Part shown: piece by piece, positions 1-64,000 of the stretch | Position numbering within the stretch: the first letter of the stretch is position 1 | Layout: every line of letters begins with the position of its first letter | Assembly (NCBI GenBank): GCA_020629635.1 | Contig: JAHDCX010000001.1 | Location: forward strand, 325,043-389,042 | Direction: 5' to 3' | DNA from: Acidimicrobiales bacterium | Lineage (GTDB): Bacteria > Actinomycetota > Acidimicrobiia > Acidimicrobiales > SHLQ01 | DNA length: 64,000 nt | Notes under the pieces: generated by a model | Told to the model about the DNA's origin: nothing | Databases searched by the model: none | The model's input: only the letters and a program-made list of their open reading frames with translations | Program-made: the position numbers and the translations under genes

Positions 1-1
1 C

Positions 2-769
2 TTCAAGCCGCTGACGGCGCGCGGTTCGAAACGGATCGACCGCCGGTTCGCGGTGTCTGATGACGCTCGGGAGCTGGCGCAGCGGTCGCTCGGCGGTACC
101 TACGAGGCCGCGTTCAATGCCGTGGAACTGGCGTCGTTCCGTGAGGTTGCACCGAAGAAGACCAACGCGCCCACGATCTTCTTCGTCGCCCGACACGAGG
201 AACGCAAGGGTCTCGGTGTGCTGCTCGACGCAATGGCCCATCTGGGACCCGACGTCCGGTTGCGGGTCGGCGGTCGCGGCCCCGAGACCGAAGCGCAGCA
301 GTCACGAACGGCCGGAGATCCAAGGATCGAGTGGCTGGGCGAGCTCGATGAAGCCGACAAGATCGCCTACATGCGCGGTGCTGACGTCTTCTGCGCTCCG
401 TCGCTCCGCGGAGAGTCCTTCGGCATCGTCCTGCTCGAGGCGATGGCGTCGGCCACCGCTGTGGTCGCGAGCGACCTCCCGGGTTACGCGAAGGTCGCCC
501 GAAACGGTCAGGACGCCGAACTCGTCGCACCGGGGAACGTGGAGATGCTCGCGTCGACGCTCGATCGACTTCTCCACGATCGGGCGCGTCGTGACCGCCT
601 CGTCGACTCCGGGAACGACCGGGTCGCCGGGTTTTCGATGGCGCGCCTCGCTTCGCTCTACCAATCGGCGTATCGCGACGTGGTCGAGCACCCAGAAAGG
701 AGTGGGGCTGCGACCGCACCACTCAACCAACTGACTAACATGACGAGCCGTCGCCGGCGCCGACCCTGA
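2..769 (+). CDS. GT4 glycosyltransferase, C-terminal part (PimA-like), cut by window edge
   Basis: The frame is open to the left edge, so only the C-terminal half is present. Visible are the linker typical of PimA-type mannosyltransferases (RRFAVSDDAREL), the start of the nucleotide-sugar domain (IFFVARHEERKGLGVLLDA), and the GT4 donor-site motif ESFGIVLLEAMASATAVVAS, where the first Glu and the E of LLEA are the expected catalytic and ribose-binding residues. GT-B retaining enzymes of this kind move mannose or glucose from GDP/UDP sugars to phosphatidylinositol or glycans at the inner membrane. Acceptor and exact family member cannot be fixed from half a protein. The tail after about codon 225 is low-complexity and Arg-rich. 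A GTG at 53 is only an internal codon. Confidence 0.85.
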   Translation, partial: FKPLTARGSKRIDRRFAVSDDARELAQRSLGGTYEAAFNAVELASFREVAPKKTNAPTIFFVARHEERKGLGVLLDAMAHLGPDVRLRVGGRGPETEAQQSRTAGDPRIEWLGELDEADKIAYMRGADVFCAPSLRGESFGIVLLEAMASATAVVASDLPGYAKVARNGQDAELVAPGNVEMLASTLDRLLHDRARRDRLVDSGNDRVAGFSMARLASLYQSAYRDVVEHPERSGAATAPLNQLTNMTSRRRRRP

Positions 770-809
770 TCACGTGCCACCGGCCCTTCGCAGCCAATCG
801 AGGAACCCG

Positions 810-1508
810 ATGCCCCTCCGCGTGTTCTCCCTGTTCGCCATTCCCGCGATCGCCGTCTTTGCGATCCTCGTCCTCGCTGGCCTCGCGTGGTGGCCCCTCT
901 GGCTGCTTGCGATTCCGGCCGCGGCATTGGTCACGTGGTTGTTCTGGCGGCGAGCCGACGATGCCGTGCTCTCGCGCCTGGGCGCCCGCTCGATCACCGG
1001 ATCGGAAGGTGAGCGCCTGATGAACACCGTCGAGAATCTCTGTCTCACGAGTGGGATCGTGCAACCCGACGTCATGGTCGTCGATACCGATGAGGTCAAC
1101 CTCGCCACGATCAACGGACGGCGCAACACCATCGTCGTGACCTCGGGTTTGCTCAACGCGCTCGATGTCCTCGAAACCGAAGGCGTCGTGGCGCATGCAC
1201 TCTCGAAGTCTGCAGCGAGCGAGGTCCAGTACTCGACACTCGCCGCGTCCGGCGGCGGACTCGTCAGCGGGGCACAACGGCGGTGGGCCCGTGAGTGGGA
1301 TGGCGGCGAGACTGGCGTGGTTCGCTTCGACATCTCCGGGGTCCGGCTCACCCGCTACCCACCGGGTCTGCGGTCGGCGCTGCAAAAGATCGATGGGCGG
1401 CCCACGGATGTGCCCGGTGGTGCGTCACTCGGCAACGCCTGGCTGGTCCCGCCGCCCGAGACCCGTCTGCCCCTCGACCATCGCATCGAAGTCCTCCAGG
1501 AGCTCTAG
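810..1508 (+). CDS. HtpX-like M48 metalloprotease homologue with destroyed zinc site
   Basis: The protein has 232 residues. Two N-terminal hydrophobic helices (about residues 5-48) are followed by the HtpX/M48 core order: LMNTVENLCLTSGI, the strand VMVVDTDEVNLATING, a TIVVTSGLLNALDVLETEGVVAH helix in two parts, and a C-terminal LPLDHRIEVLQEL that matches the H-P-x-x-x-R-I-x-x-L end of HtpX. The HExxH zinc motif is replaced by HALSK, so Glu and the second His are lost and peptidase activity is not expected. The ATG at 810 has GAGGA 5 bases upstream and is preferred over a GTG at 774. It probably acts as a membrane scaffold or is decaying. It lies 4 bases upstream of the next lipoprotein gene and is likely cotranscribed with it. 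Confidence 0.75.
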   Translation: MPLRVFSLFAIPAIAVFAILVLAGLAWWPLWLLAIPAAALVTWLFWRRADDAVLSRLGARSITGSEGERLMNTVENLCLTSGIVQPDVMVVDTDEVNLATINGRRNTIVVTSGLLNALDVLETEGVVAHALSKSAASEVQYSTLAASGGGLVSGAQRRWAREWDGGETGVVRFDISGVRLTRYPPGLRSALQKIDGRPTDVPGGASLGNAWLVPPPETRLPLDHRIEVLQEL

Positions 1509-1512
1509 AACG

Positions 1513-2628
1513 ATGACCAGACACCGTTTCCGACTGGGCGCGCTCGCGGCGTGCCTCGTGATCCTCGCTGCCTGCGGTGGAGGAGAAGAAGACGACGCCG
1601 CGGTCGACGATGCCTCGTCGACGACAACGACAGAGGTCGCCACGACGACGACTGCGCCCACGACCACCGCCGAGACCACGACGTCCACGGCGGCACCAGA
1701 GGTCGTGCTTGGCCCCGCTTGGCCGCTCTCGGGCGCTGCGCTCGATGAGGGTGCCGAGGTCAGCCACCCGGCCGTCGTCGTGAAGATCTCCAACAATGAC
1801 GCCGCAGCCCGGGCGGCGCTTCGAGGGTTGGACCAGGCCGACGTCGTGTTCGAGGAACGGATCGAACAAGAAGCCACTCGTTTCGCCGCGGTGTTTCATT
1901 CGTCGCTTCCCACCGAGGTCGGATCCGTGCGTTCTGGCCGAACCTCGGACGTCGACATCGTGTCCAACCTGAGTCGACCGGTGTTCGCGTTCTCTGGCGC
2001 AAACGATGGTGTGCACGCCCAGATCCGTCAGGCCGACAGCGCCGGTCTTCTCATCCGGGTCAGCGCAGACTTCGGGGACCGCGAGTTCTCTCGTATCTCC
2101 GATTTCCGGGCCCCGAACAACCTCGTCGTGGACACGGCGGCGCTGATCGACCGAGCCGACGACGACTCGGTGCCGCCCACCCAGATCTTCGAGTACCTCA
2201 ACAACGCCACGCAGCTCGGTACACCGTCGCCCGGTGCATTCGTGTCGGCGCGTGAGAGCGCCGAGTACGTCTGGAGCGAGTCGACCGGTGGATACAAGCG
2301 CTCGCAGGAGGGCCAACCCCACGTCACTCGTGACGGCGAGCGGATCACCCCAGCCAACGTTGTCGTCCTCACCACGACCTACGTCCAGTCACAGATCGAC
2401 GGAACCTCGGTTGATGCCATCACGATCGGGACGGGTCCGGTTGTCGTGTACTCGAATGGCTATCGGGTCGAAGGCACCTGGCGGCGAGATTTCCCCCGGG
2501 ATCCCTACACGCTCACGACGTCGGACGGCCAGACCATCGGCCTGGCGCCCGGCCAGACGTGGGTCTCGTTGACACCGGCCGGAACCGAGCGCGAGCTCTC
2601 CGTTGCGGAGGCGGACGCAATCGGCTGA
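1513..2628 (+). CDS. DUF3048 (YerB-like) lipoprotein
   Basis: The 371-residue protein starts at the ATG at 1513, which gives a clean lipoprotein signal (basic MTRHRFR, hydrophobic core, lipobox LAAC). This is followed by a long Thr/Ser/Ala linker (about residues 30-60) typical of cell-surface actinobacterial lipoproteins. The rest matches the DUF3048 family: AVVVKISNND, LDQADVVFEERIEQEATRFAAV in two parts, the GSVRSGR motif, and a C-terminal half with YSNGYRVEGTW and a GQTWVSL end. The molecular role of DUF3048 is unknown; YerB is studied in Bacillus only as a surface protein. Longer in-frame readings from 1165 lie inside the preceding gene and are rejected. Confidence 0.85.
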   Translation: MTRHRFRLGALAACLVILAACGGGEEDDAAVDDASSTTTTEVATTTTAPTTTAETTTSTAAPEVVLGPAWPLSGAALDEGAEVSHPAVVVKISNNDAAARAALRGLDQADVVFEERIEQEATRFAAVFHSSLPTEVGSVRSGRTSDVDIVSNLSRPVFAFSGANDGVHAQIRQADSAGLLIRVSADFGDREFSRISDFRAPNNLVVDTAALIDRADDDSVPPTQIFEYLNNATQLGTPSPGAFVSARESAEYVWSESTGGYKRSQEGQPHVTRDGERITPANVVVLTTTYVQSQIDGTSVDAITIGTGPVVVYSNGYRVEGTWRRDFPRDPYTLTTSDGQTIGLAPGQTWVSLTPAGTERELSVAEADAIG

Positions 2629-2656
2629 GACCTCACTCGGTGAGGCGTCTTCTGGG
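2628..2656 (+). terminator. Possible hairpin terminator
   Basis: The arms are AGAC-CTCAC and GTGAG-GCGTCT around a TCG loop, with a two-base bulge, starting on the stop codon of the DUF3048 gene and followed by a weak pyrimidine run. This is a plausible end of that transcript before pdxS, but the T-tract is poor. Confidence 0.35.
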
Positions 2657-2678
2657 GCCGCCTCGGTAGGCTGCCGAC

Positions 2679-3572
2679 ATGTCGAACGAGTCGAATCAGA
2701 CGACGGGCACGCCGCTCGTGAAGCGGGGTCTCGCCGAGATGCTGAAGGGCGGCGTCATCATGGACGTCGTCACTCCCGAACAAGCCAAGGTTGCCGAGGA
2801 TGCGGGCGCCGTCGCCGTCATGGCGCTCGAACGAGTGCCCGCCGACATTCGCGTCGACGGCGGAGTGGCCCGCATGTCCGATCCGGACATGATCCAGGGC
2901 ATTCAGGCCGCCGTGACGATTCCCGTGATGGCCAAGGCGCGTATCGGCCATTTCGTCGAGGCGCAGATCCTCCAGGCGCTCGACGTCGACTACATCGACG
3001 AGTCGGAGGTGCTGACGCCCGCCGACGAGGCCCATCACATCGACAAGTGGCCGTTCACCGTCCCCTTCGTCTGCGGGGCGACCAATCTCGGAGAGGCCCT
3101 GCGCCGCATCTCCGAGGGTGCGTGCATGATCCGCTCGAAGGGCGAGGCCGGGACCGGCGACGTCGTGCAGGCGGTTCGTCACCTGCGCTCGATTCTCGGT
3201 GACATCAAGAAGATCACCCAAGCCGATTCTGCGGAGTTGTTCGACTGGGCCAAGCACTTGCAGGCCCCACTGCCCCTGATCCAGGAGATCGCCGAGACCG
3301 GCGAACTCCCGGTTCCGCTGTTCTGCGCCGGTGGCCTCGCCACCCCCGCAGACGCCGCACTGGCGATGCAGCTCGGCGCGCAGGCGGTCTTCGTCGGCTC
3401 CGGGATCTTCAAGAGCGAAGATCCAGCACCGCGAGCACGGGCGATCGTCGAAGCGACCACCAACTACATGGACGCGTCGATTCTTGCGAAGGTCTCTGCC
3501 GGACTCGGCGCACCGATGACGGGCATCGGCATGGACGAGCTCGACGTGAAATACGAGGATCGCGGCTGGTGA
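2679..3572 (+). CDS. pdxS: Pyridoxal 5'-phosphate synthase lyase subunit PdxS
   Basis: The 297-residue TIM-barrel subunit makes PLP from ribose 5-phosphate (or ribulose 5-phosphate), glyceraldehyde 3-phosphate and ammonia supplied by PdxT. Near-invariant stretches are present: [40 protein letters not shown], the catalytic lysines in [11 protein letters not shown] and [11 protein letters not shown], and the phosphate loop [11 protein letters not shown]...[10 protein letters not shown]. Length matches the family (~295). The ATG at 2679 lies 50 bases after the previous gene. It overlaps pdxT by 4 bases (GTGA), so the two subunits are translationally coupled and form the usual 12+12 complex in the cytosol. 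Confidence 0.98.
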
Positions 3573-4141
3573 CGATCGGTGTGCTGGCGCTCCAGGGCGC
3601 CTTTCGGGCACACCGGGAGAAGCTCGACGCCCTCGGCGCGAGTCACTGCGAAGTGCGCGTTCCCGGAGATTTTGACCGTGTCGACGCACTCATCATGCCC
3701 GGTGGCGAATCGACGACCATGTCGATGCTGCTCGAGTCGTCGGGCCTGTTTGAGCCGATTCACGAGCGACTGAAGGCGGGCATGCCCGTGTTCGGCACGT
3801 GCGCAGGGCTGATCCTGCTCGCTCGAGAGATCCAGGATGGACGTGACGATCAGCGCAGCTTTGCGGCGCTGGATGTGGCCGTCCAGCGAAACGGGTATGG
3901 CCGTCAGGTCGCGAGCTTCGAGGACCACCTGGTGGTGTCCGGCGTCGAGCAGCGGGTGCACTCGGTCTTCATCCGAGCGCCGCGGATCACCAGTGTCGGC
4001 GAGGACTGCGACGTCCTTGCCCGTGACCACCGCAGCGATCCGGTGCTCGTCCGGCAAGGCACCGTCATGGGCTGCGCGTTTCACCCCGAGCTGTCCGAGG
4101 ACACGGCCATCCATCGCCTCTTCCTCGAATCCGTCGCATAA
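3569..4141 (+). CDS. pdxT: Pyridoxal 5'-phosphate synthase glutaminase subunit PdxT
   Basis: This is a class I glutamine amidotransferase of 190 residues that releases ammonia from glutamine and channels it into PdxS. The family order is clear: [20 protein letters not shown], the MPGGESTTM oxyanion region, the nucleophile Cys in [24 protein letters not shown], and the catalytic His/Glu pair in [11 protein letters not shown]. The GTG start at 3569 overlaps the pdxS stop. The gene ends 27 bases before yebC, so the three genes may share one transcript. Confidence 0.97.
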
Positions 4142-4168
4142 TTGGTAGCTGGTACGAGGAGGTCGTAG

Positions 4169-4924
4169 ATGTCCGGTCATTCCAAATGGGCAACGATCAA
4201 GCACAAGAAGGGCGCCGCGGACAAGAAGCGCGCAAAGCTCTTCGCCAAGCTGATCAAGCAGGTCGAGGTTGCGGCACGTCAGGGCGGCGGCGATCTGGAC
4301 GCCAACGCGACGCTCCGGACCATGTACCAGAAGGCGAGGGATGCCTCGGTTCCGCTGGACACGATCGAGCGCGCGATCAAGCGCGGGACGGGCGAGCTCG
4401 AAGGCGTCAACTACGAACCGATCACGTATGAGGGCTATGCGCCAGCGGGCGTTGCCTTGTACGTCGAGGTGCTCACCGACAACCGGAACCGCTCGAGCTC
4501 GGACATGCGATCGATCTTCTCCAAGAACGGCGGCTCCATGGCCGAGCCGGGAGCAGTGGCGTGGCAATTCGAACGCAAGGGGGTGATCACCCTGGATCGT
4601 TCTCTCGACGAGGACGAGCTGATGATGGTCGCCCTCGAGCACGGCGCAGAGGATCTTGCGGACGAAGGCGACACGTGGCGACTCACGTGCGAACCGACCG
4701 ACCTCAACGGGCTGCGTGACGCCCTCGAGGAAGGGGGAATCTCGTTCGAGAACGCGGATCTCACGATGTTGCCGACCTCGACGGTCGAGGTGGCCGACGT
4801 CGCCGACGCCAAGGCCGTGCTGCGACTGATCGATGCCCTCGACGACAACGACGACGTCCAGGACGTCTATGCCAACTTCGACATGCCCGACGCGCTGCTC
4901 CAGGAGGCTGCGGAGGCCAGCTGA
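4169..4924 (+). CDS. YebC/PmpR family transcriptional regulatory protein
   Basis: The 251-residue protein has the family's signature N-terminus MSGHSKWATIKHKKGAADKK, then RTMYQKARDASVPLDTIERA, the central GGSMAEPGAVAWQFERKG block and the C-terminal MLPTSTVEV domain. The acidic loop DALDDNDDVQDVYANFD closes the family fold. YebC proteins bind DNA as regulators, and some members help ribosomes through proline stretches; which applies here cannot be told. In actinobacteria yebC commonly follows pdxT and precedes ruvCAB, but no ruv genes follow here. RBS GAGGAGG lies a few bases upstream of the ATG. Confidence 0.96.
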   Translation: MSGHSKWATIKHKKGAADKKRAKLFAKLIKQVEVAARQGGGDLDANATLRTMYQKARDASVPLDTIERAIKRGTGELEGVNYEPITYEGYAPAGVALYVEVLTDNRNRSSSDMRSIFSKNGGSMAEPGAVAWQFERKGVITLDRSLDEDELMMVALEHGAEDLADEGDTWRLTCEPTDLNGLRDALEEGGISFENADLTMLPTSTVEVADVADAKAVLRLIDALDDNDDVQDVYANFDMPDALLQEAAEAS

Positions 4925-4937
4925 TTGGCGCTCGGGG

Positions 4938-5486
4938 TCAGTCCAGCAGTCCTGGCCGCGCGGCGAGCCAGAGAAGCGCCATGAGCGTGAAAGCGTCCAC
5001 GATTTCGTTCCGGAGTGCCATCTCGATGGCGTCGGATACCGGAAGTCTCCGGACCGCCAGATCCTCGGTGTCCTCGGGGTCCGCATCGAGCTGACGCAGG
5101 TCGCGGGCGACGAAACACCACGCTCGTTCGTCGGTCACCGAGTTGGTGAGTTGGATGTTCTGGAACATCGGGACCAGGCGGGCCGCTCGAAGGCCGGTCT
5201 CCTCGGCGAGTTCTCGGTGGGCGGTGGCCTCGATCGACTCGCCGACCGGGCACCCTCCCGCCGGCATCTCCCAGGTGTATTCGTCGACGGTGTAGCGGTG
5301 CTGGCCCACGAGCCACGTGTACCCGTCGTCGTCGATCGGGATCACGCCGACCGCGTTGTTCTTGAACCGCACGACGCCGTAGACACCCGGGCTACCGCCT
5401 GGGGTGGTGACCGTGTCGTGCTCCACCCGGATCCACGGGTTCTCGTACGCCACGTCGCTTGCGTGGCGCACCCATGTGTTCGTCAT
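4938..5486 (-). CDS. NUDIX hydrolase, ADP-ribose pyrophosphatase-like
   Basis: The 182-residue protein carries a full Nudix box from GGCPVGES to REL-AEETGL, matching G-x5-E-x7-REUXEEXGU, preceded by WLVGQHRYTVDEYTWEMPAG as in ADP-ribose/sugar-nucleotide pyrophosphatases. Such enzymes cleave ADP-ribose to AMP and ribose 5-phosphate using Mg2+. The ATG at 5486 follows the fabF stop by 7 bases, so it is the last gene of the leftward fab operon. Longer in-frame readings reach into fabF and are not real. It converges with yebC; the gap between their stops is only 13 bases. Confidence 0.9.
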   Translation of the reverse strand: MTNTWVRHASDVAYENPWIRVEHDTVTTPGGSPGVYGVVRFKNNAVGVIPIDDDGYTWLVGQHRYTVDEYTWEMPAGGCPVGESIEATAHRELAEETGLRAARLVPMFQNIQLTNSVTDERAWCFVARDLRQLDADPEDTEDLAVRRLPVSDAIEMALRNEIVDAFTLMALLWLAARPGLLD

Positions 5487-5493
5487 CGATCGA

Positions 5494-6681
5494 TCAGGCG
5501 GGTGCGAGCACCAGTGTCCCGTTGTGGCCTCCGAACCCGAACGAATTCGACATCGACGGTCCCGGAGTCCAGGGCCGTGCCTCGCCCGTGACGAGATCGA
5601 TCTCCGGGAGCGCCGGATCGGCAGTCGTGTGACCAACGGTGGGCGGGATGAGTTCGTGTTGCATCGACAGCACGACGGCCGCCGCCTCGATGGCGCCCGC
5701 AGCACCCAGGGCGTGTCCAGTGACCCCCTTGGTCGACGTGACGGCAGGGCCAGCGTCGCCGGAACCGAACACCTTGGCAATCGCCTCGGCCTCCGCGGCG
5801 TCGTTGAGCGGCGTGGACGTGCCGTGGGCGTTGATGTGGACGATGTCGGACGCCGTGATGCCAGCGTCTTCGAGTGCGAGCTCCATGCAGTTGACGGCAC
5901 CGACACCACCGGGGGACGGCGCGGTGATGTGGTGCGCATCGGCGGTGCTCGCAGCGCCAAGCACCTCGCCGAGAATGTTCGCACCCCGAGCAGTGGCCGA
6001 TTCCCATTCTTCGAGGATGAGTACGGCCGCACCTTCTGCCATCACGAAACCGTTGCGGTTGGCGTCGAAGGGCATCGATCGGTTGTTGTTCGACAGTGCG
6101 GTCATGTTGCGGAACCCGGCCAACGCCGTTTCGGTGAACGAGGCTTCGCTCCCGCCCGCCATCACGGCGTCGCATCGGCCCGACGCGATCCATCGAGCGC
6201 CGTTGCCGATCGAATGCGTGCCCGCAGCGCAGGCGGTGACGGTGTTTTCGGCCGGTCCCTGCCATCCGTATCGCATCGAGAGACCACCCGCAGCAGCGTT
6301 GGCCATCATCATCGGGACGAGAAACGGCGAAACCCGCCGTGGCCCACGCTCGTGTCGGGTGATGATCTGGTCTTCGACCGTGATGAGCCCGCCGATTCCC
6401 GAACCGATGAAGACGCCTCGACGGGTCGGGGCAGCATCGATCTCGCCGGCTTGTTCGAGCGCCTCAGCCGCCGCAGCGAACGCGAATTGTGCGAAGCGGT
6501 CGGTGCGGCGGGCGTCCTTGGGGTTGTCGAAATGCGGCGCCGGATCGAAGTCGTGCACGCGACGTTCGGCGTCCTCCACGGGTCCTTGCAGGCCCGCCCA
6601 GAACGCCTCTTTGCCGATACCGCACGGGGCGACGACACCGACGCCCGTGATCGCCACGCGTCGATGCTCGAGCTGCCGCAT
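5494..6681 (-). CDS. fabF: 3-oxoacyl-ACP synthase II (KAS II)
   Basis: The 395-residue condensing enzyme elongates acyl-ACP with malonyl-ACP. The catalytic triad is visible: Cys in VTACAAGTHSIG, His in HINAHGTSTPLND and His in TSTKGVTGHALGAAG. The C-terminal NSFGFGGHNGTLV is also canonical. Its ATG at 6681 overlaps the acpP stop (TGATG), so it is translationally coupled to its carrier protein. Length is slightly short of the usual 410-420, consistent with a trimmed N-terminus. It acts in the cytosolic type II fatty-acid cycle with the neighbouring fabG, fabH and fabD. Confidence 0.96.
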   Translation of the reverse strand: MRQLEHRRVAITGVGVVAPCGIGKEAFWAGLQGPVEDAERRVHDFDPAPHFDNPKDARRTDRFAQFAFAAAAEALEQAGEIDAAPTRRGVFIGSGIGGLITVEDQIITRHERGPRRVSPFLVPMMMANAAAGGLSMRYGWQGPAENTVTACAAGTHSIGNGARWIASGRCDAVMAGGSEASFTETALAGFRNMTALSNNNRSMPFDANRNGFVMAEGAAVLILEEWESATARGANILGEVLGAASTADAHHITAPSPGGVGAVNCMELALEDAGITASDIVHINAHGTSTPLNDAAEAEAIAKVFGSGDAGPAVTSTKGVTGHALGAAGAIEAAAVVLSMQHELIPPTVGHTTADPALPEIDLVTGEARPWTPGPSMSNSFGFGGHNGTLVLAPA

Positions 6682-6914
6682 CAGAGCTTGGACGTGATCA
6701 GTTCGAAGGCGCCTTTGACGGTTTCGATGCCTTCGAGCTCCTCTTCTTCGACCGAGACGTCGAATTCCTCTTCGAGGCCCATGACGAGCTCAACGAGGTC
6801 GAGGCTGTCGGCGTCGAGATCGTCGGCGAAGTTCGCCTCCATCGTCACTTGGCCTGCCTCGACCGAAAGGACCTCCACGGCGACTTTCGTGAACCGTTCG
6901 AAGTTGTCACTCAT
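6681..6914 (-). CDS. acpP: Acyl carrier protein
   Basis: The 77-residue acidic protein contains the phosphopantetheine attachment motif [12 protein letters not shown]; the Ser of DSL carries the prosthetic group. It shuttles acyl chains between FabD, FabH, FabG and FabF. The start at 6914 (MSDNFERF) is chosen because GGAGAAAG lies 4 bases upstream on the minus strand; a start 12 bases further out has no such site. It sits in the middle of the fab operon. Confidence 0.95.
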
Positions 6915-6967
6915 TGCTTTCTCCACATGTCTGGAACCGCTTTCGCGGTGGGGGTGATCCTATTGCC

Positions 6968-7681
6968 TCAGAGGCCCATCGCCATTCCGCCGTCGACGGG
7001 GAGTACGGCGCCGGTGATGTAGCCGGCGCCGTCGCTCGTCAAGAAATCGACCGCGGCGGCGATCTCGTGGGCTTCGCCCATGCGTCCGAGCGGGACCGCA
7101 TCGGTCATGGCCGAGAGCTGGTCCTCGGTCAGCGCGGCGGTCATGTCGGTGGCGATTGGCCCCGGGGCGACGACGTTGACGGTGACGTTGCGCGACGCAA
7201 ACTCCTTGGCGAGGGAGCGGGCCAGCCCGTGTACCCCGGCCTTCGAGGCGGCGTAGTTGGCTTGACCGGCCTGCCCGCCGATACCGACGATGCTCGAGAT
7301 GAAGACGATGCGGCCCCAGCGTTGGCGCATCATGGACTTGACGGCCCGCTTGGCGACCCGAAATCCGCCGGTCAGGTTGGCGTCGAGGACGTCGGTGAAG
7401 TCGTTCTCGGCCATGCGGAGAACGAGCCCGTCTCTGGTGATGCCGGCGTTGGAGACCACGATCCCGATCGGGCCGAGCTCGTCCTCGACGGTCGAGAACG
7501 CAGCGTCCACCTGGTCGGCGTCGGCGACGTCGCACGGGACGGCGAGAATGCCCGGCTCGTCGATGGGGGTCGACCGGTAGGTCGCCGCCACCTGGTGGCC
7601 GGAGTCCCGAAGGCGCCGAGCGGTCGCGAGCCCAATGCCACGGTTTGCTCCGGTCACCAACGCAATACGAGGTTCGGTCAT
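6968..7681 (-). CDS. fabG: 3-oxoacyl-ACP reductase
   Basis: The 237-residue SDR enzyme reduces 3-oxoacyl-ACP with NADPH. It shows the Rossmann motif TGANRGIGLATA, the NAG motif in IVVSNAGITRDG, catalytic Ser in VFISSIVGIGG and YxxxK in NYAASKAGV, with the FabG-type end ITGAVLPVDGGMAM. The ATG at 7681 forms ATGA with the fabH stop; a reading 12 bases longer is less likely. It is coupled between fabH and acpP, which supports the FabG assignment over a general SDR. Confidence 0.95.
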   Translation of the reverse strand: MTEPRIALVTGANRGIGLATARRLRDSGHQVAATYRSTPIDEPGILAVPCDVADADQVDAAFSTVEDELGPIGIVVSNAGITRDGLVLRMAENDFTDVLDANLTGGFRVAKRAVKSMMRQRWGRIVFISSIVGIGGQAGQANYAASKAGVHGLARSLAKEFASRNVTVNVVAPGPIATDMTAALTEDQLSAMTDAVPLGRMGEAHEIAAAVDFLTSDGAGYITGAVLPVDGGMAMGL

Positions 7682-8613
7682 CGGGGATCCCATCTCAGCA
7701 CGGCGGAGGCCCAGGTCATCCCGAAGCCGAATCCTCCCAGCAGGAGGAGGTCGCCCGGAGCGATTCGTCCGTCTCGGACCGCCGTGTCGAGAGCGATCGG
7801 AATCGTCGCGGCGGAATTGTTTGCCGTCTCGGCGATCGTGACGATCGCCTGCTCCATCGGGAGTCCGAGACGGCCGGCGATCGACTCGATGATGCGGATG
7901 TTTGCCTGGTGGGGCACGAACCAGTCGATGTCGGCAATCGTGACACCTGCGTTCGCCATCGCCTTGTTGGCCGAGCTCGTGACGGCCCGCACGGCGGCTC
8001 GAAACACTTCCTTGCCGTCCATCGTGATGAAGCCGCCGTGGTCGGCGTAGCCGATGTGACGCAGCGAACCGTCGGCTCCGAGATCGAATCCGAGCAGCGT
8101 GGGCGTATCGGATCGCTCGATCACGACGGCGCCGGCGCCGTCACCGAAGAGGATGGCGGAGGACCGGTCGTCCCAGTCGACACGTTCGCCGAGGGCATCG
8201 GCGCCGATCACAAGGATGCGCTCGAGGCCCGTGGCAAGGAGGCCGTTGGCGGCGACCAGTCCGTAGGAGAAGCCGGAGCAGACCGCCTGCATGTCGCAGG
8301 CCCCTCCGGCAATCGCTAGCTCGGCTTGAACCGCCGCTGAGGTTCCGGGCATCAACTGATCGGGTGTCGTCGTGGCCACGATGACGAGGTCGATGTCGTC
8401 GCCGGTCACGCCTGCGGAGTCCAACGCCTGTTGTCCCGCGTGGATGGACATCTCACTCGTCGATCCGCCGATGTGTCGGCGGTGGATGCCGGTCCGTTCG
8501 ACGATCCAGTCGTGGTTCGTGTCGAGCGTCTGGGCGAGGTCTTCGTTGGTGATCACCTTCTCGGGAAGGTGGGCCCCCCACCCGGTGATCCGACCCCCTG
8601 TGGATCCGGTCAT
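7678..8613 (-). CDS. fabH: 3-oxoacyl-ACP synthase III (KAS III)
   Basis: The 311-residue enzyme starts fatty-acid synthesis by condensing an acyl-CoA primer with malonyl-ACP. The catalytic Cys lies in DMQAVCSGFSYGL, His in WFVPHQANIRI and Asn in AETANNSAAT, in the KAS III order. It has the family N-terminus ITGWGAHLPEKVITNEDL and C-terminus GFGFGMTWASAVLRW. The ATG at 8613 overlaps the fabD stop by ATGA. Longer in-frame starts lie within fabD. Substrate preference (straight or branched primer) cannot be read from sequence alone. Confidence 0.96.
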   Translation of the reverse strand: MTGSTGGRITGWGAHLPEKVITNEDLAQTLDTNHDWIVERTGIHRRHIGGSTSEMSIHAGQQALDSAGVTGDDIDLVIVATTTPDQLMPGTSAAVQAELAIAGGACDMQAVCSGFSYGLVAANGLLATGLERILVIGADALGERVDWDDRSSAILFGDGAGAVVIERSDTPTLLGFDLGADGSLRHIGYADHGGFITMDGKEVFRAAVRAVTSSANKAMANAGVTIADIDWFVPHQANIRIIESIAGRLGLPMEQAIVTIAETANNSAATIPIALDTAVRDGRIAPGDLLLLGGFGFGMTWASAVLRWDPR

Positions 8614-9785
8614 GATTTGCGGAGCCAGGCGATCGGTTGGCGAGCGGCGACTCGCTCGTCGGGGAGGGCGAGGAATCCTTGCATCGTGCCAGCGAAGGCC
8701 GAGCGGACCTCGACGTCGCCAACGCGACCGAGGACCGAGCCGCGAGCAATCGTTGCGCCCACGTCGATGTCGTCCGCCGGCGCGAACACGCCTGCCGCGG
8801 GGGAGACCACGAGTCGCTCCGTCGCGAAGAGATGCTCGCCCTCCTGCGCCGCGGTGGGGGAGACCGTTGTCGAGGCGATCGATTCGAGGAGCCCGTCCAC
8901 CGCCTCTGGGGAGTTGATCGAGACCCGGGTCGAGGATCGGATCGTTCGTTTGGCGAGGCCCGTGAGCACCGCACCGGGGCCAACTTCGATGAACGTCGTC
9001 GCGCCGCTCGCTTCGAGTGTGTGGAGCGTCTGCTTCCAGCGGACTGGTGAACACAGCTGGGCGTTGAGCAGGCCGGACCAGTCTCGGGCGTCCTGATGGA
9101 CGGCGCCGTCGACGTTGGCGACCACGAGCGAATCGGCGTTGCGGAACTCGGTCTGGTCGATCGCTTTCTTCAGGCGGTCTCGCGCGGGCGCCATGAATGG
9201 GGTGTGGAAGGCGCCTCCGACCGGGAGCGGCATCGCCCGCTTGGCACCGAGTGAACGAGCGACTTCGCCGGCCTCAGCAACGGCGTCGGGATCACCGGCG
9301 ATGACCACCTGTCCCGGGGCGTTGAAGTTGGCCACCCAGACGTCGCCCGCCACGCGGGCACAGGCGATGTCGACCTGGTCGTCATCGAGGCCGAGAACGG
9401 CCGCCATCGTGCCGCTCTGTTCGTCGGCGGCGTGCTGCATGGCATCGCCTCGCTCGGCGACAAGACGCACGGCGTCGCCGAAGTCGAGGACGCCGGCGCC
9501 GGTCAGCGCCGAGTACTCGCCGAGGCTGTGTCCTGCGTGCGCTGCTGCTTCGACGCCAATTCGAGTGACGGCGTCGAGCGCGACCATCGACAGGACGTAG
9601 GTGGCGAGCTGGCTGTTCCGGGTCTCCTTGAGCGTGTCCGCGTCGGCGTTGCAGAGAAGGTCGCTGATGTCGCGGTCCGCGGCGTCGCTCGCTTCGTGGA
9701 CGAGTTCCCACGACGGGTGCTCGGTCCACGGCAGGCCCATACCCGGAGTTTGGGAGCCCTGGCCGGGGTAGGTGAAGACGATCAT
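8610..9785 (-). CDS. fabD: Malonyl-CoA:ACP transacylase with C-terminal biotinyl/lipoyl-like domain
   Basis: The 391-residue protein has a FabD catalytic domain (about 1-305): FTYPGQGSQTPGMG, nucleophile Ser87 in GHSLGEYSAL, His194 in GGAFHTPFM, and the EVGPGAVLTGLAKR end. It transfers malonyl from CoA to ACP. FabD is usually ~310 residues. Here about 65 more (325-391) read as a biotinyl/lipoyl-type beta-barrel: VVSPAAGVFAPADD, GATIARGSVLG, FAGTMQGFLA, RVAARQPIAWL. The lysine-bearing MKM hairpin is missing (GRVGDVEVRS instead), so it is probably not biotinylated. The ATG at 9785 with upstream GAGGA is the first gene of the fab operon. Confidence 0.93.
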   Translation of the reverse strand: MIVFTYPGQGSQTPGMGLPWTEHPSWELVHEASDAADRDISDLLCNADADTLKETRNSQLATYVLSMVALDAVTRIGVEAAAHAGHSLGEYSALTGAGVLDFGDAVRLVAERGDAMQHAADEQSGTMAAVLGLDDDQVDIACARVAGDVWVANFNAPGQVVIAGDPDAVAEAGEVARSLGAKRAMPLPVGGAFHTPFMAPARDRLKKAIDQTEFRNADSLVVANVDGAVHQDARDWSGLLNAQLCSPVRWKQTLHTLEASGATTFIEVGPGAVLTGLAKRTIRSSTRVSINSPEAVDGLLESIASTTVSPTAAQEGEHLFATERLVVSPAAGVFAPADDIDVGATIARGSVLGRVGDVEVRSAFAGTMQGFLALPDERVAARQPIAWLRKS

Positions 9786-9890
9786 GTCGGGGGGATCCTC
9801 ACGGTTGATGTGCCCACGTAGGCAAGACGCTAGGCAGCGATGTGGGCTCGGGGCCACTTACCGCGGGGTAACCGGTAGTCTGAGCGCTGC

Positions 9891-9977
9891 GCCCGGGTGG
9901 CGGAATTGGCAGACGCAGGGGATTCAAAATCCCCCGACCTTCGGGTCGTGTGGGTTCAAGTCCCACCCCGGGCACCA
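9891..9977 (+). tRNA. tRNA-Leu (anticodon CAA)
   Basis: The class II tRNA has acceptor arms GCCCGGG/CCCGGGC, discriminator A and encoded CCA. The D-arm GGCGGAATTGGCAGACGC is typical of tRNA-Leu. The anticodon stem GGGGA/TCCCC holds loop TTCAAAA (anticodon CAA, reads UUG), followed by a long variable arm GACCTTCGGGTC and T-loop TTCAAGT. It lies divergently from the fab operon, alone. Confidence 0.97.
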
Positions 9978-10013
9978 CTGATGATGGACGTGGCGCTGGA
10001 CGACTCGCGTGGA

Positions 10014-10406
10014 CTACGTGAGTAGACCTTGTGCGGCGGCGGAGTCCAGGTACTCATCGCCTCGGATGATTTTGCCTTCGCCGTTGAACTGCATGACCAC
10101 GCAGACATCGATTCGCACGGTTCGGCCATCGGGTTTCGTGAACACCGCATCATGCATCTCCGTGGCGCTGTCGGGGCCCGATACCCGACGGATGTTCTCG
10201 TAGCGCACCGTCGTGCCATCAGCGAACATCATCGGCAGCATCTTCATCGCATCGTCGACCGAGACGTCTGGAGCGACGTTCTGACCAAGCACTGCATCGT
10301 CGGCGAACGCTGATCGCCACGTCGACCAGTCGCCCGCTTCCACAGCACGAAAGACCTGTTCCAGCACAGAGCCGTAGGACATGCTCGCAACGTAGTCGGC
10401 CCTCAT
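10014..10406 (-). CDS. SnoaL-like (NTF2 fold) protein
   Basis: The small protein (130 residues from ATG 10406; 122 from the alternative ATG at 10382) has NTF2/SnoaL-like features: an N-terminal helix pair (SVLEQVFRAVEAGDWSTWRSAF), the strand-helix VLGQNVAPDVSVDDAMKMLP, and repeated beta strands ending VVMQFNGEGKIIRGDEYLDS, where the Glu-Tyr near the end is typical of this fold. Members range from cyclases and isomerases to binding proteins, so no reaction is assigned. Neither start has a strong ribosome site. Confidence 0.65.
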   Translation of the reverse strand: MRADYVASMSYGSVLEQVFRAVEAGDWSTWRSAFADDAVLGQNVAPDVSVDDAMKMLPMMFADGTTVRYENIRRVSGPDSATEMHDAVFTKPDGRTVRIDVCVVMQFNGEGKIIRGDEYLDSAAAQGLLT

Positions 10407-10509
10407 CGGCGAGACCACAGGTCGCAGGGGGGCTTCGCGTGCCCCGCTTACCGGTCCTCCCACGCGACCGAGACGAGCCGGCGTTGTGGAGCGTGCTCGC
10501 ATGGCACGA

Positions 10510-11010
10510 TCATTCGTGGGTCGGTGCGAGATCGGGACGGCCGACGCGGGCGTCGACGAAGCGTTCGAGTTGCTCCGTGTCGACGTCACTGCAGGTCATC
10601 CGAGTCCGCCACGCTGTCGCTTCGACCTCGGCGTCGAGCCCGTCCACTCGCTGCACGGCAACGCGTTCGCCGGCCAAGGCCGATGCGGCGTCGAAAGCGT
10701 CGTCCCGGTCGGCTCGCACACTGATGATGACGCCGCCCTGTTCGAGCATGGAGACCTGGATGGCGGGTGCGAGCTGTCGCTCATGGACCCCTCCGGGGGT
10801 GGCGCCAACGACATGGGGGCCCGACGTGGGCGTGAGGACATCGAAAGTGGCATCGGCAGGGTCGAGCACGTGCACGCCTGACGACGGGTCGAGGGCTTCC
10901 TCGATGGGCGCCGTGCAGGACCGCGAGGCGCCGAGCACCAGATCACTCGGGCTGCAGGCGACCGCGAAGAGCATGAAGGTGGCCACGAAGAGCGGTGAGC
11001 GTCCCGGCAC
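10510..11010 (-). CDS. DUF3105-like lipoprotein
   Basis: The 166-residue protein has a lipoprotein signal with lipobox AVAC near residue 19. The body has PTSGPHVVGATPGGVHE followed by VSMLEQGGVIISV, which resembles DUF3105 (PPTSGPH ... HSLEHG-V), although the usual HSLEHG is altered to VSMLEQGG. A basic Arg-rich C-terminus contains TWRTRMTCSD-like text. DUF3105 proteins are secreted and of unknown function. The GTG start at 11010 is used. It is divergent from the next gene pair by 47 bases. Confidence 0.55.
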   Translation of the reverse strand: MPGRSPLFVATFMLFAVACSPSDLVLGASRSCTAPIEEALDPSSGVHVLDPADATFDVLTPTSGPHVVGATPGGVHERQLAPAIQVSMLEQGGVIISVRADRDDAFDAASALAGERVAVQRVDGLDAEVEATAWRTRMTCSDVDTEQLERFVDARVGRPDLAPTHE

Positions 11011-11057
11011 CGCGCCGAGGCTAGTCGTACACTCTCGAACGTGACCAAGGACTGGCG

Positions 11058-11342
11058 ATGACGAAGTCGATGATCGAGCGCCGTTTGCGGGAGACGAGTG
11101 ACGAACTGAAACGCCTCCGAGAAGAGCTCAGAATCGCGGTTGAGCAGCTCGAACACCTGCGTCACGAGGCCGAAGAGGCCCGAATTCGGGCGATGGTGTC
11201 CGAAACCCCCCTCGCCGAACACGAATTTCACGACGCGTCGCGCCATGCTGCAAGCATGACCCGGCACCACGATGACCTCGTCGCGCGCATCGGCCAACTC
11301 GAACAGCGTCAAGACGAACTGCTCGATCGGATGATGGCATGA
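11058..11342 (+). CDS. Small coiled-coil protein upstream of ANTAR regulator
   Basis: The 94-residue highly charged protein is almost entirely helical with heptad-like Leu spacing (RLRETSDELKRLREELRIAV; LVARIGQLEQRQDELLDRM). There is no signal peptide and no known catalytic motif. Its stop overlaps the ATG of the ANTAR response regulator (ATGA), so it is translationally coupled and may be a partner or stabiliser of that protein. This is inference from position. No family was recognised with certainty. Confidence 0.7.
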   Translation: MTKSMIERRLRETSDELKRLREELRIAVEQLEHLRHEAEEARIRAMVSETPLAEHEFHDASRHAASMTRHHDDLVARIGQLEQRQDELLDRMMA

Positions 11343-11938
11343 GTGACTCGGGTACGGGCGCGGCACCACGGGTGCTCGTCGCCGAAGACGAGGCGATCAT
11401 CCGTCTCGACCTCGTCGAGACCCTCCGCGAGGAGGGCTACGACGTCATCGCGGACGTGGGGCGCGGCGACGAAGCCCTCCGGCTCGTGCATGACCTTTTG
11501 CCGGACCTCGCGATTCTCGATGTTCGGATGCCAGGCCTCGACGGGATCGAGGTCGCACGAGAGATCGTCGAGTCGCGTGCATCCGCCGTCCTGATCCTCA
11601 CGGCGTTCGGCCAGCGCGAACTCGTCGAGCGCGCTGCTGAGGCCGGCGCGCTGGCCTACCTGGTCAAGCCTTGGCAGCGGTCGGACCTCGTGCCGGCGAT
11701 CGAGATGGCGCTCGCACGGCATCGCGACGTCGTCCAATTGTCTGCGGAGAACGCGAAACTCACCGAGCAGCTCGAGGCACGCAAAGCCATCGACCGGGCC
11801 AAAGGCACGCTCATGGATCGCCACGGTCTTCCGGAGGCCCACGCATTCCGGTTCATCCAGACGACGGCGATGGGCAACCGGACGTCGATGCGAGCGGTCG
11901 CCGAGCAGATTCTCGCAGGAGAACTCGCACCCGACTGA
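11339..11938 (+). CDS. ANTAR-domain response regulator (PdtaR-like)
   Basis: The 199-residue protein has a receiver domain (VLVAEDEAIIRLDLVETL, phospho-acceptor Asp in AILDVRMPGLDGIEVA, Lys in YLVKPWQ) followed by an ANTAR RNA-binding domain (AIDRAKGTLMDRHGLPEAHA, FRFIQTTAMGNRTSMRAVAE). ANTAR proteins bind paired RNA stem-loops to prevent transcription termination. The architecture and the position just upstream of polA match M. tuberculosis Rv1626 (PdtaR). The partner kinase PdtaS is not in this window. Confidence 0.93.
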   Translation: MSDSGTGAAPRVLVAEDEAIIRLDLVETLREEGYDVIADVGRGDEALRLVHDLLPDLAILDVRMPGLDGIEVAREIVESRASAVLILTAFGQRELVERAAEAGALAYLVKPWQRSDLVPAIEMALARHRDVVQLSAENAKLTEQLEARKAIDRAKGTLMDRHGLPEAHAFRFIQTTAMGNRTSMRAVAEQILAGELAPD

Positions 11939-11996
11939 GGCGGCTCGAGGCCGGTCGGTGACGAGCCTGTCGGCGCGGGTCGATAGTGTCGGCGCC

Positions 11997-14651
11997 GTGG
12001 CAAAACCGCTCTTGTTGATCGACGGAAACTCCCTCACATACCGGGCGTTCTTCGCGCTTCCCTCCGACATGTCGACGGCGTCGGGACAGGTGACCAACGC
12101 CGTGTTCGGGTTCACCTCGATGCTGATCAACCTGCTTCGCGATCACGATCCGGCGGGGGTCTGTGTCGCCTTCGACCTTCCCCAGCCCACCTTTCGCCAC
12201 GAGCGCAACACCGAATACAAGGCAAACCGTGACGCGGCGCCAGACATCTTGCGTCAGCAGATGGGACTCGTTCGGGAGGTGATCACCGCATTGGCGATCC
12301 CGATCCTCGAATGCCCGGGCTTCGAGGCCGACGACATCTTGGCGACCCTGGCAACCCAAGCGCGCGATGCCGGCACCGACGCCATCGTCGTGACGGGCGA
12401 TCGCGATGCCTACCAGCTGGTCGAAGATCCACACATCTCCGTGCTCTACAACCGCCGTGGGGTCTCCGACTACGCCCTCTACGACGAGGCCGGCATCGAG
12501 GAGCGGACTGGTGTTCACCCGAGCAAGTACGTGACGTATGCGGCGCTGCGGGGAGACAACTCCGACAATCTCCCGGGCGTTCCGGGCGTCGGAGAGAAAA
12601 CTGCGGCAAAGCTCGTCAACAAATACGAGACGCTCGATGGGATCTTTGGCGCTGCCTCGGAGCAGACACCCAAGCTGCAGCAGAATCTGATCGACAACGA
12701 GGCGCAGGCGAGACTCAACCTCGAGTTGATGGAACTGGTTCGGGATGCGCCGCTCGAACTCGGCGTCGACGAGTTGGTTCCGGGCGAGCCGGATCATGAC
12801 GAGATCCGACGACTGTTCGACTTTCTCGAGTTCCGCACCTTGCACGAACGGCTCGCGGACGTGATCGGCGGCGCGAGTGTCGCTGCCGAACGGCGCGTTC
12901 TCGAGGCCGAAGTCACCCGATTCGAATCTGTTGCCGATGCGGTCGCGGCCCTCGAGTCGCTGGGCGCTGGCCCCGTCGCACTTGCCGTCGATGACGACGA
13001 ACCCGACGCCGGGCTCGCGGTGGCGATCGATCCATCGGCGGGGGAGGTGGGCTTCGTGTCGGGTTCGATCCTCGATGACGAAGCCGTCGGCCAGGCGCTC
13101 GCCGCCGCTGGTGGGGGAGCTGGCGTGGTGCTCCACGACGCGAAGCCATTCCTTCGGCGAGTGGCCGGCCGCGGCCACGCAGCGCCGGCGCTTGCCCTCG
13201 ACACCGCCATCGGCGCCTATCTGCTCGACCCTGCCGAGACTCGGTATCTACTCAGCGAGGTTGTTGAGCGCTACACCGACGCGACCCTTCCCGACCCGGG
13301 CCCCGCCGCGACCGGACAACTCGACTTCGGTGATGGTGAAACGGTGGATGCAGCGACCCGCGCAAGCCGCAACGCACTGGCGGTTGCCGCATTGATCGAA
13401 CCGCTCTCCGCTGCGCTCGATGCGCAGGGTCTGGCCGAACTCAACGACACGATCGAAGTCCCGCTGATCCGGGTCCTGGCGCGGATGGAAGCCCTCGGTA
13501 TCGGCGTGGATGTCGCGGAGCTCACCCGTCTTCGTGACCACCTCACCGCGGAGACCGAGCGGCTCCGGGCTCTCGTTCATGAGGACGCCGGAATGGAGTT
13601 CAACGTCAATTCGACGAAACAACTCCGCGAAGTGCTTTTCGAGCGACTCGGGCTGACGCCGCAGAAGAAGACGAAGACCGGCTACTCGACCGACGCCGCC
13701 ACGCTCGAGAAGATGCGGGGGGATCACCCGATCGTCGAACATCTGCTCGAGTACCGCGAGGTCGAGAAACTTCGCTCGACCTACGGGCAGGGCCTGCTCG
13801 CCGAGGTCGGCCCCGGGGATCGAATCCGCGCCACCTTCAACCAAACGGTCGCGCGGACGGGCCGGCTCAGCTCCGACGCCCCGAACCTGCACAACATCCC
13901 GGTGCGTTCGGAGATGGGTCGAGAGTTTCGCAAGGCGTTCGTTCCGGCCGAGGGCTACGAACTCCTGGTCGCCGACTACAACCAGATCGAGTTGCGCTGC
14001 ATTGCTCACCTTGCCGAGGACCCCGGCCTCATCGGTGCGTTCGAGGCCGGCGACGACATCCACAACGCCACGGCGTCGCGGGTCTTCGGTGTCGACCCCG
14101 AAGCGGTGAGTGTCGAGCAGCGTTCGAAGGCGAAGATGGTCTCCTACGGCCTCGCCTACGGCATGGAGGCCTATGGGCTTGGGCAACGGCTCGGTATCCC
14201 GACCGACGAAGCTGCCGAGATCCTCACCGCCTATTTCGAGGCGTTCCCTGCGGTTCGGGAGTACATGGACCGCACCGTCGCCGAGGCTCGTCAACGCGGC
14301 TATACCGAAACGCTGTTCGGCCGTCGACGTCGGATCCCCGAGCTCTCGTCGAGCAATTTCCGAATTCGTCAGGCCGGCGAACGTCAAGCGATGAACGCGG
14401 GCATCCAGGGTTTGGCCGCCGACATCTTCAAGGTCGCCCTCGTGCGGCTCGACGCCGAGCTCGAATCATCCGAGGTGGACGCTCGCCTCATTCTGCAGGT
14501 CCACGACGAGGTGATTCTCGAGATTCCGCCCGAACGTCGCGACGAGATGGGCGCGATGACGACCGGGGTGATGGAGGAGGCATTCGAGCTCCGGGTGCCG
14601 CTCGCCGTCAACCTGGCATTCGGTGACACGTGGGCGGATGCAAAGTCCTGA
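11997..14651 (+). CDS. polA: DNA polymerase I
   Basis: The protein has 884 residues. The 5'-3' exonuclease domain is intact (LLLIDGNSLTYRAFFALP, ADDILATLA, VTGDRDAYQL, GDNSDNLPGVPGVGEKTA). The middle 3'-5' exonuclease-like domain lacks the DxE metal ligands (ALAVDDDEPD in their place), so proofreading is probably lost, as in many actinobacterial and Taq-type enzymes. The polymerase domain has motif A (LLVADYNQIELRCIAHLAED), motif B (RSKAKMVSYGLAYGM) and motif C (LQVHDEVILEIP). GTG at 11997 is chosen over the GTG at 11958 because the conserved protein starts there. It fills gaps in replication and excision repair. Confidence 0.97.
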   Translation: MAKPLLLIDGNSLTYRAFFALPSDMSTASGQVTNAVFGFTSMLINLLRDHDPAGVCVAFDLPQPTFRHERNTEYKANRDAAPDILRQQMGLVREVITALAIPILECPGFEADDILATLATQARDAGTDAIVVTGDRDAYQLVEDPHISVLYNRRGVSDYALYDEAGIEERTGVHPSKYVTYAALRGDNSDNLPGVPGVGEKTAAKLVNKYETLDGIFGAASEQTPKLQQNLIDNEAQARLNLELMELVRDAPLELGVDELVPGEPDHDEIRRLFDFLEFRTLHERLADVIGGASVAAERRVLEAEVTRFESVADAVAALESLGAGPVALAVDDDEPDAGLAVAIDPSAGEVGFVSGSILDDEAVGQALAAAGGGAGVVLHDAKPFLRRVAGRGHAAPALALDTAIGAYLLDPAETRYLLSEVVERYTDATLPDPGPAATGQLDFGDGETVDAATRASRNALAVAALIEPLSAALDAQGLAELNDTIEVPLIRVLARMEALGIGVDVAELTRLRDHLTAETERLRALVHEDAGMEFNVNSTKQLREVLFERLGLTPQKKTKTGYSTDAATLEKMRGDHPIVEHLLEYREVEKLRSTYGQGLLAEVGPGDRIRATFNQTVARTGRLSSDAPNLHNIPVRSEMGREFRKAFVPAEGYELLVADYNQIELRCIAHLAEDPGLIGAFEAGDDIHNATASRVFGVDPEAVSVEQRSKAKMVSYGLAYGMEAYGLGQRLGIPTDEAAEILTAYFEAFPAVREYMDRTVAEARQRGYTETLFGRRRRIPELSSSNFRIRQAGERQAMNAGIQGLAADIFKVALVRLDAELESSEVDARLILQVHDEVILEIPPERRDEMGAMTTGVMEEAFELRVPLAVNLAFGDTWADAKS

Positions 14652-14744
14652 GCCGCCATTAGCCTGTTTGGCGGCGCTCAGCCCGAGCGCATCCGTGACG
14701 CGTGCGTCAGGATTCCCAACCAATATTCATTCGATAAGAGTCTC

Positions 14745-16109
14745 GTGACTGATACGACAACCACCGAATTCGGCACCTTCGACGCCGAAGGCAACTACAT
14801 CCCTCGCCCGATCACCGAGAACGACGTCGCAGACGCCGATCTCGATGCCGCCTACACCGCCTCGATGGTCACCGTCGAGGACGGACAACTCGTCGAAGGA
14901 TCTGTTGTCAAGATCGACCGAGACGAGGTGCTCCTCGACATCGGCTACAAGGCCGAGGGCGTCATCCCCTCCCGCGAGCTCTCGATTCGCAACGACGCTG
15001 ATCCGTTCGAGATCGTCAGCCTCGGCGAGAGCGTCGAAGCGCTCGTCCTCCAGAAGGAAGACAAGGATGGCCGCCTCGTTCTGTCCAAGAAGCGTGCCCA
15101 ATACGAGCGGGCGTGGGGCAAGATCGAAGAGGTCAAGGAAGCGGACGGCATCGTCAAGGGCAACGTCATCGAGGTCGTCAAGGGCGGCCTGATCGTCGAC
15201 ATCGGTCTTCGTGGCTTCCTGCCCGCATCGCTCGTCGAGCTGCGCCGGGTCCGTGACCTTCAGCCGTACGTCGGCAAGGAGATCGAGGCCAAGATCATCG
15301 AGCTCGACAAGAACCGCAACAACGTCGTCCTGAGCCGTCGTGGCTGGCTCGAAGAGACCCAGCGCGAACAACGCGAAGAGTTCCTCGACAACCTCAAGCC
15401 GGGCGAGCGTCGCACGGGCGTCGTGTCGTCGGTGGTCAATTTCGGTGCGTTCGTCGATCTCGGCGGTATGGACGGACTCGTCCACGTCTCCGAGCTGTCG
15501 TGGAAGCACGTCGATCATCCCGGTTCGGTCGTCGCTGTTGGCGACGAGATCGAGGTCGAGGTGCTCGAAGTCGATCTCAGCCGCGAGCGAATCTCGTTGT
15601 CGCTCAAGGCAACTCAGCAGGATCCCTGGCAGGAGTTCGCCTCGGACCACCGCCCGGGCGAGCTCGTCTACGGCCGTGTCACCAAGCTCGTGCCGTTCGG
15701 TTCGTTCGTGCAGGTTGGTGACGGGATCGAAGGACTCGTGCACATCTCGGAGATGTCGGCCCACCACGTCGACCTTCCCGAGCAGGTGGTGACGCCGGGC
15801 GAGGAGCTCTGGGTCAAGATCATCGATCTCGACCTGCAGCGGCGCCGGATCAGCCTGTCGATCAAGCAGGCCGCCGAGGGTGGTGTCGTGGCCGCCGAGT
15901 ACCAAGAGCACTTCGGCGAGCACGCCTATGACGACGAGGGCAACTACATCGGAGGCGACTACAGCTCCGAGGGCCAAGAAGCCTGGGAGGAGTACTTCGC
16001 CGAGCACGGTGACAGCGCTCCGCCTCCGGCCGGTGACGAAGAAGCCGAGGTGGCAGCGGCTGCTCCCGAGGCGGCCGAAGCCGTTGGTGAGGAGACGGCC
16101 GAGGCCTGA
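14745..16109 (+). CDS. rpsA: 30S ribosomal protein S1
   Basis: The 454-residue protein has four S1 OB-fold repeats (roughly residues 40-110, 125-195, 215-285, 300-370). Each has the pattern seen in GVVSSVVNFGAFVDLGGMDG, LVHVSELSW and GDEIEVEVLEVD. It is the mRNA-binding ribosomal protein; the four-repeat form with an acidic Ala/Glu-rich tail (EEAEVAAAAPEAAEAVGEE) is typical of actinobacteria. It starts at a GTG and lies 93 bases after polA, the same order as in mycobacteria. coaE, which usually follows, is displaced here about 12 kb by the Tad locus. Confidence 0.97.
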   Translation: MTDTTTTEFGTFDAEGNYIPRPITENDVADADLDAAYTASMVTVEDGQLVEGSVVKIDRDEVLLDIGYKAEGVIPSRELSIRNDADPFEIVSLGESVEALVLQKEDKDGRLVLSKKRAQYERAWGKIEEVKEADGIVKGNVIEVVKGGLIVDIGLRGFLPASLVELRRVRDLQPYVGKEIEAKIIELDKNRNNVVLSRRGWLEETQREQREEFLDNLKPGERRTGVVSSVVNFGAFVDLGGMDGLVHVSELSWKHVDHPGSVVAVGDEIEVEVLEVDLSRERISLSLKATQQDPWQEFASDHRPGELVYGRVTKLVPFGSFVQVGDGIEGLVHISEMSAHHVDLPEQVVTPGEELWVKIIDLDLQRRRISLSIKQAAEGGVVAAEYQEHFGEHAYDDEGNYIGGDYSSEGQEAWEEYFAEHGDSAPPPAGDEEAEVAAAAPEAAEAVGEETAEA

Positions 16110-16164
16110 TCCGTCGGGCGTCAAATCGCCCAAATCTCACTCTGCGACAACACGATCGCAACCG

Positions 16165-16197
16165 AGTGCCGCCCTCCGGGGCGGCACTTTGTGTTTT
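16165..16197 (+). terminator. Rho-independent terminator after rpsA
   Basis: A perfect stem AGTGCCGCC/GGCGGCACT with a short CTCCGG loop is followed by TTGTGTTTT. It separates rpsA from the Tad locus. Confidence 0.85.
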
Positions 16198-16310
16198 GGT
16201 GATCTCGGCGTGAGGAAGACTTGCCCAGACTTCTCCTCAACAAACGATCTGGGAAGCCGATCAATCAACCATCGCACCAGAGGCCGTGGGGCCATACAAG
16301 TGAGGTTGTC

Positions 16311-17306
16311 GTGGGATCGCGCAAGATCATTATGTTGATTGGCTCCATTCTGATTGGAGCCTTGGCCGGATTCGCTCTGCTGAACTATGTGCAGGGCGTC
16401 GAGGACGACGTTCTGCAGGAGACTGCCCGGGTGAAGGTCTGGGTCGTGGCCCAGGACATCCCTGCGGGCACGACCGCACAGGACGTGATCCAGACGGGCC
16501 GGCTCCAGGAGCGGGAGGTTGAGAACTCGTTCCGTCCCGCCACTTCGATCACCGATCTGACCCAGATCGAAGGCCGGATCGCCGTTGGGCCGCTTGCGGC
16601 CAATCAGATTCTGGTCCAAGGCATGTTCGGCGATCCGCAGATCGTCGAAACGACCTTCGCCGACCTGATCCAGACCGATCAGGTGGCCATCTCGATCAAC
16701 ATCCCGAAGAACCGTGCCGTCGCTGGCTTCATCGAGCCCGGCGACTTCGTCGACATCATTGCGCTCGGCGACCCACTGCCGCCCGTCGGCGATGAGGACG
16801 CCTTCGACACCTCCGCTCGCCAGACTCCGTATCAGAGCCCGGCTCGTTACCTGTACCGCGGTGTGCGAATCATTGCCATTGGCGACGAGCTCGTCGGCGA
16901 CGGATTCACCTCCGAAGAAGAACTCGAGATCCCCGAGGACGAGGCGGCAGTGACCACGCTCGAGCTCACGATTGCTGTGCCCGACGAGTCCGCACAGCGC
17001 ATCCTCTCGGTCCCGGAGTCGAGCCTCGTGCTCAGCCTCCTGCCCGACGACTGGACTCCCGAAGCCCGACCGAACGACGTGATCGAGGCGATTCTGACCG
17101 ATGAGGACCTCCCCGGTGAGAACCCCCAGATCGTCACGCCGTACGGCCGTGAGGGCTACCAGGACCCCTTCGATCAGGAAGAGGGCGAGCAGGCCGACGA
17201 CACGGCGGCCGCTCCGGCGGACACGCCGATCGAGACCGGTGACGAAACGACGGATGAGACCGTCGATCCCGCTGCCGAACAAGACGAAAACGGAGATGAG
17301 GGCTGA
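16311..17306 (+). CDS. cpaB: Flp pilus assembly protein CpaB (SAF domain)
   Basis: The 331-residue protein has an N-terminal membrane anchor (IIMLIGSILIGALAGFALL) and a SAF/AFP-like domain (WVVAQDIPAGTTAQDVIQTG, then AISINIPKNRAVAGFIEPGDFVDII). A second RcpC/CpaB domain and an acidic, disordered tail rich in Asp/Glu/Thr (from about residue 290) follow. CpaB/RcpC is a periplasmic or outer-face assembly factor of Tad pili. GTG at 16311 with GAGG 6 bases upstream is preferred; the frame is open from 16221 but without a good site. First gene of the chromosomal tad operon, 1-base overlap with cpaE. Confidence 0.9.
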   Translation: MGSRKIIMLIGSILIGALAGFALLNYVQGVEDDVLQETARVKVWVVAQDIPAGTTAQDVIQTGRLQEREVENSFRPATSITDLTQIEGRIAVGPLAANQILVQGMFGDPQIVETTFADLIQTDQVAISINIPKNRAVAGFIEPGDFVDIIALGDPLPPVGDEDAFDTSARQTPYQSPARYLYRGVRIIAIGDELVGDGFTSEEELEIPEDEAAVTTLELTIAVPDESAQRILSVPESSLVLSLLPDDWTPEARPNDVIEAILTDEDLPGENPQIVTPYGREGYQDPFDQEEGEQADDTAAAPADTPIETGDETTDETVDPAAEQDENGDEG

Positions 17307-18535
17307 TGGCCGCATTTGACTTCAACGAAATCACCCCAGCCGCGCCCATCGCACCAGCTCCGATGCAACTCGCCGTCGCCGTCGTCGAAGCGGTTCCCGC
17401 AGTGCGCCTCGACCTCGAGGAGCGCCTCGGCCCGGGCGTCACGTCGTTCGAACGCATCGAGGACGTACTTCCTCGGTTGAACGGCACTCCCGTCGTCGTC
17501 GTCCTCGGCCCGTCGTGTTCCGACGCCGAGGTCCTCGGTTCGGTCGAGCGGTCGCTCGCCGGACGGTCCGATGTCGGAGTCGTGCTCGTCGCCGACGAGC
17601 TGTCGACAACGGTCTTGCAGCTTGCGCTGCGATCCGGCGTCAAGGACGTGCTCACCCTTCAGGGCGACCCCCTGCAGATCGTCGAGGCCATCGAACGGGT
17701 CGGGTCCGGCCTGTCGAGCCCGACGGCGGCCGCGCCTGCTGCTCCGGCCACCCCGGACACCGGTGGCGAGGGAAGCGAATTGGGTCGAGTCACCACGGTC
17801 TTTTCGACCAAGGGCGGCTCGGGCAAGTCGGTGATCGCGACCAACCTTGCGGTCGTGCTTGCAGAGCGTTCCGACGGCCCGGTCTGTCTCGTCGACGCTG
17901 ATCTGCAGTTCGGCGACGTTGCGGTGATGATGAAGCTCGCCCCGAGTCACACCATCGTCGACGCCGTCACGAACATCGATCGACTCGACACGTCGTTGCT
18001 CGAAAGTCTGCTCTCGACACACGAGTCTTCGGGACTGCGTGTCCTTCCCGCTCCGCTCGAGCCTGCGTTCGCCGATCAGATCGGCGCCGCCGAGATGGTC
18101 AAGATCGTCGAGGTCCTGCGGCGCTTCTGCAGCCACGTCGTCATTGACACGCCGGCCTACTTCAACGACGTCGTGCTCGGCCTCGTCGAAGCCAGCGACG
18201 ACGTGCTGCTCGTTGCGGGCATGGACATCCCGAACATCAAGAACGTCAAGATCGGTTTGCAGACGCTTCGTCTTCTGAACACGCCGATGGAGAAGCTCCG
18301 GCTGATCCTCAACCGGGCGAACTCGAAGGTCAAGCTCGACATCGGTGGCGTCGAGCGCACCCTGCAGGTCTCTGCTGATGCGCTGATCCCCTCGGATGTC
18401 GTCGTCCCGCAGTCGGTGAACAAGGGCGTGCCCTTCGTTCACTCCCATCCCAAGAGCGGCGTCGCCAAGTCGATTCGTGCCCTCGCTGACCGTCTCTCCG
18501 AGGCCGACGCCGAGGTGCGCAGCCGACGCGGCTGA
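17306..18535 (+). CDS. cpaE: Pilus assembly ATPase CpaE (MinD/ParA family)
   Basis: The protein has 409 residues. An N-terminal receiver-like domain (about 25-135; VVVVLGPSCSDAEVLGSVER, VVLVADELSTTVLQLALRSG) is followed by a MinD-type ATPase with deviant Walker A FSTKGGSGKSVIATNLAV, CLVDADLQFGDVAVMM, and VVIDTPAYFNDVVLGLVEAS. CpaE localises the Tad machine at the membrane. The ATG overlaps the cpaB stop (TGATG). Both ATPase lysines are present, unlike its island homologue at 53782. Confidence 0.92.
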   Translation: MAAFDFNEITPAAPIAPAPMQLAVAVVEAVPAVRLDLEERLGPGVTSFERIEDVLPRLNGTPVVVVLGPSCSDAEVLGSVERSLAGRSDVGVVLVADELSTTVLQLALRSGVKDVLTLQGDPLQIVEAIERVGSGLSSPTAAAPAAPATPDTGGEGSELGRVTTVFSTKGGSGKSVIATNLAVVLAERSDGPVCLVDADLQFGDVAVMMKLAPSHTIVDAVTNIDRLDTSLLESLLSTHESSGLRVLPAPLEPAFADQIGAAEMVKIVEVLRRFCSHVVIDTPAYFNDVVLGLVEASDDVLLVAGMDIPNIKNVKIGLQTLRLLNTPMEKLRLILNRANSKVKLDIGGVERTLQVSADALIPSDVVVPQSVNKGVPFVHSHPKSGVAKSIRALADRLSEADAEVRSRRG

Positions 18536-18594
18536 CGCTCGCTGTCCCGTATTCCTCTCTCACCCAACGATTCGACACGACCAGGAGCCAACCG

Positions 18595-19995
18595 ATGTCG
18601 CTGTATCAACGCCTCTCCGAAGTTCAGGGTGGCGCCCCGGGTGCCCCGGCAGGTGGCCAGACTCCGGGTGCTCCCGCCGCTCAGGCTCCCGCCGCGGGCC
18701 AGCAGGCTCCGCCTTCGGGCATCCAGGAGCTGCGCTCAAAGGTTCATGGCCGTCTGATCGACGAGCTCGGGTCGACCCTCTACGACTCGGACATGCCCGA
18801 AGATCAGCTGAAGCAGCTGGTCTTTGCGACGCTCGACAAGGCCGTCGCCGAGGAACGTGTGCCGCTGTCGGCGAACGACAAGCAGCGCCTCATCCAGTCG
18901 ATCGCAAACGACGTCCTCGGCTACGGTCCGATCGACCCGCTTCTGCACGACGAATCCGTCTCCGAGATCATGGTGAACGGCCCCGACTCGGTCTACGTCG
19001 AGCGGTCCGGCAAGGCCGGCGTCGCTCCAGTGAAGTTCCTCGACGAGGATCATCTCCGCCGGGTCATCGAGAAGATCGTCGCCCAGGTCGGTCGCCGGAT
19101 CGACGAATCGTCGCCACTCTGTGACGCCCGTCTTCCCGATGGTTCCCGCGTGAACGCCGTGATCCCTCCGCTCGCCATCGGTGGTCCGTTCCTCACCATT
19201 CGAAAGTTCTCGAAGGACCCGCTCGGCATCGAGGATCTCATCGGCTTCGGCACGCTCACGCCGGCCTCGGCCCGATTCCTTCAGGCCTGCATCATCGGCA
19301 AGCTCAACGTGATCATCTCGGGCGGTACCGGCTCCGGAAAGACGACGACGCTCAACGTGATGTCGTCATTCATCCCCGAAGGCGAACGGGTCATCACGAT
19401 CGAGGACGCCAAGGAGCTTCAGCTCCGCCAGGACCACGTGCTCTGCATGGAGTCCCGTCCGCCCAACGTCGAAGGCAAGGGCGAGGTCACGATCCGCGAT
19501 CTCGTCAAGAACTCGCTCCGTATGCGGCCGGACCGCATCGTCGTTGGTGAGTGCCGTGGCGGCGAAGCGCTCGACATGCTCCAGGCAATGAACACCGGCC
19601 ACGACGGGTCGCTCACGACCGTCCACGCCAACACGCCTCGAGACGCGCTGACCCGTATTGAGACGTTGACGATGATGGCGGGTTACGACCTTCCGGTTCG
19701 CGCCATTCGAGACCAGATGTCCTCGGCCATCGATCTGATCATCCAGATCGGCCGTCAGCGGGACGGCTCCCGAAAGATCAGCCACATCACCGAGGTCCAG
19801 GGCATGGAGGGCGACGTGATCATCCTCCAGGACATCTTCCTGTTCGACTTCGCCGCTGGCGTCGGCGAGGACGGAAAGCTCAAGGGCACCTTGCAGCCGA
19901 CGGGTGTCCGACCGAAGTTCGCGGAGAAGCTGGCCGACCACGGGATCCGTCTCGGCGCCGAGGTCTTCACCCCGAACCGAGGGGGCGGACGATGA
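18595..19995 (+). CDS. cpaF: Tad pilus assembly ATPase CpaF/TadA
   Basis: The 466-residue secretion ATPase powers pilin polymerisation. An Ala/Pro/Gln-rich N-terminus (20-45) is followed by the N-domain ([35 protein letters not shown]), Walker [20 protein letters not shown], the Asp box [10 protein letters not shown], Walker [21 protein letters not shown], and the His box [26 protein letters not shown] lies 9 bases upstream of the ATG. It overlaps the next gene by 4 bases. It forms a cytosolic hexamer at the inner face of the TadB/TadC platform. Confidence 0.95.
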
Positions 19996-21917
19996 AGCGA
20001 CTCGTCGCAGGCTTCGCGGCGATCCTGCTCCTTCTCGGGTTGGCGGCGCCGCTCGCCGCCCAGACGACCGACGCCTCACTGGAGGTGTTGCGAGTCGACC
20101 TTCGCGAGGGGAGAGGCTTCGTCACGGTTCGTCCGGGCGCGGACTCGACTATCGCCGATCTCTCGATCACCGCCGGTGGGGACAACCTCGTCACGTCGTC
20201 GAACCCGATCGCTCGATCAGCCGTGAACGGCTTCACGATCCTCGTCGTCGACAACTCGGTGACCGCAGATCAGGTCGTGGGATTCTCGACCGTTCGCCAA
20301 GCAGCGCTCGCCTATCTCAGCGGGGTCGCCGCAGACACCCGCGTGATGTTGATCGCTGCCGGTGGCGGCAATCCTGAGGTGCGGCCGTTGGTCCCCTTCA
20401 CGGTGAACCATCAGCTGATCCGTGAAGAGCTCGAGGCCATGCGTGTCGACGCGAGCGCCGTCACGTGGAACGCAATCTCGCAGTCGACGGCCGCGTTCGC
20501 CGAACAGGGCGAGGGCGTGCGCAACGTCGTTGCCTTCATCGGAAGCCCTGGTACAGGTTCGACGATTCCAGCGTCAGCGGCCCAGGGCAATCTGCTCAAT
20601 GCCTCGTCGAGTTTCACCGTCGTCGCGCCCGACGTCGCCAACCTCGAGACCCGCAACTTCGAGACTGTTGCGTCGAACGTGCGAGGTGGCGCCACCTTCC
20701 GGGCAAACGAGCAGGCATCGATGGCGGACGCCGCGCTTGCCGCAGTTCGTACCCACGAGAACACCATCGTTGCGTCGATCGACACGTCGAAAATCGGCGA
20801 GAACACCAGCGAGCTCACCGTCTCCCTCGGGGAACAGAGCGAACGGGTTCGTTTCGTGCCCGGCGGTCTCGCCACCGGCGACGCGCTTCTCGCTCCAGAC
20901 ATCCCGACGCCGTCACGGTTCGAGGTGCTCCGGGGAAATCAGGGCGCAATGATCGCCATCGGTCTCGGAGTCGTGGCCGCGCTGCTGTTCTCGTACGCGA
21001 TGATGTCGATCCTCGCAGGCACGGACAACACGCTGAACTCGACGCTCGCGGTGTACGGAGCCGACGAGAGCGATGAGGAGGTCCGGGCGGCCGACAACGC
21101 GTTCTCCAGCGTTCGCTCAAAGATCGTCGAGCAAGTCGTCGAGAAGGCCGAAGAGGCCGCGGCATCACGTGGCGCCCTCGCGACCCAGACGAACATGCTC
21201 GAAAAGGCGGAGATTCCCCTCCGGGTCGGCGAGGCCATGGCTGTTCAGGTGGGCATCGTGCTCGCCGCGATGGTCGTCGGCTTCCTGGTCAGCGGCTCAC
21301 CCATCGGAGCCGTCCTGCTCGCCATCCCGGCAGCGATCCTTCCGACGACGTACGTCAAGTGGAAGATCAAGAAGCGCAAGAAGATGCTCGAATCGCAGCT
21401 TCCGGACACGCTCAACCTGTTGTCGAGCACGCTCAAGGCGGGGTACAGCTTCATCCAGGGCATCGACGCCGTCGGCAACGAAGCCGACGAGCCGCTCGCC
21501 GGCGAGTTCCGTCGGACGGTCAACGAGGCGCGACTCGGACGCGACATCGACGACGCCCTCGACGATCTCGCCGAACGGGTGGACTCGGTCGACCTGCTGT
21601 GGGCGATCGTCGCCATCAAGATCCAACGTGAGGTCGGCGGCAACCTGGCCGAACTTCTCTCGACGGTCGCCGACACGATGACGGCTCGATCCCGGCTCCG
21701 TGGCGAAGTCGCCGCCTTGACCGCAGAAGGTCGTATGTCCGCCTGGGTGCTCGTCTTCCTTCCGGTCGGCGTGGGCATCGCCATGTACTTCATGAACCCC
21801 GGATACATCTCCACCTTGTGGCAGAACACCATGGGGCTCGTCGCCATCGGAGCCGGTCTACTCGGCATGGTCGTGGGCACCGTGTGGATGCGCAAGATCA
21901 TCGACATCAAGATCTGA
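19992..21917 (+). CDS. VWA-like domain fused to TadB platform protein
   Basis: The 641-residue protein has a signal peptide (to about LAAPLAAQ), then an exported von Willebrand A-like region (about 75-245: GFTILVVDNSVTADQVV with a DxSxT metal site, ALAYLSGVAADTRVMLIAAG, GVRNVVAFIGSPG). After that come a membrane helix (AMIAIGLGVVAALLFSYAMM), a cytoplasmic linker and the GspF/TadB domain (QLPDTLNLLSSTLKAGYSFI, IVAIKIQREVGGNLAELLS) with two C-terminal membrane helices. TadB forms the inner-membrane platform on which CpaF works. The extracellular VWA part could act in adhesion or sensing, which is inference. Standard TadB is about 300 residues. Confidence 0.88.
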   Translation: MKRLVAGFAAILLLLGLAAPLAAQTTDASLEVLRVDLREGRGFVTVRPGADSTIADLSITAGGDNLVTSSNPIARSAVNGFTILVVDNSVTADQVVGFSTVRQAALAYLSGVAADTRVMLIAAGGGNPEVRPLVPFTVNHQLIREELEAMRVDASAVTWNAISQSTAAFAEQGEGVRNVVAFIGSPGTGSTIPASAAQGNLLNASSSFTVVAPDVANLETRNFETVASNVRGGATFRANEQASMADAALAAVRTHENTIVASIDTSKIGENTSELTVSLGEQSERVRFVPGGLATGDALLAPDIPTPSRFEVLRGNQGAMIAIGLGVVAALLFSYAMMSILAGTDNTLNSTLAVYGADESDEEVRAADNAFSSVRSKIVEQVVEKAEEAAASRGALATQTNMLEKAEIPLRVGEAMAVQVGIVLAAMVVGFLVSGSPIGAVLLAIPAAILPTTYVKWKIKKRKKMLESQLPDTLNLLSSTLKAGYSFIQGIDAVGNEADEPLAGEFRRTVNEARLGRDIDDALDDLAERVDSVDLLWAIVAIKIQREVGGNLAELLSTVADTMTARSRLRGEVAALTAEGRMSAWVLVFLPVGVGIAMYFMNPGYISTLWQNTMGLVAIGAGLLGMVVGTVWMRKIIDIKI

Positions 21918-21931
21918 GGAATGAACTCGCG

Positions 21932-22897
21932 ATGCTGAATCTCGAATTTCTCGACACCATCGGCCCCGAGGTCGCTGCGGGCCTGGCCGCTCTTGCGGTG
22001 GCAGGGATCGCGTTCACGGTTCTGAGCCGCTCCGCCGAGCGCCGCGAGGCACGCGAGACGCTCAGCCACGTGGACGGCTACGACGTGTCCGCCGCCGCCC
22101 AAGCCGGCGTCGTCGACGAAGGTGAACTCGCCGGATCGTTCTTCGATCGCGTCGGCGGTCAGATGCTCGGCAACGTCAGCGAGTTCGGCCGCCGCTTCAC
22201 GCCCGCCGGATACGTCGACAAGGTCCGGCACAAGTTCGTCATGGCCGGGCGGGATTCGACCGCCGAGGTCGACCGCTTCCTCGCCATGCGGGTGTTGGGC
22301 CTCTTGGCCGTGCCATTCGTCATCTTCTTCTTCTTCGTCTGGAATCCACTCGAGATGGGCGGCATGATCCGTCTGCTGCTCGCTGCGCTGCTGTCCGGTC
22401 TGTTGATCACGGGCCCCGACAACTCGCTGACCCGTGCGGTCGAGACCCGCCAGCAGGCAATTCTGTTGGATCTCCCTGACGTCCTCGACCTCCTGACGAT
22501 CAGCGTCGAAGCCGGCCTCGGTTTCGAGCAGGCACTCGACCGGACGATCGCGACGGTGCCCGGACCTCTCTCCATGGAGTTCGCCCGCATGCTCGGCGAG
22601 ACCCGGGCCGGCTCGAGCCGCGCCGATGCCATGCGCGCCATGGACCAGCGAATCGATCTCCCAGAAGTCCGCGCCTTCGTGCTTGCCATTCTTCAGGCCG
22701 ACACCTTTGGTGTGTCGATCGGACGAGTCCTGCGAGCCCAAGCAGACGAAATGCGCATTCGACGCCGCCAGATCGCCCAGGAGAAGGCCCAGAAGGCCCC
22801 CGTCAAGATGCTGATCCCCATGGTGATGTGCATCTTCCCGGCGCTGTTCGTCGTGATTCTCGTGCCGGCGATGATTCAGATCATGGACAGCTTCTGA
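21932..22897 (+). CDS. tadC: Tad pilus platform protein TadC
   Basis: The 321-residue GspF-family protein has an N-terminal membrane helix, a basic linker, two adjacent membrane helices (FVIFFFFVWNPLEM, LLLAALLSGLLITGP), the GspF core (LLDLPDVLDLLTISVEAGLGF, ALDRTIATVPGPLSMEFARM, AFVLAILQADTFGVSIGRVL) and a final helix (MVMCIFPALFVVILVPAMIQ). The ATG at 21932 follows GAGGA and lies 14 bases after tadB. It pairs with TadB to form the pilus assembly platform. Confidence 0.92.
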   Translation: MLNLEFLDTIGPEVAAGLAALAVAGIAFTVLSRSAERREARETLSHVDGYDVSAAAQAGVVDEGELAGSFFDRVGGQMLGNVSEFGRRFTPAGYVDKVRHKFVMAGRDSTAEVDRFLAMRVLGLLAVPFVIFFFFVWNPLEMGGMIRLLLAALLSGLLITGPDNSLTRAVETRQQAILLDLPDVLDLLTISVEAGLGFEQALDRTIATVPGPLSMEFARMLGETRAGSSRADAMRAMDQRIDLPEVRAFVLAILQADTFGVSIGRVLRAQADEMRIRRRQIAQEKAQKAPVKMLIPMVMCIFPALFVVILVPAMIQIMDSF

Positions 22898-23011
22898 TCC
22901 ATTTGGCCCTCATCTGGTTCGAGCCTCAAATACAGCTCGGCCAGGTCGATGGAAAAGAGTTCTGGTGAAGACAGCTCGTCCCCAGAAACAAGGAACGACC
23001 AAGGACCCGCG

Positions 23012-23656
23012 ATGACGATTCGACTGATGCTCGCAGATGACCACCGCATGCTTCGGGAAGGCCTGAGCCGCTCGATGCGCGAGGAAGGCTTCGACGTGGT
23101 CGCCGAGGCCCGAAACGGCGCCGAAGCCGTCCAGCTCGCCACCCAGGTCAAGCCCGACGTCATCTTGATGGACGTCACGATGCCTGAGCTCGACGGCGTC
23201 GAGGCCTGCCGACAGATCCGTGACAGTTACCCTCAGGCACGAGTGGTGATGCTCACGATGCACGCCGACCAAGATGTGCTTGCCAACGCCATTCGCGCTG
23301 GTGCGTCCGGCTATCTGGTGAAGGACTGCTCGACCAACGAGATCGCCTCGGCGGTCCGCATGGCCGCAGCAGGCGACACGGCCCTCTCTCCCCAGCTCGC
23401 CGCGACGATGCTCAACGAGGTTCGTCGCATGGACCAACCGGCTCCTGAGCAGGAGCGTGTGGTGACCAAGCGTGAAGAAGAGGTCCTCCAGCTGATCGCT
23501 GACGGCTGCTCGACCCCCGAGGTCGCCGAACGTCTCTACATCAGCCAGAAGACGGTCAAGAACCACCTCGCCTCGATCTATCAGAAGCTCGACGCCCGTG
23601 ACCGCACGCAGGCCGTGCTCTCGGCCGTCCGCATGGGAATCGTCCACCTCGACTGA
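23012..23656 (+). CDS. NarL/LuxR-family response regulator
   Basis: The 214-residue protein has a receiver domain (LMLADDHRMLREGL, acceptor Asp in VILMDVTMPELDGVEA, Lys in SGYLVKDC) and a C-terminal LuxR-type HTH (TKREEEVLQLIADGCSTPEV, AERLYISQKTVKNHLASIYQ). The ATG at 23012 with upstream AAGGA is used; a longer reading from 22949 lacks support. The likely partner is the HisKA_3 kinase encoded leftward at 26513-28312, since the pair flanks the pilin array. It probably controls pilus or pilin expression, by position only. Confidence 0.92.
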   Translation: MTIRLMLADDHRMLREGLSRSMREEGFDVVAEARNGAEAVQLATQVKPDVILMDVTMPELDGVEACRQIRDSYPQARVVMLTMHADQDVLANAIRAGASGYLVKDCSTNEIASAVRMAAAGDTALSPQLAATMLNEVRRMDQPAPEQERVVTKREEEVLQLIADGCSTPEVAERLYISQKTVKNHLASIYQKLDARDRTQAVLSAVRMGIVHLD

Positions 23657-24948
23657 TGGCCGAACGCCGTGCAGCCCGGTGGGTGCTGCGGGCGTGTGTC
23701 GTCTTCTCGGGCGTGCTCGTCGGCATGCTCGCGGTGTGGGTCGCCTCTGATCCCGTCGTGAACCTCACGACGGACTGGACCGCCTTCGACAACGCCGCAG
23801 ATCGGATCGTGTCCGGTGAGACGATCTACCGTCCCTACGACAGCGACGCCGAACCGCTTCCGTACCTCTATCCGCCGACTGCGCTGTGGTTGAGCCTGCC
23901 GCTCGCCGTGGTTGGCTTCGGTCCGTCGTGGGTCCTCTCGGCAGTCTTCGTCGCCGCAGCCTGGGTTCTGGGACTGCGGTCGCTGCGGGGGGCGCAACCA
24001 TCCGGAACGGATGACTTCGGATCCATGCCGGTCACGATCGCGGCCGTCTCCGGACTGGGAGTCTCGGCGACGCTGATCGGCCAATACAGCGGTCTGTGGG
24101 TGTGGGCCATCGGATTTGCCTGCGTGTCGTTCGCTCGTGGTCGCCAAGGAAGAGCCGGGATTGCGCTCGCGCTGCTCACGCTCAAGCCCAATCTCGGCAT
24201 CGCAATCCCGATCGTGTTGATCTGGTCACGATCGTGGCGTGCGCTTGGCGGGTTCGTCGGGGGCGCCGTCGCGCTGGTGCTCAGCAGCGCCGTCTTCGGC
24301 CGGCATCAATGGCAAGGGTTCGCCGACAACGTCGAGATGATGGCCGACCTGCAGGCCGAAGGCATCGTGCCATTCGACAAGATGGTCACGATCCAAGGCG
24401 TTCTCCAAGAACGAACCGGCTGGGGAACGACCGATGTCGGCTTCGTCCTGCTCTGGGGCGCGTTCGCACTGCTGAGCGGACTTGTCGTCCTTGCCGCCTG
24501 GCGGCCCGAACGTCTCGCACGCGACCCGCTCCGGGCCTTCGGCGTGCTCGCCGTATTCGTCGTCGTTGCCAACCTCCGGCTCTACTTCTACGACGGCGCC
24601 CTCGCCATCGCCGGCGGGCTCGCACTCGCCTCGAGCCCGACCGTCCGAACAGGTACGTACGCTCGCCGACTTCTGTGGCCGCTCCTGGCAGTCCTCTGGG
24701 TCGCCAGCTGGGGCGGGATCTGGCTGAGTCTCAACACCGTGCTCGCCGTGGGAGGAGCGCTGCTCCTTCTCGTGGTGGGAGCCGATCTGATTGGCGCGAC
24801 CGGCCCATCCGAACCCGGAAACGCAAGTCCGGAGAACCGCCCAACAGGGACCGATCGACCTATCAGCTCCGCACCCCTGGGAGCCGTATCTACACACAAC
24901 AACGGGCCAACAAGTCGGTCCGAACACAAGGAGAACCCACTGACATGA
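23656..24948 (+). CDS. GT87-family (DUF2029) membrane glycosyltransferase
   Basis: The 430-residue polytopic protein has about ten hydrophobic segments. It carries the GT87 pattern: an early Asp-containing exoplasmic loop (DWTAFDNAADRIVSGETIYR), YLYPPTALWLSLPLA, and LLTLKPNLGIAIPIVLIW. GT87 enzymes are GT-C type polyprenyl-phosphate-sugar-dependent mannosyl- or arabinosyltransferases acting outside the membrane. The ATG overlaps the regulator stop by one base and its own end overlaps the first flp start, so it is cotranscribed with the pilins and may glycosylate pilin or another surface molecule (inference). The C-terminal 60 residues are hydrophilic and disordered. Confidence 0.85.
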   Translation: MAERRAARWVLRACVVFSGVLVGMLAVWVASDPVVNLTTDWTAFDNAADRIVSGETIYRPYDSDAEPLPYLYPPTALWLSLPLAVVGFGPSWVLSAVFVAAAWVLGLRSLRGAQPSGTDDFGSMPVTIAAVSGLGVSATLIGQYSGLWVWAIGFACVSFARGRQGRAGIALALLTLKPNLGIAIPIVLIWSRSWRALGGFVGGAVALVLSSAVFGRHQWQGFADNVEMMADLQAEGIVPFDKMVTIQGVLQERTGWGTTDVGFVLLWGAFALLSGLVVLAAWRPERLARDPLRAFGVLAVFVVVANLRLYFYDGALAIAGGLALASSPTVRTGTYARRLLWPLLAVLWVASWGGIWLSLNTVLAVGGALLLLVVGADLIGATGPSEPGNASPENRPTGTDRPISSAPLGAVSTHNNGPTSRSEHKENPLT

Positions 24949-25136
24949 TGACCCAGTTTGAAACCCTCGCCACCTGGCTCAAGGCCAACACGAAGAGCGA
25001 GCGTGGCGCGGCCATGGTCGAGTACGCCCTGCTTCTCGCCCTGATCGCCATCGTCTGCATCGCAGCGCTGTCGGTGCTTGGTGGCACCGTGTCGGAGAAC
25101 TTCTCCGGCATCGACTCGGATCTGCAGAGCCGCTGA
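24945..25136 (+). CDS. flp: Flp-type pilin, tandem copy 1
   Basis: The 63-residue class III (Flp) prepilin has a short basic leader ending SERG, then AAMVEYALLLALIAIVCIAA. The expected cleavage after Gly leaves Glu+5 and Tyr+6, the Flp signature, followed by one hydrophobic helix and a short Ser/Asp-rich tail. It overlaps the end of the GT87 gene by 4 bases. AAGGAG lies about 10 bases upstream. It is the pilus subunit exported by the CpaF/TadB/TadC machine. Coding sequence appears identical base for base to copies 2 and 3. Confidence 0.95.
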   Translation: MMTQFETLATWLKANTKSERGAAMVEYALLLALIAIVCIAALSVLGGTVSENFSGIDSDLQSR

Positions 25137-25143
25137 TCCAACG

Positions 25144-25163
25144 CCGGGCGAACCCTCGCCCGG
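25144..25163 (+). promoter_or_regulatory. mRNA hairpin directly after flp copy 1
   Basis: An 8-bp perfect stem CCGGGCGA/TCGCCCGG with a 4-base loop starts 7 bases after the stop codon. The same hairpin follows copies 2 (25645-25664) and 3 (26173-26192). It could protect the short pilin mRNA from 3' exonucleases. Confidence 0.55.
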
Positions 25164-25186
25164 ACGAGAATCGAATACTTGTGGGG

Positions 25187-25220
25187 ATGAGGTGGCTTCG
25201 GCCACCTCATTTCCTGTTTT
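25187..25220 (+). terminator. Rho-independent terminator after flp copy 1
   Basis: The stem ATGAGGTGGC/GCCACCTCAT is closed by a stable TTCG tetraloop and followed by TTCCTGTTTT. Confidence 0.85.
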
Positions 25221-25445
25221 GTGGCGGTGTTGTTGCGGTCTCTTCGCCGCAGGCTCGCAAGAGGCTCGCGCTGCGGAGTGCCGGAGGCCCCTTTTCGTGG
25301 TCGGACGCAGTCCGACCACTGGAAGAACCTCCCGTGGTGTGGGTTCGATTGGCCCATACGGAAATCTTGCGAAATTGCCGTCGTCTTGAGGGTCAAGAAC
25401 AACGGGCCGAACGGTCGGTCCGGTCCACAAGGAGACCCACGACAA
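25221..25445. other. Spacer between flp copies 1 and 2
   Basis: The gap of 309 bases between stop and start holds the post-stop hairpin, a TTCG terminator, an inverted-repeat block CCGCAG...CTGCGG at 25247-25276, and a perfect 10-bp palindrome GTGGTCGGAC-GCA-GTCCGACCAC at 25297-25319. A leader with AAGGAG before copy 2 follows. No credible gene was found. A promoter for copy 2 is expected here but no clear -35/-10 pair was recognised. Confidence 0.7.
25297..25319. promoter_or_regulatory. 10-bp perfect palindrome upstream of flp copy 2
   Basis: GTGGTCGGAC, loop GCA, GTCCGACCAC. An identical element lies at 25825-25847 before copy 3. It is either an operator or an RNA hairpin about 130 bases before the pilin start. 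No equivalent lies before copy 1, which is expressed from the upstream operon. Confidence 0.5.
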
Positions 25446-25637
25446 ATGATGACCCAGTTTGAAACCCTCGCCACCTGGCTCAAGGCCAACACGAAGAGCG
25501 AGCGTGGCGCGGCCATGGTCGAGTACGCCCTGCTTCTCGCCCTGATCGCCATCGTCTGCATCGCAGCGCTGTCGGTGCTTGGTGGCACCGTGTCGGAGAA
25601 CTTCTCCGGCATCGACTCGGATCTGCAGAGCCGCTGA
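25446..25637 (+). CDS. flp: Flp-type pilin, tandem copy 2
   Basis: The 63-residue prepilin is identical in protein, and apparently in DNA, to copy 1: leader ending SERG, cleavage site before AAMVEYALL, one hydrophobic helix. Its leader (AAGGAG-ACCCACGACAA) differs from that of copy 1 but equals that of copy 3. It is separated from copy 1 by a terminator, so it probably has its own promoter or relies on readthrough. Confidence 0.95.
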   Translation: MMTQFETLATWLKANTKSERGAAMVEYALLLALIAIVCIAALSVLGGTVSENFSGIDSDLQSR

Positions 25638-25687
25638 TCCAACGCCGGGCGAACCCTCGCCCGGACGAGAATCGAATACTTGTGGGG

Positions 25688-25721
25688 ATGAGGTGGCTTC
25701 GGCCACCTCATTTCCTGTTTT
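25688..25721 (+). terminator. Rho-independent terminator after flp copy 2
   Basis: Same ATGAGGTGGC-TTCG-GCCACCTCAT stem and T-rich tail as after copy 1, 501 bases further on. Confidence 0.85.
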
Positions 25722-25973
25722 CTGGCGGTGTTTTTGTCGCAGGCTCGCGAAAGGCTCGCGCTGCGGTGTTGTTGCCGCAGGCTCGCAAGAGGCTCGCGCT
25801 GCGGAGTGCCGGAGGCCCCTTTTCGTGGTCGGACGCAGTCCGACCACTGGAAGAACCTCCCGTGGTGTGGGTTCGATTGGCCCATACGGAAATCTTGCGA
25901 AATTGCCGTCGTCTTGAGGGTCAAGAACAACGGGCCGAACGGTCGGTCCGGTCCACAAGGAGACCCACGACAA
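25722..25973. other. Spacer between flp copies 2 and 3
   Basis: The stop-to-start gap is 336 bases, 27 longer than the previous spacer. The extra length lies in a doubled 30-base block (25737-25766 and 25775-25804) reading CGCAGGCTCGC...GGCTCGCGCTGCGG. Downstream it matches the first spacer, including the palindrome at 25825-25847. No gene is seen. Confidence 0.7.
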
Positions 25974-26165
25974 ATGATGACCCAGTTTGAAACCCTCGCC
26001 ACCTGGCTCAAGGCCAACACGAAGAGCGAGCGTGGCGCGGCCATGGTCGAGTACGCCCTGCTTCTCGCCCTGATCGCCATCGTCTGCATCGCAGCGCTGT
26101 CGGTGCTTGGTGGCACCGTGTCGGAGAACTTCTCCGGCATCGACTCGGATCTGCAGAGCCGCTGA
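25974..26165 (+). CDS. flp: Flp-type pilin, tandem copy 3
   Basis: Third 63-residue prepilin, identical to copies 1 and 2 (SERG cleavage site, AAMVEYALL). Its upstream 150 bases match those of copy 2. Downstream similarity stops soon after the post-stop hairpin, where the sequence changes to a different terminator, marking the right end of the amplification. Confidence 0.95.
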   Translation: MMTQFETLATWLKANTKSERGAAMVEYALLLALIAIVCIAALSVLGGTVSENFSGIDSDLQSR

Positions 26166-26208
26166 TCCAACGCCGGGCGAGCCCTCGCCCGGACGAGAAT
26201 CGAACCCG

Positions 26209-26246
26209 ACCCGCCCCACTGCGACGCGGTGGGGCGGGTCAGTTTC
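26209..26246 (+). terminator. Strong terminator after flp copy 3
   Basis: An 11-bp perfect stem ACCCGCCCCAC/GTGGGGCGGGT with a 9-base loop is followed by CAGTTTCT. Confidence 0.8.
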
Positions 26247-26299
26247 TCCGCTCAACCTCACGAACTCCACTCTCTCCCGCACACCAGACAGAGACTCCC

Positions 26300-26494
26300 A
26301 TGCATCTCATCCTGCAACTTGCACATCGCCTCTCCGCCACCCGCTCCCACGAAGATCGTGGCGCCGCGCTCGTCGAGTACGCGCTTCTCATCGTGCTCAT
26401 CGCCATGGTGGTGGTCGCCGCACTCGTTGGTCTCGGCGAGGGTCTCTCGGGCACGTTCTCCGAAATCGATTCAGGCGTCGCCAACCGACCCTGA
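26300..26494 (+). CDS. Flp-type pilin, divergent fourth paralogue
   Basis: The 64-residue prepilin has leader MHLILQLAHRLSATRSHEDRG, longer and more hydrophobic than in the tandem copies, followed by AALVEYALLIVLIAMVVVAA. Gly-1, Glu+5 and Tyr+6 are kept. The tail SEIDSGVANRP is similar in length to the others. It may be a minor pilin or an alternative subunit. It converges with the sensor kinase gene, whose stop is 19 bases away. Confidence 0.9.
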   Translation: MHLILQLAHRLSATRSHEDRGAALVEYALLIVLIAMVVVAALVGLGEGLSGTFSEIDSGVANRP

Positions 26495-26512
26495 TGGGCC
26501 TGACCGTGATGG

Positions 26513-28312
26513 TCAGGCAGCCGCAGCGATGTCCGCTGCCGGCGCGAGGACGCAGCGAATCGTCGTTCCCGCCCCGGGCTCGCTGACCACCTCCATCGAC
26601 GCACCGATGCTCGCAGCACGCTCACGCATGCCAACGAGACCGTAGCTGTCGACCCGGCCCTCGCCCATGGCGAAGCCCCTGCCGTCGTCGATGATCTCGA
26701 GCGTCGCCGACCGTCCGTCCGAACGCCAATGGACGTCGACTCGAGTCGCATCGGCGTGTCGCTCGACGTTGACCATCGCCTCTTGGGCGATGCGCCACAG
26801 CTCGCGCTCTTGAATGATGGGCAGTCGTTCGGCGCTGTCGAGCGACAACTCGATCTCGAGGCCGCTGCGATCGGCCAAACGACTGCTGAACTCTTCGATG
26901 GTGTCCTCGAAACCCCGGCCGTCGCTGACGTCGGCCCGCAGGTCCGAGAGCGTTTCGCGGATCTCGCCGATGACGTTGCGGACATCGTCGCGCAAGGTGC
27001 CGAGGGCAGGACCGAGATCATCGCCCCGGTCGTGGGCTTTGATCACCCGATCGAGCTCGAAGGCCAGAAACGCCATCGACTGGCCGATTCGGTCATGAAG
27101 ATCGCGGGCGATGCGGGTGCGCTCTTCGGCGGCGCCCATCGTCCGCAGCCGTCCGAACCATCGGGCGTTGTCGATCGCGAGGGCGACGGGGTCCACGAAG
27201 CCGTTGAACATCTGCACGGTGCGTTCGGCGTAGTGGTTTGGGTCACGATGTTCCATCGCCAGGAGTCCGATGATCTGGCCCCGAGCGGTGAGGGTCGTAT
27301 AGAGACCTGACGACGAATCTGGCGAGAGGCCGCGCGTCCCGGCAGCGGCGAGGTTGGGGATGTCGACCAGCCGATTCTGGGCGATGGCGGTCTTCAGCGG
27401 ATTGGGAAGCATCGTGGGACCGAGCCGGAACTGGACGGTGAGGCCTTCCGAACGCATCACCTGCCACGAGGCATCGGTTTCGTCGAACACGAAGACGGCG
27501 ACCGAGTCGTAGTCAAAGAGCCCCCGAAGCCGGCCCATCGTCGTGTCGAGCACGTCGTTGAGGTCCAGCGAGGCCGGAAGTGTCTGGGCGACACGGTGCA
27601 GCGAGTAGAGGAGTGAATTGGCGTCGGTGAGACGCTCCATGCGGTTGATCGCCAACGTGTGCTGTCGGTCGGCCTCGCCGGAGATGCGTCGAGTCTGCCC
27701 GGCGATCAAGCCGCAGACGACGAGAATCAGCGCCCACTGGGCGACGCGGAGCACGTCGTCGGTCTGGATTCCGTCACGAATGAACAAGAAGGCTGTCGGG
27801 AGCAGGACGGCGACACCGGCGATTCGCACGGCGTACACGTGGCCGCGGGCGAATCCACCGATCACGATGGGAATGATCAGCGTCACGGCGAACGGTGAGG
27901 TCCACACGCCGGTGAACGCAATGGCGACGACGCTCACCATGACCTCACCCAGCAAGGAAAGGTCTCCGACGAGTTCCTTCTCGAAACGAATGGGCTGCAC
28001 GTGGCGGAGCACCGTGTAGGCCAACAAGATGCCAACGAACGCCGTGACCTGCCCGTCGCCGGTGTCGACGACTCGTGGCGTGGCCAGAATCACCGCCAGA
28101 CCGAGCAGGCCCCAGCGGATCACCGCAACGACATTGTGGAAGGCCTGCATGCGATCAGAGGAGAGTTCGGTGTGCAGCGACCCGCCGTCGGTCGCTCGGC
28201 CCACTCGGGCGAGCGGGCGCAGCATCGATCGCGGTCGATGCCCTCCCGTCCGAACGCGAAGCCGTTCGGCGTCGGCGCGCGTCATCGAAGTGGTGAAGTC
28301 GGTCTCGTCCAT
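26513..28312 (-). CDS. GAF-domain sensor histidine kinase (HisKA_3, NarL-type)
   Basis: The 599-residue membrane kinase has several N-terminal membrane helices (about residues 60-210), a GAF domain (about 240-385; LDLNDVLDTTMGRLRGLFDY, IIGLLAMEHRDPNHYAERTV) and a HisKA_3 dimerisation domain with the phospho-acceptor His in ERTRIARDLHDRIGQSMAFL. An HATPase_c domain follows (N box IAQEAMVNVERHADA, G1 DDGRGFAMGEG, G2 YGLVGMRERA). ATG 28312 is chosen; a TTG at 28321 is possible. The NarL-type regulator at 23012 is its likely partner. Lacking a recognisable ligand pocket, the signal is unknown. Confidence 0.92.
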   Translation of the reverse strand: MDETDFTTSMTRADAERLRVRTGGHRPRSMLRPLARVGRATDGGSLHTELSSDRMQAFHNVVAVIRWGLLGLAVILATPRVVDTGDGQVTAFVGILLAYTVLRHVQPIRFEKELVGDLSLLGEVMVSVVAIAFTGVWTSPFAVTLIIPIVIGGFARGHVYAVRIAGVAVLLPTAFLFIRDGIQTDDVLRVAQWALILVVCGLIAGQTRRISGEADRQHTLAINRMERLTDANSLLYSLHRVAQTLPASLDLNDVLDTTMGRLRGLFDYDSVAVFVFDETDASWQVMRSEGLTVQFRLGPTMLPNPLKTAIAQNRLVDIPNLAAAGTRGLSPDSSSGLYTTLTARGQIIGLLAMEHRDPNHYAERTVQMFNGFVDPVALAIDNARWFGRLRTMGAAEERTRIARDLHDRIGQSMAFLAFELDRVIKAHDRGDDLGPALGTLRDDVRNVIGEIRETLSDLRADVSDGRGFEDTIEEFSSRLADRSGLEIELSLDSAERLPIIQERELWRIAQEAMVNVERHADATRVDVHWRSDGRSATLEIIDDGRGFAMGEGRVDSYGLVGMRERAASIGASMEVVSEPGAGTTIRCVLAPAADIAAAA

Positions 28313-28377
28313 GGGCTTCAAGACCCATCGGCACCTGGGTCGTTCGAATGACCCCTTTGCGAGATACCGTCGGGCCC

Positions 28378-29028
28378 GTGAGGGAGTTTGGGCTCACCGG
28401 AGGCATTGGTTCGGGCAAATCGACGGTCTCGTCGATGCTCGAATCGCGTGGCGCGCTGCTGATCGACGCCGACGCGATCGTCCGACAACTTCAACAGCCG
28501 GGCGAACCTGTGTTCGATGCGATGGTAGGGTGGTGGGGTGATCGAATCGTCGCCCCGGACGGAACATTGAACCGCGCCGCAGTCGCCGAAATCGTGTTCT
28601 CCGATGACGACGAGCTCGCCCGACTCAACGGTCTGGTCCATCCGGCGGTCGCCGTGGAGACCCAGCGACGAATCGACGAGGCGCCCGACGACGCGATCGT
28701 CGTACACGACATTCCGTTGCTCGTGTTGCCCGGCGGTGAGCTGCTCACCAGCCGCGACCACGAACAGTGGCTCGGCATCATCGTCGTCGACACGCCGATC
28801 GAAACAGCGGTGGATCGCGTCGTGGCGGCTCGGGGAATGGATCGCGCCGACGTCCAGGCCCGAATCGATGCCCAAGCGACCCGGGACGAACGCCGCGCGG
28901 TCGCCGACTTCGTCCTCGACAACAGTGGCTCGCTCGCCGAACTCGAACAGGCCGTGGCCGACTGCTGGGACTGGATGACGAGCATCGAGTCAGGCATCGA
29001 GTCGGGCCGGGAGGGCGACGTCTCGTGA
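28378..29028 (+). CDS. coaE: Dephospho-CoA kinase
   Basis: The 216-residue P-loop kinase phosphorylates dephospho-CoA in the last step of CoA synthesis. It shows [36 protein letters not shown], and [12 protein letters not shown] with the family's IPLL motif, then [23 protein letters not shown] at 28378 gives the canonical start; an ATG at 28348 adds ten unconserved residues. It overlaps uvrB by GTGA. A short region (about 120-130, [14 protein letters not shown]) matches the family's pre-lid segment. Confidence 0.93.
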
Positions 29029-31100
29029 CCGAACAGAGCACCACGTGGCTCGACCTCGGCGACCACGACGACGAGGCGCGCCCCTTTGAGATGGAGACCG
29101 AGTTCGAGCCGGCCGGCGATCAACCGAACGCGATTGCGGCCCTCTCCGAAGGTGTCGAGCGCGGGGAGAAGTTCCAGACGTTGCTCGGCATCACCGGCTC
29201 GGGCAAGAGCGCCACGATCGCGTGGACGATCGAAAAGGTCCAGCGCCCGACGCTGGTGATCGCGCCCAACAAGTCGCTCGCCGCGCAGCTGGCCAATGAG
29301 CTCCGGGAGTTCTTCCCCAAGAATCGCGTCGAGTACTTCGTGTCCTACTACGACTACTACCAGCCCGAGGCGTACATGCCGACGACGGACACGTACATCG
29401 AGAAGGACTCCTCGGTGAACGATGAGATTGATCGGCTCCGTCACTCGGCCACCTCGTCGCTGCTGACGAGACGCGACACGATCGTGGTTGCGTCGGTGAG
29501 TTGCATCTACGGTCTGGGCGCGCCCGACGAGTATGAGGCGCAGCTGCTCATCCTTCGGCCCGGCCAGGAGATCGATCAGCGCGACATTCTCCGCCAGCTC
29601 GTCGACATGCAGTACGAGCGCAACGACATGAACCTCGTGCGAGCGAAGTTCCGGGTGCGCGGAGACACCATCGAGGTGCACCCGGCCTACGACGAGACCG
29701 TCGTGCGGATCGAGATGTTCGGCGACGAGATCGAGCAGATCTCGCGAGTCGACCCGTTGACAGGAGAGCGTCTGGAGACGCTCGACGAGGCGGTCATCTT
29801 TGCCGCCACGCATTACGTGGCGGGGGAGGAGCGGCTCCGCCGCGCCATCGTCGGGATCGAAGAAGAACTCCAGGAGCGGCTCTCGCTTTTCCAGGAGGAG
29901 GGCAAGCTGCTGGAGGCCCAGCGGCTGCGGATGCGCACGCAGTACGACCTCGAGATGATGGCCGAGGTCGGCTACTGCAACGGGATCGAGAACTATTCGA
30001 TGCACATCGACGGACGCCAGCCCGGCGATCGGCCCTACACACTGCTCGACTACTTTCCCGACGACTACCTGATGGTGCTCGACGAGTCGCACGTTGCGGT
30101 CCCGCAGCTGCACGGCCAGTACGCCGGTGACCGAAGCCGCAAGGATGTCCTGATCGAGCACGGGTTCCGTCTTCCGTCGGCGGCAGACAATCGGCCACTC
30201 CGATTCGACGAGTGGCTCGAGAAGACCAATCAGGTCGTCTTCTTGTCGGCGACACCCGGCGACTACGAGCTCGACGTTTCCAGTCAGGTGGTCGAACAGA
30301 TCGTCCGGCCGACCGGGCTCGTCGACCCGGAGGTCATCGTCAAACCGACCAAGGGCCAGATCGACGATCTCGTCGAGCAGATCCGAGAGCGCATCGACCT
30401 CGATCAACGGGTGCTCGTCACCACGTTGACGAAGAAGATGTCGGAGGACCTGACGGACTACCTCCTCGAGCTCGGGTTGCGCGTGCGGTATCTGCATTCC
30501 GAGGTCGACACGCTCGAGCGAATCGAGATCCTGCGAGACCTCCGGCTCGGCGAGTTCGACGTGCTCGTCGGCATCAACCTCCTGCGGGAGGGGCTCGACC
30601 TTCCCGAGGTGTCGTTGGTCGCCATTCTCGATGCCGACAAGGAGGGGTTCCTGCGGTCGGAGACCTCCCTCATCCAGATGATCGGTCGTGCCGCCCGAAA
30701 CGTCGACGGCCAAGTCGTGATGTACGCCGATCAGATGACCGACTCGATGCAGCGGGCCATCAACGAGACGATGCGGCGCCGCGGGCTGCAGATGGCCCAC
30801 AACGAGGAGCACGGGATCAATCCTCAGACGGTGCGCAAGGCCGTGACCGACATTTTGGCGATGCTCCGCCCGGCCGAGGACAAAGCCCCGGTTCCGGGCG
30901 GTGATGCCCGGCGCCGCGGCCTCGACGCCGACCGGCGGACCATCGACGCCGACGGCATGGGACGCAGCGACCTCGAGCGCCTGATCCGGACGCTCGAAGA
31001 AGAGATGCACGAGGCAGCAACCGACCTCAAGTTCGAATACGCCGCGCGGCTCCGCGACGAGGTCAAGGACCTCAAGCGAGAGCTGCGCGAGATGCCCTAG
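29025..31100 (+). CDS. uvrB: Excinuclease ABC subunit B
   Basis: The 691-residue damage-verification helicase of nucleotide excision repair shows [20 protein letters not shown] (Walker A), the beta-hairpin region [60 protein letters not shown], the helicase C domain ([40 protein letters not shown]) and a C-terminal UVR motif ([20 protein letters not shown]) that binds UvrC. GTG start at 29025 is coupled to coaE. The usual Walker A Thr-Phe is Ser-Ala here (GKSAT instead of GKTFT). Confidence 0.98.
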
Positions 31101-31110
31101 GAGTACTGAG

Positions 31111-33963
31111 ATGTCCGATCGACTCGTCGTGCAGGGCGCACGCGAGCACAACCTGCGCAACGTCGACCTCGACCTTCCCCGTGACAAGCTGATCGTCTTC
31201 ACGGGATTGTCGGGCTCTGGCAAGAGCTCGCTCGCCTTCGACACCATCTACGCCGAAGGTCAACGTCGATACGTCGAGTCGTTGAGTGCCTATGCCCGTC
31301 AGTTCCTCGGGCAGATGGACAAGCCCGACGTCGACTTCATCGAAGGGTTGTCTCCCGCGATCTCGATCGATCAGAAGAGCGCGTCGCGCAACCCGCGGTC
31401 GACGGTCGGCACGGTCACCGAGGTCTACGACTATCTGCGGCTGCTGTTCGCCCGGATTGGTGTTGCCCACGACCCCGAGACCGGCGAGCGCCTCGAACGA
31501 CAGACGCCGCAACAGATCGTCGATCGGGTGCTCCTGATGGACGAGGGCACCCGTTTTCAGGTGCTGGCGCCTGTCGTGCGTGGCCGCAAGGGCACCTACG
31601 ACACGTTGCTCGCCGACCTCGCCGGGCAGGGTTTCGCCCGAGCGATCGTCGACGGCGAGCCGATCGAGCTGGATCAGCTCGACGACCTCGACCTCGATCT
31701 CGCTCGGTACGAGACACACACGATCCAGGTCGTCGTGGATCGGTTGGTGCTCCGGGACGGGATCGATCGTCGGTTGACAGAGTCGATGGAGACCGCGCTC
31801 GGCCTGGCCGACGGCGTCGCCGAGATCCAGATCATGCCGGGCCGTGACGATCCCGACGCCGAACCCGAGACCGTCGTGTTCAGCCAGCATCTGTCACGAC
31901 CGAGCGACGGCAAGAGCTTCGACGACATCGCTCCCCGCAACTTCTCGTTCAACTCGCCGTACGGCGCATGCACGCACTGCGATGGTCTTGGCACCGTCTT
32001 CGAGGTCGACGCTCAACTCGTCGTCCCGAACCCCGAGGCGACGATCGACGAAGGGGCGATCGCGCCGTGGGCGGGCGGCCGCAGCCGCTACTTCAGTCGT
32101 CTCGTCGAGGCCGTCTGCGCCGAAAAGGACATCGCCACCGACGTCGCCTGGGAAGACCTGCCGAAGTCCGCCACCAAGCTCCTGCTTCGCGGCGGCATGA
32201 AGGAACGCATCACCGTCAACTACAAGAACCGCTTCGGGCGGTCTCGGACGTATCAGGCAAAGTTCGAGGGGGTCATCCCGTACCTCCAGCGGCGTCACGA
32301 AGAAGCCGAGTCGGACACCCAGCGCGAGCAGATCGAAGGCTGGATGCGCACCGTTGCGTGCCCGGTCTGTGAGGGAGCGCGCCTCAACCCCTTCTCGCTC
32401 GCAGTGACCGTCGACGGGTACAACATCTCTGATGTCTGCCTGATGTCGATCGGTGAAGCGGCAAAGGTCCTCAACGGGCTGGAGCTCAACGAGCGTGACG
32501 CCATCATCGCCGAACAGGTGGTCAAGGAAGTCAACGCCCGGATGGGCTTTCTCCTCGACGTCGGACTCGACTACCTGTCGCTGTCCCGCAACGCGGCGAC
32601 GCTGGCGGGCGGCGAGGCGCAGCGCATCCGGCTCGCGAGCCAGATCGGATCCGGACTCGTTGGCGTGCTGTACGTGCTGGACGAACCATCGATCGGGCTG
32701 CATCAGCGTGACAACCAGCGATTGATCGACACGCTGATTCGTTTGCGCGAGCTTGGCAACACCGTGGTCGTCGTGGAGCACGACGAGGAGACGATCGCGG
32801 TCGCCGACCACGTGGTCGACATCGGGCCCGGTGCCGGGGAGCACGGCGGCCAGATCGTGCATTCGGGCACCGTCAAGGCGTTGCTGAAGAACAAGCAGTC
32901 ACTCACCGGTCAGTACCTGTCGGGAAAGAAGGGCATCGCCGTTCCCGAAAAGCGGCGCGAACCCGCCGAAGGAAAGATTCGAATCGTCGGGGCGCAAGAG
33001 AACAACTTGCAGAACGTCACCGTCGACATCCCGCTCGGCGTGTTCGTCGGTGTGACTGGCGTATCCGGGTCTGGCAAGTCGTCGCTCGTCAACCAGATCC
33101 TGTTGCCGAGCCTGATGCAGCGCATTTACAAGTCGAAGATGCCGCCGGGGCGTCACCGGAAGGTGGAGGGCACCGAGCACATCGACAAGGTGATCGCCAT
33201 CGACCAGTCGCCGATCGGTCGAACGCCGCGATCCAATCCCGCGACCTACACGGGAGTGTTCGATCACATCCGCAAGCTGTTCGCCCAAACCACCGAAGCA
33301 AAGGTGCGGGGCTATCTGCCGGGTCGTTTCTCGTTCAACGTCAAGGGTGGCCGCTGCGAGGCGTGCGCCGGTGACGGCACGATCAAGATCGAGATGCACT
33401 TTCTCCCTGACGTGTACGTGCCGTGTGAGGTCTGCAAAGGCAAGCGGTACAACCGCGACACGCTCGACATCTTGTTCAAGGGTCGCAACATCGCCGAAGT
33501 CCTCGACATGCCGATCGAAGAGGCCCTCGAGTTCTTCAGCAACCAGCCCCCGATCGCTCGTCACCTGCAGACGCTGGTCGACGTCGGCCTCGGCTACGTG
33601 CGCCTCGGTCAGTCTGCGCCCACGCTTTCGGGCGGCGAAGCGCAGCGGGTGAAGTTGGCGAGCGAGCTCGCCAAGCGCTCGACCGGACACACGATGTACA
33701 TCCTCGACGAGCCCACGACCGGGCTGCACTTCGAGGACATCCGACGTCTGCTCACGGTGCTGTCACGGCTCGTTGACCAGGGCAATACCGTGCTCGTCAT
33801 CGAGCACAACCTCGATGTGGTCAAGACGGCCGATCATCTGATCGACCTCGGACCCGAAGGCGGGACGGGCGGCGGTCGCATCATCGCCGAAGGGACGCCG
33901 GAGTATGTCGCCACCGTGCCTGAGAGCCACACGGGACGCTTCGTCAAGAAACTGCTCGACTGA
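31111..33963 (+). CDS. uvrA: Excinuclease ABC subunit A
   Basis: The 950-residue ABC-type damage sensor has two ATPase modules: Walker [21 protein letters not shown] and [15 protein letters not shown], signature motifs [19 protein letters not shown] and [20 protein letters not shown]. Zinc modules are formed by CTHCDG with [11 protein letters not shown] and by CEACAGDG with [10 protein letters not shown]. UvrA2 recognises lesions and loads UvrB. It lies 10 bases after uvrB and ends the excision operon. Confidence 0.98.
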
Positions 33964-33988
33964 GTTGCTCGGGCTGAGCGCCGCGCCT

Positions 33989-34996
33989 TCAGCCTCGGTA
34001 GGTGCGAATTCGCGAGCCATCGACGGTCAGTGCGATGACCTGTTCGTCCGCGAGCAGGCGTCGATCGAGCGCGGCCAACGTCTCCTGCGCCACGTCGGGC
34101 GATAGTCCCGGCCGGAACGAGCCGGCCAACGTGCCCCAACCGTTCTGCACGGAGACGACGATCGCACCGACCAGGTCTTCGCCGCTCCAGACGCCCCACG
34201 ACCGACGAGCGGGATCGCCGAGCGGGAACGGATCGGGCAGGTAGCCGATCGTCTCGGTGAACTCGGGCAGCGCGGCCAGGACGTTGTCTCGCGCAACCCG
34301 AAGCCCGATGGGACCGGTCGGCGTGGATGGGCGATCGAACGACGCAATGGAGTCCCACTGCAGATTGATGTCGCCTCCGGCACGATTCAACAGGTCGGTC
34401 AGCCTGGCGATCGAGCCCTGGTCGGTGACGGCCCAGTCGTGGTCTTCGTAGGCGCCGGCGGCAAGCGACGCGGACAACAGATAGTCGGATGGCCGGCGCT
34501 GGACGAAGGTGGTGACGCCGGCACGCTCTCGTGGATCGGTTGCCTGCTCGGCTGCGTCGAGCACTGCGTCCGAGCGGATGACTTCGACGTCGAGCCCGCG
34601 GGGGTGCGATCGAAGCAAGGTGTTCGACGTGTAGTCGGCGCTCGTTTCGATGTGGCGGCGCACGACGTCGCTGACCACGTGGTGGTCAAGGAGCGGGGAG
34701 TCGGCGGTCACCCGAACCAAGTGCTCGGCGGGGTAGTCGGCGATCACCTCGACGAACCGAGCCAGCAGATCGTCGGATGGGCCCCGGACGACGGCGGCGC
34801 CGTTGGCCCGAGCGATCGCCTCGATCTCATCGTCACCGGGGAGGTCGCTGATGGCGACCACCACCGGGCCCTCGGTGTACCCACGGAGCCGGTGCAGGGC
34901 GACGCCCAGTACCGAGTTGTTGGCGAACGCGGCGAGCTGGCGGTCTCGTCGTTGTGTGCCGTCGTGCCCTGCTTGGACAACGAGCAAGATGCTCAC
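33989..34996 (-). CDS. SpsF-like cytidylyltransferase-type protein with extra C-terminal domain
   Basis: The 335-residue protein has an N-terminal half resembling SpsF-type nucleotidyltransferases: VLGVALHRLRG, VVVAISDLPGDDEIEAIARA, GPSDDLLARFVEVI, HLVRVTADSPLLDHHVVSDV, and HPRGLDVEVI. The usual N-terminal signature Q-A-R-x-x-S-x-R-L-P-G-K is degraded to VVQAGHDGTQRRDRQ, so CTP binding is doubtful. The C-terminal half (from about 220) is unrecognised, with a possible GNAT-like end (VWSGEDLVGAIVVSVQNGWG). AGGAGG lies 10 bases before the GTG start. Substrate unknown. It converges with uvrA. Confidence 0.7.
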   Translation of the reverse strand: MSILLVVQAGHDGTQRRDRQLAAFANNSVLGVALHRLRGYTEGPVVVAISDLPGDDEIEAIARANGAAVVRGPSDDLLARFVEVIADYPAEHLVRVTADSPLLDHHVVSDVVRRHIETSADYTSNTLLRSHPRGLDVEVIRSDAVLDAAEQATDPRERAGVTTFVQRRPSDYLLSASLAAGAYEDHDWAVTDQGSIARLTDLLNRAGGDINLQWDSIASFDRPSTPTGPIGLRVARDNVLAALPEFTETIGYLPDPFPLGDPARRSWGVWSGEDLVGAIVVSVQNGWGTLAGSFRPGLSPDVAQETLAALDRRLLADEQVIALTVDGSRIRTYRG

Positions 34997-35090
34997 GGAT
35001 TCATTGCCTCCTGGTTTCCGCCCAAGTCCCCAGTTCGGTCCCGAACGCTAGTCGCTGGAGCCCGGAGCAACGAAAACCACTCCTCGTAGG

Positions 35091-36950
35091 ATGAGGCCGA
35101 TGGTTGCGAGGCCGCCCGCAGGAACGATCCCGGACAGTCCCGGGTCGTATCAGTTCAAGGACGGCGACGGGCGGGTGATCTACGTCGGCAAGGCGAAGAG
35201 TCTGCGGAGCCGACTCTCGAACTACTTCCAGAAGAACCTTCCGGTGCGGACGGCGCAGATGGTGCGCACGGCCGAGTCGGTCGAGTGGATCCAGGTCGAG
35301 AACGAACTCGAGGCGCTGATGCTCGAGTACTCGCTGATCAAGCAGCATCGGCCGAGGTTCAACATTCGGTTGGTCGACGACAAGTCGTATCCGTTCCTTG
35401 CGGTCACGGAGTCCGACGAGTGGCCGCGAGCGATGGTGATGCGGGGCAAGAAGCGGAAGGGCACTCGGTACTTCGGGCCGTACGGGCACGCCTATGCGAT
35501 TCGGGAGACGCTCGATCTGCTCCTGCGGACGTTCCCGATCCGGACGTGTTCGGACAACAAACTCGAACGGCACGCAAAGCTCGGTCGGCCGTGCCTGTTG
35601 TTTCACATCGAGAAATGCGCCGGGCCGTGCGTCGGGGAGGTGACGCCGGAGGAGTACAGCGAACTCGTTCGGGATCTCGTGGCCTTTCTCGACGGCGAGA
35701 CCGATGCAGTGGTGGCGGATCTCGAACGTCGGATGATGGTGGCGGCCGACGACTACGAGTACGAGCTCGCCGCCCGTCTGCGGGATCAGCTCGGATCTGT
35801 CCGCAAGGCCATCGAGAAGCAGCAGATGGTCGCCTCTCGAGACGAGGACTTCGACGTGATCGGGATTCACGGTGATGAGCTCGAGTCGGCGGTGCAGATC
35901 TTCTTCGTGCGCCGCGGGCGGGTGGTCGGGCGTCGCGGTTTTGTCGTCGACAAGGTCGAGGAGCTCGACGACGCGGAGCTCGTGGATCGTGTGCTCGAGG
36001 GCTTGTACGACGACGAGCCGGCCGTCGGCTGGCCCAAGCTTGTCTTGGTCCCGGTGGAATCGAGCGATCCGGAGCTGTACGGCGCGTGGCTTGGGGAGTT
36101 GCGAGGATCGGCGGTCGAGATTCGTGTGCCGCAGCGTGGTGACAAACGGGCGTTGCTCGAAACGGTGACACGAAACGCACAAGAGGCATTCACGCGGCAT
36201 CGACTGAAGCGGGCCACGGATCACAATTCGCGTTCTCGTGCGCTCAACGAGCTGCAGGAGTATCTCGATCTCCCCGAAGCGCCGCTGCGCATCGAGTGTT
36301 ACGACATGAGCCACATCCAGGGCACCGACTACGTCGGATCGATGGTCGTCGTCGAGGACGGGCTTCCGAAGAAGTCCGACTACCGGCGTTTCAAGATCAA
36401 GACCGTGGACGGCAACAACGACTTTGCGGCGATGGCTGAGGTGCTCGAACGGCGGCTCACCAACTACCTCTCCGACCGCGCCAAGCCGATCGAGGAGCGC
36501 GGCAAGTTCGCCTACCCACCGAACCTCATCGTCGTCGATGGTGGCAAGGGGCAGTTGAGCGCGTCCCTGGAGGTGCTTCGAGCTCTGGGTCTCGAGGAGG
36601 AGATCCCGATCGTGTCGCTGGCCAAGCAGTTCGAAGAGGTCTTCGTACCGGGCCGGTCTGACGCGATCCGGCTTCCTCGCCAGTCCGAAGCGCTGTACAT
36701 GTTGCAGCGCATCCGAGACGAGTCGCATCGTTTCGCCATCACCTATCACCGCCAACTTCGGGGCAAGCGGATGACGAGATCCGCGTTGGACGGGATCGAA
36801 GGCCTCGGCCCGGCGCGCAAGGCTCGGCTGATCAAGGAGTTCGGCGGGGTGAACGCCGTGAAGCGGGCGAGCGAAGCGGAATTGCGAGCGTTGGGGTGGC
36901 TGCCCGACACCGTGGCGGACAATGTGTGGCGTCATCTGCACCAAGCGTGA
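35091..36950 (+). CDS. uvrC: Excinuclease ABC subunit C
   Basis: The 619-residue dual-incision nuclease has a GIY-YIG domain (SPGSYQFKDGDGRVIYVGKA, SLRSRLSNYF), the Cys-rich segment CLLFHIEKCAGPCVGEVTPE, a UVR motif (DDYEYELAARLRDQLGSVRK), the RNase H-like endonuclease (IECYDMSHIQGTDYVGSMVV, IVVDGGKGQLSASLEVL) and C-terminal helix-hairpin-helix pairs (GIEGLGPARKARLIKEFGGV). It starts at ATG 35091 or at the in-frame ATG 35100. It is divergent from the SpsF-like gene. Confidence 0.97.
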   Translation: MRPMVARPPAGTIPDSPGSYQFKDGDGRVIYVGKAKSLRSRLSNYFQKNLPVRTAQMVRTAESVEWIQVENELEALMLEYSLIKQHRPRFNIRLVDDKSYPFLAVTESDEWPRAMVMRGKKRKGTRYFGPYGHAYAIRETLDLLLRTFPIRTCSDNKLERHAKLGRPCLLFHIEKCAGPCVGEVTPEEYSELVRDLVAFLDGETDAVVADLERRMMVAADDYEYELAARLRDQLGSVRKAIEKQQMVASRDEDFDVIGIHGDELESAVQIFFVRRGRVVGRRGFVVDKVEELDDAELVDRVLEGLYDDEPAVGWPKLVLVPVESSDPELYGAWLGELRGSAVEIRVPQRGDKRALLETVTRNAQEAFTRHRLKRATDHNSRSRALNELQEYLDLPEAPLRIECYDMSHIQGTDYVGSMVVVEDGLPKKSDYRRFKIKTVDGNNDFAAMAEVLERRLTNYLSDRAKPIEERGKFAYPPNLIVVDGGKGQLSASLEVLRALGLEEEIPIVSLAKQFEEVFVPGRSDAIRLPRQSEALYMLQRIRDESHRFAITYHRQLRGKRMTRSALDGIEGLGPARKARLIKEFGGVNAVKRASEAELRALGWLPDTVADNVWRHLHQA

Positions 36951-37030
36951 GAGCCGCCGCGTCGATGATGTGACATCGGGGGTGAACCGCCTACGATCGG
37001 GCTCCGTGAGGAGCGGGCCCCGAGCGATCG

Positions 37031-38596
37031 ATGAGTGAGAATTGGGGCGGGCACGGCTGGTGGATGGCCAGCGATGGCAAGTGGTATCCCCCCGAGGACC
37101 GCACCCATCGGCCGTCCGACGCGTCCGACTCCCTGGACGAGAACGAGATCGACCTACGAGATGACGATGCAAGTGAGATCCCAGGGGAATCGCAGGACGC
37201 GTCCGAGCCGGTCGTCGTCGATCTCCGGGCCGGTGCCGAACTCTCCGAGCTCCAGCCTGCGGCCCGCGCTGTACCCCAGCCTGCGGCCAGCGCCGTACCC
37301 CAGCCTGCGGCTCGCTCAAGGGATCGTGTGTCGGTTCGGGCGGGTGCCACCGTCGGACCAACCTCTTCGACTCCTTTCGATCGATCGACCTCGCCATCGG
37401 CTGATCGGGCGCCTCGCGTCATGACGCAAACGCTCGACGAATCGACTCCTGCAGTGTCGACGATTCCGGACGATGGTCATGGTGTGCGCAACGACGAGAG
37501 CAGCCGATTTCGAGGATGGATGCTCCTCACGGCGGCGGTCGTCTTGGCGGTGGCGTGCGGGATTCTCGGCGCCCTGTGGCAGAGAGCCGAGGCGCGCAAC
37601 GCCGATCTGGTCGCCGAGCTCGACGCCGCCCAGGCACCTGTGGCCGGCGCAGGCACGGCCGAAGAACTCGCCGAGATCCAACAAGAGCTTGACCTTGCGC
37701 AAGAAGAGAACGTCCGGCTCCGCGCCGAGCTCGACGAGCTGCGACCGCTGTTGTCTGATGTGCCGGCCGAACGATTCTCGGTGCTCGAGGTGCCATTCGT
37801 CCCGTCGCACGTGTCCGCCAACGAGGACTGGTTGGTGACGGTGTCGGGCGATGGAGAGTGGCTTGCGTGGACGGAGGACCCCGATGGGCCTCCCGCGGCT
37901 GCTGGTCAGGTCGAGGGTGCGGCCCTAGCTCTGCTCGTCGACGCCAACGAAGTGTTGGTCGCCACCGACGCAGCCCAAATCGAGCAGTTGCCTGTGCCCG
38001 GCGCTCGTTCGGGCCGCCCGCTGGACCTTGGCTCGGTCGATCACCTCGTCTCGGACGGGCCACGATTCTGGACGTTCTCGACGACGACGAACGAGCTGCT
38101 GCGCGTGCGTCGTTCGGATCGGTCGATTCGGGCGAGTGTCGAGTTGCCCGAGCCAATCACCGATCTGACGGCGGGTGCCGGAACCGTATGGGCGCTGGGT
38201 GAGTCCGGGATCGTCTATTCGGTCAACACCGCAGACTTTCGGGTGTCTGCCGTCGACGCGGGCGAAGACGTGATCTCGATCACGGCGGGCCCGGACACGC
38301 TTTGGGCGTTGTCGGCCGCCGACGGTTCGCTTCGCCGAATCGATCCCGTTTCTGGCGCCGTGCTCGTCACCGTGCCGGTCGGCCGCGACCCGGTGGACGC
38401 CGTGTTCGCCGGGACCAGCGTGTGGGTCGGGCTTCGTTCTGGGGCGACCCTCATTGAGGTCGACACCCGGACGAGTGCGGTGGTGAGCCGGACGTCGCTT
38501 CCGGCGGAGCCCGAACAGCTCTTCGACGGCGGCTCGAGCGTCTACGTGACGGTGGTGGACGAGACGTCCCCGGTCGTCCGCGTCGAGTCCGGCTGA
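37031..38596 (+). CDS. Membrane-anchored beta-propeller protein with DUF2510-like N-terminus
   Basis: The 521-residue protein begins with a short tryptophan-rich module (GGHGWWMASDGKWYPPEDR) like DUF2510. A long acidic and Ala/Pro-rich linker, one membrane helix (about 160-180; MLLTAAVVLAVACGILGAL), a coiled coil (ELAEIQQELDLAQEENVRLR) and an extracellular seven-bladed-type propeller follow, with repeating VWALG, LWALSAADGSLRRIDPVSG and VWVGLRSGATLIEVDTRTS blades. The propeller resembles Vgb/YncE-type repeats that bind ligands or wall material. No catalytic residues can be assigned. It is 9 bases upstream of the methyltransferase. Confidence 0.75.
   Translation: MSENWGGHGWWMASDGKWYPPEDRTHRPSDASDSLDENEIDLRDDDASEIPGESQDASEPVVVDLRAGAELSELQPAARAVPQPAASAVPQPAARSRDRVSVRAGATVGPTSSTPFDRSTSPSADRAPRVMTQTLDESTPAVSTIPDDGHGVRNDESSRFRGWMLLTAAVVLAVACGILGALWQRAEARNADLVAELDAAQAPVAGAGTAEELAEIQQELDLAQEENVRLRAELDELRPLLSDVPAERFSVLEVPFVPSHVSANEDWLVTVSGDGEWLAWTEDPDGPPAAAGQVEGAALALLVDANEVLVATDAAQIEQLPVPGARSGRPLDLGSVDHLVSDGPRFWTFSTTTNELLRVRRSDRSIRASVELPEPITDLTAGAGTVWALGESGIVYSVNTADFRVSAVDAGEDVISITAGPDTLWALSAADGSLRRIDPVSGAVLVTVPVGRDPVDAVFAGTSVWVGLRSGATLIEVDTRTSAVVSRTSLPAEPEQLFDGGSSVYVTVVDETSPVVRVESG
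37254..37313 (+). repeat. 24-base tandem repeat in coding sequence
   Basis: Two full 24-base units beginning AGCCTGCGGC and a partial third encode PAARAVPQ, PAASAVPQ, PAAR in the linker of the propeller protein. Such repeats can change copy number without shifting the frame. Confidence 0.8.
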
Positions 38597-38604
38597 GCCG
38601 GGCC

Positions 38605-39339
38605 GTGAGCGATCCCGAGCTGTGGGAGGCCCACGCGAGCTGGTGGCAGGACGAGTTCACTGACGGAGCTGACCCCGAGTACGTCGAGCAGATCATCCCG
38701 CTCGCGGGGGCGCTCCTCGACGGTTTCGAGCGAGTCCTCGATCTCGGGGCCGGAGAAGGTCAGATCGCGCGGGTCGCGGCAGGCCAGGGTGCTTCGGTCG
38801 TCGGGGTTGATCCAACGAGGGCGCAGACGATCGAGGCGGCGGCGCGAGGCGGGGGCCCGGCGTACGCCATGGCTGGCGCCCACGGACTGCCGTTCGCCTC
38901 CGACAGCTTCGACGCGGTGCTCGCGTGCCTGGTCTTCGAACACATCGACCCGCTCGAACCCGCCGTGGCGGAGGTGGCGCGCGTGCTTCGGCCGGGTGGG
39001 CGGTTTGCCTTCTTCCTCAACCATCCGCTGCTCCAGACGCCGGGAAGTGGCTGGATCGACGATCACGTGATGGATCCCCCCGAGCAGTACTGGCGGATCG
39101 GGGAGTACCTCGTCGAACGATCGATCGTCGAGGAGGTTCGAAAGGACGTGTTCATTCCGTTCGTGCATCGGCCGCTGCACCGCTACGTCAACGCGTTGGC
39201 GGAGTCGGGGTTGGTCGTGGTCGAGATGCACGAACCGGCACCACCGCCGGGATTCTTGGATCAGAACGCCTTTCTCGGGGCGGCTCGATCCATTCCTCGT
39301 CTTCTCGTCCTCGTCTGCGAACTACGATCCGAGCGGTGA
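38605..39339 (+). CDS. Class I SAM-dependent methyltransferase
   Basis: The 244-residue protein has a Rossmann methyltransferase core: motif I VLDLGAGEGQIARVAAGQGA, acidic motif II VVGVDPTRAQ, AHGLPFASDSFDAVLACLVF (motif IV) and LRPGGRFAFFLNHPLLQTPG (motif VI). This is the Methyltransf_11 type seen in small-molecule methyltransferases. The substrate cannot be told. GTG at 38605; the end overlaps rapZ by GTGA, so the two are cotranscribed. In other actinobacteria this position next to rapZ is not a conserved methyltransferase site. Confidence 0.85.
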   Translation: MSDPELWEAHASWWQDEFTDGADPEYVEQIIPLAGALLDGFERVLDLGAGEGQIARVAAGQGASVVGVDPTRAQTIEAAARGGGPAYAMAGAHGLPFASDSFDAVLACLVFEHIDPLEPAVAEVARVLRPGGRFAFFLNHPLLQTPGSGWIDDHVMDPPEQYWRIGEYLVERSIVEEVRKDVFIPFVHRPLHRYVNALAESGLVVVEMHEPAPPPGFLDQNAFLGAARSIPRLLVLVCELRSER

Positions 39340-40199
39340 GCGAATTCGTCATCGTCACGGGCAATTCGGGTGCGGGCCGTTCGCACGCGGCCAATGTCTT
39401 GGAGGATCACGGCTGGTTCGTGATCGACAATCTTCCGCCTGCGCTCATCTCGAAGGTCGGCGAGTTGGCCGATGCTCCGGGTTCGGCGATCTCGAATGTC
39501 GCGCTCGCCGTGCCGGGTGGCGCGGGGGTGGACGAGCTGCTCGGGGCGATCGCCGAGCTTCGGGCCAACGCGAGTCGCGTTCGGATCCTGTTTCTGGAGG
39601 CGTCGACGCCGGTGCTCGTCGCCCGATACGAGTCGACGCGTCGTCGCCATCCCTTCGGGGACATGGGGTTGGCGGAGGCGATCGAGGGGGAGCGTTCGGC
39701 GCTCGAGTCGGTGAAGGCCGAGGCCGACGTCGTCATCGACACCAGCGATCTGAACGTGCATCAGTTGCGTGATCGCCTCGTCACGATGTTCGGCACGGAG
39801 TCGCCGAGTGGTGGGATGCAGACCTCGGTGCTGTCGTTTGGGTACAAACACGGCTTGCCGCTCGATGTCGACATCGTGATCGATTGCCGGTTCTTGCCGA
39901 ATCCTCATTGGGTCGAGGAGCTTCGTCCGCAGACGGGACTCGATGGTGCCGTGAGCGACTACGTGCTGAGTCAGCCGATGACGGGAGTCTTTCTCGAGCA
40001 TCTCGAGCGGCTGTTGGCCCTCGTCGTGCCGGCCTACGTCAAGGAGGGAAAGTCGTATCTGACGATTGCGTTCGGGTGCACGGGAGGCCAGCATCGATCG
40101 GTCGCGATCGCTGAGGAGGTCGGCGCGATCCTGCGGCGGTCGGGGCATGAACCGGCGGTGTCGCACCGCGACGTCGGGCGGGCCTCCACATCGGGCTGA
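39336..40199 (+). CDS. rapZ: RapZ/YvcJ-family nucleotide-binding protein
   Basis: The 287-residue protein has an N-terminal P-loop domain (VTGNSGAGRSHAANVLED, VIDNLPPALISK, FLEASTPVLVARYESTRRRH) and the conserved C-terminal domain (SFGYKHGLPLDVDIVIDCRF, LPNPHWVEELRPQTG, IAFGCTGGQHRSVAIAEEV). Family members bind ATP/GTP and, in E. coli, sense GlcN6P and guide sRNA decay. The Walker A lysine is Arg here (GAGRS instead of GAGKS). In most actinobacteria yvcK and whiA follow; here a 164-base gap leads straight to gap. GTG start coupled to the methyltransferase. Confidence 0.93.
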   Translation: MSEFVIVTGNSGAGRSHAANVLEDHGWFVIDNLPPALISKVGELADAPGSAISNVALAVPGGAGVDELLGAIAELRANASRVRILFLEASTPVLVARYESTRRRHPFGDMGLAEAIEGERSALESVKAEADVVIDTSDLNVHQLRDRLVTMFGTESPSGGMQTSVLSFGYKHGLPLDVDIVIDCRFLPNPHWVEELRPQTGLDGAVSDYVLSQPMTGVFLEHLERLLALVVPAYVKEGKSYLTIAFGCTGGQHRSVAIAEEVGAILRRSGHEPAVSHRDVGRASTSG

Positions 40200-40270
40200 A
40201 TCTGACAGGTCTCGGTGCGGCGACCGACCCCATCTGTTGGAGCGATGGCCACCCGCTCTGATGCATGTGA

Positions 40271-42528
<2,258 letters not shown>

Positions 42529-42540
42529 GGAGGAGGGCCC

Positions 42541-43317
42541 ATGGCCGACCGCAAGCCGTTGATCAGCGGCAACTGGAAGATGAACTGCAACCACTTCGAG
42601 GCGATTCAACTCGTCCAGAAGCTGAGCTACGCGTTGACGAAGGACGACATCGAAGCAGTTGACGTGTCGATCCATCCGCCCTTCACCGATCTCCGTTCGG
42701 TGCAGACGGTGCTCGAGGCCGACAAGATCCCGATTGCGCTCGGTGCGCAGAACTGCCACTGGGAGCCGAAGGGCGCGTTCACGGGCGAGATCTCGCCGAC
42801 GATGCTCGAGAAGCTGAACGTGTCGTACGTGATCTGCGGGCACTCCGAACGCCGTCAGCACTTCGGGGAGACGAATGAGGACGTCAACCGCAAGGTGAAG
42901 GCGATCCTCAAGCACGAGATGACGCCCATCATGGCGGTCGGCGAGACGCTCGAGCAGCGTGAGGCCGGCGAGATGGAGGCGCACGTGGTGGCCCAGGTGA
43001 CCGAGGGGCTCGCCGGCGTGAAAAAGGCGGCCGTTGGCGGCTTGGTGATTGCGTACGAGCCAATCTGGGCAATCGGAACCGGCGCCACCGCCACTCCTGA
43101 CGACGCGCAAGAAGTGTGTGCGCTGATCCGGTCGACGGTCGATGACCGCTTCGGGTCCGATGCCGCAGCGGCGGTCCGCATTCAGTACGGAGGCTCGGTG
43201 AAGCCGGGGACGGCCCCGGAGCTGATGAATCAGCCCGACATCGATGGTGCGCTCATCGGGGGAGCCTCGCTCGTGCCCGAGGACTTCGCGCACTGCATTC
43301 AGTACCGGCTCCGCTAA
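42541..43317 (+). CDS. tpiA: Triosephosphate isomerase
   Basis: The 258-residue TIM barrel interconverts DHAP and G3P. Lys in ISGNWKMNCNHFEA, electrophile His in VICGHSERRQHFGE, catalytic Glu in IAYEPIWAIGTGATATPDDA, and phosphate loop YGGSVKPG...IGGASL are all present. GGAGGAGG stands 5-6 bases before the ATG. Third gene of the gap-pgk-tpiA-secG operon. Confidence 0.98.
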   Translation: MADRKPLISGNWKMNCNHFEAIQLVQKLSYALTKDDIEAVDVSIHPPFTDLRSVQTVLEADKIPIALGAQNCHWEPKGAFTGEISPTMLEKLNVSYVICGHSERRQHFGETNEDVNRKVKAILKHEMTPIMAVGETLEQREAGEMEAHVVAQVTEGLAGVKKAAVGGLVIAYEPIWAIGTGATATPDDAQEVCALIRSTVDDRFGSDAAAAVRIQYGGSVKPGTAPELMNQPDIDGALIGGASLVPEDFAHCIQYRLR

Positions 43318-43350
43318 TCTGGTCGAGTCCGATTCGAGGAGACGTCAACC

Positions 43351-43584
43351 GTGTTCTGGGCAGTTCTGGTCATCCATGTCATCTTGAGCTTTGCGTGCAT
43401 CTTTCTCGTGCTGCTGCACTCCGGGAAGGGCGGCGGCCTGTCCGACATGTTCGGTGGCGGTCTCGGCGCGACGTCGGCCGGGTCGACCGTCGTCGAGCAG
43501 AACCTGAACCGCATCACGATCCTCGTGGCGACGGCGTTCACGTTCACCACGGTGTCGCTCGCGCTGCTGTTTCCGTTCAACTGA
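43351..43584 (+). CDS. secG: Preprotein translocase subunit SecG
   Basis: The 77-residue protein has two membrane helices separated by the conserved loop LHSGKGGGLSDMFGGG, the hallmark of SecG, and lies directly after tpiA as in most actinobacteria. It assists SecYE during protein export. GTG start with upstream GAGGAG. Confidence 0.93.
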   Translation: MFWAVLVIHVILSFACIFLVLLHSGKGGGLSDMFGGGLGATSAGSTVVEQNLNRITILVATAFTFTTVSLALLFPFN

Positions 43585-43619
43585 ACCTGGTTCTTCCGTT
43601 CGCTCGAACGGGGGTTCAA
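43582..43619 (+). terminator. Nested hairpin after secG
   Basis: Inner stem CCGTTCG/CGAACGG (43596-43611) lies within outer arms TGAACC/GGTTCA that begin at the secG stop. There is no good T-run, so termination is uncertain. Confidence 0.4.
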
Positions 43620-43649
43620 CTCGGCGGTGTCGTTGGCCGATAGGCCATC

Positions 43650-45236
43650 GTGCTCACTCGCGTCGCGTCCGTTGTCGTTCTCGTCGTTTTGCTCGGAGCG
43701 TGCTCCGGGGACGAGCCAGCAGATCTCCTCGCTCCGACGACCTCGACGGCCACCTCGACGTCGGAGCCACCGTCGCTCGCGTTTGCCGACGACGAAATCC
43801 CCGACTCGACGCTCGCCGTCGAGCTGGAGCCGCGCACGCTCGCGATCAGCGTGCCCACGTTCGCCTTTCGTTCGCCGGCGGAGGTCGACGAGAGCGATCC
43901 GGTGGAGGTTTTCGTCACCGACCTCCTCACGGATGGTCTGACTCAGCGCGACGCGCAGACTGGCGAGATCGTGCCTGCCCTCGCCGACGTCTGGTCTGCG
44001 TCGCCGGACCGCCGCACCTGGACCTTCTCCCTCGGAGCCAACCGCTTCAGCGACGGCGCCCCGGTGACTGCGGCGGACGCAGAGGCAAGTCTCGAGCGCG
44101 TCGCTGCGCTCGGAGGTGACTCGATCACTGGTCCACACCTCGGGTCGATCGATGGATGGACCGAGCCAGCGGCGGATGGCGATGTGCGCGGTATCCGGGC
44201 GATCGACGAGCGAACGCTCGAGATCGAGCTGACGACTCCGCTCGAGGACCTCCCGGCGCTTCTTGCGTCGGTTGCATTCGGGGTCCTGCCGGAAGTGACT
44301 CCTGAGCAGGGTGCGCTTCCGCTGTCGTCGTCGATGACGCTCACGCCAACGGCGCTGTGGGAGGACGGTTTCCGTCTCGAAGCCGCCGAGCCGCTTGGTT
44401 TGGTGAACGCCGTCGAGGTGTTGATGGACCCGGAGCTCACGATGCTCGAGGTCGGCGAGACGGGCGTGGCGATCGGGTTCGAGGCTGACGAGGTGCCGGA
44501 GTCGATCAAAACCTCCGCCTCGCCGAGCACGGCTCGAGTCTTCTTCGCCATGAATCATGCGGCGGCCCCGTTCGATGATCCGAACCTTCGGGCGGCCGTG
44601 GTTGCGGCGATTGACACCCGCAGCGTGGTCGACGAGTTCTTCCCGATGTCGGGGCCGATGACGTCGTTCCTCACGCGAGGCGACGGCTGCGGATTCGATT
44701 GCTTCGATCCGGCACTCGCCGAGCGGCTCGTGGCCGACAGCCCCGCCGGGCAGACGCCGTTCAGCGTCGACTATTTCGTGGTTGACGGCGACGACCGGGA
44801 GCAGCGCCTCGCCGAGACGATCGTCAGCCAGCTCCGAACGGTCGGTTTCGTGGCGACGGCTCGGGCGCATCCGATCGAGGACTACGGGCGCCAGATCGAC
44901 GCCGGCAACATGGGCCTGTTCCGCTTCGGCACGGCAGGTGGGGCGATCTCGCCGGAGCGCACCCTGGCGGGCGCTTTCGGATCGGATGGAGTCGACAACG
45001 TCTCTGCGTTCTCGGACCCGCTGCTCGATTCGGCGATCGGTGACGCCCGTTCGATCATCGACGACCGGGCCCGTCTCGGCGCCTGGGAGAACATCGACAC
45101 GACCGTGTTGGACGCCGACGCAGTCCTCTCGATTGCCGAGCTCCGAACCCCGATTGCCTTTGGTGACCGGGTCGAGTTCGTCGGGCTCGAGCCCGACGGG
45201 TCGCTCGACCTCGCCTCCATCAGCTGGCTCGAGTAG
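43650..45236 (+). CDS. ABC-type solute-binding lipoprotein (SBP family 5)
   Basis: The 528-residue protein has a lipoprotein signal (lipobox LGAC) and a Thr/Ser linker. The family 5 fold shows PALADVWSASPDRRTWTFSL, GANRFSDGAPVTAADAEASL, RTLEIELTTPLEDLPALLAS and FFAMNHAAAPFDDPNLRAAV, ending with a late SIAELRTPIAFGDRV segment. Such proteins bind oligopeptides or other solutes for an Opp/Dpp-type permease, but no permease gene is nearby. GTG start. It follows secG by 65 bases. Confidence 0.88.
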   Translation: MLTRVASVVVLVVLLGACSGDEPADLLAPTTSTATSTSEPPSLAFADDEIPDSTLAVELEPRTLAISVPTFAFRSPAEVDESDPVEVFVTDLLTDGLTQRDAQTGEIVPALADVWSASPDRRTWTFSLGANRFSDGAPVTAADAEASLERVAALGGDSITGPHLGSIDGWTEPAADGDVRGIRAIDERTLEIELTTPLEDLPALLASVAFGVLPEVTPEQGALPLSSSMTLTPTALWEDGFRLEAAEPLGLVNAVEVLMDPELTMLEVGETGVAIGFEADEVPESIKTSASPSTARVFFAMNHAAAPFDDPNLRAAVVAAIDTRSVVDEFFPMSGPMTSFLTRGDGCGFDCFDPALAERLVADSPAGQTPFSVDYFVVDGDDREQRLAETIVSQLRTVGFVATARAHPIEDYGRQIDAGNMGLFRFGTAGGAISPERTLAGAFGSDGVDNVSAFSDPLLDSAIGDARSIIDDRARLGAWENIDTTVLDADAVLSIAELRTPIAFGDRVEFVGLEPDGSLDLASISWLE

Positions 45237-45257
45237 CGCGGCTGGCGTCCCGCCCGG

Positions 45258-46706
45258 TCAGCTCCTGGTGAGCAGCTGATCGATGTCTTTCGACAGGTCG
45301 GGGCCGAAGCCCGAGCGGATGTCGAAGTCTTCGGTGTCGATCGAGCGCACGCCGTGTTGGTGGGCGCCGTCGACCGCCGCGTTGACGAGCCCCGTCGGCC
45401 CGCAGGCGGCCACATGGCAGCGTGTCGGGTCGGCGTCGCCGAGGGCGTCGATCAACATCGTGGGGGAGAAGCGTCGACCTTCGCCCGACACGACGAGATC
45501 GAGGGTGATCCGCCCGTCCGCTGCGGCGTCTTCGAGCAGGGCTCGGGCGGTGGCGCTCTGGCGGTCTCGCACGCAGTAGATCAGGTGTGGACGCTCGCCG
45601 GGGGCCGCGACCTCCAGCTCGTCGATGGCGCTCAGGAACGGCGTGATACCGACGCCGCCAGCGACCCAGACGGTGCGGTCGGCTCCCTCGTGGGTGGGGG
45701 AGAAGTGGCCGAAGGGTCCTTCGACCCGTGCCGTCGCGCCGACCAGGTCGGCATCGAGCAGCTTGCCCGACCAATCGCCGAGGTCCCGGATGAAGAAGCG
45801 GAGGGTCGAGCTCTCCGGCGACGAGGCAATGGTGAACACGTGGGGCTCTCGCAGGCCGGCCACGTCGAGCTTGAGGACCGCGAACTGGCCAGCGTTGTGG
45901 CGCAGCGGACGGCCGAGTGGTTCGAGCTCGATTTCGATCGTCGTGTCCTGTACGTCGGTGTGAACGACGCGGTAGCTGTGGCCGCGGGCGAACATGTCCT
46001 TGATGACGACGCGGTGGACCCAGGCGGCGATGCCGGCGACCATGACGCCGTTGAAGAACCATCCCCAGGCGCTGGTGTTGGCGTAGGTCTTCTCCGCAGT
46101 GAAGAAGTGCCAGCTGGCGAAGGCGAAGGGGATGCCGAGCAGCTTGTGGGTCCAGCGCCACAGGCGGTACGGAAACCAGCGGATGAGGCTGAGTGCCACG
46201 AGCACGTAGAGCATGAGTTCGCCGGTTTCGGCGAGGCCTTCGGCGGTGTCGGCGACCGAGCGTGCGGCGCCCGGAATGCCGCCGTCGATCTCGGGCTCGA
46301 CGCTCGTGTGCAGGAACATCGTGGGTATGGCGAGGGAGCCCGCCCAACGGTGGGCCCTGTAGACCCGGTCCATGCCGCCGAAGAACGGTTCGATCAGACG
46401 GGAGCGGATGGCAAGGACGAACGACCAGGCCATGAGCACGATCGACACGGCGCCGATCCACAGGCCGAAGGCGACATTGCCGTCTCCTTGGGCGCCGGCA
46501 AAGGCGGGCCAGATGGCGAGTGTCGAGGCCACCATGGCGAGCGGCCCGAGCCAGGACAGGCCGATTCGGGGGAGCCGGCGGGGTATGAGGCCCGTTGGTG
46601 GGATCCGCCAGTCGGCGGGCCGCCCGGCGAGTTTTCGAAGGATCGGCGCGGCCGAGTCGAACGTGGGTCGACTCGTGCGGCGCACGGAGGAGCGAAGTGA
46701 AGTCAT
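45258..46706 (-). CDS. Ferric-reductase-like transmembrane flavoprotein (FNR-type)
   Basis: The 482-residue protein has about six N-terminal membrane helices. The ferric reductase-like transmembrane domain holds candidate haem histidines in RVYRAHRWAGSLAIPTMFLH and TLGIPFAFASWHFF-like text. After about 250 comes an FAD domain (GQFAVLKLDVAGLREPHVFT with the HVFTIASSP motif in place of RxYS) and a NAD(P) domain (VWVAGGVGITPFLSAI, HLIYCVRDRQSA, CHVAACGPTGLVNAAVDGA). It moves electrons from NAD(P)H across the membrane; the acceptor is unknown. Start at ATG 46706; a longer reading to 46826 lacks support. Confidence 0.85.
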   Translation of the reverse strand: MTSLRSSVRRTSRPTFDSAAPILRKLAGRPADWRIPPTGLIPRRLPRIGLSWLGPLAMVASTLAIWPAFAGAQGDGNVAFGLWIGAVSIVLMAWSFVLAIRSRLIEPFFGGMDRVYRAHRWAGSLAIPTMFLHTSVEPEIDGGIPGAARSVADTAEGLAETGELMLYVLVALSLIRWFPYRLWRWTHKLLGIPFAFASWHFFTAEKTYANTSAWGWFFNGVMVAGIAAWVHRVVIKDMFARGHSYRVVHTDVQDTTIEIELEPLGRPLRHNAGQFAVLKLDVAGLREPHVFTIASSPESSTLRFFIRDLGDWSGKLLDADLVGATARVEGPFGHFSPTHEGADRTVWVAGGVGITPFLSAIDELEVAAPGERPHLIYCVRDRQSATARALLEDAAADGRITLDLVVSGEGRRFSPTMLIDALGDADPTRCHVAACGPTGLVNAAVDGAHQHGVRSIDTEDFDIRSGFGPDLSKDIDQLLTRS

Positions 46707-46826
46707 GCCCCAAGGATGCAGGACCGTGCTGAAGCCAACCTGAGAATCGACCCGCCTCGCTGAGGTGGACGAATCGGGCGAACCCGCTACGATGTGCCGT
46801 CGGTTCAGGGAGACCTGGCCAGCCAC

Positions 46827-46913
46827 GTCGGAGTGGCGGAATTGGCAGACGCGCTAGCTTGAGGGGCTAGTGCCCGAAAGGGCGTGGGGGTTCAAGTCCC
46901 CCCTCCGACACCA
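46827..46913 (+). tRNA. tRNA-Leu (anticodon GAG), island attachment site
   Basis: Acceptor arms GTCGGAG/CTCCGAC with discriminator A and encoded CCA. D-arm GGCGGAATTGGCAGACGC; anticodon stem CTAGC/GCTAG with loop TTGAGGG (GAG, reads CUC); long variable arm TGCCCGAAAGGGCG; T-arm GGGGGTTCAAGTCCCCC. The abrupt change to mobile-type genes right after its 3' end, with an integrase about 1.4 kb on, makes it the probable integration site. Confidence 0.97.
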
Positions 46914-47089
46914 CAGGAATCCCTGGTAGCAGTGGGGTGAATCACTCCCAGGGGTGTCGTTTGCAAATGGATTTGCAAATGCCCGGGCCCGATCCATGCT
47001 CCTGGCGCTCGCCACCTTCGCCCTCGATTCCCGCGGAGAGTGTCACACCGCGCTGGGATGATGGGTGGCGACCGAAAGGAACCATCCTC
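46914..47089. promoter_or_regulatory. Island left boundary: hairpin and repeated ATTTGCAAAT-type sites
   Basis: Just after the tRNA come outer arms CCCTGG (46921-46926) and CCAGGG (46948-46953) enclosing a second imperfect inverted repeat. Next are two 9-base direct repeats TTTGCAAAT (46960-46968, 46972-46980), each the core of a palindrome, 12 bases apart. They could be arm-type integrase sites, an operator, or part of the promoter for the TIR operon. AAAGGA at 47075 serves the next gene. Confidence 0.45.
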
Positions 47090-47476
47090 ATGGCCAAGAC
47101 ACGTGTATTCATCAGTTTCGACTACGACCACGACCTGGACCTCAAGAATCTGCTTGTAGGACAGGCGAAGAACGACGACTCGCCGTTCGAGATCGCCGAT
47201 TGGTCCATCAAGGACGCGTCGCCGGGCTGGAAGGCTGAGGCGCGGAAGCGAATCAAGGCGTCTGGTGTGGTCGCTGTCATCTGCGGAGAGCACACCGACA
47301 CCGCGACCGGAGTTGGTGTCGAGCTCGGCATCGCGCAGGAAGAGGGCGTCCCGTACTTCCTGCTGAAGGGGAGGTCGGAGAAGACTTGCAAGAAGCCGAG
47401 CACCGCCAAGTCAACTGACAAGATGTACAGGTGGACGTGGGAGAACCTCAAGACTCTCATCGGCGGGGGCCGATGA
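47090..47476 (+). CDS. TIR-like (ThsB/DUF1863-type) protein
   Basis: The 128-residue single-domain protein begins KTRVFISFDYDHDLDLKNLL, the first strand and loop of the DUF1863/ThsB branch of TIR-like folds. It continues FEIADWSIKDASPGW, a second Rossmann-type strand ASGVVAVICGEHTDTATGVG, and VELGIAQEEGVPYFLLKG, in which Glu78 occupies the place of the NADase glutamate. ThsB-like TIRs make cyclic or histidine-linked ADP-ribose signals on phage infection; activity here is inference. ATG 47090 with AAAGGA is preferred over longer readings. It overlaps the next gene by ATGA, forming a three-gene operon at the island edge. Confidence 0.85.
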   Translation: MAKTRVFISFDYDHDLDLKNLLVGQAKNDDSPFEIADWSIKDASPGWKAEARKRIKASGVVAVICGEHTDTATGVGVELGIAQEEGVPYFLLKGRSEKTCKKPSTAKSTDKMYRWTWENLKTLIGGGR

Positions 47477-47970
47477 CGAGCGATTCACCCGTCCCAGAAA
47501 CGAGGCCCGAGCCGGCGTTTCGCTTCGAGACCTACAAGCTCGCCGTAGAGATGGCTGATCGAGTCTCCGCTCGTCGGTCGAGTGCGAACTCGTTCTTCTT
47601 CTCGCTGCAGGCGGGCATTGCCGTGGCCTTGGGGGCATTCGCCATGAACACCGGGCCAGTTGACGAGCCGGAGCCCGACCGGTTCGTCCTGACGCTTGCG
47701 GCGTTGGCGGGAATCGTCATTGCGCTGTCCTGGTGGCTGCTCCTTCGCTCGTATCGCGACTTGAACGCGGCCAAATTCGCGGTCATCAACAAGCTCGAGC
47801 GGGACCACTTGGATCTGAGGTTGTTCAACGACGAGTGGGACGAGCTGAAGAAGGATCCGGTCAAACGATGGCGCCCCCGCTATGCCGAGCAGGGGGCCGT
47901 CGAGCGCGTCGTGCCGTTGCTCTTCGTAGCGATCTACGGCGTCCTTGCCGTCTACGTTGTGTGCTCGTGA
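47473..47970 (+). CDS. Two-helix membrane protein, RipA-like
   Basis: The 165-residue protein has soluble N-terminal helix text (YKLAVEMADRVSARRSSANS), two central membrane helices (FFFSLQAGIAVALGAFAM; LAALAGIVIALSWWLLLRSY) and a cytoplasmic segment (RDLNAAKFAVINKLERDHLD). It ends at a third hydrophobic stretch (VVPLLFVAIYGVLAVYVVCS). The layout resembles the RipA-type octameric membrane proteins that occur next to TIR-like genes. ATG at 47473 is coupled to the TIR stop. It is a candidate membrane effector activated by the TIR protein (inference). Assignment to family is from memory of pattern and should be checked. Confidence 0.75.
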   Translation: MTSDSPVPETRPEPAFRFETYKLAVEMADRVSARRSSANSFFFSLQAGIAVALGAFAMNTGPVDEPEPDRFVLTLAALAGIVIALSWWLLLRSYRDLNAAKFAVINKLERDHLDLRLFNDEWDELKKDPVKRWRPRYAEQGAVERVVPLLFVAIYGVLAVYVVCS

Positions 47971-48269
47971 GCTACCTGGACCGGATCGCCGAGGAGATTC
48001 GCGCAGAGGTGCCAGCGGATCTGATCCCGCCTGACGCTGCTGCGCTGTTCCTCATCTACGCGGTGCTCGCTCGGGCCAAAGGCCAGCAGACGACAGCGGA
48101 GGATGTCCACGACGCATGGACGGCATGGATGAGCGGCATGGGAGAGGAGCATCAGTCGATGCGGCCATTCGCCGAGCTTGACGCAGCGGTCAGGCAGGAG
48201 GACGAGCCCTTTCTCGGAGCGATTCACCGGGTCTCGAGGCGCCTCGACGGCGGCGACAGCCGCTCGTAG
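47967..48269 (+). CDS. Small acidic protein, third gene of TIR operon
   Basis: The 100-residue soluble acidic protein SYLDRIAEEIRAEVPADLIP...DVHDAWTAWMSGMGEEH...PFAELDAAVRQEDEPFLGAI is all-helical by appearance, with no signal peptide. GTG at 47967 overlaps the membrane gene stop (GTGA), so all three products are translationally coupled. Similar ~100-residue proteins are, as I recall, found in actinobacterial and phage genomes as an uncharacterised family. It could be a regulator or adaptor of the module. It converges with the integrase; 10 bases separate them. Confidence 0.7.
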   Translation: MSYLDRIAEEIRAEVPADLIPPDAAALFLIYAVLARAKGQQTTAEDVHDAWTAWMSGMGEEHQSMRPFAELDAAVRQEDEPFLGAIHRVSRRLDGGDSRS

Positions 48270-48279
48270 CGGCTTCGCG

Positions 48280-49683
48280 TCACTGGTCGCTCGGCAGAAT
48301 CAGTCCTGCCACTCGCTCGGCGGCGTCCGACTGGAGCGGTGCTCGGACGTGGGTGTAGATGTCGGCGGTGATGCGTTCGCTGGCGTGGTTGAGTCGGTCT
48401 TGGACGACCTTCATCGGCACCCCGGCTTCAAGGGCGACGGTGGCCCAGCCGTGACGGAGAGCGTGGAGGCTGATCGTCGGTAGCGGTTCGGCGGGGTGGT
48501 CGCGGTTGTAGCGGACCTGGGCTCGTTTGAACTCTCGGCTGAATCGTTCGGGGTGGAGGTAGTCGCCGTTCGGCTGAGCGAAGACGAGGTCGCGGACGTG
48601 GTAGCCAGCGAGGTCGCAGCCGGGTTCGGGCGATGCGCATACGTGGCTGGTGCCGGCGGCGAGGCGTTCCTGGTTCTGGATCGATCGCCAGGTCTTGAGG
48701 ATGGCGAGGGTGCCTTGGTCGAGGATGATGGCGTGGTTCTCGCCGGTCTTGCCTTAGGTCTTTACGACGAGCTGGTGGTTGACGCAGGTGACGGTCCAGA
48801 TGAGGGCGGCGGTGCCTTGCTCGAAGTCGATGTCTTGCCAGCGGATTCCGAGGTTGGCGCCGCGGCGGTCGCCGGACGTGGCGATGAACGCCCATGCGAC
48901 CCAGTAGCGGTGGTCGGTGCTGCGGGCCCATTCGAGGAAGGTCCGCGTTTGTTCGGCGGTCCACATTGGCCGCTCGGTCTTGGCCTTGGGCTTGCGTGGG
49001 GGTGTTGCATTTCGGGCGACGTTGTCGTTGACGAGGCCGAGCTTCACGGCGTCCTTCAGCGAGCGGCTGATGATCGTGTGGATGTAGCGGACCGTGCGGA
49101 CGGCCAAGTTGCCCTGGTTCTTCGACGCGTTCTTGGACCGGCGCACGATGGCGGCGACGGCGTCCTTCGAGAGCGGCTTTTCGTCGGGGAACTCCTCGGC
49201 GATCTTGTTGGCGATGGCGGTGTAGCTGACGCCTTGGGAGCGTAGGTAGGCGATGCGAGGATAGATCTTCGGGTCGTGGCGTCGGTTCGACGAGTCGTCG
49301 ACTCCGATTTCTTGCTTCTGGAGATCTCGGTACAGGTCGTTGAGGTGGATGGGTCCGAGCTGCTGGAGCTTGATGCCGCCGATGCGAGGCAGGATGTGGA
49401 CGCGCATGTTGCGCTCGTAGGACTCGATCGTGGAGCTCTCGAGCTGGTCATCGAGCTGGGGAAGCCAGAGCCGCTCGACGTAGTCGGCGTAGCTCATCCT
49501 CGATGGCTCGATGAAGGTGCCCTGCTCGGTGGCCGTGATCGCCTCGCGCAACGCTCGCTGGGCGTCGGACTTCGTGGCGAACCCGCTCTTCCATCGGTAC
49601 TTGCCTTCGCCGGTGGCGGGGTCGGTGACGTACTGGACGTACGCCCACTTCTTGCCCCGCTTGCGGACGTGCCCGGTCGCCAT
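48280..49683 (-). pseudogene. Tyrosine recombinase (integrase), interrupted by in-frame TAA
   Basis: The reading frame spans 467 codons plus stop, with one internal TAA at 48754-48756 (codon 310). Before it: arm-binding domain (HVRKRGKKWAYVQYVTDPAT), core-binding domain and catalytic Arg in TSGDRRGANLGIRW. After it the frame continues without shift: HALRHGWATVALEAG (H-x-x-R), VVQDRLNHASERI and the nucleophile in ADIYTHV. All catalytic residues exist, but on opposite sides of the stop. An insert at about residues 127-192 carries an HTH-like segment. It lies 3 bases downstream of the excisionase-like gene. It may be dead, read through, or a sequencing error. Confidence 0.88.
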
Positions 49684-49686
49684 GAC

Positions 49687-49974
49687 CTATCCCGCTGCCT
49701 CGGTGGCCGTGGGGCCACGCAACAACGACGACAGGAGCATCGGGACGGGAACGAGGAGGCGGCGGCCAAGGCGGACGCACGGGATCGTGCCGTCCTTGAT
49801 GCCTTCTCTGACAGATTTCTCGGAGACTCTGAGCACTGAAGCAGTCTCGCGGGTGGTGAGGACAGCCTTGCTGCCGATGCCGAGCATGTCGGCCCATTGG
49901 TCGAGGCGCAGGTCGTCGAGCGGCTCGGAGGTCTGCTCGGTGTGGCCGGCTTCGTTGGTCGGGGTGGCGCTCAT
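49687..49974 (-). CDS. Excisionase-like helix-turn-helix protein
   Basis: The 95-residue protein has a MerR/Xis-type winged-helix segment: VLTTRETASVLRVSEKSVRE followed by GIKDGTIPCVRLGRRLLVPV, the standard helix-turn-helix plus wing of small excisionases (HTH_17). Its place between the transglycosylase and the integrase, with ATGA overlap at its start, supports a role as recombination directionality factor. The first 45 residues are acidic and unrecognised. Confidence 0.85.
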   Translation of the reverse strand: MSATPTNEAGHTEQTSEPLDDLRLDQWADMLGIGSKAVLTTRETASVLRVSEKSVREGIKDGTIPCVRLGRRLLVPVPMLLSSLLRGPTATEAAG

Positions 49975-51173
49975 TCGTCGTCTCCTTGTTCGATGCGTGG
50001 CAGTGGGGTGATCTGGTCGAGCCATTGGCTCCAGTTGGTCGTGGCCTGGCCTTGGATGCACCCGGCGGACGGTGCGGCGGCGGGGTTGATGGGTTGGCCG
50101 CGGTGGATGGCGAGTAGGAGTGGTTGCGGGCAGATCGAACGGCCGGAGAAGCGGATGCCGAGGTGAAGGTGTGGGCCGGTGGTGTTGCCCGCTCCGAGCG
50201 TTCCGGGCTCGCCGCCGGACAGTCCAAGCGGCGATCCGGCTGCGACGACTTGGCCGGGAGCGACAAGTAACTGGGTGAGGTGGCAGTACGTGTACCTGGC
50301 GCCGTCGACTCCTTCGACGATCACGGTCGTGCCGCATCGGTTGGGGTCGGTCGGATAGATGCCGGCCGTTGACGCTGTCGTGACGGTGCCGGCGACCATG
50401 GAGAACAGGGGAGTGCCGAGAGGGATGCCGAGGTCGTAGGCGGGGTAGTCGTGATGTGGCCGTGTCAGTGCCGACTCGCTGGCGTAGCTCGCCGGTACGG
50501 GGAGGGCGTACCCGTCGACTGGTACTGCGGCAGCGGCCAGCGGACCGGTGTAGCGGCGGGCCCAGTCGAGGACTGCATCGACGTAGGCGGTCGAGCGGTT
50601 GTAACTGAAGACGGCGGCCTCGATGTCAACGATCTGGCCGTCAGGGCAGAGGTGTCGCCGCATTGCCGGGACGGCGTCGTAGGCGTTGTTCGGATCGGCG
50701 AGACCATCAGCGTTGGCGTCTCCGCCGAAGATGCGCCAGCTGCTTGGGATGAACTGGAACGGTCCAACGGCGCGGTCCCAGACAATGTCGCCGTCCCAGC
50801 GGCCGTCATCGGTGTCCGGGATGCGGGCGGTGCCGTTCGTCCCGTTGAGTGGGATGCCGATGATCGGCGGTCGGATGGTGCCGTCAAGTGCAATGTCCGC
50901 ACCACCGAAGCGGCCGTGGTTGGACTCGACCTTGCTGATTCCGGCCATGACCGTCCACGGCAGGCCCGGGCACTGTTGCGCCTCCTGGATGAACAGCTGC
51001 AGCAAGAGGGCCGGAATGTCCTCCATCGCTTCATCGGAAGGGTTGGACACGGTGACCGCAATGGCAGCGGAACCGGCACCACTCGATGCGACGACGACGA
51101 GCAGAATCAGGCTGAACGCTCCGGCGAGCAACACCCCGAAAATGACGGCAGCGAAGCCGGCGATGGCCTTCAT
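49971..51173 (-). CDS. Lytic transglycosylase / M23 peptidase, membrane-anchored
   Basis: The 400-residue protein has an N-terminal membrane helix (about 5-30). An SLT/MltB-like muramidase domain follows (TVMAGISKVESNHGRFGG with the catalytic Glu; WDRAVGPFQFIPSSWRIFGG; VFSYNRSTAYVDAVLDWA), then an M23 endopeptidase domain with zinc ligands in RPHHDYPAYDLGIP and GPHLHLGIRFSG. Such two-activity enzymes open the wall locally for secretion or conjugation machines in Gram-positive elements. ATG at 51173 is the start. It is the first gene of the leftward transglycosylase-xis-int operon, divergent from the Tad operon. Confidence 0.92.
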   Translation of the reverse strand: MKAIAGFAAVIFGVLLAGAFSLILLVVVASSGAGSAAIAVTVSNPSDEAMEDIPALLLQLFIQEAQQCPGLPWTVMAGISKVESNHGRFGGADIALDGTIRPPIIGIPLNGTNGTARIPDTDDGRWDGDIVWDRAVGPFQFIPSSWRIFGGDANADGLADPNNAYDAVPAMRRHLCPDGQIVDIEAAVFSYNRSTAYVDAVLDWARRYTGPLAAAAVPVDGYALPVPASYASESALTRPHHDYPAYDLGIPLGTPLFSMVAGTVTTASTAGIYPTDPNRCGTTVIVEGVDGARYTYCHLTQLLVAPGQVVAAGSPLGLSGGEPGTLGAGNTTGPHLHLGIRFSGRSICPQPLLLAIHRGQPINPAAAPSAGCIQGQATTNWSQWLDQITPLPRIEQGDDE

Positions 51174-51623
51174 GGAGCGTTCCGACGTCGACTCACGACC
51201 GTCCGAGGGACGGTGCCTGCGGGCTGTCGCGACGGTGAGCCGGAGCGGACAACCTCCGGAGGTCGTCACGTTGCGTGGCTGAATCGGCTAGGTCAAAGGC
51301 ATCATCCTCGGCTCGGTCTTGGTGCCGTTTTGGGTGCGCTGAAGCCTTGAATCTGTAGCGATCGAGGCGGTTCCACGTCCCTGGGTGGTTGTGCTCCGGT
51401 CGAAACGAACCCTTGACAGCCGCCGAACACCGTCACGTACCGTGGTTGTTGTGACGGGCGGCACGTGGCGTGCGGAGGGGCAGAGGTTGGCGACCCCAGG
51501 TGGAGGCTCGGTGTCTCGCGCCGTGTCTACGGTGGGGTTTCACCACCGGGGGACCGTGGCGCATCTCGATCGGCCGACTGAGTGCAACGGAACCCAGCGA
51601 CCACGAAGAGTGAGGTTCCCGTC
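51174..51623. promoter_or_regulatory. 450-base divergent intergenic region with promoter candidate
   Basis: No gene is supported here; an 80-codon frame at 51385-51627 has no recognisable content and ends inside the lipoprotein gene. It separates the leftward transglycosylase operon from the rightward Tad operon, so it should hold promoters for both. Candidates are TTGACA (51413-51418) with TACCGT (51438-51443) at 19 bases, and an inverted repeat CGTCAC/GTGACG (51431-51436, 51451-51456) covering the -10. Confidence 0.5.
51413..51443 (+). promoter_or_regulatory. Putative sigma-A-type promoter of island Tad operon
   Basis: TTGACA and TACCGT with a 19-base spacer, about 180 bases before the lipoprotein start. 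Spacer is long; other start sites are possible. Confidence 0.4.
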
Positions 51624-52298
51624 ATGAGAGTCACCGTCATCGCCCCGCTGTTTGCGCTCCTGATCGCAGCGGGATGCTCCTCTGGCGAGGACACGACCGG
51701 CTCGACGCCGACCACCTTCGCGGTGTCCTCGACCACGTCGACGACGGCTTCACCGACACCGACGGAGGCACCGGAGCCGACCGAGGACAGTGGCGATCCC
51801 AATGAGGCTGTGTCGACCACGACCGCCGAGACAGTGGCCGATCCCGAACCAGCGATCGAGGAAATCGTCGCCGATCGAATCCGCGGCTACTTCTCTGCCC
51901 GAGAGGCTGCGAACGCAGCTCCCGCTCCGAACCCGGACGATCCCGGCCTCGCCGAGTTCGCCGTGAGCGAGGAACTGGCCGCCGTCGTCGCCAACACGCA
52001 GACGAGGCTCGACGCCGGACAAGCGATCCGGCCTGGCGAGCAGAACCTGGCCGAGATCCGGGTCGGGTTCGTGGAGGCCGGGGCCTCAGCGGCGACGGCT
52101 GCCGCCTGTGCCGTCGACGACGGCGTGATCTTCGACGTCGCCACCGGCACCGTCGTCAACGACGACGTCGTGACGCACAACTATCAGATCAACCTCGAGC
52201 TCCACGACGGGCTGTGGAAGGTGAGCCGCATCGTGCGCGTCCAGCAGTGGGAGGGGGTGGCCGGGTGCGCGTTATCACCCGCGGACTACCCCTTCTGA
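51624..52298 (+). CDS. Island lipoprotein, first gene of Tad-like operon
   Basis: The 224-residue protein has lipobox AAGC after a short signal (MRVTVIAPLFALLIAAGC). A Thr/Ser/Pro/Glu linker (about 20-65) leads to a compact domain with repeated strands (VFDVATGTVVN, HNYQINLELHDGLWKVSRIV) that looks NTF2-like. No catalytic motif. It overlaps the next gene by 34 bases, so translation is coupled. Probably a surface component of the island secretion system. Confidence 0.75.
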   Translation: MRVTVIAPLFALLIAAGCSSGEDTTGSTPTTFAVSSTTSTTASPTPTEAPEPTEDSGDPNEAVSTTTAETVADPEPAIEEIVADRIRGYFSAREAANAAPAPNPDDPGLAEFAVSEELAAVVANTQTRLDAGQAIRPGEQNLAEIRVGFVEAGASAATAAACAVDDGVIFDVATGTVVNDDVVTHNYQINLELHDGLWKVSRIVRVQQWEGVAGCALSPADYPF

Positions 52299-53083
52299 TT
52301 GTCGCAACGCTCCTGACGGCAACGCCCGTCGGGGCGGCGGATCAGGGGGATGTGGGAATCGTCGACGGGACCGTTCGCGTCGTCGCCGTCGCCACTATCC
52401 CTGGGGAGTCGTGGGGCTCTGACAACGACTGCGTCTATGAGGTCGTGATCGAGGACGACATCGCGTTCGGCGTTTACGAGGTCGACGGCACCCGGATGTA
52501 CTCCGACTCCGGGCGCTGGCTCGGCAAGTCCTGCGAAGGCGAAGCCGTCGCCGTCGACGGGCTGTTCACGTTCCCTGAGGGTGGGGGGTTCAACACCCCG
52601 GACCTCTTACAGCAGGCGATCGACGTACTCGACCCACCAGAACCCGGCTGGGGAGCGAGTCCCGACGGCGTCGAGATCGCGATGGTGACCCAGCTGCCAA
52701 CAGCGCTCTGGGTCGACGCTGCCTACTGGAGTGGGAACTTCGTCGCCCGGGTCGAGACGCCGAGTGGCCGGGTGTGGGCCGAGGCCACGGCCGTGCCCCG
52801 GACCTCGACGTGGACACCGGGAGATGGAGCGGTCGTGAACTGTGCCGGTGGCGGCGAGCCCTGGGGGCCCGAACCGGCCACGGACGAGGCGGGCTGCTCG
52901 CACACCTACGTGCGATCGACCGCTGGTAGCGCCGGCTACGGCATGACAGTCGAGGTCGCCTTCGACGTCACGGGCAACACCAGCACCGGGGGAGTCGAGG
53001 ACCTCGGCCAGATCTTTCGAGCCTCGGCGCCGGTCCTCGTGACCGTCGGCGAGATCCAGGCAATCGAGACGAGCGGAACATAG
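52265..53083 (+). CDS. Secreted protein with PKD-like beta domain
   Basis: The 272-residue protein has a Sec signal (LPLLIVATLLTATPVGAA). The C-terminal half has the pattern of PKD/Ig-like secreted proteins common in actinobacterial conjugative clusters: ALWVDAAYWSGNFVARVETP, TSTWTPGDGAVVNCAGGGEP, CSHTYVRSTAGSAGYGMTVE and VLVTVGEIQAIET. It may be a wall or pilus-associated surface protein. GTG start overlaps the lipoprotein gene. Confidence 0.7.
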   Translation: MRVITRGLPLLIVATLLTATPVGAADQGDVGIVDGTVRVVAVATIPGESWGSDNDCVYEVVIEDDIAFGVYEVDGTRMYSDSGRWLGKSCEGEAVAVDGLFTFPEGGGFNTPDLLQQAIDVLDPPEPGWGASPDGVEIAMVTQLPTALWVDAAYWSGNFVARVETPSGRVWAEATAVPRTSTWTPGDGAVVNCAGGGEPWGPEPATDEAGCSHTYVRSTAGSAGYGMTVEVAFDVTGNTSTGGVEDLGQIFRASAPVLVTVGEIQAIETSGT

Positions 53084-53095
53084 GGAGATGAGGGA

Positions 53096-53785
53096 GTGGC
53101 GACTCAACTGAAAGAACGGGCGAAGCTGAACGGGCACGGGGAACCGATCACGATCGGCGCGCCCCCCGACGGCCATCGCCAGCGGCGGATGCCCGAGATG
53201 GCTGGCGGCCTCCTCCTGGTCGTTGTCTGTGCGCTCGGTGCGCTGTGGTGGCAGACGTCCTCGACCGAACGCCAGCCCGTGCTTGCGCTGCGGAATCCCA
53301 TCGAACGAGGCGATATCGTGCAGCTCGACGATCTCCAGATCGTCAGCATCGACACCGATCAAGCAATCGCGGTGCTCGCCGACACCGATGCCGCACAGGT
53401 CGTCGGTCGAGTGGCCCGCACCGACCTCGCTGCCGGAACCCTCGTCACTCCCGACCAGTTCAGCTCCAGCTCGACGCTCGGGGTCGATGATGGCGTCGTC
53501 GGGCTCGCTCTTGATCCTGGCCAGTTCCCGTCGCTCTCGTTGGCCCCCGGCGACGCCGTGTCGATCGTGCTCACCCCATCACCGAGCGACCCCCGAGCCT
53601 TCGACGAACAACAGACCGCCAACGTCCTCGTCGACCGGGCAACGGTGGTCGAGGTGAGTCAGCTCGGCGTGCAGGGCGGGCTGTTCGTCTCGCTGCAGGT
53701 GGACGAAGCGGACGCCGGACGCATCGCAACCGCGGCCGCCACCAACCGGGTCCGACTCATCCAGGTGTCGGAGGTGGAGGGATGA
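53096..53785 (+). CDS. SAF-domain protein, CpaB-like
   Basis: The 229-residue protein has one membrane helix (about 36-55; GGLLLVVVCALGALWWQ) and a SAF domain (LALRNPIERGDIVQLDDLQI, VVGRVARTDLAAGTLVTPDQ). It has the same role slot as CpaB of the chromosomal locus but half the length and lacks the acidic tail. GTG start at 53096 follows a GGGAGATGAGGG site. It overlaps the CpaE-like gene by ATGA. Confidence 0.85.
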   Translation: MATQLKERAKLNGHGEPITIGAPPDGHRQRRMPEMAGGLLLVVVCALGALWWQTSSTERQPVLALRNPIERGDIVQLDDLQIVSIDTDQAIAVLADTDAAQVVGRVARTDLAAGTLVTPDQFSSSSTLGVDDGVVGLALDPGQFPSLSLAPGDAVSIVLTPSPSDPRAFDEQQTANVLVDRATVVEVSQLGVQGGLFVSLQVDEADAGRIATAAATNRVRLIQVSEVEG

Positions 53786-54582
53786 CCCTCACCTGCTTCG
53801 CCTCCGCCAAAGGGGCACCCGGCGTCACGCTCACGGCACTCGGCTTCACCGCGGCAAGGGCAGCGGCGGGAACGCCGACGCTGCTTCTCGAAGCCGACCC
53901 GAGCGGCGGAAGCCTCGCAATCCGCTACCAGCTCGGGCGCCAGCCCGGCCTGATCACGCTCGCTGCGGCGAGCCGGCACGGTCTCAATCGCAACGAGATC
54001 ACAGCGCACGCCCAAGAGCTGCCGGGCGGGTTGGCCGCGATCGTTGCACCCGAGCGTCACGATCGAACCGCTGCGATCCTCCGGGCGGATGGTGGCCGCC
54101 TCGGCCGATTCCTCGCCGACCTTCCAGACCTCCACATCGTCGCCGACTGCGGTCGGCTCGACAGTGAAACGCTCGCTACCGGCCTGCCGAGCCAGGCGGA
54201 CGTGTTGTATATGCTCGCCCGACCAGTCGCCGAGGACGTCCAACCGGCGGCAGCGCTCGCCGCATCGGCTCGAGACCAGGGTGTTCCGGTTGGCTGGGTT
54301 CTCATCGGCGATCGACCTCACGACCCGGCCGAGGTTGCCGAGGTGACCGGCACCCCGGTCGCAGCTGTCTTGCCCGACGACCATCGGGCCGCCACGGCGA
54401 TGGCCGAAGGCCGAGCCGAGGGACGTGGGCGGCGAAGTCGCCTGGCGCGTGCGATCTCCGCGTTCGCCGCTGAGACGGCACCGCTCGGAAGCGGTGAGGA
54501 AGCTGAGCAGTCGCCGGCCAGGGTGGAGCCCACTGCTCACGAGCCGAAGCCGTTGGCGGAGCTCGCCACGGAGGTCGGCTGA
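53782..54582 (+). CDS. CpaE/MinD-like protein with degraded P-loop
   Basis: The 266-residue protein has a ParA/MinD-like core: FASAKGAPGVTLTALGFTAA at the place of Walker A, LLLEADPSGGSLAIRYQLGR in the switch region and HIVADCGRL. The Gly-Lys-Thr of Walker A is Gly-Val-Thr, so ATP hydrolysis is doubtful. The C-terminal 60 residues are Glu/Pro-rich. It overlaps TadA by TGATG. Likely positions or regulates the island pilus ATPase. Confidence 0.82.
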   Translation: MTLTCFASAKGAPGVTLTALGFTAARAAAGTPTLLLEADPSGGSLAIRYQLGRQPGLITLAAASRHGLNRNEITAHAQELPGGLAAIVAPERHDRTAAILRADGGRLGRFLADLPDLHIVADCGRLDSETLATGLPSQADVLYMLARPVAEDVQPAAALAASARDQGVPVGWVLIGDRPHDPAEVAEVTGTPVAAVLPDDHRAATAMAEGRAEGRGRRSRLARAISAFAAETAPLGSGEEAEQSPARVEPTAHEPKPLAELATEVG

Positions 54583-55892
54583 TGTTCGACTCGACCCTCG
54601 TCAATCGCCTGCACGCAGCCGTGGGGGAGGCGTTGGACGAACGTGATGCGAGCGACGAACGTGAACAGCGTCGAACGCTGACCCACGACGACCGCCGCCA
54701 GTTCGCCCGCCAACTGATCACCAAGCAACTCGCCGGGCTCGACTCGCAGCGTCTCGCCGACGGCCAGCCGCCGATCACCGACGCGGAGTCGAAGCAGCTG
54801 ACGGTTGCGGTGATGAACCGGCTGTTCGGGCTCGGCCGACTTCAGGCCTACATCGACGACCCGCAATGGACCGATATCCACGCCAACGGCTGCGACCAGG
54901 TCTGGCTCCTTCGCAACGACGGTGCCGTCGTCGAGGGCGCTCCGATTGCAGACTCCGATGCAGAGCTCATCGAGCTGATTCAGACACAAGCCCGCAGAGG
55001 ACGCAGCGAACAACGTTGGGATCCGGCCAGCCCGGAACTCGACATGCGCCTTCCGTCGGGCGACCGACTCCACGCCATCGCGTGGGTGTCTGGCCGCCCG
55101 TCGGTCTCGATCCGGCGGCACAACTTCGACATCGGCCATCTCAAGCAACTGATCGGGATGGGGACCATCTCCGAGTCGCTCTACCACCTGCTCCGAGCGA
55201 TGGTCGCGGCCCGCTTTAACGTCATCGTGGCCGGCGGAACCGGAGCCGGGAAGACCACCCTGCTCCGCTGCCTGCTGAACGAGGTTGCGGTCGACGAGCG
55301 CATCATCACGGTTGAGGACTCGCTCGAGATCGGGCTCGAGCACTTCGCCCACCTGCACCCCAACCACGTCGATCTCGAAGCGCGAGAGGCGAACCTCGAA
55401 GGCGTCGGCGAGTTCCCCATGCACCGCCTCGTTCGATCCGGACTGCGCATGCAGCCCGACCGAGTGATCGTCGGAGAGGTCCGAGGAGCCGAAGCGCTTC
55501 CAATGATGCTCGCCATGTCCCAGGGCAACGACGGCTCGATGTGCACCATCCACGCCGACTCCAGCCTCGGCGTGTTCACCCGGCTCCAGATGTACATGGC
55601 GATGACCCCGGAGCGCTTCGACGTCGAGGTCACCAACCTCATGATCGCCAACGCCGTCCACTTCGTCGTTCACCTCGCCCGGCTCGACACCAACGAGCGG
55701 GTCGTCACGAGCGTCCGCGAGATCACCGGCGCCGACGGCCCAATGGTCACCTCCAACGAGGTCTACGCGCCCGGAGCGGACGGTCGAGCGATGCCCCGAT
55801 TCGGCCTCAGCGATTCGAGCATGGCCAGGCTTGAGCGCTGCGGATTCGACTCTTCGTGGCTGCAGCCGAAGCACGCGGTATGGGCACGATGA
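54582..55892 (+). CDS. tadA: TadA/CpaF-type secretion ATPase (island copy)
   Basis: The 436-residue ATPase has an N-domain (NRLFGLGRLQAYIDDPQWTD, IHANGCDQVWLLRNDG), Walker A VAGGTGAGKTTLLRCLLNEV, Asp box TVEDSLEIGLEHF, Walker B RMQPDRVIVGEVRGAEALPM, and the His box NDGSMCTIHADSSLGVF. A VirB11/TadA hexamer energises pilus assembly or secretion. Its sequence is far from the chromosomal CpaF, so the island system is not a recent duplicate. Overlaps TadB by ATGA. Confidence 0.94.
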   Translation: MFDSTLVNRLHAAVGEALDERDASDEREQRRTLTHDDRRQFARQLITKQLAGLDSQRLADGQPPITDAESKQLTVAVMNRLFGLGRLQAYIDDPQWTDIHANGCDQVWLLRNDGAVVEGAPIADSDAELIELIQTQARRGRSEQRWDPASPELDMRLPSGDRLHAIAWVSGRPSVSIRRHNFDIGHLKQLIGMGTISESLYHLLRAMVAARFNVIVAGGTGAGKTTLLRCLLNEVAVDERIITVEDSLEIGLEHFAHLHPNHVDLEAREANLEGVGEFPMHRLVRSGLRMQPDRVIVGEVRGAEALPMMLAMSQGNDGSMCTIHADSSLGVFTRLQMYMAMTPERFDVEVTNLMIANAVHFVVHLARLDTNERVVTSVREITGADGPMVTSNEVYAPGADGRAMPRFGLSDSSMARLERCGFDSSWLQPKHAVWAR

Positions 55893-56743
55893 GCGGACTC
55901 GTTGCCGTGCTGGCCGGAACAGGCGTTGGCCTTGGCCTGTGGCTGTTCTTCGCTGGACTGAGGGGCGCACGCCTGCTTCCGGACCTTCGATCGTTTCTTC
56001 CCCCTGGTCTCGAAAGCGAGAAGGCTCTCGCCTGGATCGCCAGTGCGGCTGTGGGCGCGGCGCTCGTGTTCGCCATGACCGGTTGGCCTGTGGCCGCAGT
56101 CATCACCGGTGGCACGATCTTCTGGCTACCCAGACCGCTGGCGGCGCGATCGGAACGGGCCGACGAGTCAGCGAAGACCGAAGCGATCGCCTCGTGGGCA
56201 GAGATGATCCGAGACAACATCGCCGGCTCGGCGGGCCTCGAACAGGCCCTTATCGCCTCGGCGTCGGTCGCCCCGACCGCCATCGCTCCTGAGCTTCGTC
56301 GCTTCGCTGGTCGCGTCGACCGGATGTCGACGGTCGACGCGTTGATCCGACTCGGCGAGGACCTCGATCATCCGTCAGCCGACCTCGTGGTCGTTGCCCT
56401 CGTCAACGCAGCCCGGATGGAAGCTCGCGAACTCGGCCCGTTGCTCGGCCGGCTCGCCGACACGATCCGGGCAGACGTGCGGATGCGGCTCCGAGTGGAG
56501 GTCGGCCGAGCGCGGATCCGAACATCCGCCCGCATCGTCGTCGCTACGACGCTCGTCACCATCGCGTTCCTGTTCGCCTTCTCGCGGCAACTCCTCGAGG
56601 CCTACGACTCCACGACCGGCCAGGTCTGGCTGGTCGTCGTGGCTGGCGTGTTCGCGCTCGGCGGCTGGATGCTCCACAGCTACGGCCAGATCGACATGCC
56701 GGAGCGGTTCGCCGCTCGCACGACGATGGGTCCCCAGCAATGA
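55889..56743 (+). CDS. tadB: TadB-like platform protein (island copy)
   Basis: The 284-residue protein has N-terminal membrane helices (VAVLAGTGVGLGLWLFFAGL; AAVITGGTIFW), a GspF core (EMIRDNIAGSAGLEQALIAS, LVVVALVNAARMEARELGPL) and two C-terminal helices (IVVATTLVTIAFLFAFS, WLVVVAGVFALGGWMLH). No VWA fusion, unlike the chromosomal homologue. ATG 55889 overlaps the TadA stop; an ATG at 55880 is possible. Confidence 0.88.
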   Translation: MSGLVAVLAGTGVGLGLWLFFAGLRGARLLPDLRSFLPPGLESEKALAWIASAAVGAALVFAMTGWPVAAVITGGTIFWLPRPLAARSERADESAKTEAIASWAEMIRDNIAGSAGLEQALIASASVAPTAIAPELRRFAGRVDRMSTVDALIRLGEDLDHPSADLVVVALVNAARMEARELGPLLGRLADTIRADVRMRLRVEVGRARIRTSARIVVATTLVTIAFLFAFSRQLLEAYDSTTGQVWLVVVAGVFALGGWMLHSYGQIDMPERFAARTTMGPQQ

Positions 56744-57696
56744 CCAGCGTCGTCATGCTCCTGCTCGGTGCCGGCGTCGGCCTTGGCTTGTGGATGTCGC
56801 TTCGCAGCTGGCAACCACGTCCCGTGCCGCTCGAACAGGTCAGCGTCATCCTCGACCGCCAAGGCGTTCCCATCGGGACGACTGTCGACGAAGCTCAGCT
56901 CGCCGGAGGGCAGTCACTGCTCGCCTCGGCCGGTGCGAACCTGATGCGAGCGATCGGCCAGGCGGACAAGCCGAGTCTCGCGGAGCAGCTTCGGGTGCTT
57001 GACAAGTCGATGGAGCGCCACGCCTACGAGAAGATGCTCGGCGCAACCGCCGGGTTCGCGCTACCGGTCCTGACCGGCGCCGTGATGCTGGCTGGGGGAG
57101 TGGCGGTCTCGCCGATCGTCCTCCTGCTCGTCGGGCTCGCCGCTGCTGTTGTGGGCTTCTTCTATCCCGATCTCCCACTGGCCGAACGAGTCGAGGATCG
57201 ACGGAGAGCATTCAGGCACGCGTTCTCCGCCTACCTCGACCTCGTCACGATCCTCCTCGCCGGAGGCGCAGGAATCGAGTCGGCACTCGAAGGCGCCGCC
57301 GAGTCCGGCGACGGATGGGCCTTCGCCAAGATCCGCAGCGCACTCCGTCGAGCCCGCCTCACCCGCCGCACACCGTGGGACGCCTTCGATCAGCTCGGCC
57401 ACGAGCTCGGCGTCAACGAACTCATCGAACTCGCATCGTCGGTCTCGCTGGCCGGCGACCACGGCGCCCGAGTCAAAGGGTCACTCACCGCCAAGGCCGA
57501 CGCACTGCGAGCAACCCAAGCCGCCGAGCTCGAAGCGGCCGCCGAGACCCGCACCGAGAAGATGATCGTCCCCGTCGTCGTCATGATCCTCGGCCTCGTG
57601 CTCTTCATCGCCTTCGGAGCAGTCGACGCCATCACCGACGGCGGCTCCAGCCAATTCGCGCCAACGACACCGATCTCGACACCTGGAGGGAGTTGA
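56740..57696 (+). CDS. tadC: TadC-like platform protein (island copy)
   Basis: The 318-residue protein has a membrane helix at the start (VVMLLLGAGVGLGLWMS), two mid helices (TGAVMLAGGVAVSPIVLLLV, GLAAAVVGFFYPDLP), a GspF core (FSAYLDLVTILLAGGAGIES, LGVNELIELASSVSLAGDHG) and a C-terminal helix (IVPVVVMILGLVLFIAFGAV). Forms the inner-membrane platform with the TadB-like protein. ATGA overlap with it. Confidence 0.88.
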   Translation: MTSVVMLLLGAGVGLGLWMSLRSWQPRPVPLEQVSVILDRQGVPIGTTVDEAQLAGGQSLLASAGANLMRAIGQADKPSLAEQLRVLDKSMERHAYEKMLGATAGFALPVLTGAVMLAGGVAVSPIVLLLVGLAAAVVGFFYPDLPLAERVEDRRRAFRHAFSAYLDLVTILLAGGAGIESALEGAAESGDGWAFAKIRSALRRARLTRRTPWDAFDQLGHELGVNELIELASSVSLAGDHGARVKGSLTAKADALRATQAAELEAAAETRTEKMIVPVVVMILGLVLFIAFGAVDAITDGGSSQFAPTTPISTPGGS

Positions 57697-57775
57697 CGCC
57701 GGGAGCGTGTCGCGAGAACAGCAACCGAAGCGTCCCTGGGGCAACCCGGTGACATCAACAGAAAGCAGACAACCA

Positions 57776-58000
57776 ATGGAGACGATCAGGGGCTACTACG
57801 ACTTCTGTCACCTGGCCATCGAGTACAACCTCAACCGAGCGGGCGTCGACATCCGCGACGAGCGCGGCGCCGTGTCGACCGAGATGGCCGTCGTCATGGC
57901 AGCGATGGTGGCCATCGCCGTCGCCCTCGGCGCCATCTTCATCGCTAAGGCGCAGAGCAACGCCAACAACATCCCCGACACCGTCCCGGCACCTGCCTGA
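57776..58000 (+). CDS. Flp-like major pilin of island system
   Basis: The 74-residue prepilin has a longer leader (ETIRGYYDFCHLAIEYNLNR...) ending DERG, then AVSTEMAVVMAAMVAIAVAL; Gly-1 and Glu+5 are kept, Tyr+6 is Met. One hydrophobic helix and a short Asn/Pro-rich tail. ATG 57776 is preferred; a GTG at 57707 would add 23 unconserved residues. The stop overlaps the next start (TGATG). Confidence 0.85.
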   Translation: METIRGYYDFCHLAIEYNLNRAGVDIRDERGAVSTEMAVVMAAMVAIAVALGAIFIAKAQSNANNIPDTVPAPA

Positions 58001-58410
58001 TGCGGCCACGGGCACCGAGAAGAGCACGGCAGAGTGACGGTCGCGAGCGGGGAGCCGCCGCGACCGAACTCGCCGTGCTCATGCCGGTGCTGATCGTCCT
58101 CGTCCTCATCCCGGTCCAGGTCGGACTGTGGTGGCACGCCAAACAAGCCGCCGAAACCGCCGCCGGCGAGGCGCTCGACGCCGCCCAGGTCGAAAGTGCC
58201 ACGGCAGCCCGCGGCCAGGCCGGCGCGTCGGCGATTCTGAGTCAGGCGGGAAACCTTGAGAACGTCACGATCCACGTCGATCGATCCGCCACCACCGTCG
58301 CCGTCACGGTGTCGGGCGAACTCGGCTTCAGCCTCTTCCCGGGAGCCTGGGGCGTCACCGCGCACGCCGAGGGCGAGATCGAACGGTTCATCGCACCGGG
58401 GGAACGATGA
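58000..58410 (+). CDS. TadE-like minor pilin
   Basis: The 136-residue protein has a basic leader ending RERG, then AAATELAVLMPVLIVLVLIP (TadE hallmark with Glu+5), and a globular C-terminal domain (KQAAETAAGEALDAAQVESA; TVAVTVSGELGFSLFPG). Pseudopilins of this type prime or cap Tad pili. Overlaps neighbours at both ends. Confidence 0.88.
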   Translation: MRPRAPRRARQSDGRERGAAATELAVLMPVLIVLVLIPVQVGLWWHAKQAAETAAGEALDAAQVESATAARGQAGASAILSQAGNLENVTIHVDRSATTVAVTVSGELGFSLFPGAWGVTAHAEGEIERFIAPGER

Positions 58411-58829
58411 GAAGGCTCGCTTCCGAACGTGGTGCCGTGTCCACCGAGTTCGCCGTGATCATGGCGGCCTTCCTCACCTCGTTCATGCTGATCGTCGTGT
58501 TCGCCGGGCGAGTCGCAACCGCCGAGAACCACGTGCGTGCCGCTGCCCAGGAAGCGGCACGCTCCGCCAGCCTCGCCGGCACCCCCGAAGCCGCTGTCGC
58601 CGCAGCGCAACAGACGGCCGCAGGCAACCTCTCCAGTAGCGGTCTCACCTGTGCCTCGGGACTCGACGTCGCGGTCGACACTGCACAGTTCGCGCCCGGC
58701 GGATGGGTCGGCGTGACGGTCTCGTGCGAGACGCCGTTCAGCGATGTCGCGTCTCTGTCGGTCCCGGGCACCAAGACCTTCACGGGGACAGCGACCGAGG
58801 TGATCGACACGTACCGGAGCGACCCGTGA
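58407..58829 (+). CDS. TadE-like minor pilin 2
   Basis: The 140-residue protein has leader MRRLASERG, then AVSTEFAVIMAAFLTSFMLI with Glu+5, and the typical VRAAAQEAARSASLAGTPEA helix followed by beta strands. Two cysteines (LTCASGLD and VSCETPF) could form a disulphide. ATGA overlap with the previous gene and GTGA with the next. Confidence 0.87.
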   Translation: MRRLASERGAVSTEFAVIMAAFLTSFMLIVVFAGRVATAENHVRAAAQEAARSASLAGTPEAAVAAAQQTAAGNLSSSGLTCASGLDVAVDTAQFAPGGWVGVTVSCETPFSDVASLSVPGTKTFTGTATEVIDTYRSDP

Positions 58830-59236
58830 ATCGCCTCGACCGTTCAGACGAGCGCGGCTCGGTGAGCGTGCTGGTGGCCGTCCTGGCCATCGCATTCTTG
58901 ATGGTCGCGGGACTGGCGCTCGACGGCGGCCGCAAACTCGGCGCCCTGTCCGAGGCGCGAGACCTCGCCGACAACGCCGCCCGAGCTGGAGCGCAAGCCG
59001 TCGACACCGACGCCTACCAACTCACCGGTGCTCCGACCCTCGATCCAGTCGACGCCGAGCAAACAGCGCTCGCGTACCTCGCCGCCACCGGCCATACCGG
59101 AACGGTCGCCGTGGACGGATCAACCGTGACGGTGACCGTGAGCCTCAGCGTCCCGACTCGATTCCTGCCCGGCCCGTTCACCGTTCACGCAACCGAATCG
59201 GCCACTGCAGTCTTCAGCGTGGAAGGAACCCCATGA
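58826..59236 (+). CDS. TadG-like membrane/pilus assembly protein
   Basis: The 136-residue protein has leader DRSDERG then SVSVLVAVLAIAFLMVAGLA. It lacks Glu+5, so it may not be processed as a pilin. ALDGGRKLGALSEARDLADN, ARAGAQAVDTDAY matches the N-terminal TadG pattern. The large VWA part of full TadG is absent. GTG start at 58826. Confidence 0.82.
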   Translation: MNRLDRSDERGSVSVLVAVLAIAFLMVAGLALDGGRKLGALSEARDLADNAARAGAQAVDTDAYQLTGAPTLDPVDAEQTALAYLAATGHTGTVAVDGSTVTVTVSLSVPTRFLPGPFTVHATESATAVFSVEGTP

Positions 59237-62200
59237 TCCGCCGACTCACCGACCTCGCCAAGGGCCTCCTCGCCATCGCCGCCATCGCCGCGTTGCTCAT
59301 CGGCGTGCCGTTGCTGGTCTACCGCCTCGGTGGCATACCCGGCTCGTCCGTCGTCGAAGCGTTCACCGATCCACTGACATCGGATACCACTCGCAGCGAG
59401 CGGCTCCTCGCAGGCACCCTCGGAATCATCGCATGGTTGTGCTGGTTGCAGGTGGCCTACGCCCTCGTCGCCGAGATCGTGGCTGCGGCCAGGGGCACAG
59501 TCGCCAACCGGGCACCGATCCTGCCGGGCATCCAGGCAGCGGCCTCTCGTCTGGTCACCACCGCCACGCTCGTCGCTGGGTCGTTCGGTCAAACCGCAAC
59601 AGTGATGGCCGTGCCGCTCGCTCCCGTGGTGACCATGGAGCCTGCCGTCGCCGCACCACTCGTTGTCGACACAGGCATCCGAACGGTCGACTCGGCCACG
59701 GGCCGGATCGAGACCCCCGGCCCGACCTACACGACGGGGGAGCGAGACACCTTCTGGAGTGTCGCCGAGACCCTGCTCGGCGACGGGCTCCGATGGAGCG
59801 AAGTGCGCGACGCCAACGTCGGTCGCCTCATGCCGGACGGAACGACCATCCATTCGACGACCGAGGAGCTCGGCGCCGGATGGGATCTCGTCCTACCGCA
59901 CGACGCCGTCCTGCCTCTCCAACCTCAGGCCGGCGATCCGACGCCCGCTGCCAACGCCGAGGCAGTCGAAGACTGGATCGACGTCGAACACGGCGACCAC
60001 TTCTGGTCCATCGCCGAAGAGGCGCTCACCGATGTGTGGGGACGAGCCCCGACCGACACCGAGATCGCGCCGTACTGGGCCGAGTTGGTGCAGACCAACG
60101 ACGGCCGTCTTCTCCCACCCGAGGATCCGAACCTCATCTACCCCGACCAACGATTCCTACTCCCGCCGATGCCCGAGGACCCCACCGTGCCCGAAGCCGA
60201 GGAATATCCGACCGACTCGGCCACACCCACGGAAGTGCCTCGGGCGCCAGCCGAGGAAGCGCCCGAACCTGCCCCATCCACCACGACCTCGGCAACGACT
60301 GCGCCGTCAACCACGATCGCCGAGCCGCCGTCGACGACCGTCGTCCAGACCCCAGACCTCACCCAGGCCGCAGCCGCAGACGAGACGAGCATCCCGTTGG
60401 CCTCAGTAGCGCTCGGTCTCGGAGCGGTCAGCGTTGGCGCCGGCTCCCTTGCGGTCACGCTTCGCCGTCGCCGTGGTCACCAGGCCGCGAAACGCCAGCC
60501 CGGAACCACTCTCGAGCCGCCAGCCGACGATCTGATCGAGTACGAGCAACGAATCCGGCCGGTCGCCGACACGGAGGCATCCCGATGGGTCGCCGCCACC
60601 AACAAGCTCATCACCGCCCGTCTGGCCACCCAGACGTCGCACCGCCTGCCCGCCGTCGTCGCAATGCGGGCCGGTCGCTTCGGCGTCGAGGTTCTGCTCG
60701 ATGAGCCGTGCGCGCCGCTCGAAGGCTTCGTACCTGGCAACGCCCAGAACAGCGCATGGCGCCTCCACCCCGATCTCGAACTCCGCATGATCGAAGCGGA
60801 AACGGAGGATGCGCAGCCCTACTGCCCAGCGCTCGTCACGGTCGGCACAACCGAGGCAGGAGACCTGCTGCTCGACCTCGAACAGATCGGCGTGCTCAGC
60901 GTCGAGGGTGACGAGGACACCGCACACTCGTGGTTCCGCAGCATTGCGACCAGCATCGCTGCCGCCGAATGGAGCCAGCTCTGCGAGGTTGTTGCTGTAG
61001 GAGGAATCGAGGGGATCGACCGTCTCGCTTCGGTCACGGCTTCCGAGGATGCCGAGGCGTGGGTCGCCAGGACGGTGACGTCGATGCGGAAGCTCCACGA
61101 CCGGCTCGAAGCGACTCCCTACGAACAGCGCGTGAAGCCGGGCGAGATCTTCCACCCCACCGTAGTGCTGGTAGCGGCGGAAGAGGCGGACGCAGCCAAC
61201 GCGCTCGCCGAGGCCGCCGCTCTCGTGAACACGCCTCTGTCGGTCGTCGCCGCGTGTCCGCTCCCGGTCGCCGACCGAGTCCACCTCGATCCGCGGCGAG
61301 GCACCCTCGAACCAATCGGCGTCGAGTTTGAGCCCGCCCTCACCGAGCCCGTCGAAGCGACTGCCGTCGCCGAACTGCTCGACAACGCCGAACATGCCGA
61401 GGTGATGGACGCCCCCGAGCCGGAAGTGGTAGCTCCGGAGCCGGCAGAAGGTCGGGAACCGGTTGCTGACGTGATCGAGCGTGTGATGGCGCCCAAGCCG
61501 ATCGAGGTCCGGCTGCTCCGGCCGAAGCCGTCGGTCGATGGGCTGGAGAGTGATCCACCCGCCAAGCAGCTCTCGGTCATCTGCTACCTGGCGTACCATC
61601 GCTCGGTCACCTCGCAGCGTCTGCGCGACACCTTTTGGCCGAACGCCACGAGCCGCAAGACAGCCGACAACGCCATCAGCCAGATCCGCACGATGCTTGG
61701 CGTCTCCGAGGACGGCGATCAGCGACTGACCCAGGCCATCAACACCGGCGAGAATCAACTCAGTGACGACGTCGGCTGTGACTGGCGCCGAGCCGAAGCG
61801 CTCATTAATGCCGCGCGAGGCCGTCCGGCAGCGGAACAGATGGAGCTGCTGGCTACGGCTCTCGAACTCGTCGGCGGTCAGATTGGAGCGGACGCACCAG
61901 CACGGCAGTTCGCGTGGTTGGTCGACGATCACCAGGTCTACGGCCATATGGAACGAGTCCTCGTCGACGCCGCGTCCGCGCTGGGCGAGCTGGCCCTTGA
62001 GGCAAGCGACCTACGGGTTGCGGATGCCGCCGCCAGGGCGGGGTTTAAGCTTGTCCCAGGAAGCGAGACGATGTGCCGCCTCCGCATGCGATCCGCGTCT
62101 CGACGAGGTGACGGCAGCGGGGTCGAAGAGGCGTATGCGGCGGCGACCCAAGCGGCCCTAAGGAGTGGCCTTTGGACCGACGTCGAGGCCGAGACTGCAG

Positions 62201-62253
62201 CGATGTGGGAGGAGTTGGGCCCAGGTCGGGGGCCCGAGGCTGCGTCGCCATAG
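59233..62253 (+). CDS. Large membrane protein: LysM-like repeats plus winged-helix/BTAD-like C-terminus
   Basis: The protein has 1006 residues. Two N-terminal membrane helices (GLLAIAAIAALLIGVPLLVY; LAGTLGIIAWLCWLQVAYAL) precede two LysM-like repeats (about 165-220 and 250-312; GERDTFWSVAETLLGD, HGDHFWSIAEEALTDVWGRA). A Pro/Thr/Glu linker and a third membrane helix (SVALGLGAVSVGAGSLAVTL, near 395) follow. The C-terminus (from about 760) has a SARP-type winged helix (VICYLAYHRSVTSQRLRDTF, AISQIRTMLGVSEDG) and a BTAD-like helical region. It could bind wall peptidoglycan outside and DNA or proteins inside. Overlaps the TadG-like gene by ATGA. Confidence 0.85.
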   Translation: MIRRLTDLAKGLLAIAAIAALLIGVPLLVYRLGGIPGSSVVEAFTDPLTSDTTRSERLLAGTLGIIAWLCWLQVAYALVAEIVAAARGTVANRAPILPGIQAAASRLVTTATLVAGSFGQTATVMAVPLAPVVTMEPAVAAPLVVDTGIRTVDSATGRIETPGPTYTTGERDTFWSVAETLLGDGLRWSEVRDANVGRLMPDGTTIHSTTEELGAGWDLVLPHDAVLPLQPQAGDPTPAANAEAVEDWIDVEHGDHFWSIAEEALTDVWGRAPTDTEIAPYWAELVQTNDGRLLPPEDPNLIYPDQRFLLPPMPEDPTVPEAEEYPTDSATPTEVPRAPAEEAPEPAPSTTTSATTAPSTTIAEPPSTTVVQTPDLTQAAAADETSIPLASVALGLGAVSVGAGSLAVTLRRRRGHQAAKRQPGTTLEPPADDLIEYEQRIRPVADTEASRWVAATNKLITARLATQTSHRLPAVVAMRAGRFGVEVLLDEPCAPLEGFVPGNAQNSAWRLHPDLELRMIEAETEDAQPYCPALVTVGTTEAGDLLLDLEQIGVLSVEGDEDTAHSWFRSIATSIAAAEWSQLCEVVAVGGIEGIDRLASVTASEDAEAWVARTVTSMRKLHDRLEATPYEQRVKPGEIFHPTVVLVAAEEADAANALAEAAALVNTPLSVVAACPLPVADRVHLDPRRGTLEPIGVEFEPALTEPVEATAVAELLDNAEHAEVMDAPEPEVVAPEPAEGREPVADVIERVMAPKPIEVRLLRPKPSVDGLESDPPAKQLSVICYLAYHRSVTSQRLRDTFWPNATSRKTADNAISQIRTMLGVSEDGDQRLTQAINTGENQLSDDVGCDWRRAEALINAARGRPAAEQMELLATALELVGGQIGADAPARQFAWLVDDHQVYGHMERVLVDAASALGELALEASDLRVADAAARAGFKLVPGSETMCRLRMRSASRRGDGSGVEEAYAAATQAALRSGLWTDVEAETAAMWEELGPGRGPEAASP

Positions 62254-62305
62254 ATCGTTGCAGCCGATCAATGGTCCGGACGACGTGGTTGGCTAGTCTC
62301 GGTAG

Positions 62306-63340
62306 ATGGCTGTAACGGTGTCGCTGTTCTCGGGATGCGGGGGATTGGACCTGGGCGCGGAGTCGGCGGGGGCGGAGGTTCAGGCCGCTCTCGAGATTGA
62401 CGACGATGCTGCCGACTCCCTCGAGAAGAACTTCCGTCACCTTGCTGGTCCCGTCGTGCGGCAAGACATCCTGGAGGTTGCAACAGATCATCTGTTGGCT
62501 CCTCTTCGCTCCGACCCGGATCTGCTGATCGGCGGTCCGCCGTGTACCCCGTTCTCAAAGAGCGGCATGTGGCTCGAGTGGAAGCGGGATGGTCTCGACC
62601 CCGACGCATCTCTGCTTGATGAGTACGTGAGGATCCTCCGCGAGGCACAGCCGAGGGCGTTCATCCTGGAGAATGTCCGAGCGCTGACTTTCAACAACAA
62701 GCAGTCGCGGCCCTCGTTCGAACGCCTCCTTCGAGGGATCAGGAAGGCTGGCTACGACTGCCGATTCGACGTCCTGAATGCTGCGGACTTTGGTGTGCCG
62801 CAAAACAGGCAGAGGCTCTTCGTCGTCGGTTCACGGAGAGGTACCCCCGTCCCGGAGCTGCCTTTGCCCACGCACTTTGGGATGGTCGAGCGCTCGCATT
62901 CGGGCGGTGGTGACACTCCTCACACCACAGCGGGAGAAGCACTTCGGCGTGTTCGGAGCGAGCCCGAGAGCGGTGAGCTGATGACGGGGAAGTGGGCCGA
63001 CCTGCTCCCTGGCATTCCGCCCGGCAACAACTACCTCTGGTACACGGAACGCGGCGGTGGCGATCCATTGTTCAAGTGGCGTTCGCGGTACTGGAACTTC
63101 CTCTTGAAACTCTCTCCGGAGGCGCCCTCACCGACAATTCAAGCGCAGCCCGGCCCAAACGTGGGTCCCTTTCATTGGGAGAATCGGAGACTGAGAGTGC
63201 CTGAGGTGAAGGCTCTGTTTGGCTTCCCGCCGTCCTTCGAGATCTGCGGCACTCGACGGGCAGCGCAAGCTCAGTTGGGTAACTCAGTGCCGCCGCCGCT
63301 CGCAGCGGCCGTCACTGCCTCAGTTCTTCAAAGTCTCTAG
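62306..63340 (+). CDS. DNA (cytosine-5-)-methyltransferase
   Basis: The 344-residue C5 methyltransferase shows motif I VSLFSGCGGLDLGAESAGAE, catalytic Cys in LLIGGPPCTPFSKSGMW, motif VI FILENVRALTF, motif VIII VPQNRQRLFVVGSRRG, and motifs IX-X LRVPEVKALFGFP, QLGNSVPPPLAAAV. The target recognition part is short. The specificity cannot be read. It lies 52 bases after the BTAD protein and 8 bases before an unrecognised gene that may be its restriction or accessory partner. Confidence 0.95.
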   Translation: MAVTVSLFSGCGGLDLGAESAGAEVQAALEIDDDAADSLEKNFRHLAGPVVRQDILEVATDHLLAPLRSDPDLLIGGPPCTPFSKSGMWLEWKRDGLDPDASLLDEYVRILREAQPRAFILENVRALTFNNKQSRPSFERLLRGIRKAGYDCRFDVLNAADFGVPQNRQRLFVVGSRRGTPVPELPLPTHFGMVERSHSGGGDTPHTTAGEALRRVRSEPESGELMTGKWADLLPGIPPGNNYLWYTERGGGDPLFKWRSRYWNFLLKLSPEAPSPTIQAQPGPNVGPFHWENRRLRVPEVKALFGFPPSFEICGTRRAAQAQLGNSVPPPLAAAVTASVLQSL

Positions 63341-63347
63341 GGACACC

Positions 63348-64000
63348 TTGTCTAGGGCGCGACTCGCTGCAGACCTGGCCGCGAGAACGCCCGCGCTCGC
63401 CCTGTCAGATCGAGGGAGCGGTTGGCCGGCGCTGTTCGTGGCGAACATTGACGGACGGCCTGTCGAGTTGGCTGCGTTCCTGGGTCCGATCGGCCTCAGC
63501 CATCGCAATCGAGACGACGATGAGCGGCGTTTTCAGAATCCGGGGAAGGATCGGCCGATAGCACTTCCCGAAGGGCTGCGGCCCCTGCTCTTCGGCATTT
63601 GGACAGAGGATCTCGGCGACGAATTGCCGGAGCCAGTGATCAGCGTCGCCGATGTACATCGACGAGTCGGCCGCTCGACACGCTTCTCTGTCTTCACCCC
63701 CCTCGATACCTTGAGAGAAGCGCTCTCCTGCGGGTGGGCGGAGACCCGCTCCGAGACCGGTGAACGGCTGATCTGTTTCAGGCTGGAGCACCTGCAGGAA
63801 TTCCTAGAAGTCCACTGTGGAGTGGAGGGAGAACAATCCTCCGGACTGGTGAGTGCTATCGATCGCGAGCTCATCAGCGCTGGACTCACCGCTGATGAGG
63901 CCCTCGCCAAGCTTCGCAGATACCGGTCGTTGGAGGACGCCGCCTCTCACCTCGGACTAGCCGCAGGGGTGCTTCATGCGATCTACGAGCAGAGTGGCAG
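63348..64000 (+). CDS. Unrecognised protein after the methyltransferase, TTG start, runs off window
   Basis: The frame is open from TTG 63348 to the right edge (217 codons). AGGGA stands 4-5 bases upstream of the TTG, good support for this start; there is no ATG near the 5' end. It begins LSRARLAADLAARTPALALS, continues WPALFVANIDGRPVELAAFL, and contains VISVADVHRRVGRSTRFSVF and LREALSCGWAETRSETGER. No catalytic motif is seen in the visible part. Position suggests a restriction endonuclease or R-M accessory factor, but that is only inference. Confidence 0.7.
   Translation, partial: MSRARLAADLAARTPALALSDRGSGWPALFVANIDGRPVELAAFLGPIGLSHRNRDDDERRFQNPGKDRPIALPEGLRPLLFGIWTEDLGDELPEPVISVADVHRRVGRSTRFSVFTPLDTLREALSCGWAETRSETGERLICFRLEHLQEFLEVHCGVEGEQSSGLVSAIDRELISAGLTADEALAKLRRYRSLEDAASHLGLAAGVLHAIYEQSG

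Follow-up and report, generated by a model that had tools for sequence, protein, structure and literature searches.

The Tad-type pilus operon in the region analysed here probably makes the mating-contact pilus of a conjugative T4SS, and we read the region as the left half of a ~75.7-kb T4SS/MOBF ICE inserted at a tRNA-Leu(GAG) gene of an actinobacterium that, judging by named relatives, most likely belongs to the class Acidimicrobiia. The window, that is, the whole 64,000-nucleotide stretch that was analysed, corresponds to C31:325043-389042 of the source draft genome (G000, 4.45 Mb), so that adding 325042 to a window coordinate gives the coordinate on contig C31. The tRNA-end repeats, integrase and xis genes, Tad operon, wall hydrolase, T4SS core, coupling protein and relaxase can all be recognised in the sequence. 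From these we infer that the pilus is produced with the help of a host prepilin peptidase, that it has a role in mating and that the present copy is mobile. A mating pilus is the best-supported role of the Tad genes because many elements link these genes to conjugation genes.

The tRNA-Leu(GAG) gene that serves as the integration site lies at window 46827..46913 on the forward strand (ARAGORN), and the attL core, GTTCAAGTCCCCCCTCCGACACCACA, occupies 46890..46915 (+) as one copy of a perfect 26-bp direct repeat. Following contig C31 rightward, attR was located beyond the window at C31:447581-447606 as an exact 26-bp copy of the tRNA-Leu(GAG) 3' end; the two ends match exactly over 26 bp and at 94% over 34 bp. 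The island between the repeats, from window 46890 to the point equal to 122564, measures ~75.7 kb. A putative integrase arm-type site, GGGGTGTCGTTTGCAAATGGATTTGCAAATGCC, lies at 46951..46983 (no strand assigned), with similar copies elsewhere on the island: the arm-like repeat, beginning GGGGTGTCGTTTGCAAATGG, stands 37 bp inside attL and ~135 bp inside attR, with one internal copy at C31:427646. The attachment-site repeats and the 3' end of tRNA-Leu(GAG) thus support a tRNA-integrated mobile element. At the orthologous tRNA-Leu site of a sister species (G006), the right flank resumes 34.5 kb later (76% over 111 bp), and the insert there, ~34.5 kb, differs from the Tad island; the site is therefore a hotspot with different occupants. 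A TadA search of 10 same-genus genomes found no island-type TadA. The preliminary description had named one finding that would count against an island: relatives carrying the Tad cluster here without int and xis, and hence a core-chromosome origin. No such cluster was encountered, and with the different insert in G006 that origin is ruled out.

An intact Tad-type operon of 12 genes occupies window 51624-62253 on the forward strand, with ORFs that overlap or almost touch in one open run. It begins with a lipoprotein gene (51624..52298), whose homologues occur in most T4SS-linked Tad loci and whose product gave a poor structure model (pLDDT 47), and a gene for a secreted protein (52214..53083, start uncertain) that is conserved in the cluster; its former designation, "PKD-like", has to be dropped, as neither Pfam nor NCBIfam returned a match. 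These are followed by a SAF protein of the RcpC/CpaB-like kind (53096..53785; Pfam SAF, 47 bits) and a CpaE/TadZ-like protein with a degenerate P-loop (53782..54582), recognised by a weak ParA/CbiA match and syntenic homologues, in which the GKT/GKS P-loop motif was not matched. The TadA/CpaF secretion ATPase (54582..55892) was identified by its T2SSE match (PF00437, 129 bits), its motifs and its place in the tree, and the Walker A, Asp-box, Walker B and His-box of a Tad/Flp ATPase are all intact. Two T2SSF platform proteins are encoded next, TadB (55856..56743; Pfam 21.9 bits, below cut-off, syntenic with confirmed homologues) and TadC (56740..57696; Pfam 44 bits). The pilin motif G/xxxxE was found in the Flp-like pilin (57707..58000; G/AVSTE) and in two pseudopilins matching Pfam PF07811, TadE1 (58000..58410; GAAATE) and TadE2 (58407..58829; GAVSTE). 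A TadG-like protein (58703..59236; Pfam PF13400), whose true start is probably near 58826, precedes the last gene of the operon (59233..62253), which encodes a LysM/BTAD-type membrane protein; the earlier "LysM" label holds for its homologues, annotated LysM/BTAD, while the direct LysM match is weak.

With 12 genes, Pfam matches and 26-bp tRNA-end repeats, the preliminary view of a Tad-like machine on a tRNA-Leu-integrated island was borne out. It had also called the machine complete, which needs qualifying: no A24 prepilin peptidase (TadV/CpaA) was found on the island. Only two A24 peptidases occur in the source genome, on contigs C3 and C1, and a host prepilin peptidase could serve the island pilins. 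The Tad clusters of pAL1 and pKRAD01 carry their own prepilin peptidase. The source genome also holds a second, diverged island-type Tad cluster on contig C1 (L047:1481-8422), with one of these two A24 peptidases ~8 kb beyond it at C1:16381. An ordinary chromosomal TadA/Tad cluster lies at window ~18823-19839 (C31:343865-344881), 27 kb left of the island, and in G006 an ordinary TadA is on the same contig as the tRNA-Leu site. Chromosomal Tad/Flp clusters of the source genome, such as the one at ~18.8 kb, share TadA, TadB/C, Flp and TadE/G with the island, but their TadA belongs to a different clade: in the tree, the chromosomal controls form one supported clade (98/97) and the island TadA falls outside it.

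The transfer genes lie to the right of the window. The absence of a VirB4 or coupling ATPase and of a relaxase, previously noted for the window, is true inside it, but these genes start ~5 kb past its right end, on the same island, and the T4SS set as a whole lies 7-22 kb beyond the Tad operon. A gene for an SSB-domain protein (C31:393645-394361, reverse strand) is followed on the forward strand by a DUF6112-like small membrane protein (C31:394438-394770), with weak, sub-threshold T4SS_pilin and DUF6112 matches, and by a single-TM protein (C31:394767-395447) with a VirB8/NTF2-fold domain in the predicted structure of a close homologue. In the model built from that homologue (L195), the core pLDDT is above 90, and the structure comparison list is headed by T4SS proteins of the VirB8 type (IcmL-like 5cnl, Z 12.6; pIP501 TraM, Z 12.5; DotI; VirB8), with general NTF2-like folds one to two Z lower. 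The same strand then encodes a SCO6881-like TrbL/VirB6 protein (C31:395444-396709; Pfam and NCBIfam matches), SCO6880 (C31:396706-398205; 197 bits), a VirB4/TraG-type P-loop ATPase (C31:398037-399530, start uncertain; PF19044 29.9 bits against a cut-off of 25.8, and VirB4-like NCBIfam) with the P-loop GMVGSGKS, and a VirD4/TraG-type coupling protein (C31:402594-404915; PF02534 74 bits, PF12696 61 bits) with the P-loop GPSQSGKT. On the reverse strand, C31:404912-408916 encodes a TrwC relaxase-helicase of the MOBF class (PF08751 230 bits, AAA_30 helicase 165 bits) in which the HEH motif is present. No VirB11 gene was recognised in the island T4SS.

By its gene content, the island is a T4SS-type actinobacterial ICE (MOBF) of the kind described by Ghinet et al. 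2011 (PMC3218068), because a VirB4-type ATPase, a VirD4-type coupling protein, VirB6- and VirB8-like proteins and a MOBF relaxase stand on the same island. Those ICEs resemble it in their tyrosine integrase, VirD4-type T4CP, VirB4-type ATPase, TrwC and tRNA site; their description does not mention a Tad pilus in its text, whereas the island has a full Tad operon beside its T4SS. The mating pilus that had been suggested for a new kind of conjugative element is retained as the best-supported role, but the element itself is of a known type. Extension to the right, proposed in the preliminary description as a check, yielded the relaxase and the VirD4-type coupling protein; an FtsK/TraB-type translocase was not found among the island proteins searched, and identity as an AICE is rejected given the T4SS and relaxase in its place. 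A phage origin was likewise not supported, as VirB4 and T4CP gave no PHROGs match and no SCO6880 was present in the viral contigs scanned.

We then assessed the linkage of Tad and T4SS genes in other genomes. Island-type TadA is well separated among 345 genomes of the class, scoring 255 bits or more against 228 or less for the rest. Tad genes in the same order, with a divergent M23 gene and then DUF6112 - TrbL - SCO6880 - VirB4, were found in G353, G258 (4 loci), G300, G057, G023 and G020, and the layout was followed up to contig ends in G221 and G021. In most linked loci the divergent transglycosylase/M23 gene separates the Tad genes from the T4SS; in G353 and in the window it is found instead at the opposite end of the Tad operon. 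A MOBF relaxase adjoins island-type Tad genes in G086, G156, G164 and a second G020 locus, and diverged Tad genes adjoin the T4SS/M23 layout in G046 and G205. T4SS core genes were absent from all six chromosomal Tad loci used as controls, one of which has a TrwC-like relaxase 14 kb away. Several linked elements also lie at or near tRNA genes: in G086, Tad, TrwC, T4CP and M23 genes lie between 48-bp tRNA-Met repeats 69.3 kb apart, the G353 element adjoins a tRNA-Leu(GAG) gene, with a repeat of a tRNA end, and another tRNA-Leu(GAG) gene is near the G057 locus.

A reverse scan seeded solely with SCO6880 gave 29 loci, 22 of which had 5 kb or more of DNA upstream; LysM/Tad genes lie upstream in the same orientation in 14 of these 22, and in the isolate Cellulomonas sp. 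Root930 the genes from TadA to T4CP form a single run. Across 346 genomes, SCO6880 is present in 19 of the 35 with island-type TadA versus 19 of the 311 without (Fisher p = 6.5e-12, uncorrected for ancestry, closely related genomes not being independent). Tree distances correlate for TadC-VirB4 (r 0.93), LysM-VirB4 (r 0.80) and TadA-TrwC (r 0.76), and host phylogeny may contribute to these values; the TadA-VirB4 correlation is below significance (r 0.53, p 0.077), with the diverged G046 TadA, which has a very long branch in the tree, among its rows. Most compared relatives are MAG contigs, some of them probably mis-binned. Near-identical (97%) or related T4SS loci (L195-L198, L203, L215) were also seen in MAGs labelled Rhodobacteraceae, Alphaproteobacteria and Phycisphaerales, and probably represent mis-binned mobile DNA.

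The order Tad operon - SCO6880 - VirB4 recurs on pTC1 of Paenarthrobacter aurescens TC1 and pNOCA01 of Nocardioides sp. JS614, both recorded in PLSDB as conjugative and MOBF. In each, the Tad genes end in the LysM protein before SCO6880 and the VirB4-type ATPase, and pNOCA01 also has a T4CP; unlike the island, both are large circular plasmids rather than ICEs, with a TadA ~37% identical to the island's. Taken together, these comparisons show the Tad-T4SS pairing in many elements of actinobacteria, as well as in some plasmids, across several families. The preliminary description had named a complete, unrelated transfer system to the right as a finding that would count against its reading; a transfer system is present there but, since its linkage to Tad is repeated elsewhere, it is not unrelated. 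Earlier authors noted tad genes beside conjugation genes on Cutibacterium acnes plasmids, where they call the functional link of the pili to conjugation unclear (PMC5696575), and on the Sulfobacillus thermotolerans pL15/pY0017/Kr1 element (PMC6803676). Both layouts differ from the SCO6880/MOBF one: the former plasmids have FtsK/TraB-like, VirB4 and TcpC genes, with no relaxase found in the text of PMC5696575, and the latter element has a MOBP relaxase. Those reports are each single cases; the present comparison adds that one layout recurs, in Acidimicrobiia ICEs as well as in actinomycete plasmids. Found both on ICEs and on named plasmids from cultured strains, it lends broad comparative support to a link between Tad and conjugation, although linkage of genes does not by itself establish their function.

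The strongest competing reading, which we hold to be unlikely but still a serious contender, is that the Tad genes are adhesion or biofilm cargo that serves the host in surface or cell-cell attachment and stands beside the T4SS only through shared mobile DNA. Tad pili are known chiefly as adhesins, and the element also bears defence genes between its Tad and T4SS modules, as well as metal genes. The two modules also occur apart. Tad-type clusters without a nearby T4SS are common in the class and are found on Streptomyces plasmids; many island-type Tad clusters in f35 and f7 genomes have no T4SS gene within the flanking stretches examined; and the linear plasmid pAL1, described as conjugative, has a Tad cluster with its A24 peptidase (L225:8442-20123) and no T4SS nearby. 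Conversely, related T4SSs occur without adjoining Tad genes: Iamia plasmid 2 has one with MobF, and the T4SS loci L222 and L223 of Cellulomonas have no Tad within 10 kb. On plasmid 1 of Iamia sp. SCSIO 61187, the final gene of the Tad operon is reduced to its BTAD end (L151:29641-31098), which lies near IS3 transposases beside a MobF/T4SS set that looks intact, an apparent loss of Tad from a T4SS/MobF element. Because each module exists without the other, Tad is an accessory of transfer and not an obligatory part of it. Against simple cargo stands the constancy of the arrangement: cargo varies by element, but Tad keeps its position and order beside M23 - DUF6112 - T4SS across families and actinomycete plasmids, and the distances of the Tad and transfer modules agree.

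Gram-positive T4SSs are usually considered to be without an adhesive pilus for conjugation. No such pilus is recognised in the T4SS here, and under the preferred reading as a mating-contact pilus Tad would supply one. TrwC would nick the excised circle at a presumed oriT and pass on one DNA strand, which the VirD4-type coupling protein and the T4SS with SCO6880 and VirB4 would receive, and the transglycosylase/M23 enzyme would open the cell wall. Tad pilins cut by the host prepilin peptidase would form a filament (Flp/TadE pilins, TadA motor, TadB/C, SAF collar) that extends, grips the recipient and probably draws donor and recipient together. Such a role can be likened to that of the type IV pili of IncI plasmids in liquid mating: IncI2 TP114 depends on them for mating in broth but can do without them on a solid support (PMC9045228). 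That type IV filament, encoded on the plasmid besides its T4SS, stabilises mating pairs in liquid, as the Tad pilus would here; the likeness is one of role only, as the IncI pilus is a Gram-negative PilS/PilV type with a shufflon, whereas the island's is an actinobacterial Tad/Flp type whose pilin genes match TadE/Tad families. If this holds, the recurrent Tad-T4SS-MOBF layout addresses the question of how Gram-positive donors find recipients, and Tad pili would serve mating contact and extend the spread of genes, which on this island include cargo for copper resistance and phage defence.

A closer coupling, which we consider improbable, would make Tad and T4SS one joint machine, in which a retractile Tad pilus brings the walls of donor and recipient together where the T4SS is, and TadA, as a member of the VirB11 ATPase family, additionally powers the T4SS, for which no VirB11 gene was recognised. 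If true, it would constitute a distinct Gram-positive mating-apparatus type, spread by ICEs and plasmids across Actinomycetota.

The integration genes bear on the mobility of the present copy. As the preliminary description had it, a divergent transglycosylase/M23 gene, xis and int lie beside the Tad operon, all on the reverse strand: a lytic transglycosylase-like and M23 peptidase gene for a VirB1-like wall opener (49971..51173; Pfam M23 plus weak SLT), an excisionase-like HTH_17 gene (49687..49974; Pfam, PHROGs; start codon inferred) and a tyrosine integrase gene (48280..49683; Pfam and PHROGs family match). The island thus has the direct-repeat attachment sites and integrase gene of a T4SS-type actinobacterial ICE, with the integrase frame interrupted by an in-frame TAA at 48754-48756, after residue 309; the catalytic half beyond the stop is intact. 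The TAA may be genuine or may stem from an error in sequencing. Excision and conjugative transfer of the present copy are predicted, but self-excision is doubtful and may be lost because of this stop codon.

The interrupted integrase also suits a further reading, one that we judge very improbable: a decayed composite of two or more merged elements with a dead integrase, an accidental Tad-T4SS adjacency and a silent machine. Consistent with such a history, two 15-bp att-like cores, each a copy of AACACCCCTCCGACACCACT and matching the tRNA end, lie at C31:431717 and 433014 on either side of an IS481-type transposase gene, in addition to the internal arm-like site at C31:427646; because the cores flank that transposase gene, the right part of the island is possibly an older accretion. 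Reading frames of both Tad and T4SS are nevertheless uninterrupted, the pairing is found in many independent loci, and both modules lie wholly to the left of the internal arm-like site and cores. A serine-recombinase gene piece adjoins the IS481-type transposase gene, and a cation-efflux-like gene (C31:427054-427626) is apparently truncated beside the internal arm-like site; the latter pair may mark a nested or accreted element. Least probable of all is a DNA-uptake pilus carried on a mobile element, as natural transformation of the actinobacterium Micrococcus luteus requires Flp/Tad genes (PMC4322843), but competence genes were not recognised among those island genes that were searched, and Tad is linked to a relaxase and T4SS rather than to genes for uptake.

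The remaining genes of the island are mainly candidate cargo. Between attL and the integrase gene, TIR-like (ThsB-like), 8xMP membrane and DUF7701 proteins (46937..48269, forward strand; Pfam, PADLOC) form a probable defence set. To the right of the Tad operon, a cytosine methyltransferase gene (62306-63340, forward strand; Pfam, PADLOC) is followed by that of an MTaX1 protein, and the group, which takes up 62306..64000 of the window, continues to C31:393557 with a further protein, a ParB-like protein (PD-Lambda-5-like) and a Z1 helicase (MzaC-like). Judged from its Pfam and PADLOC matches, this methyltransferase/Z1-helicase group is likely a defence cluster inserted between Tad and T4SS. An ArdC gene lies at C31:410557-411435 on the reverse strand, and copper and metal resistance genes occupy the right part of the island.
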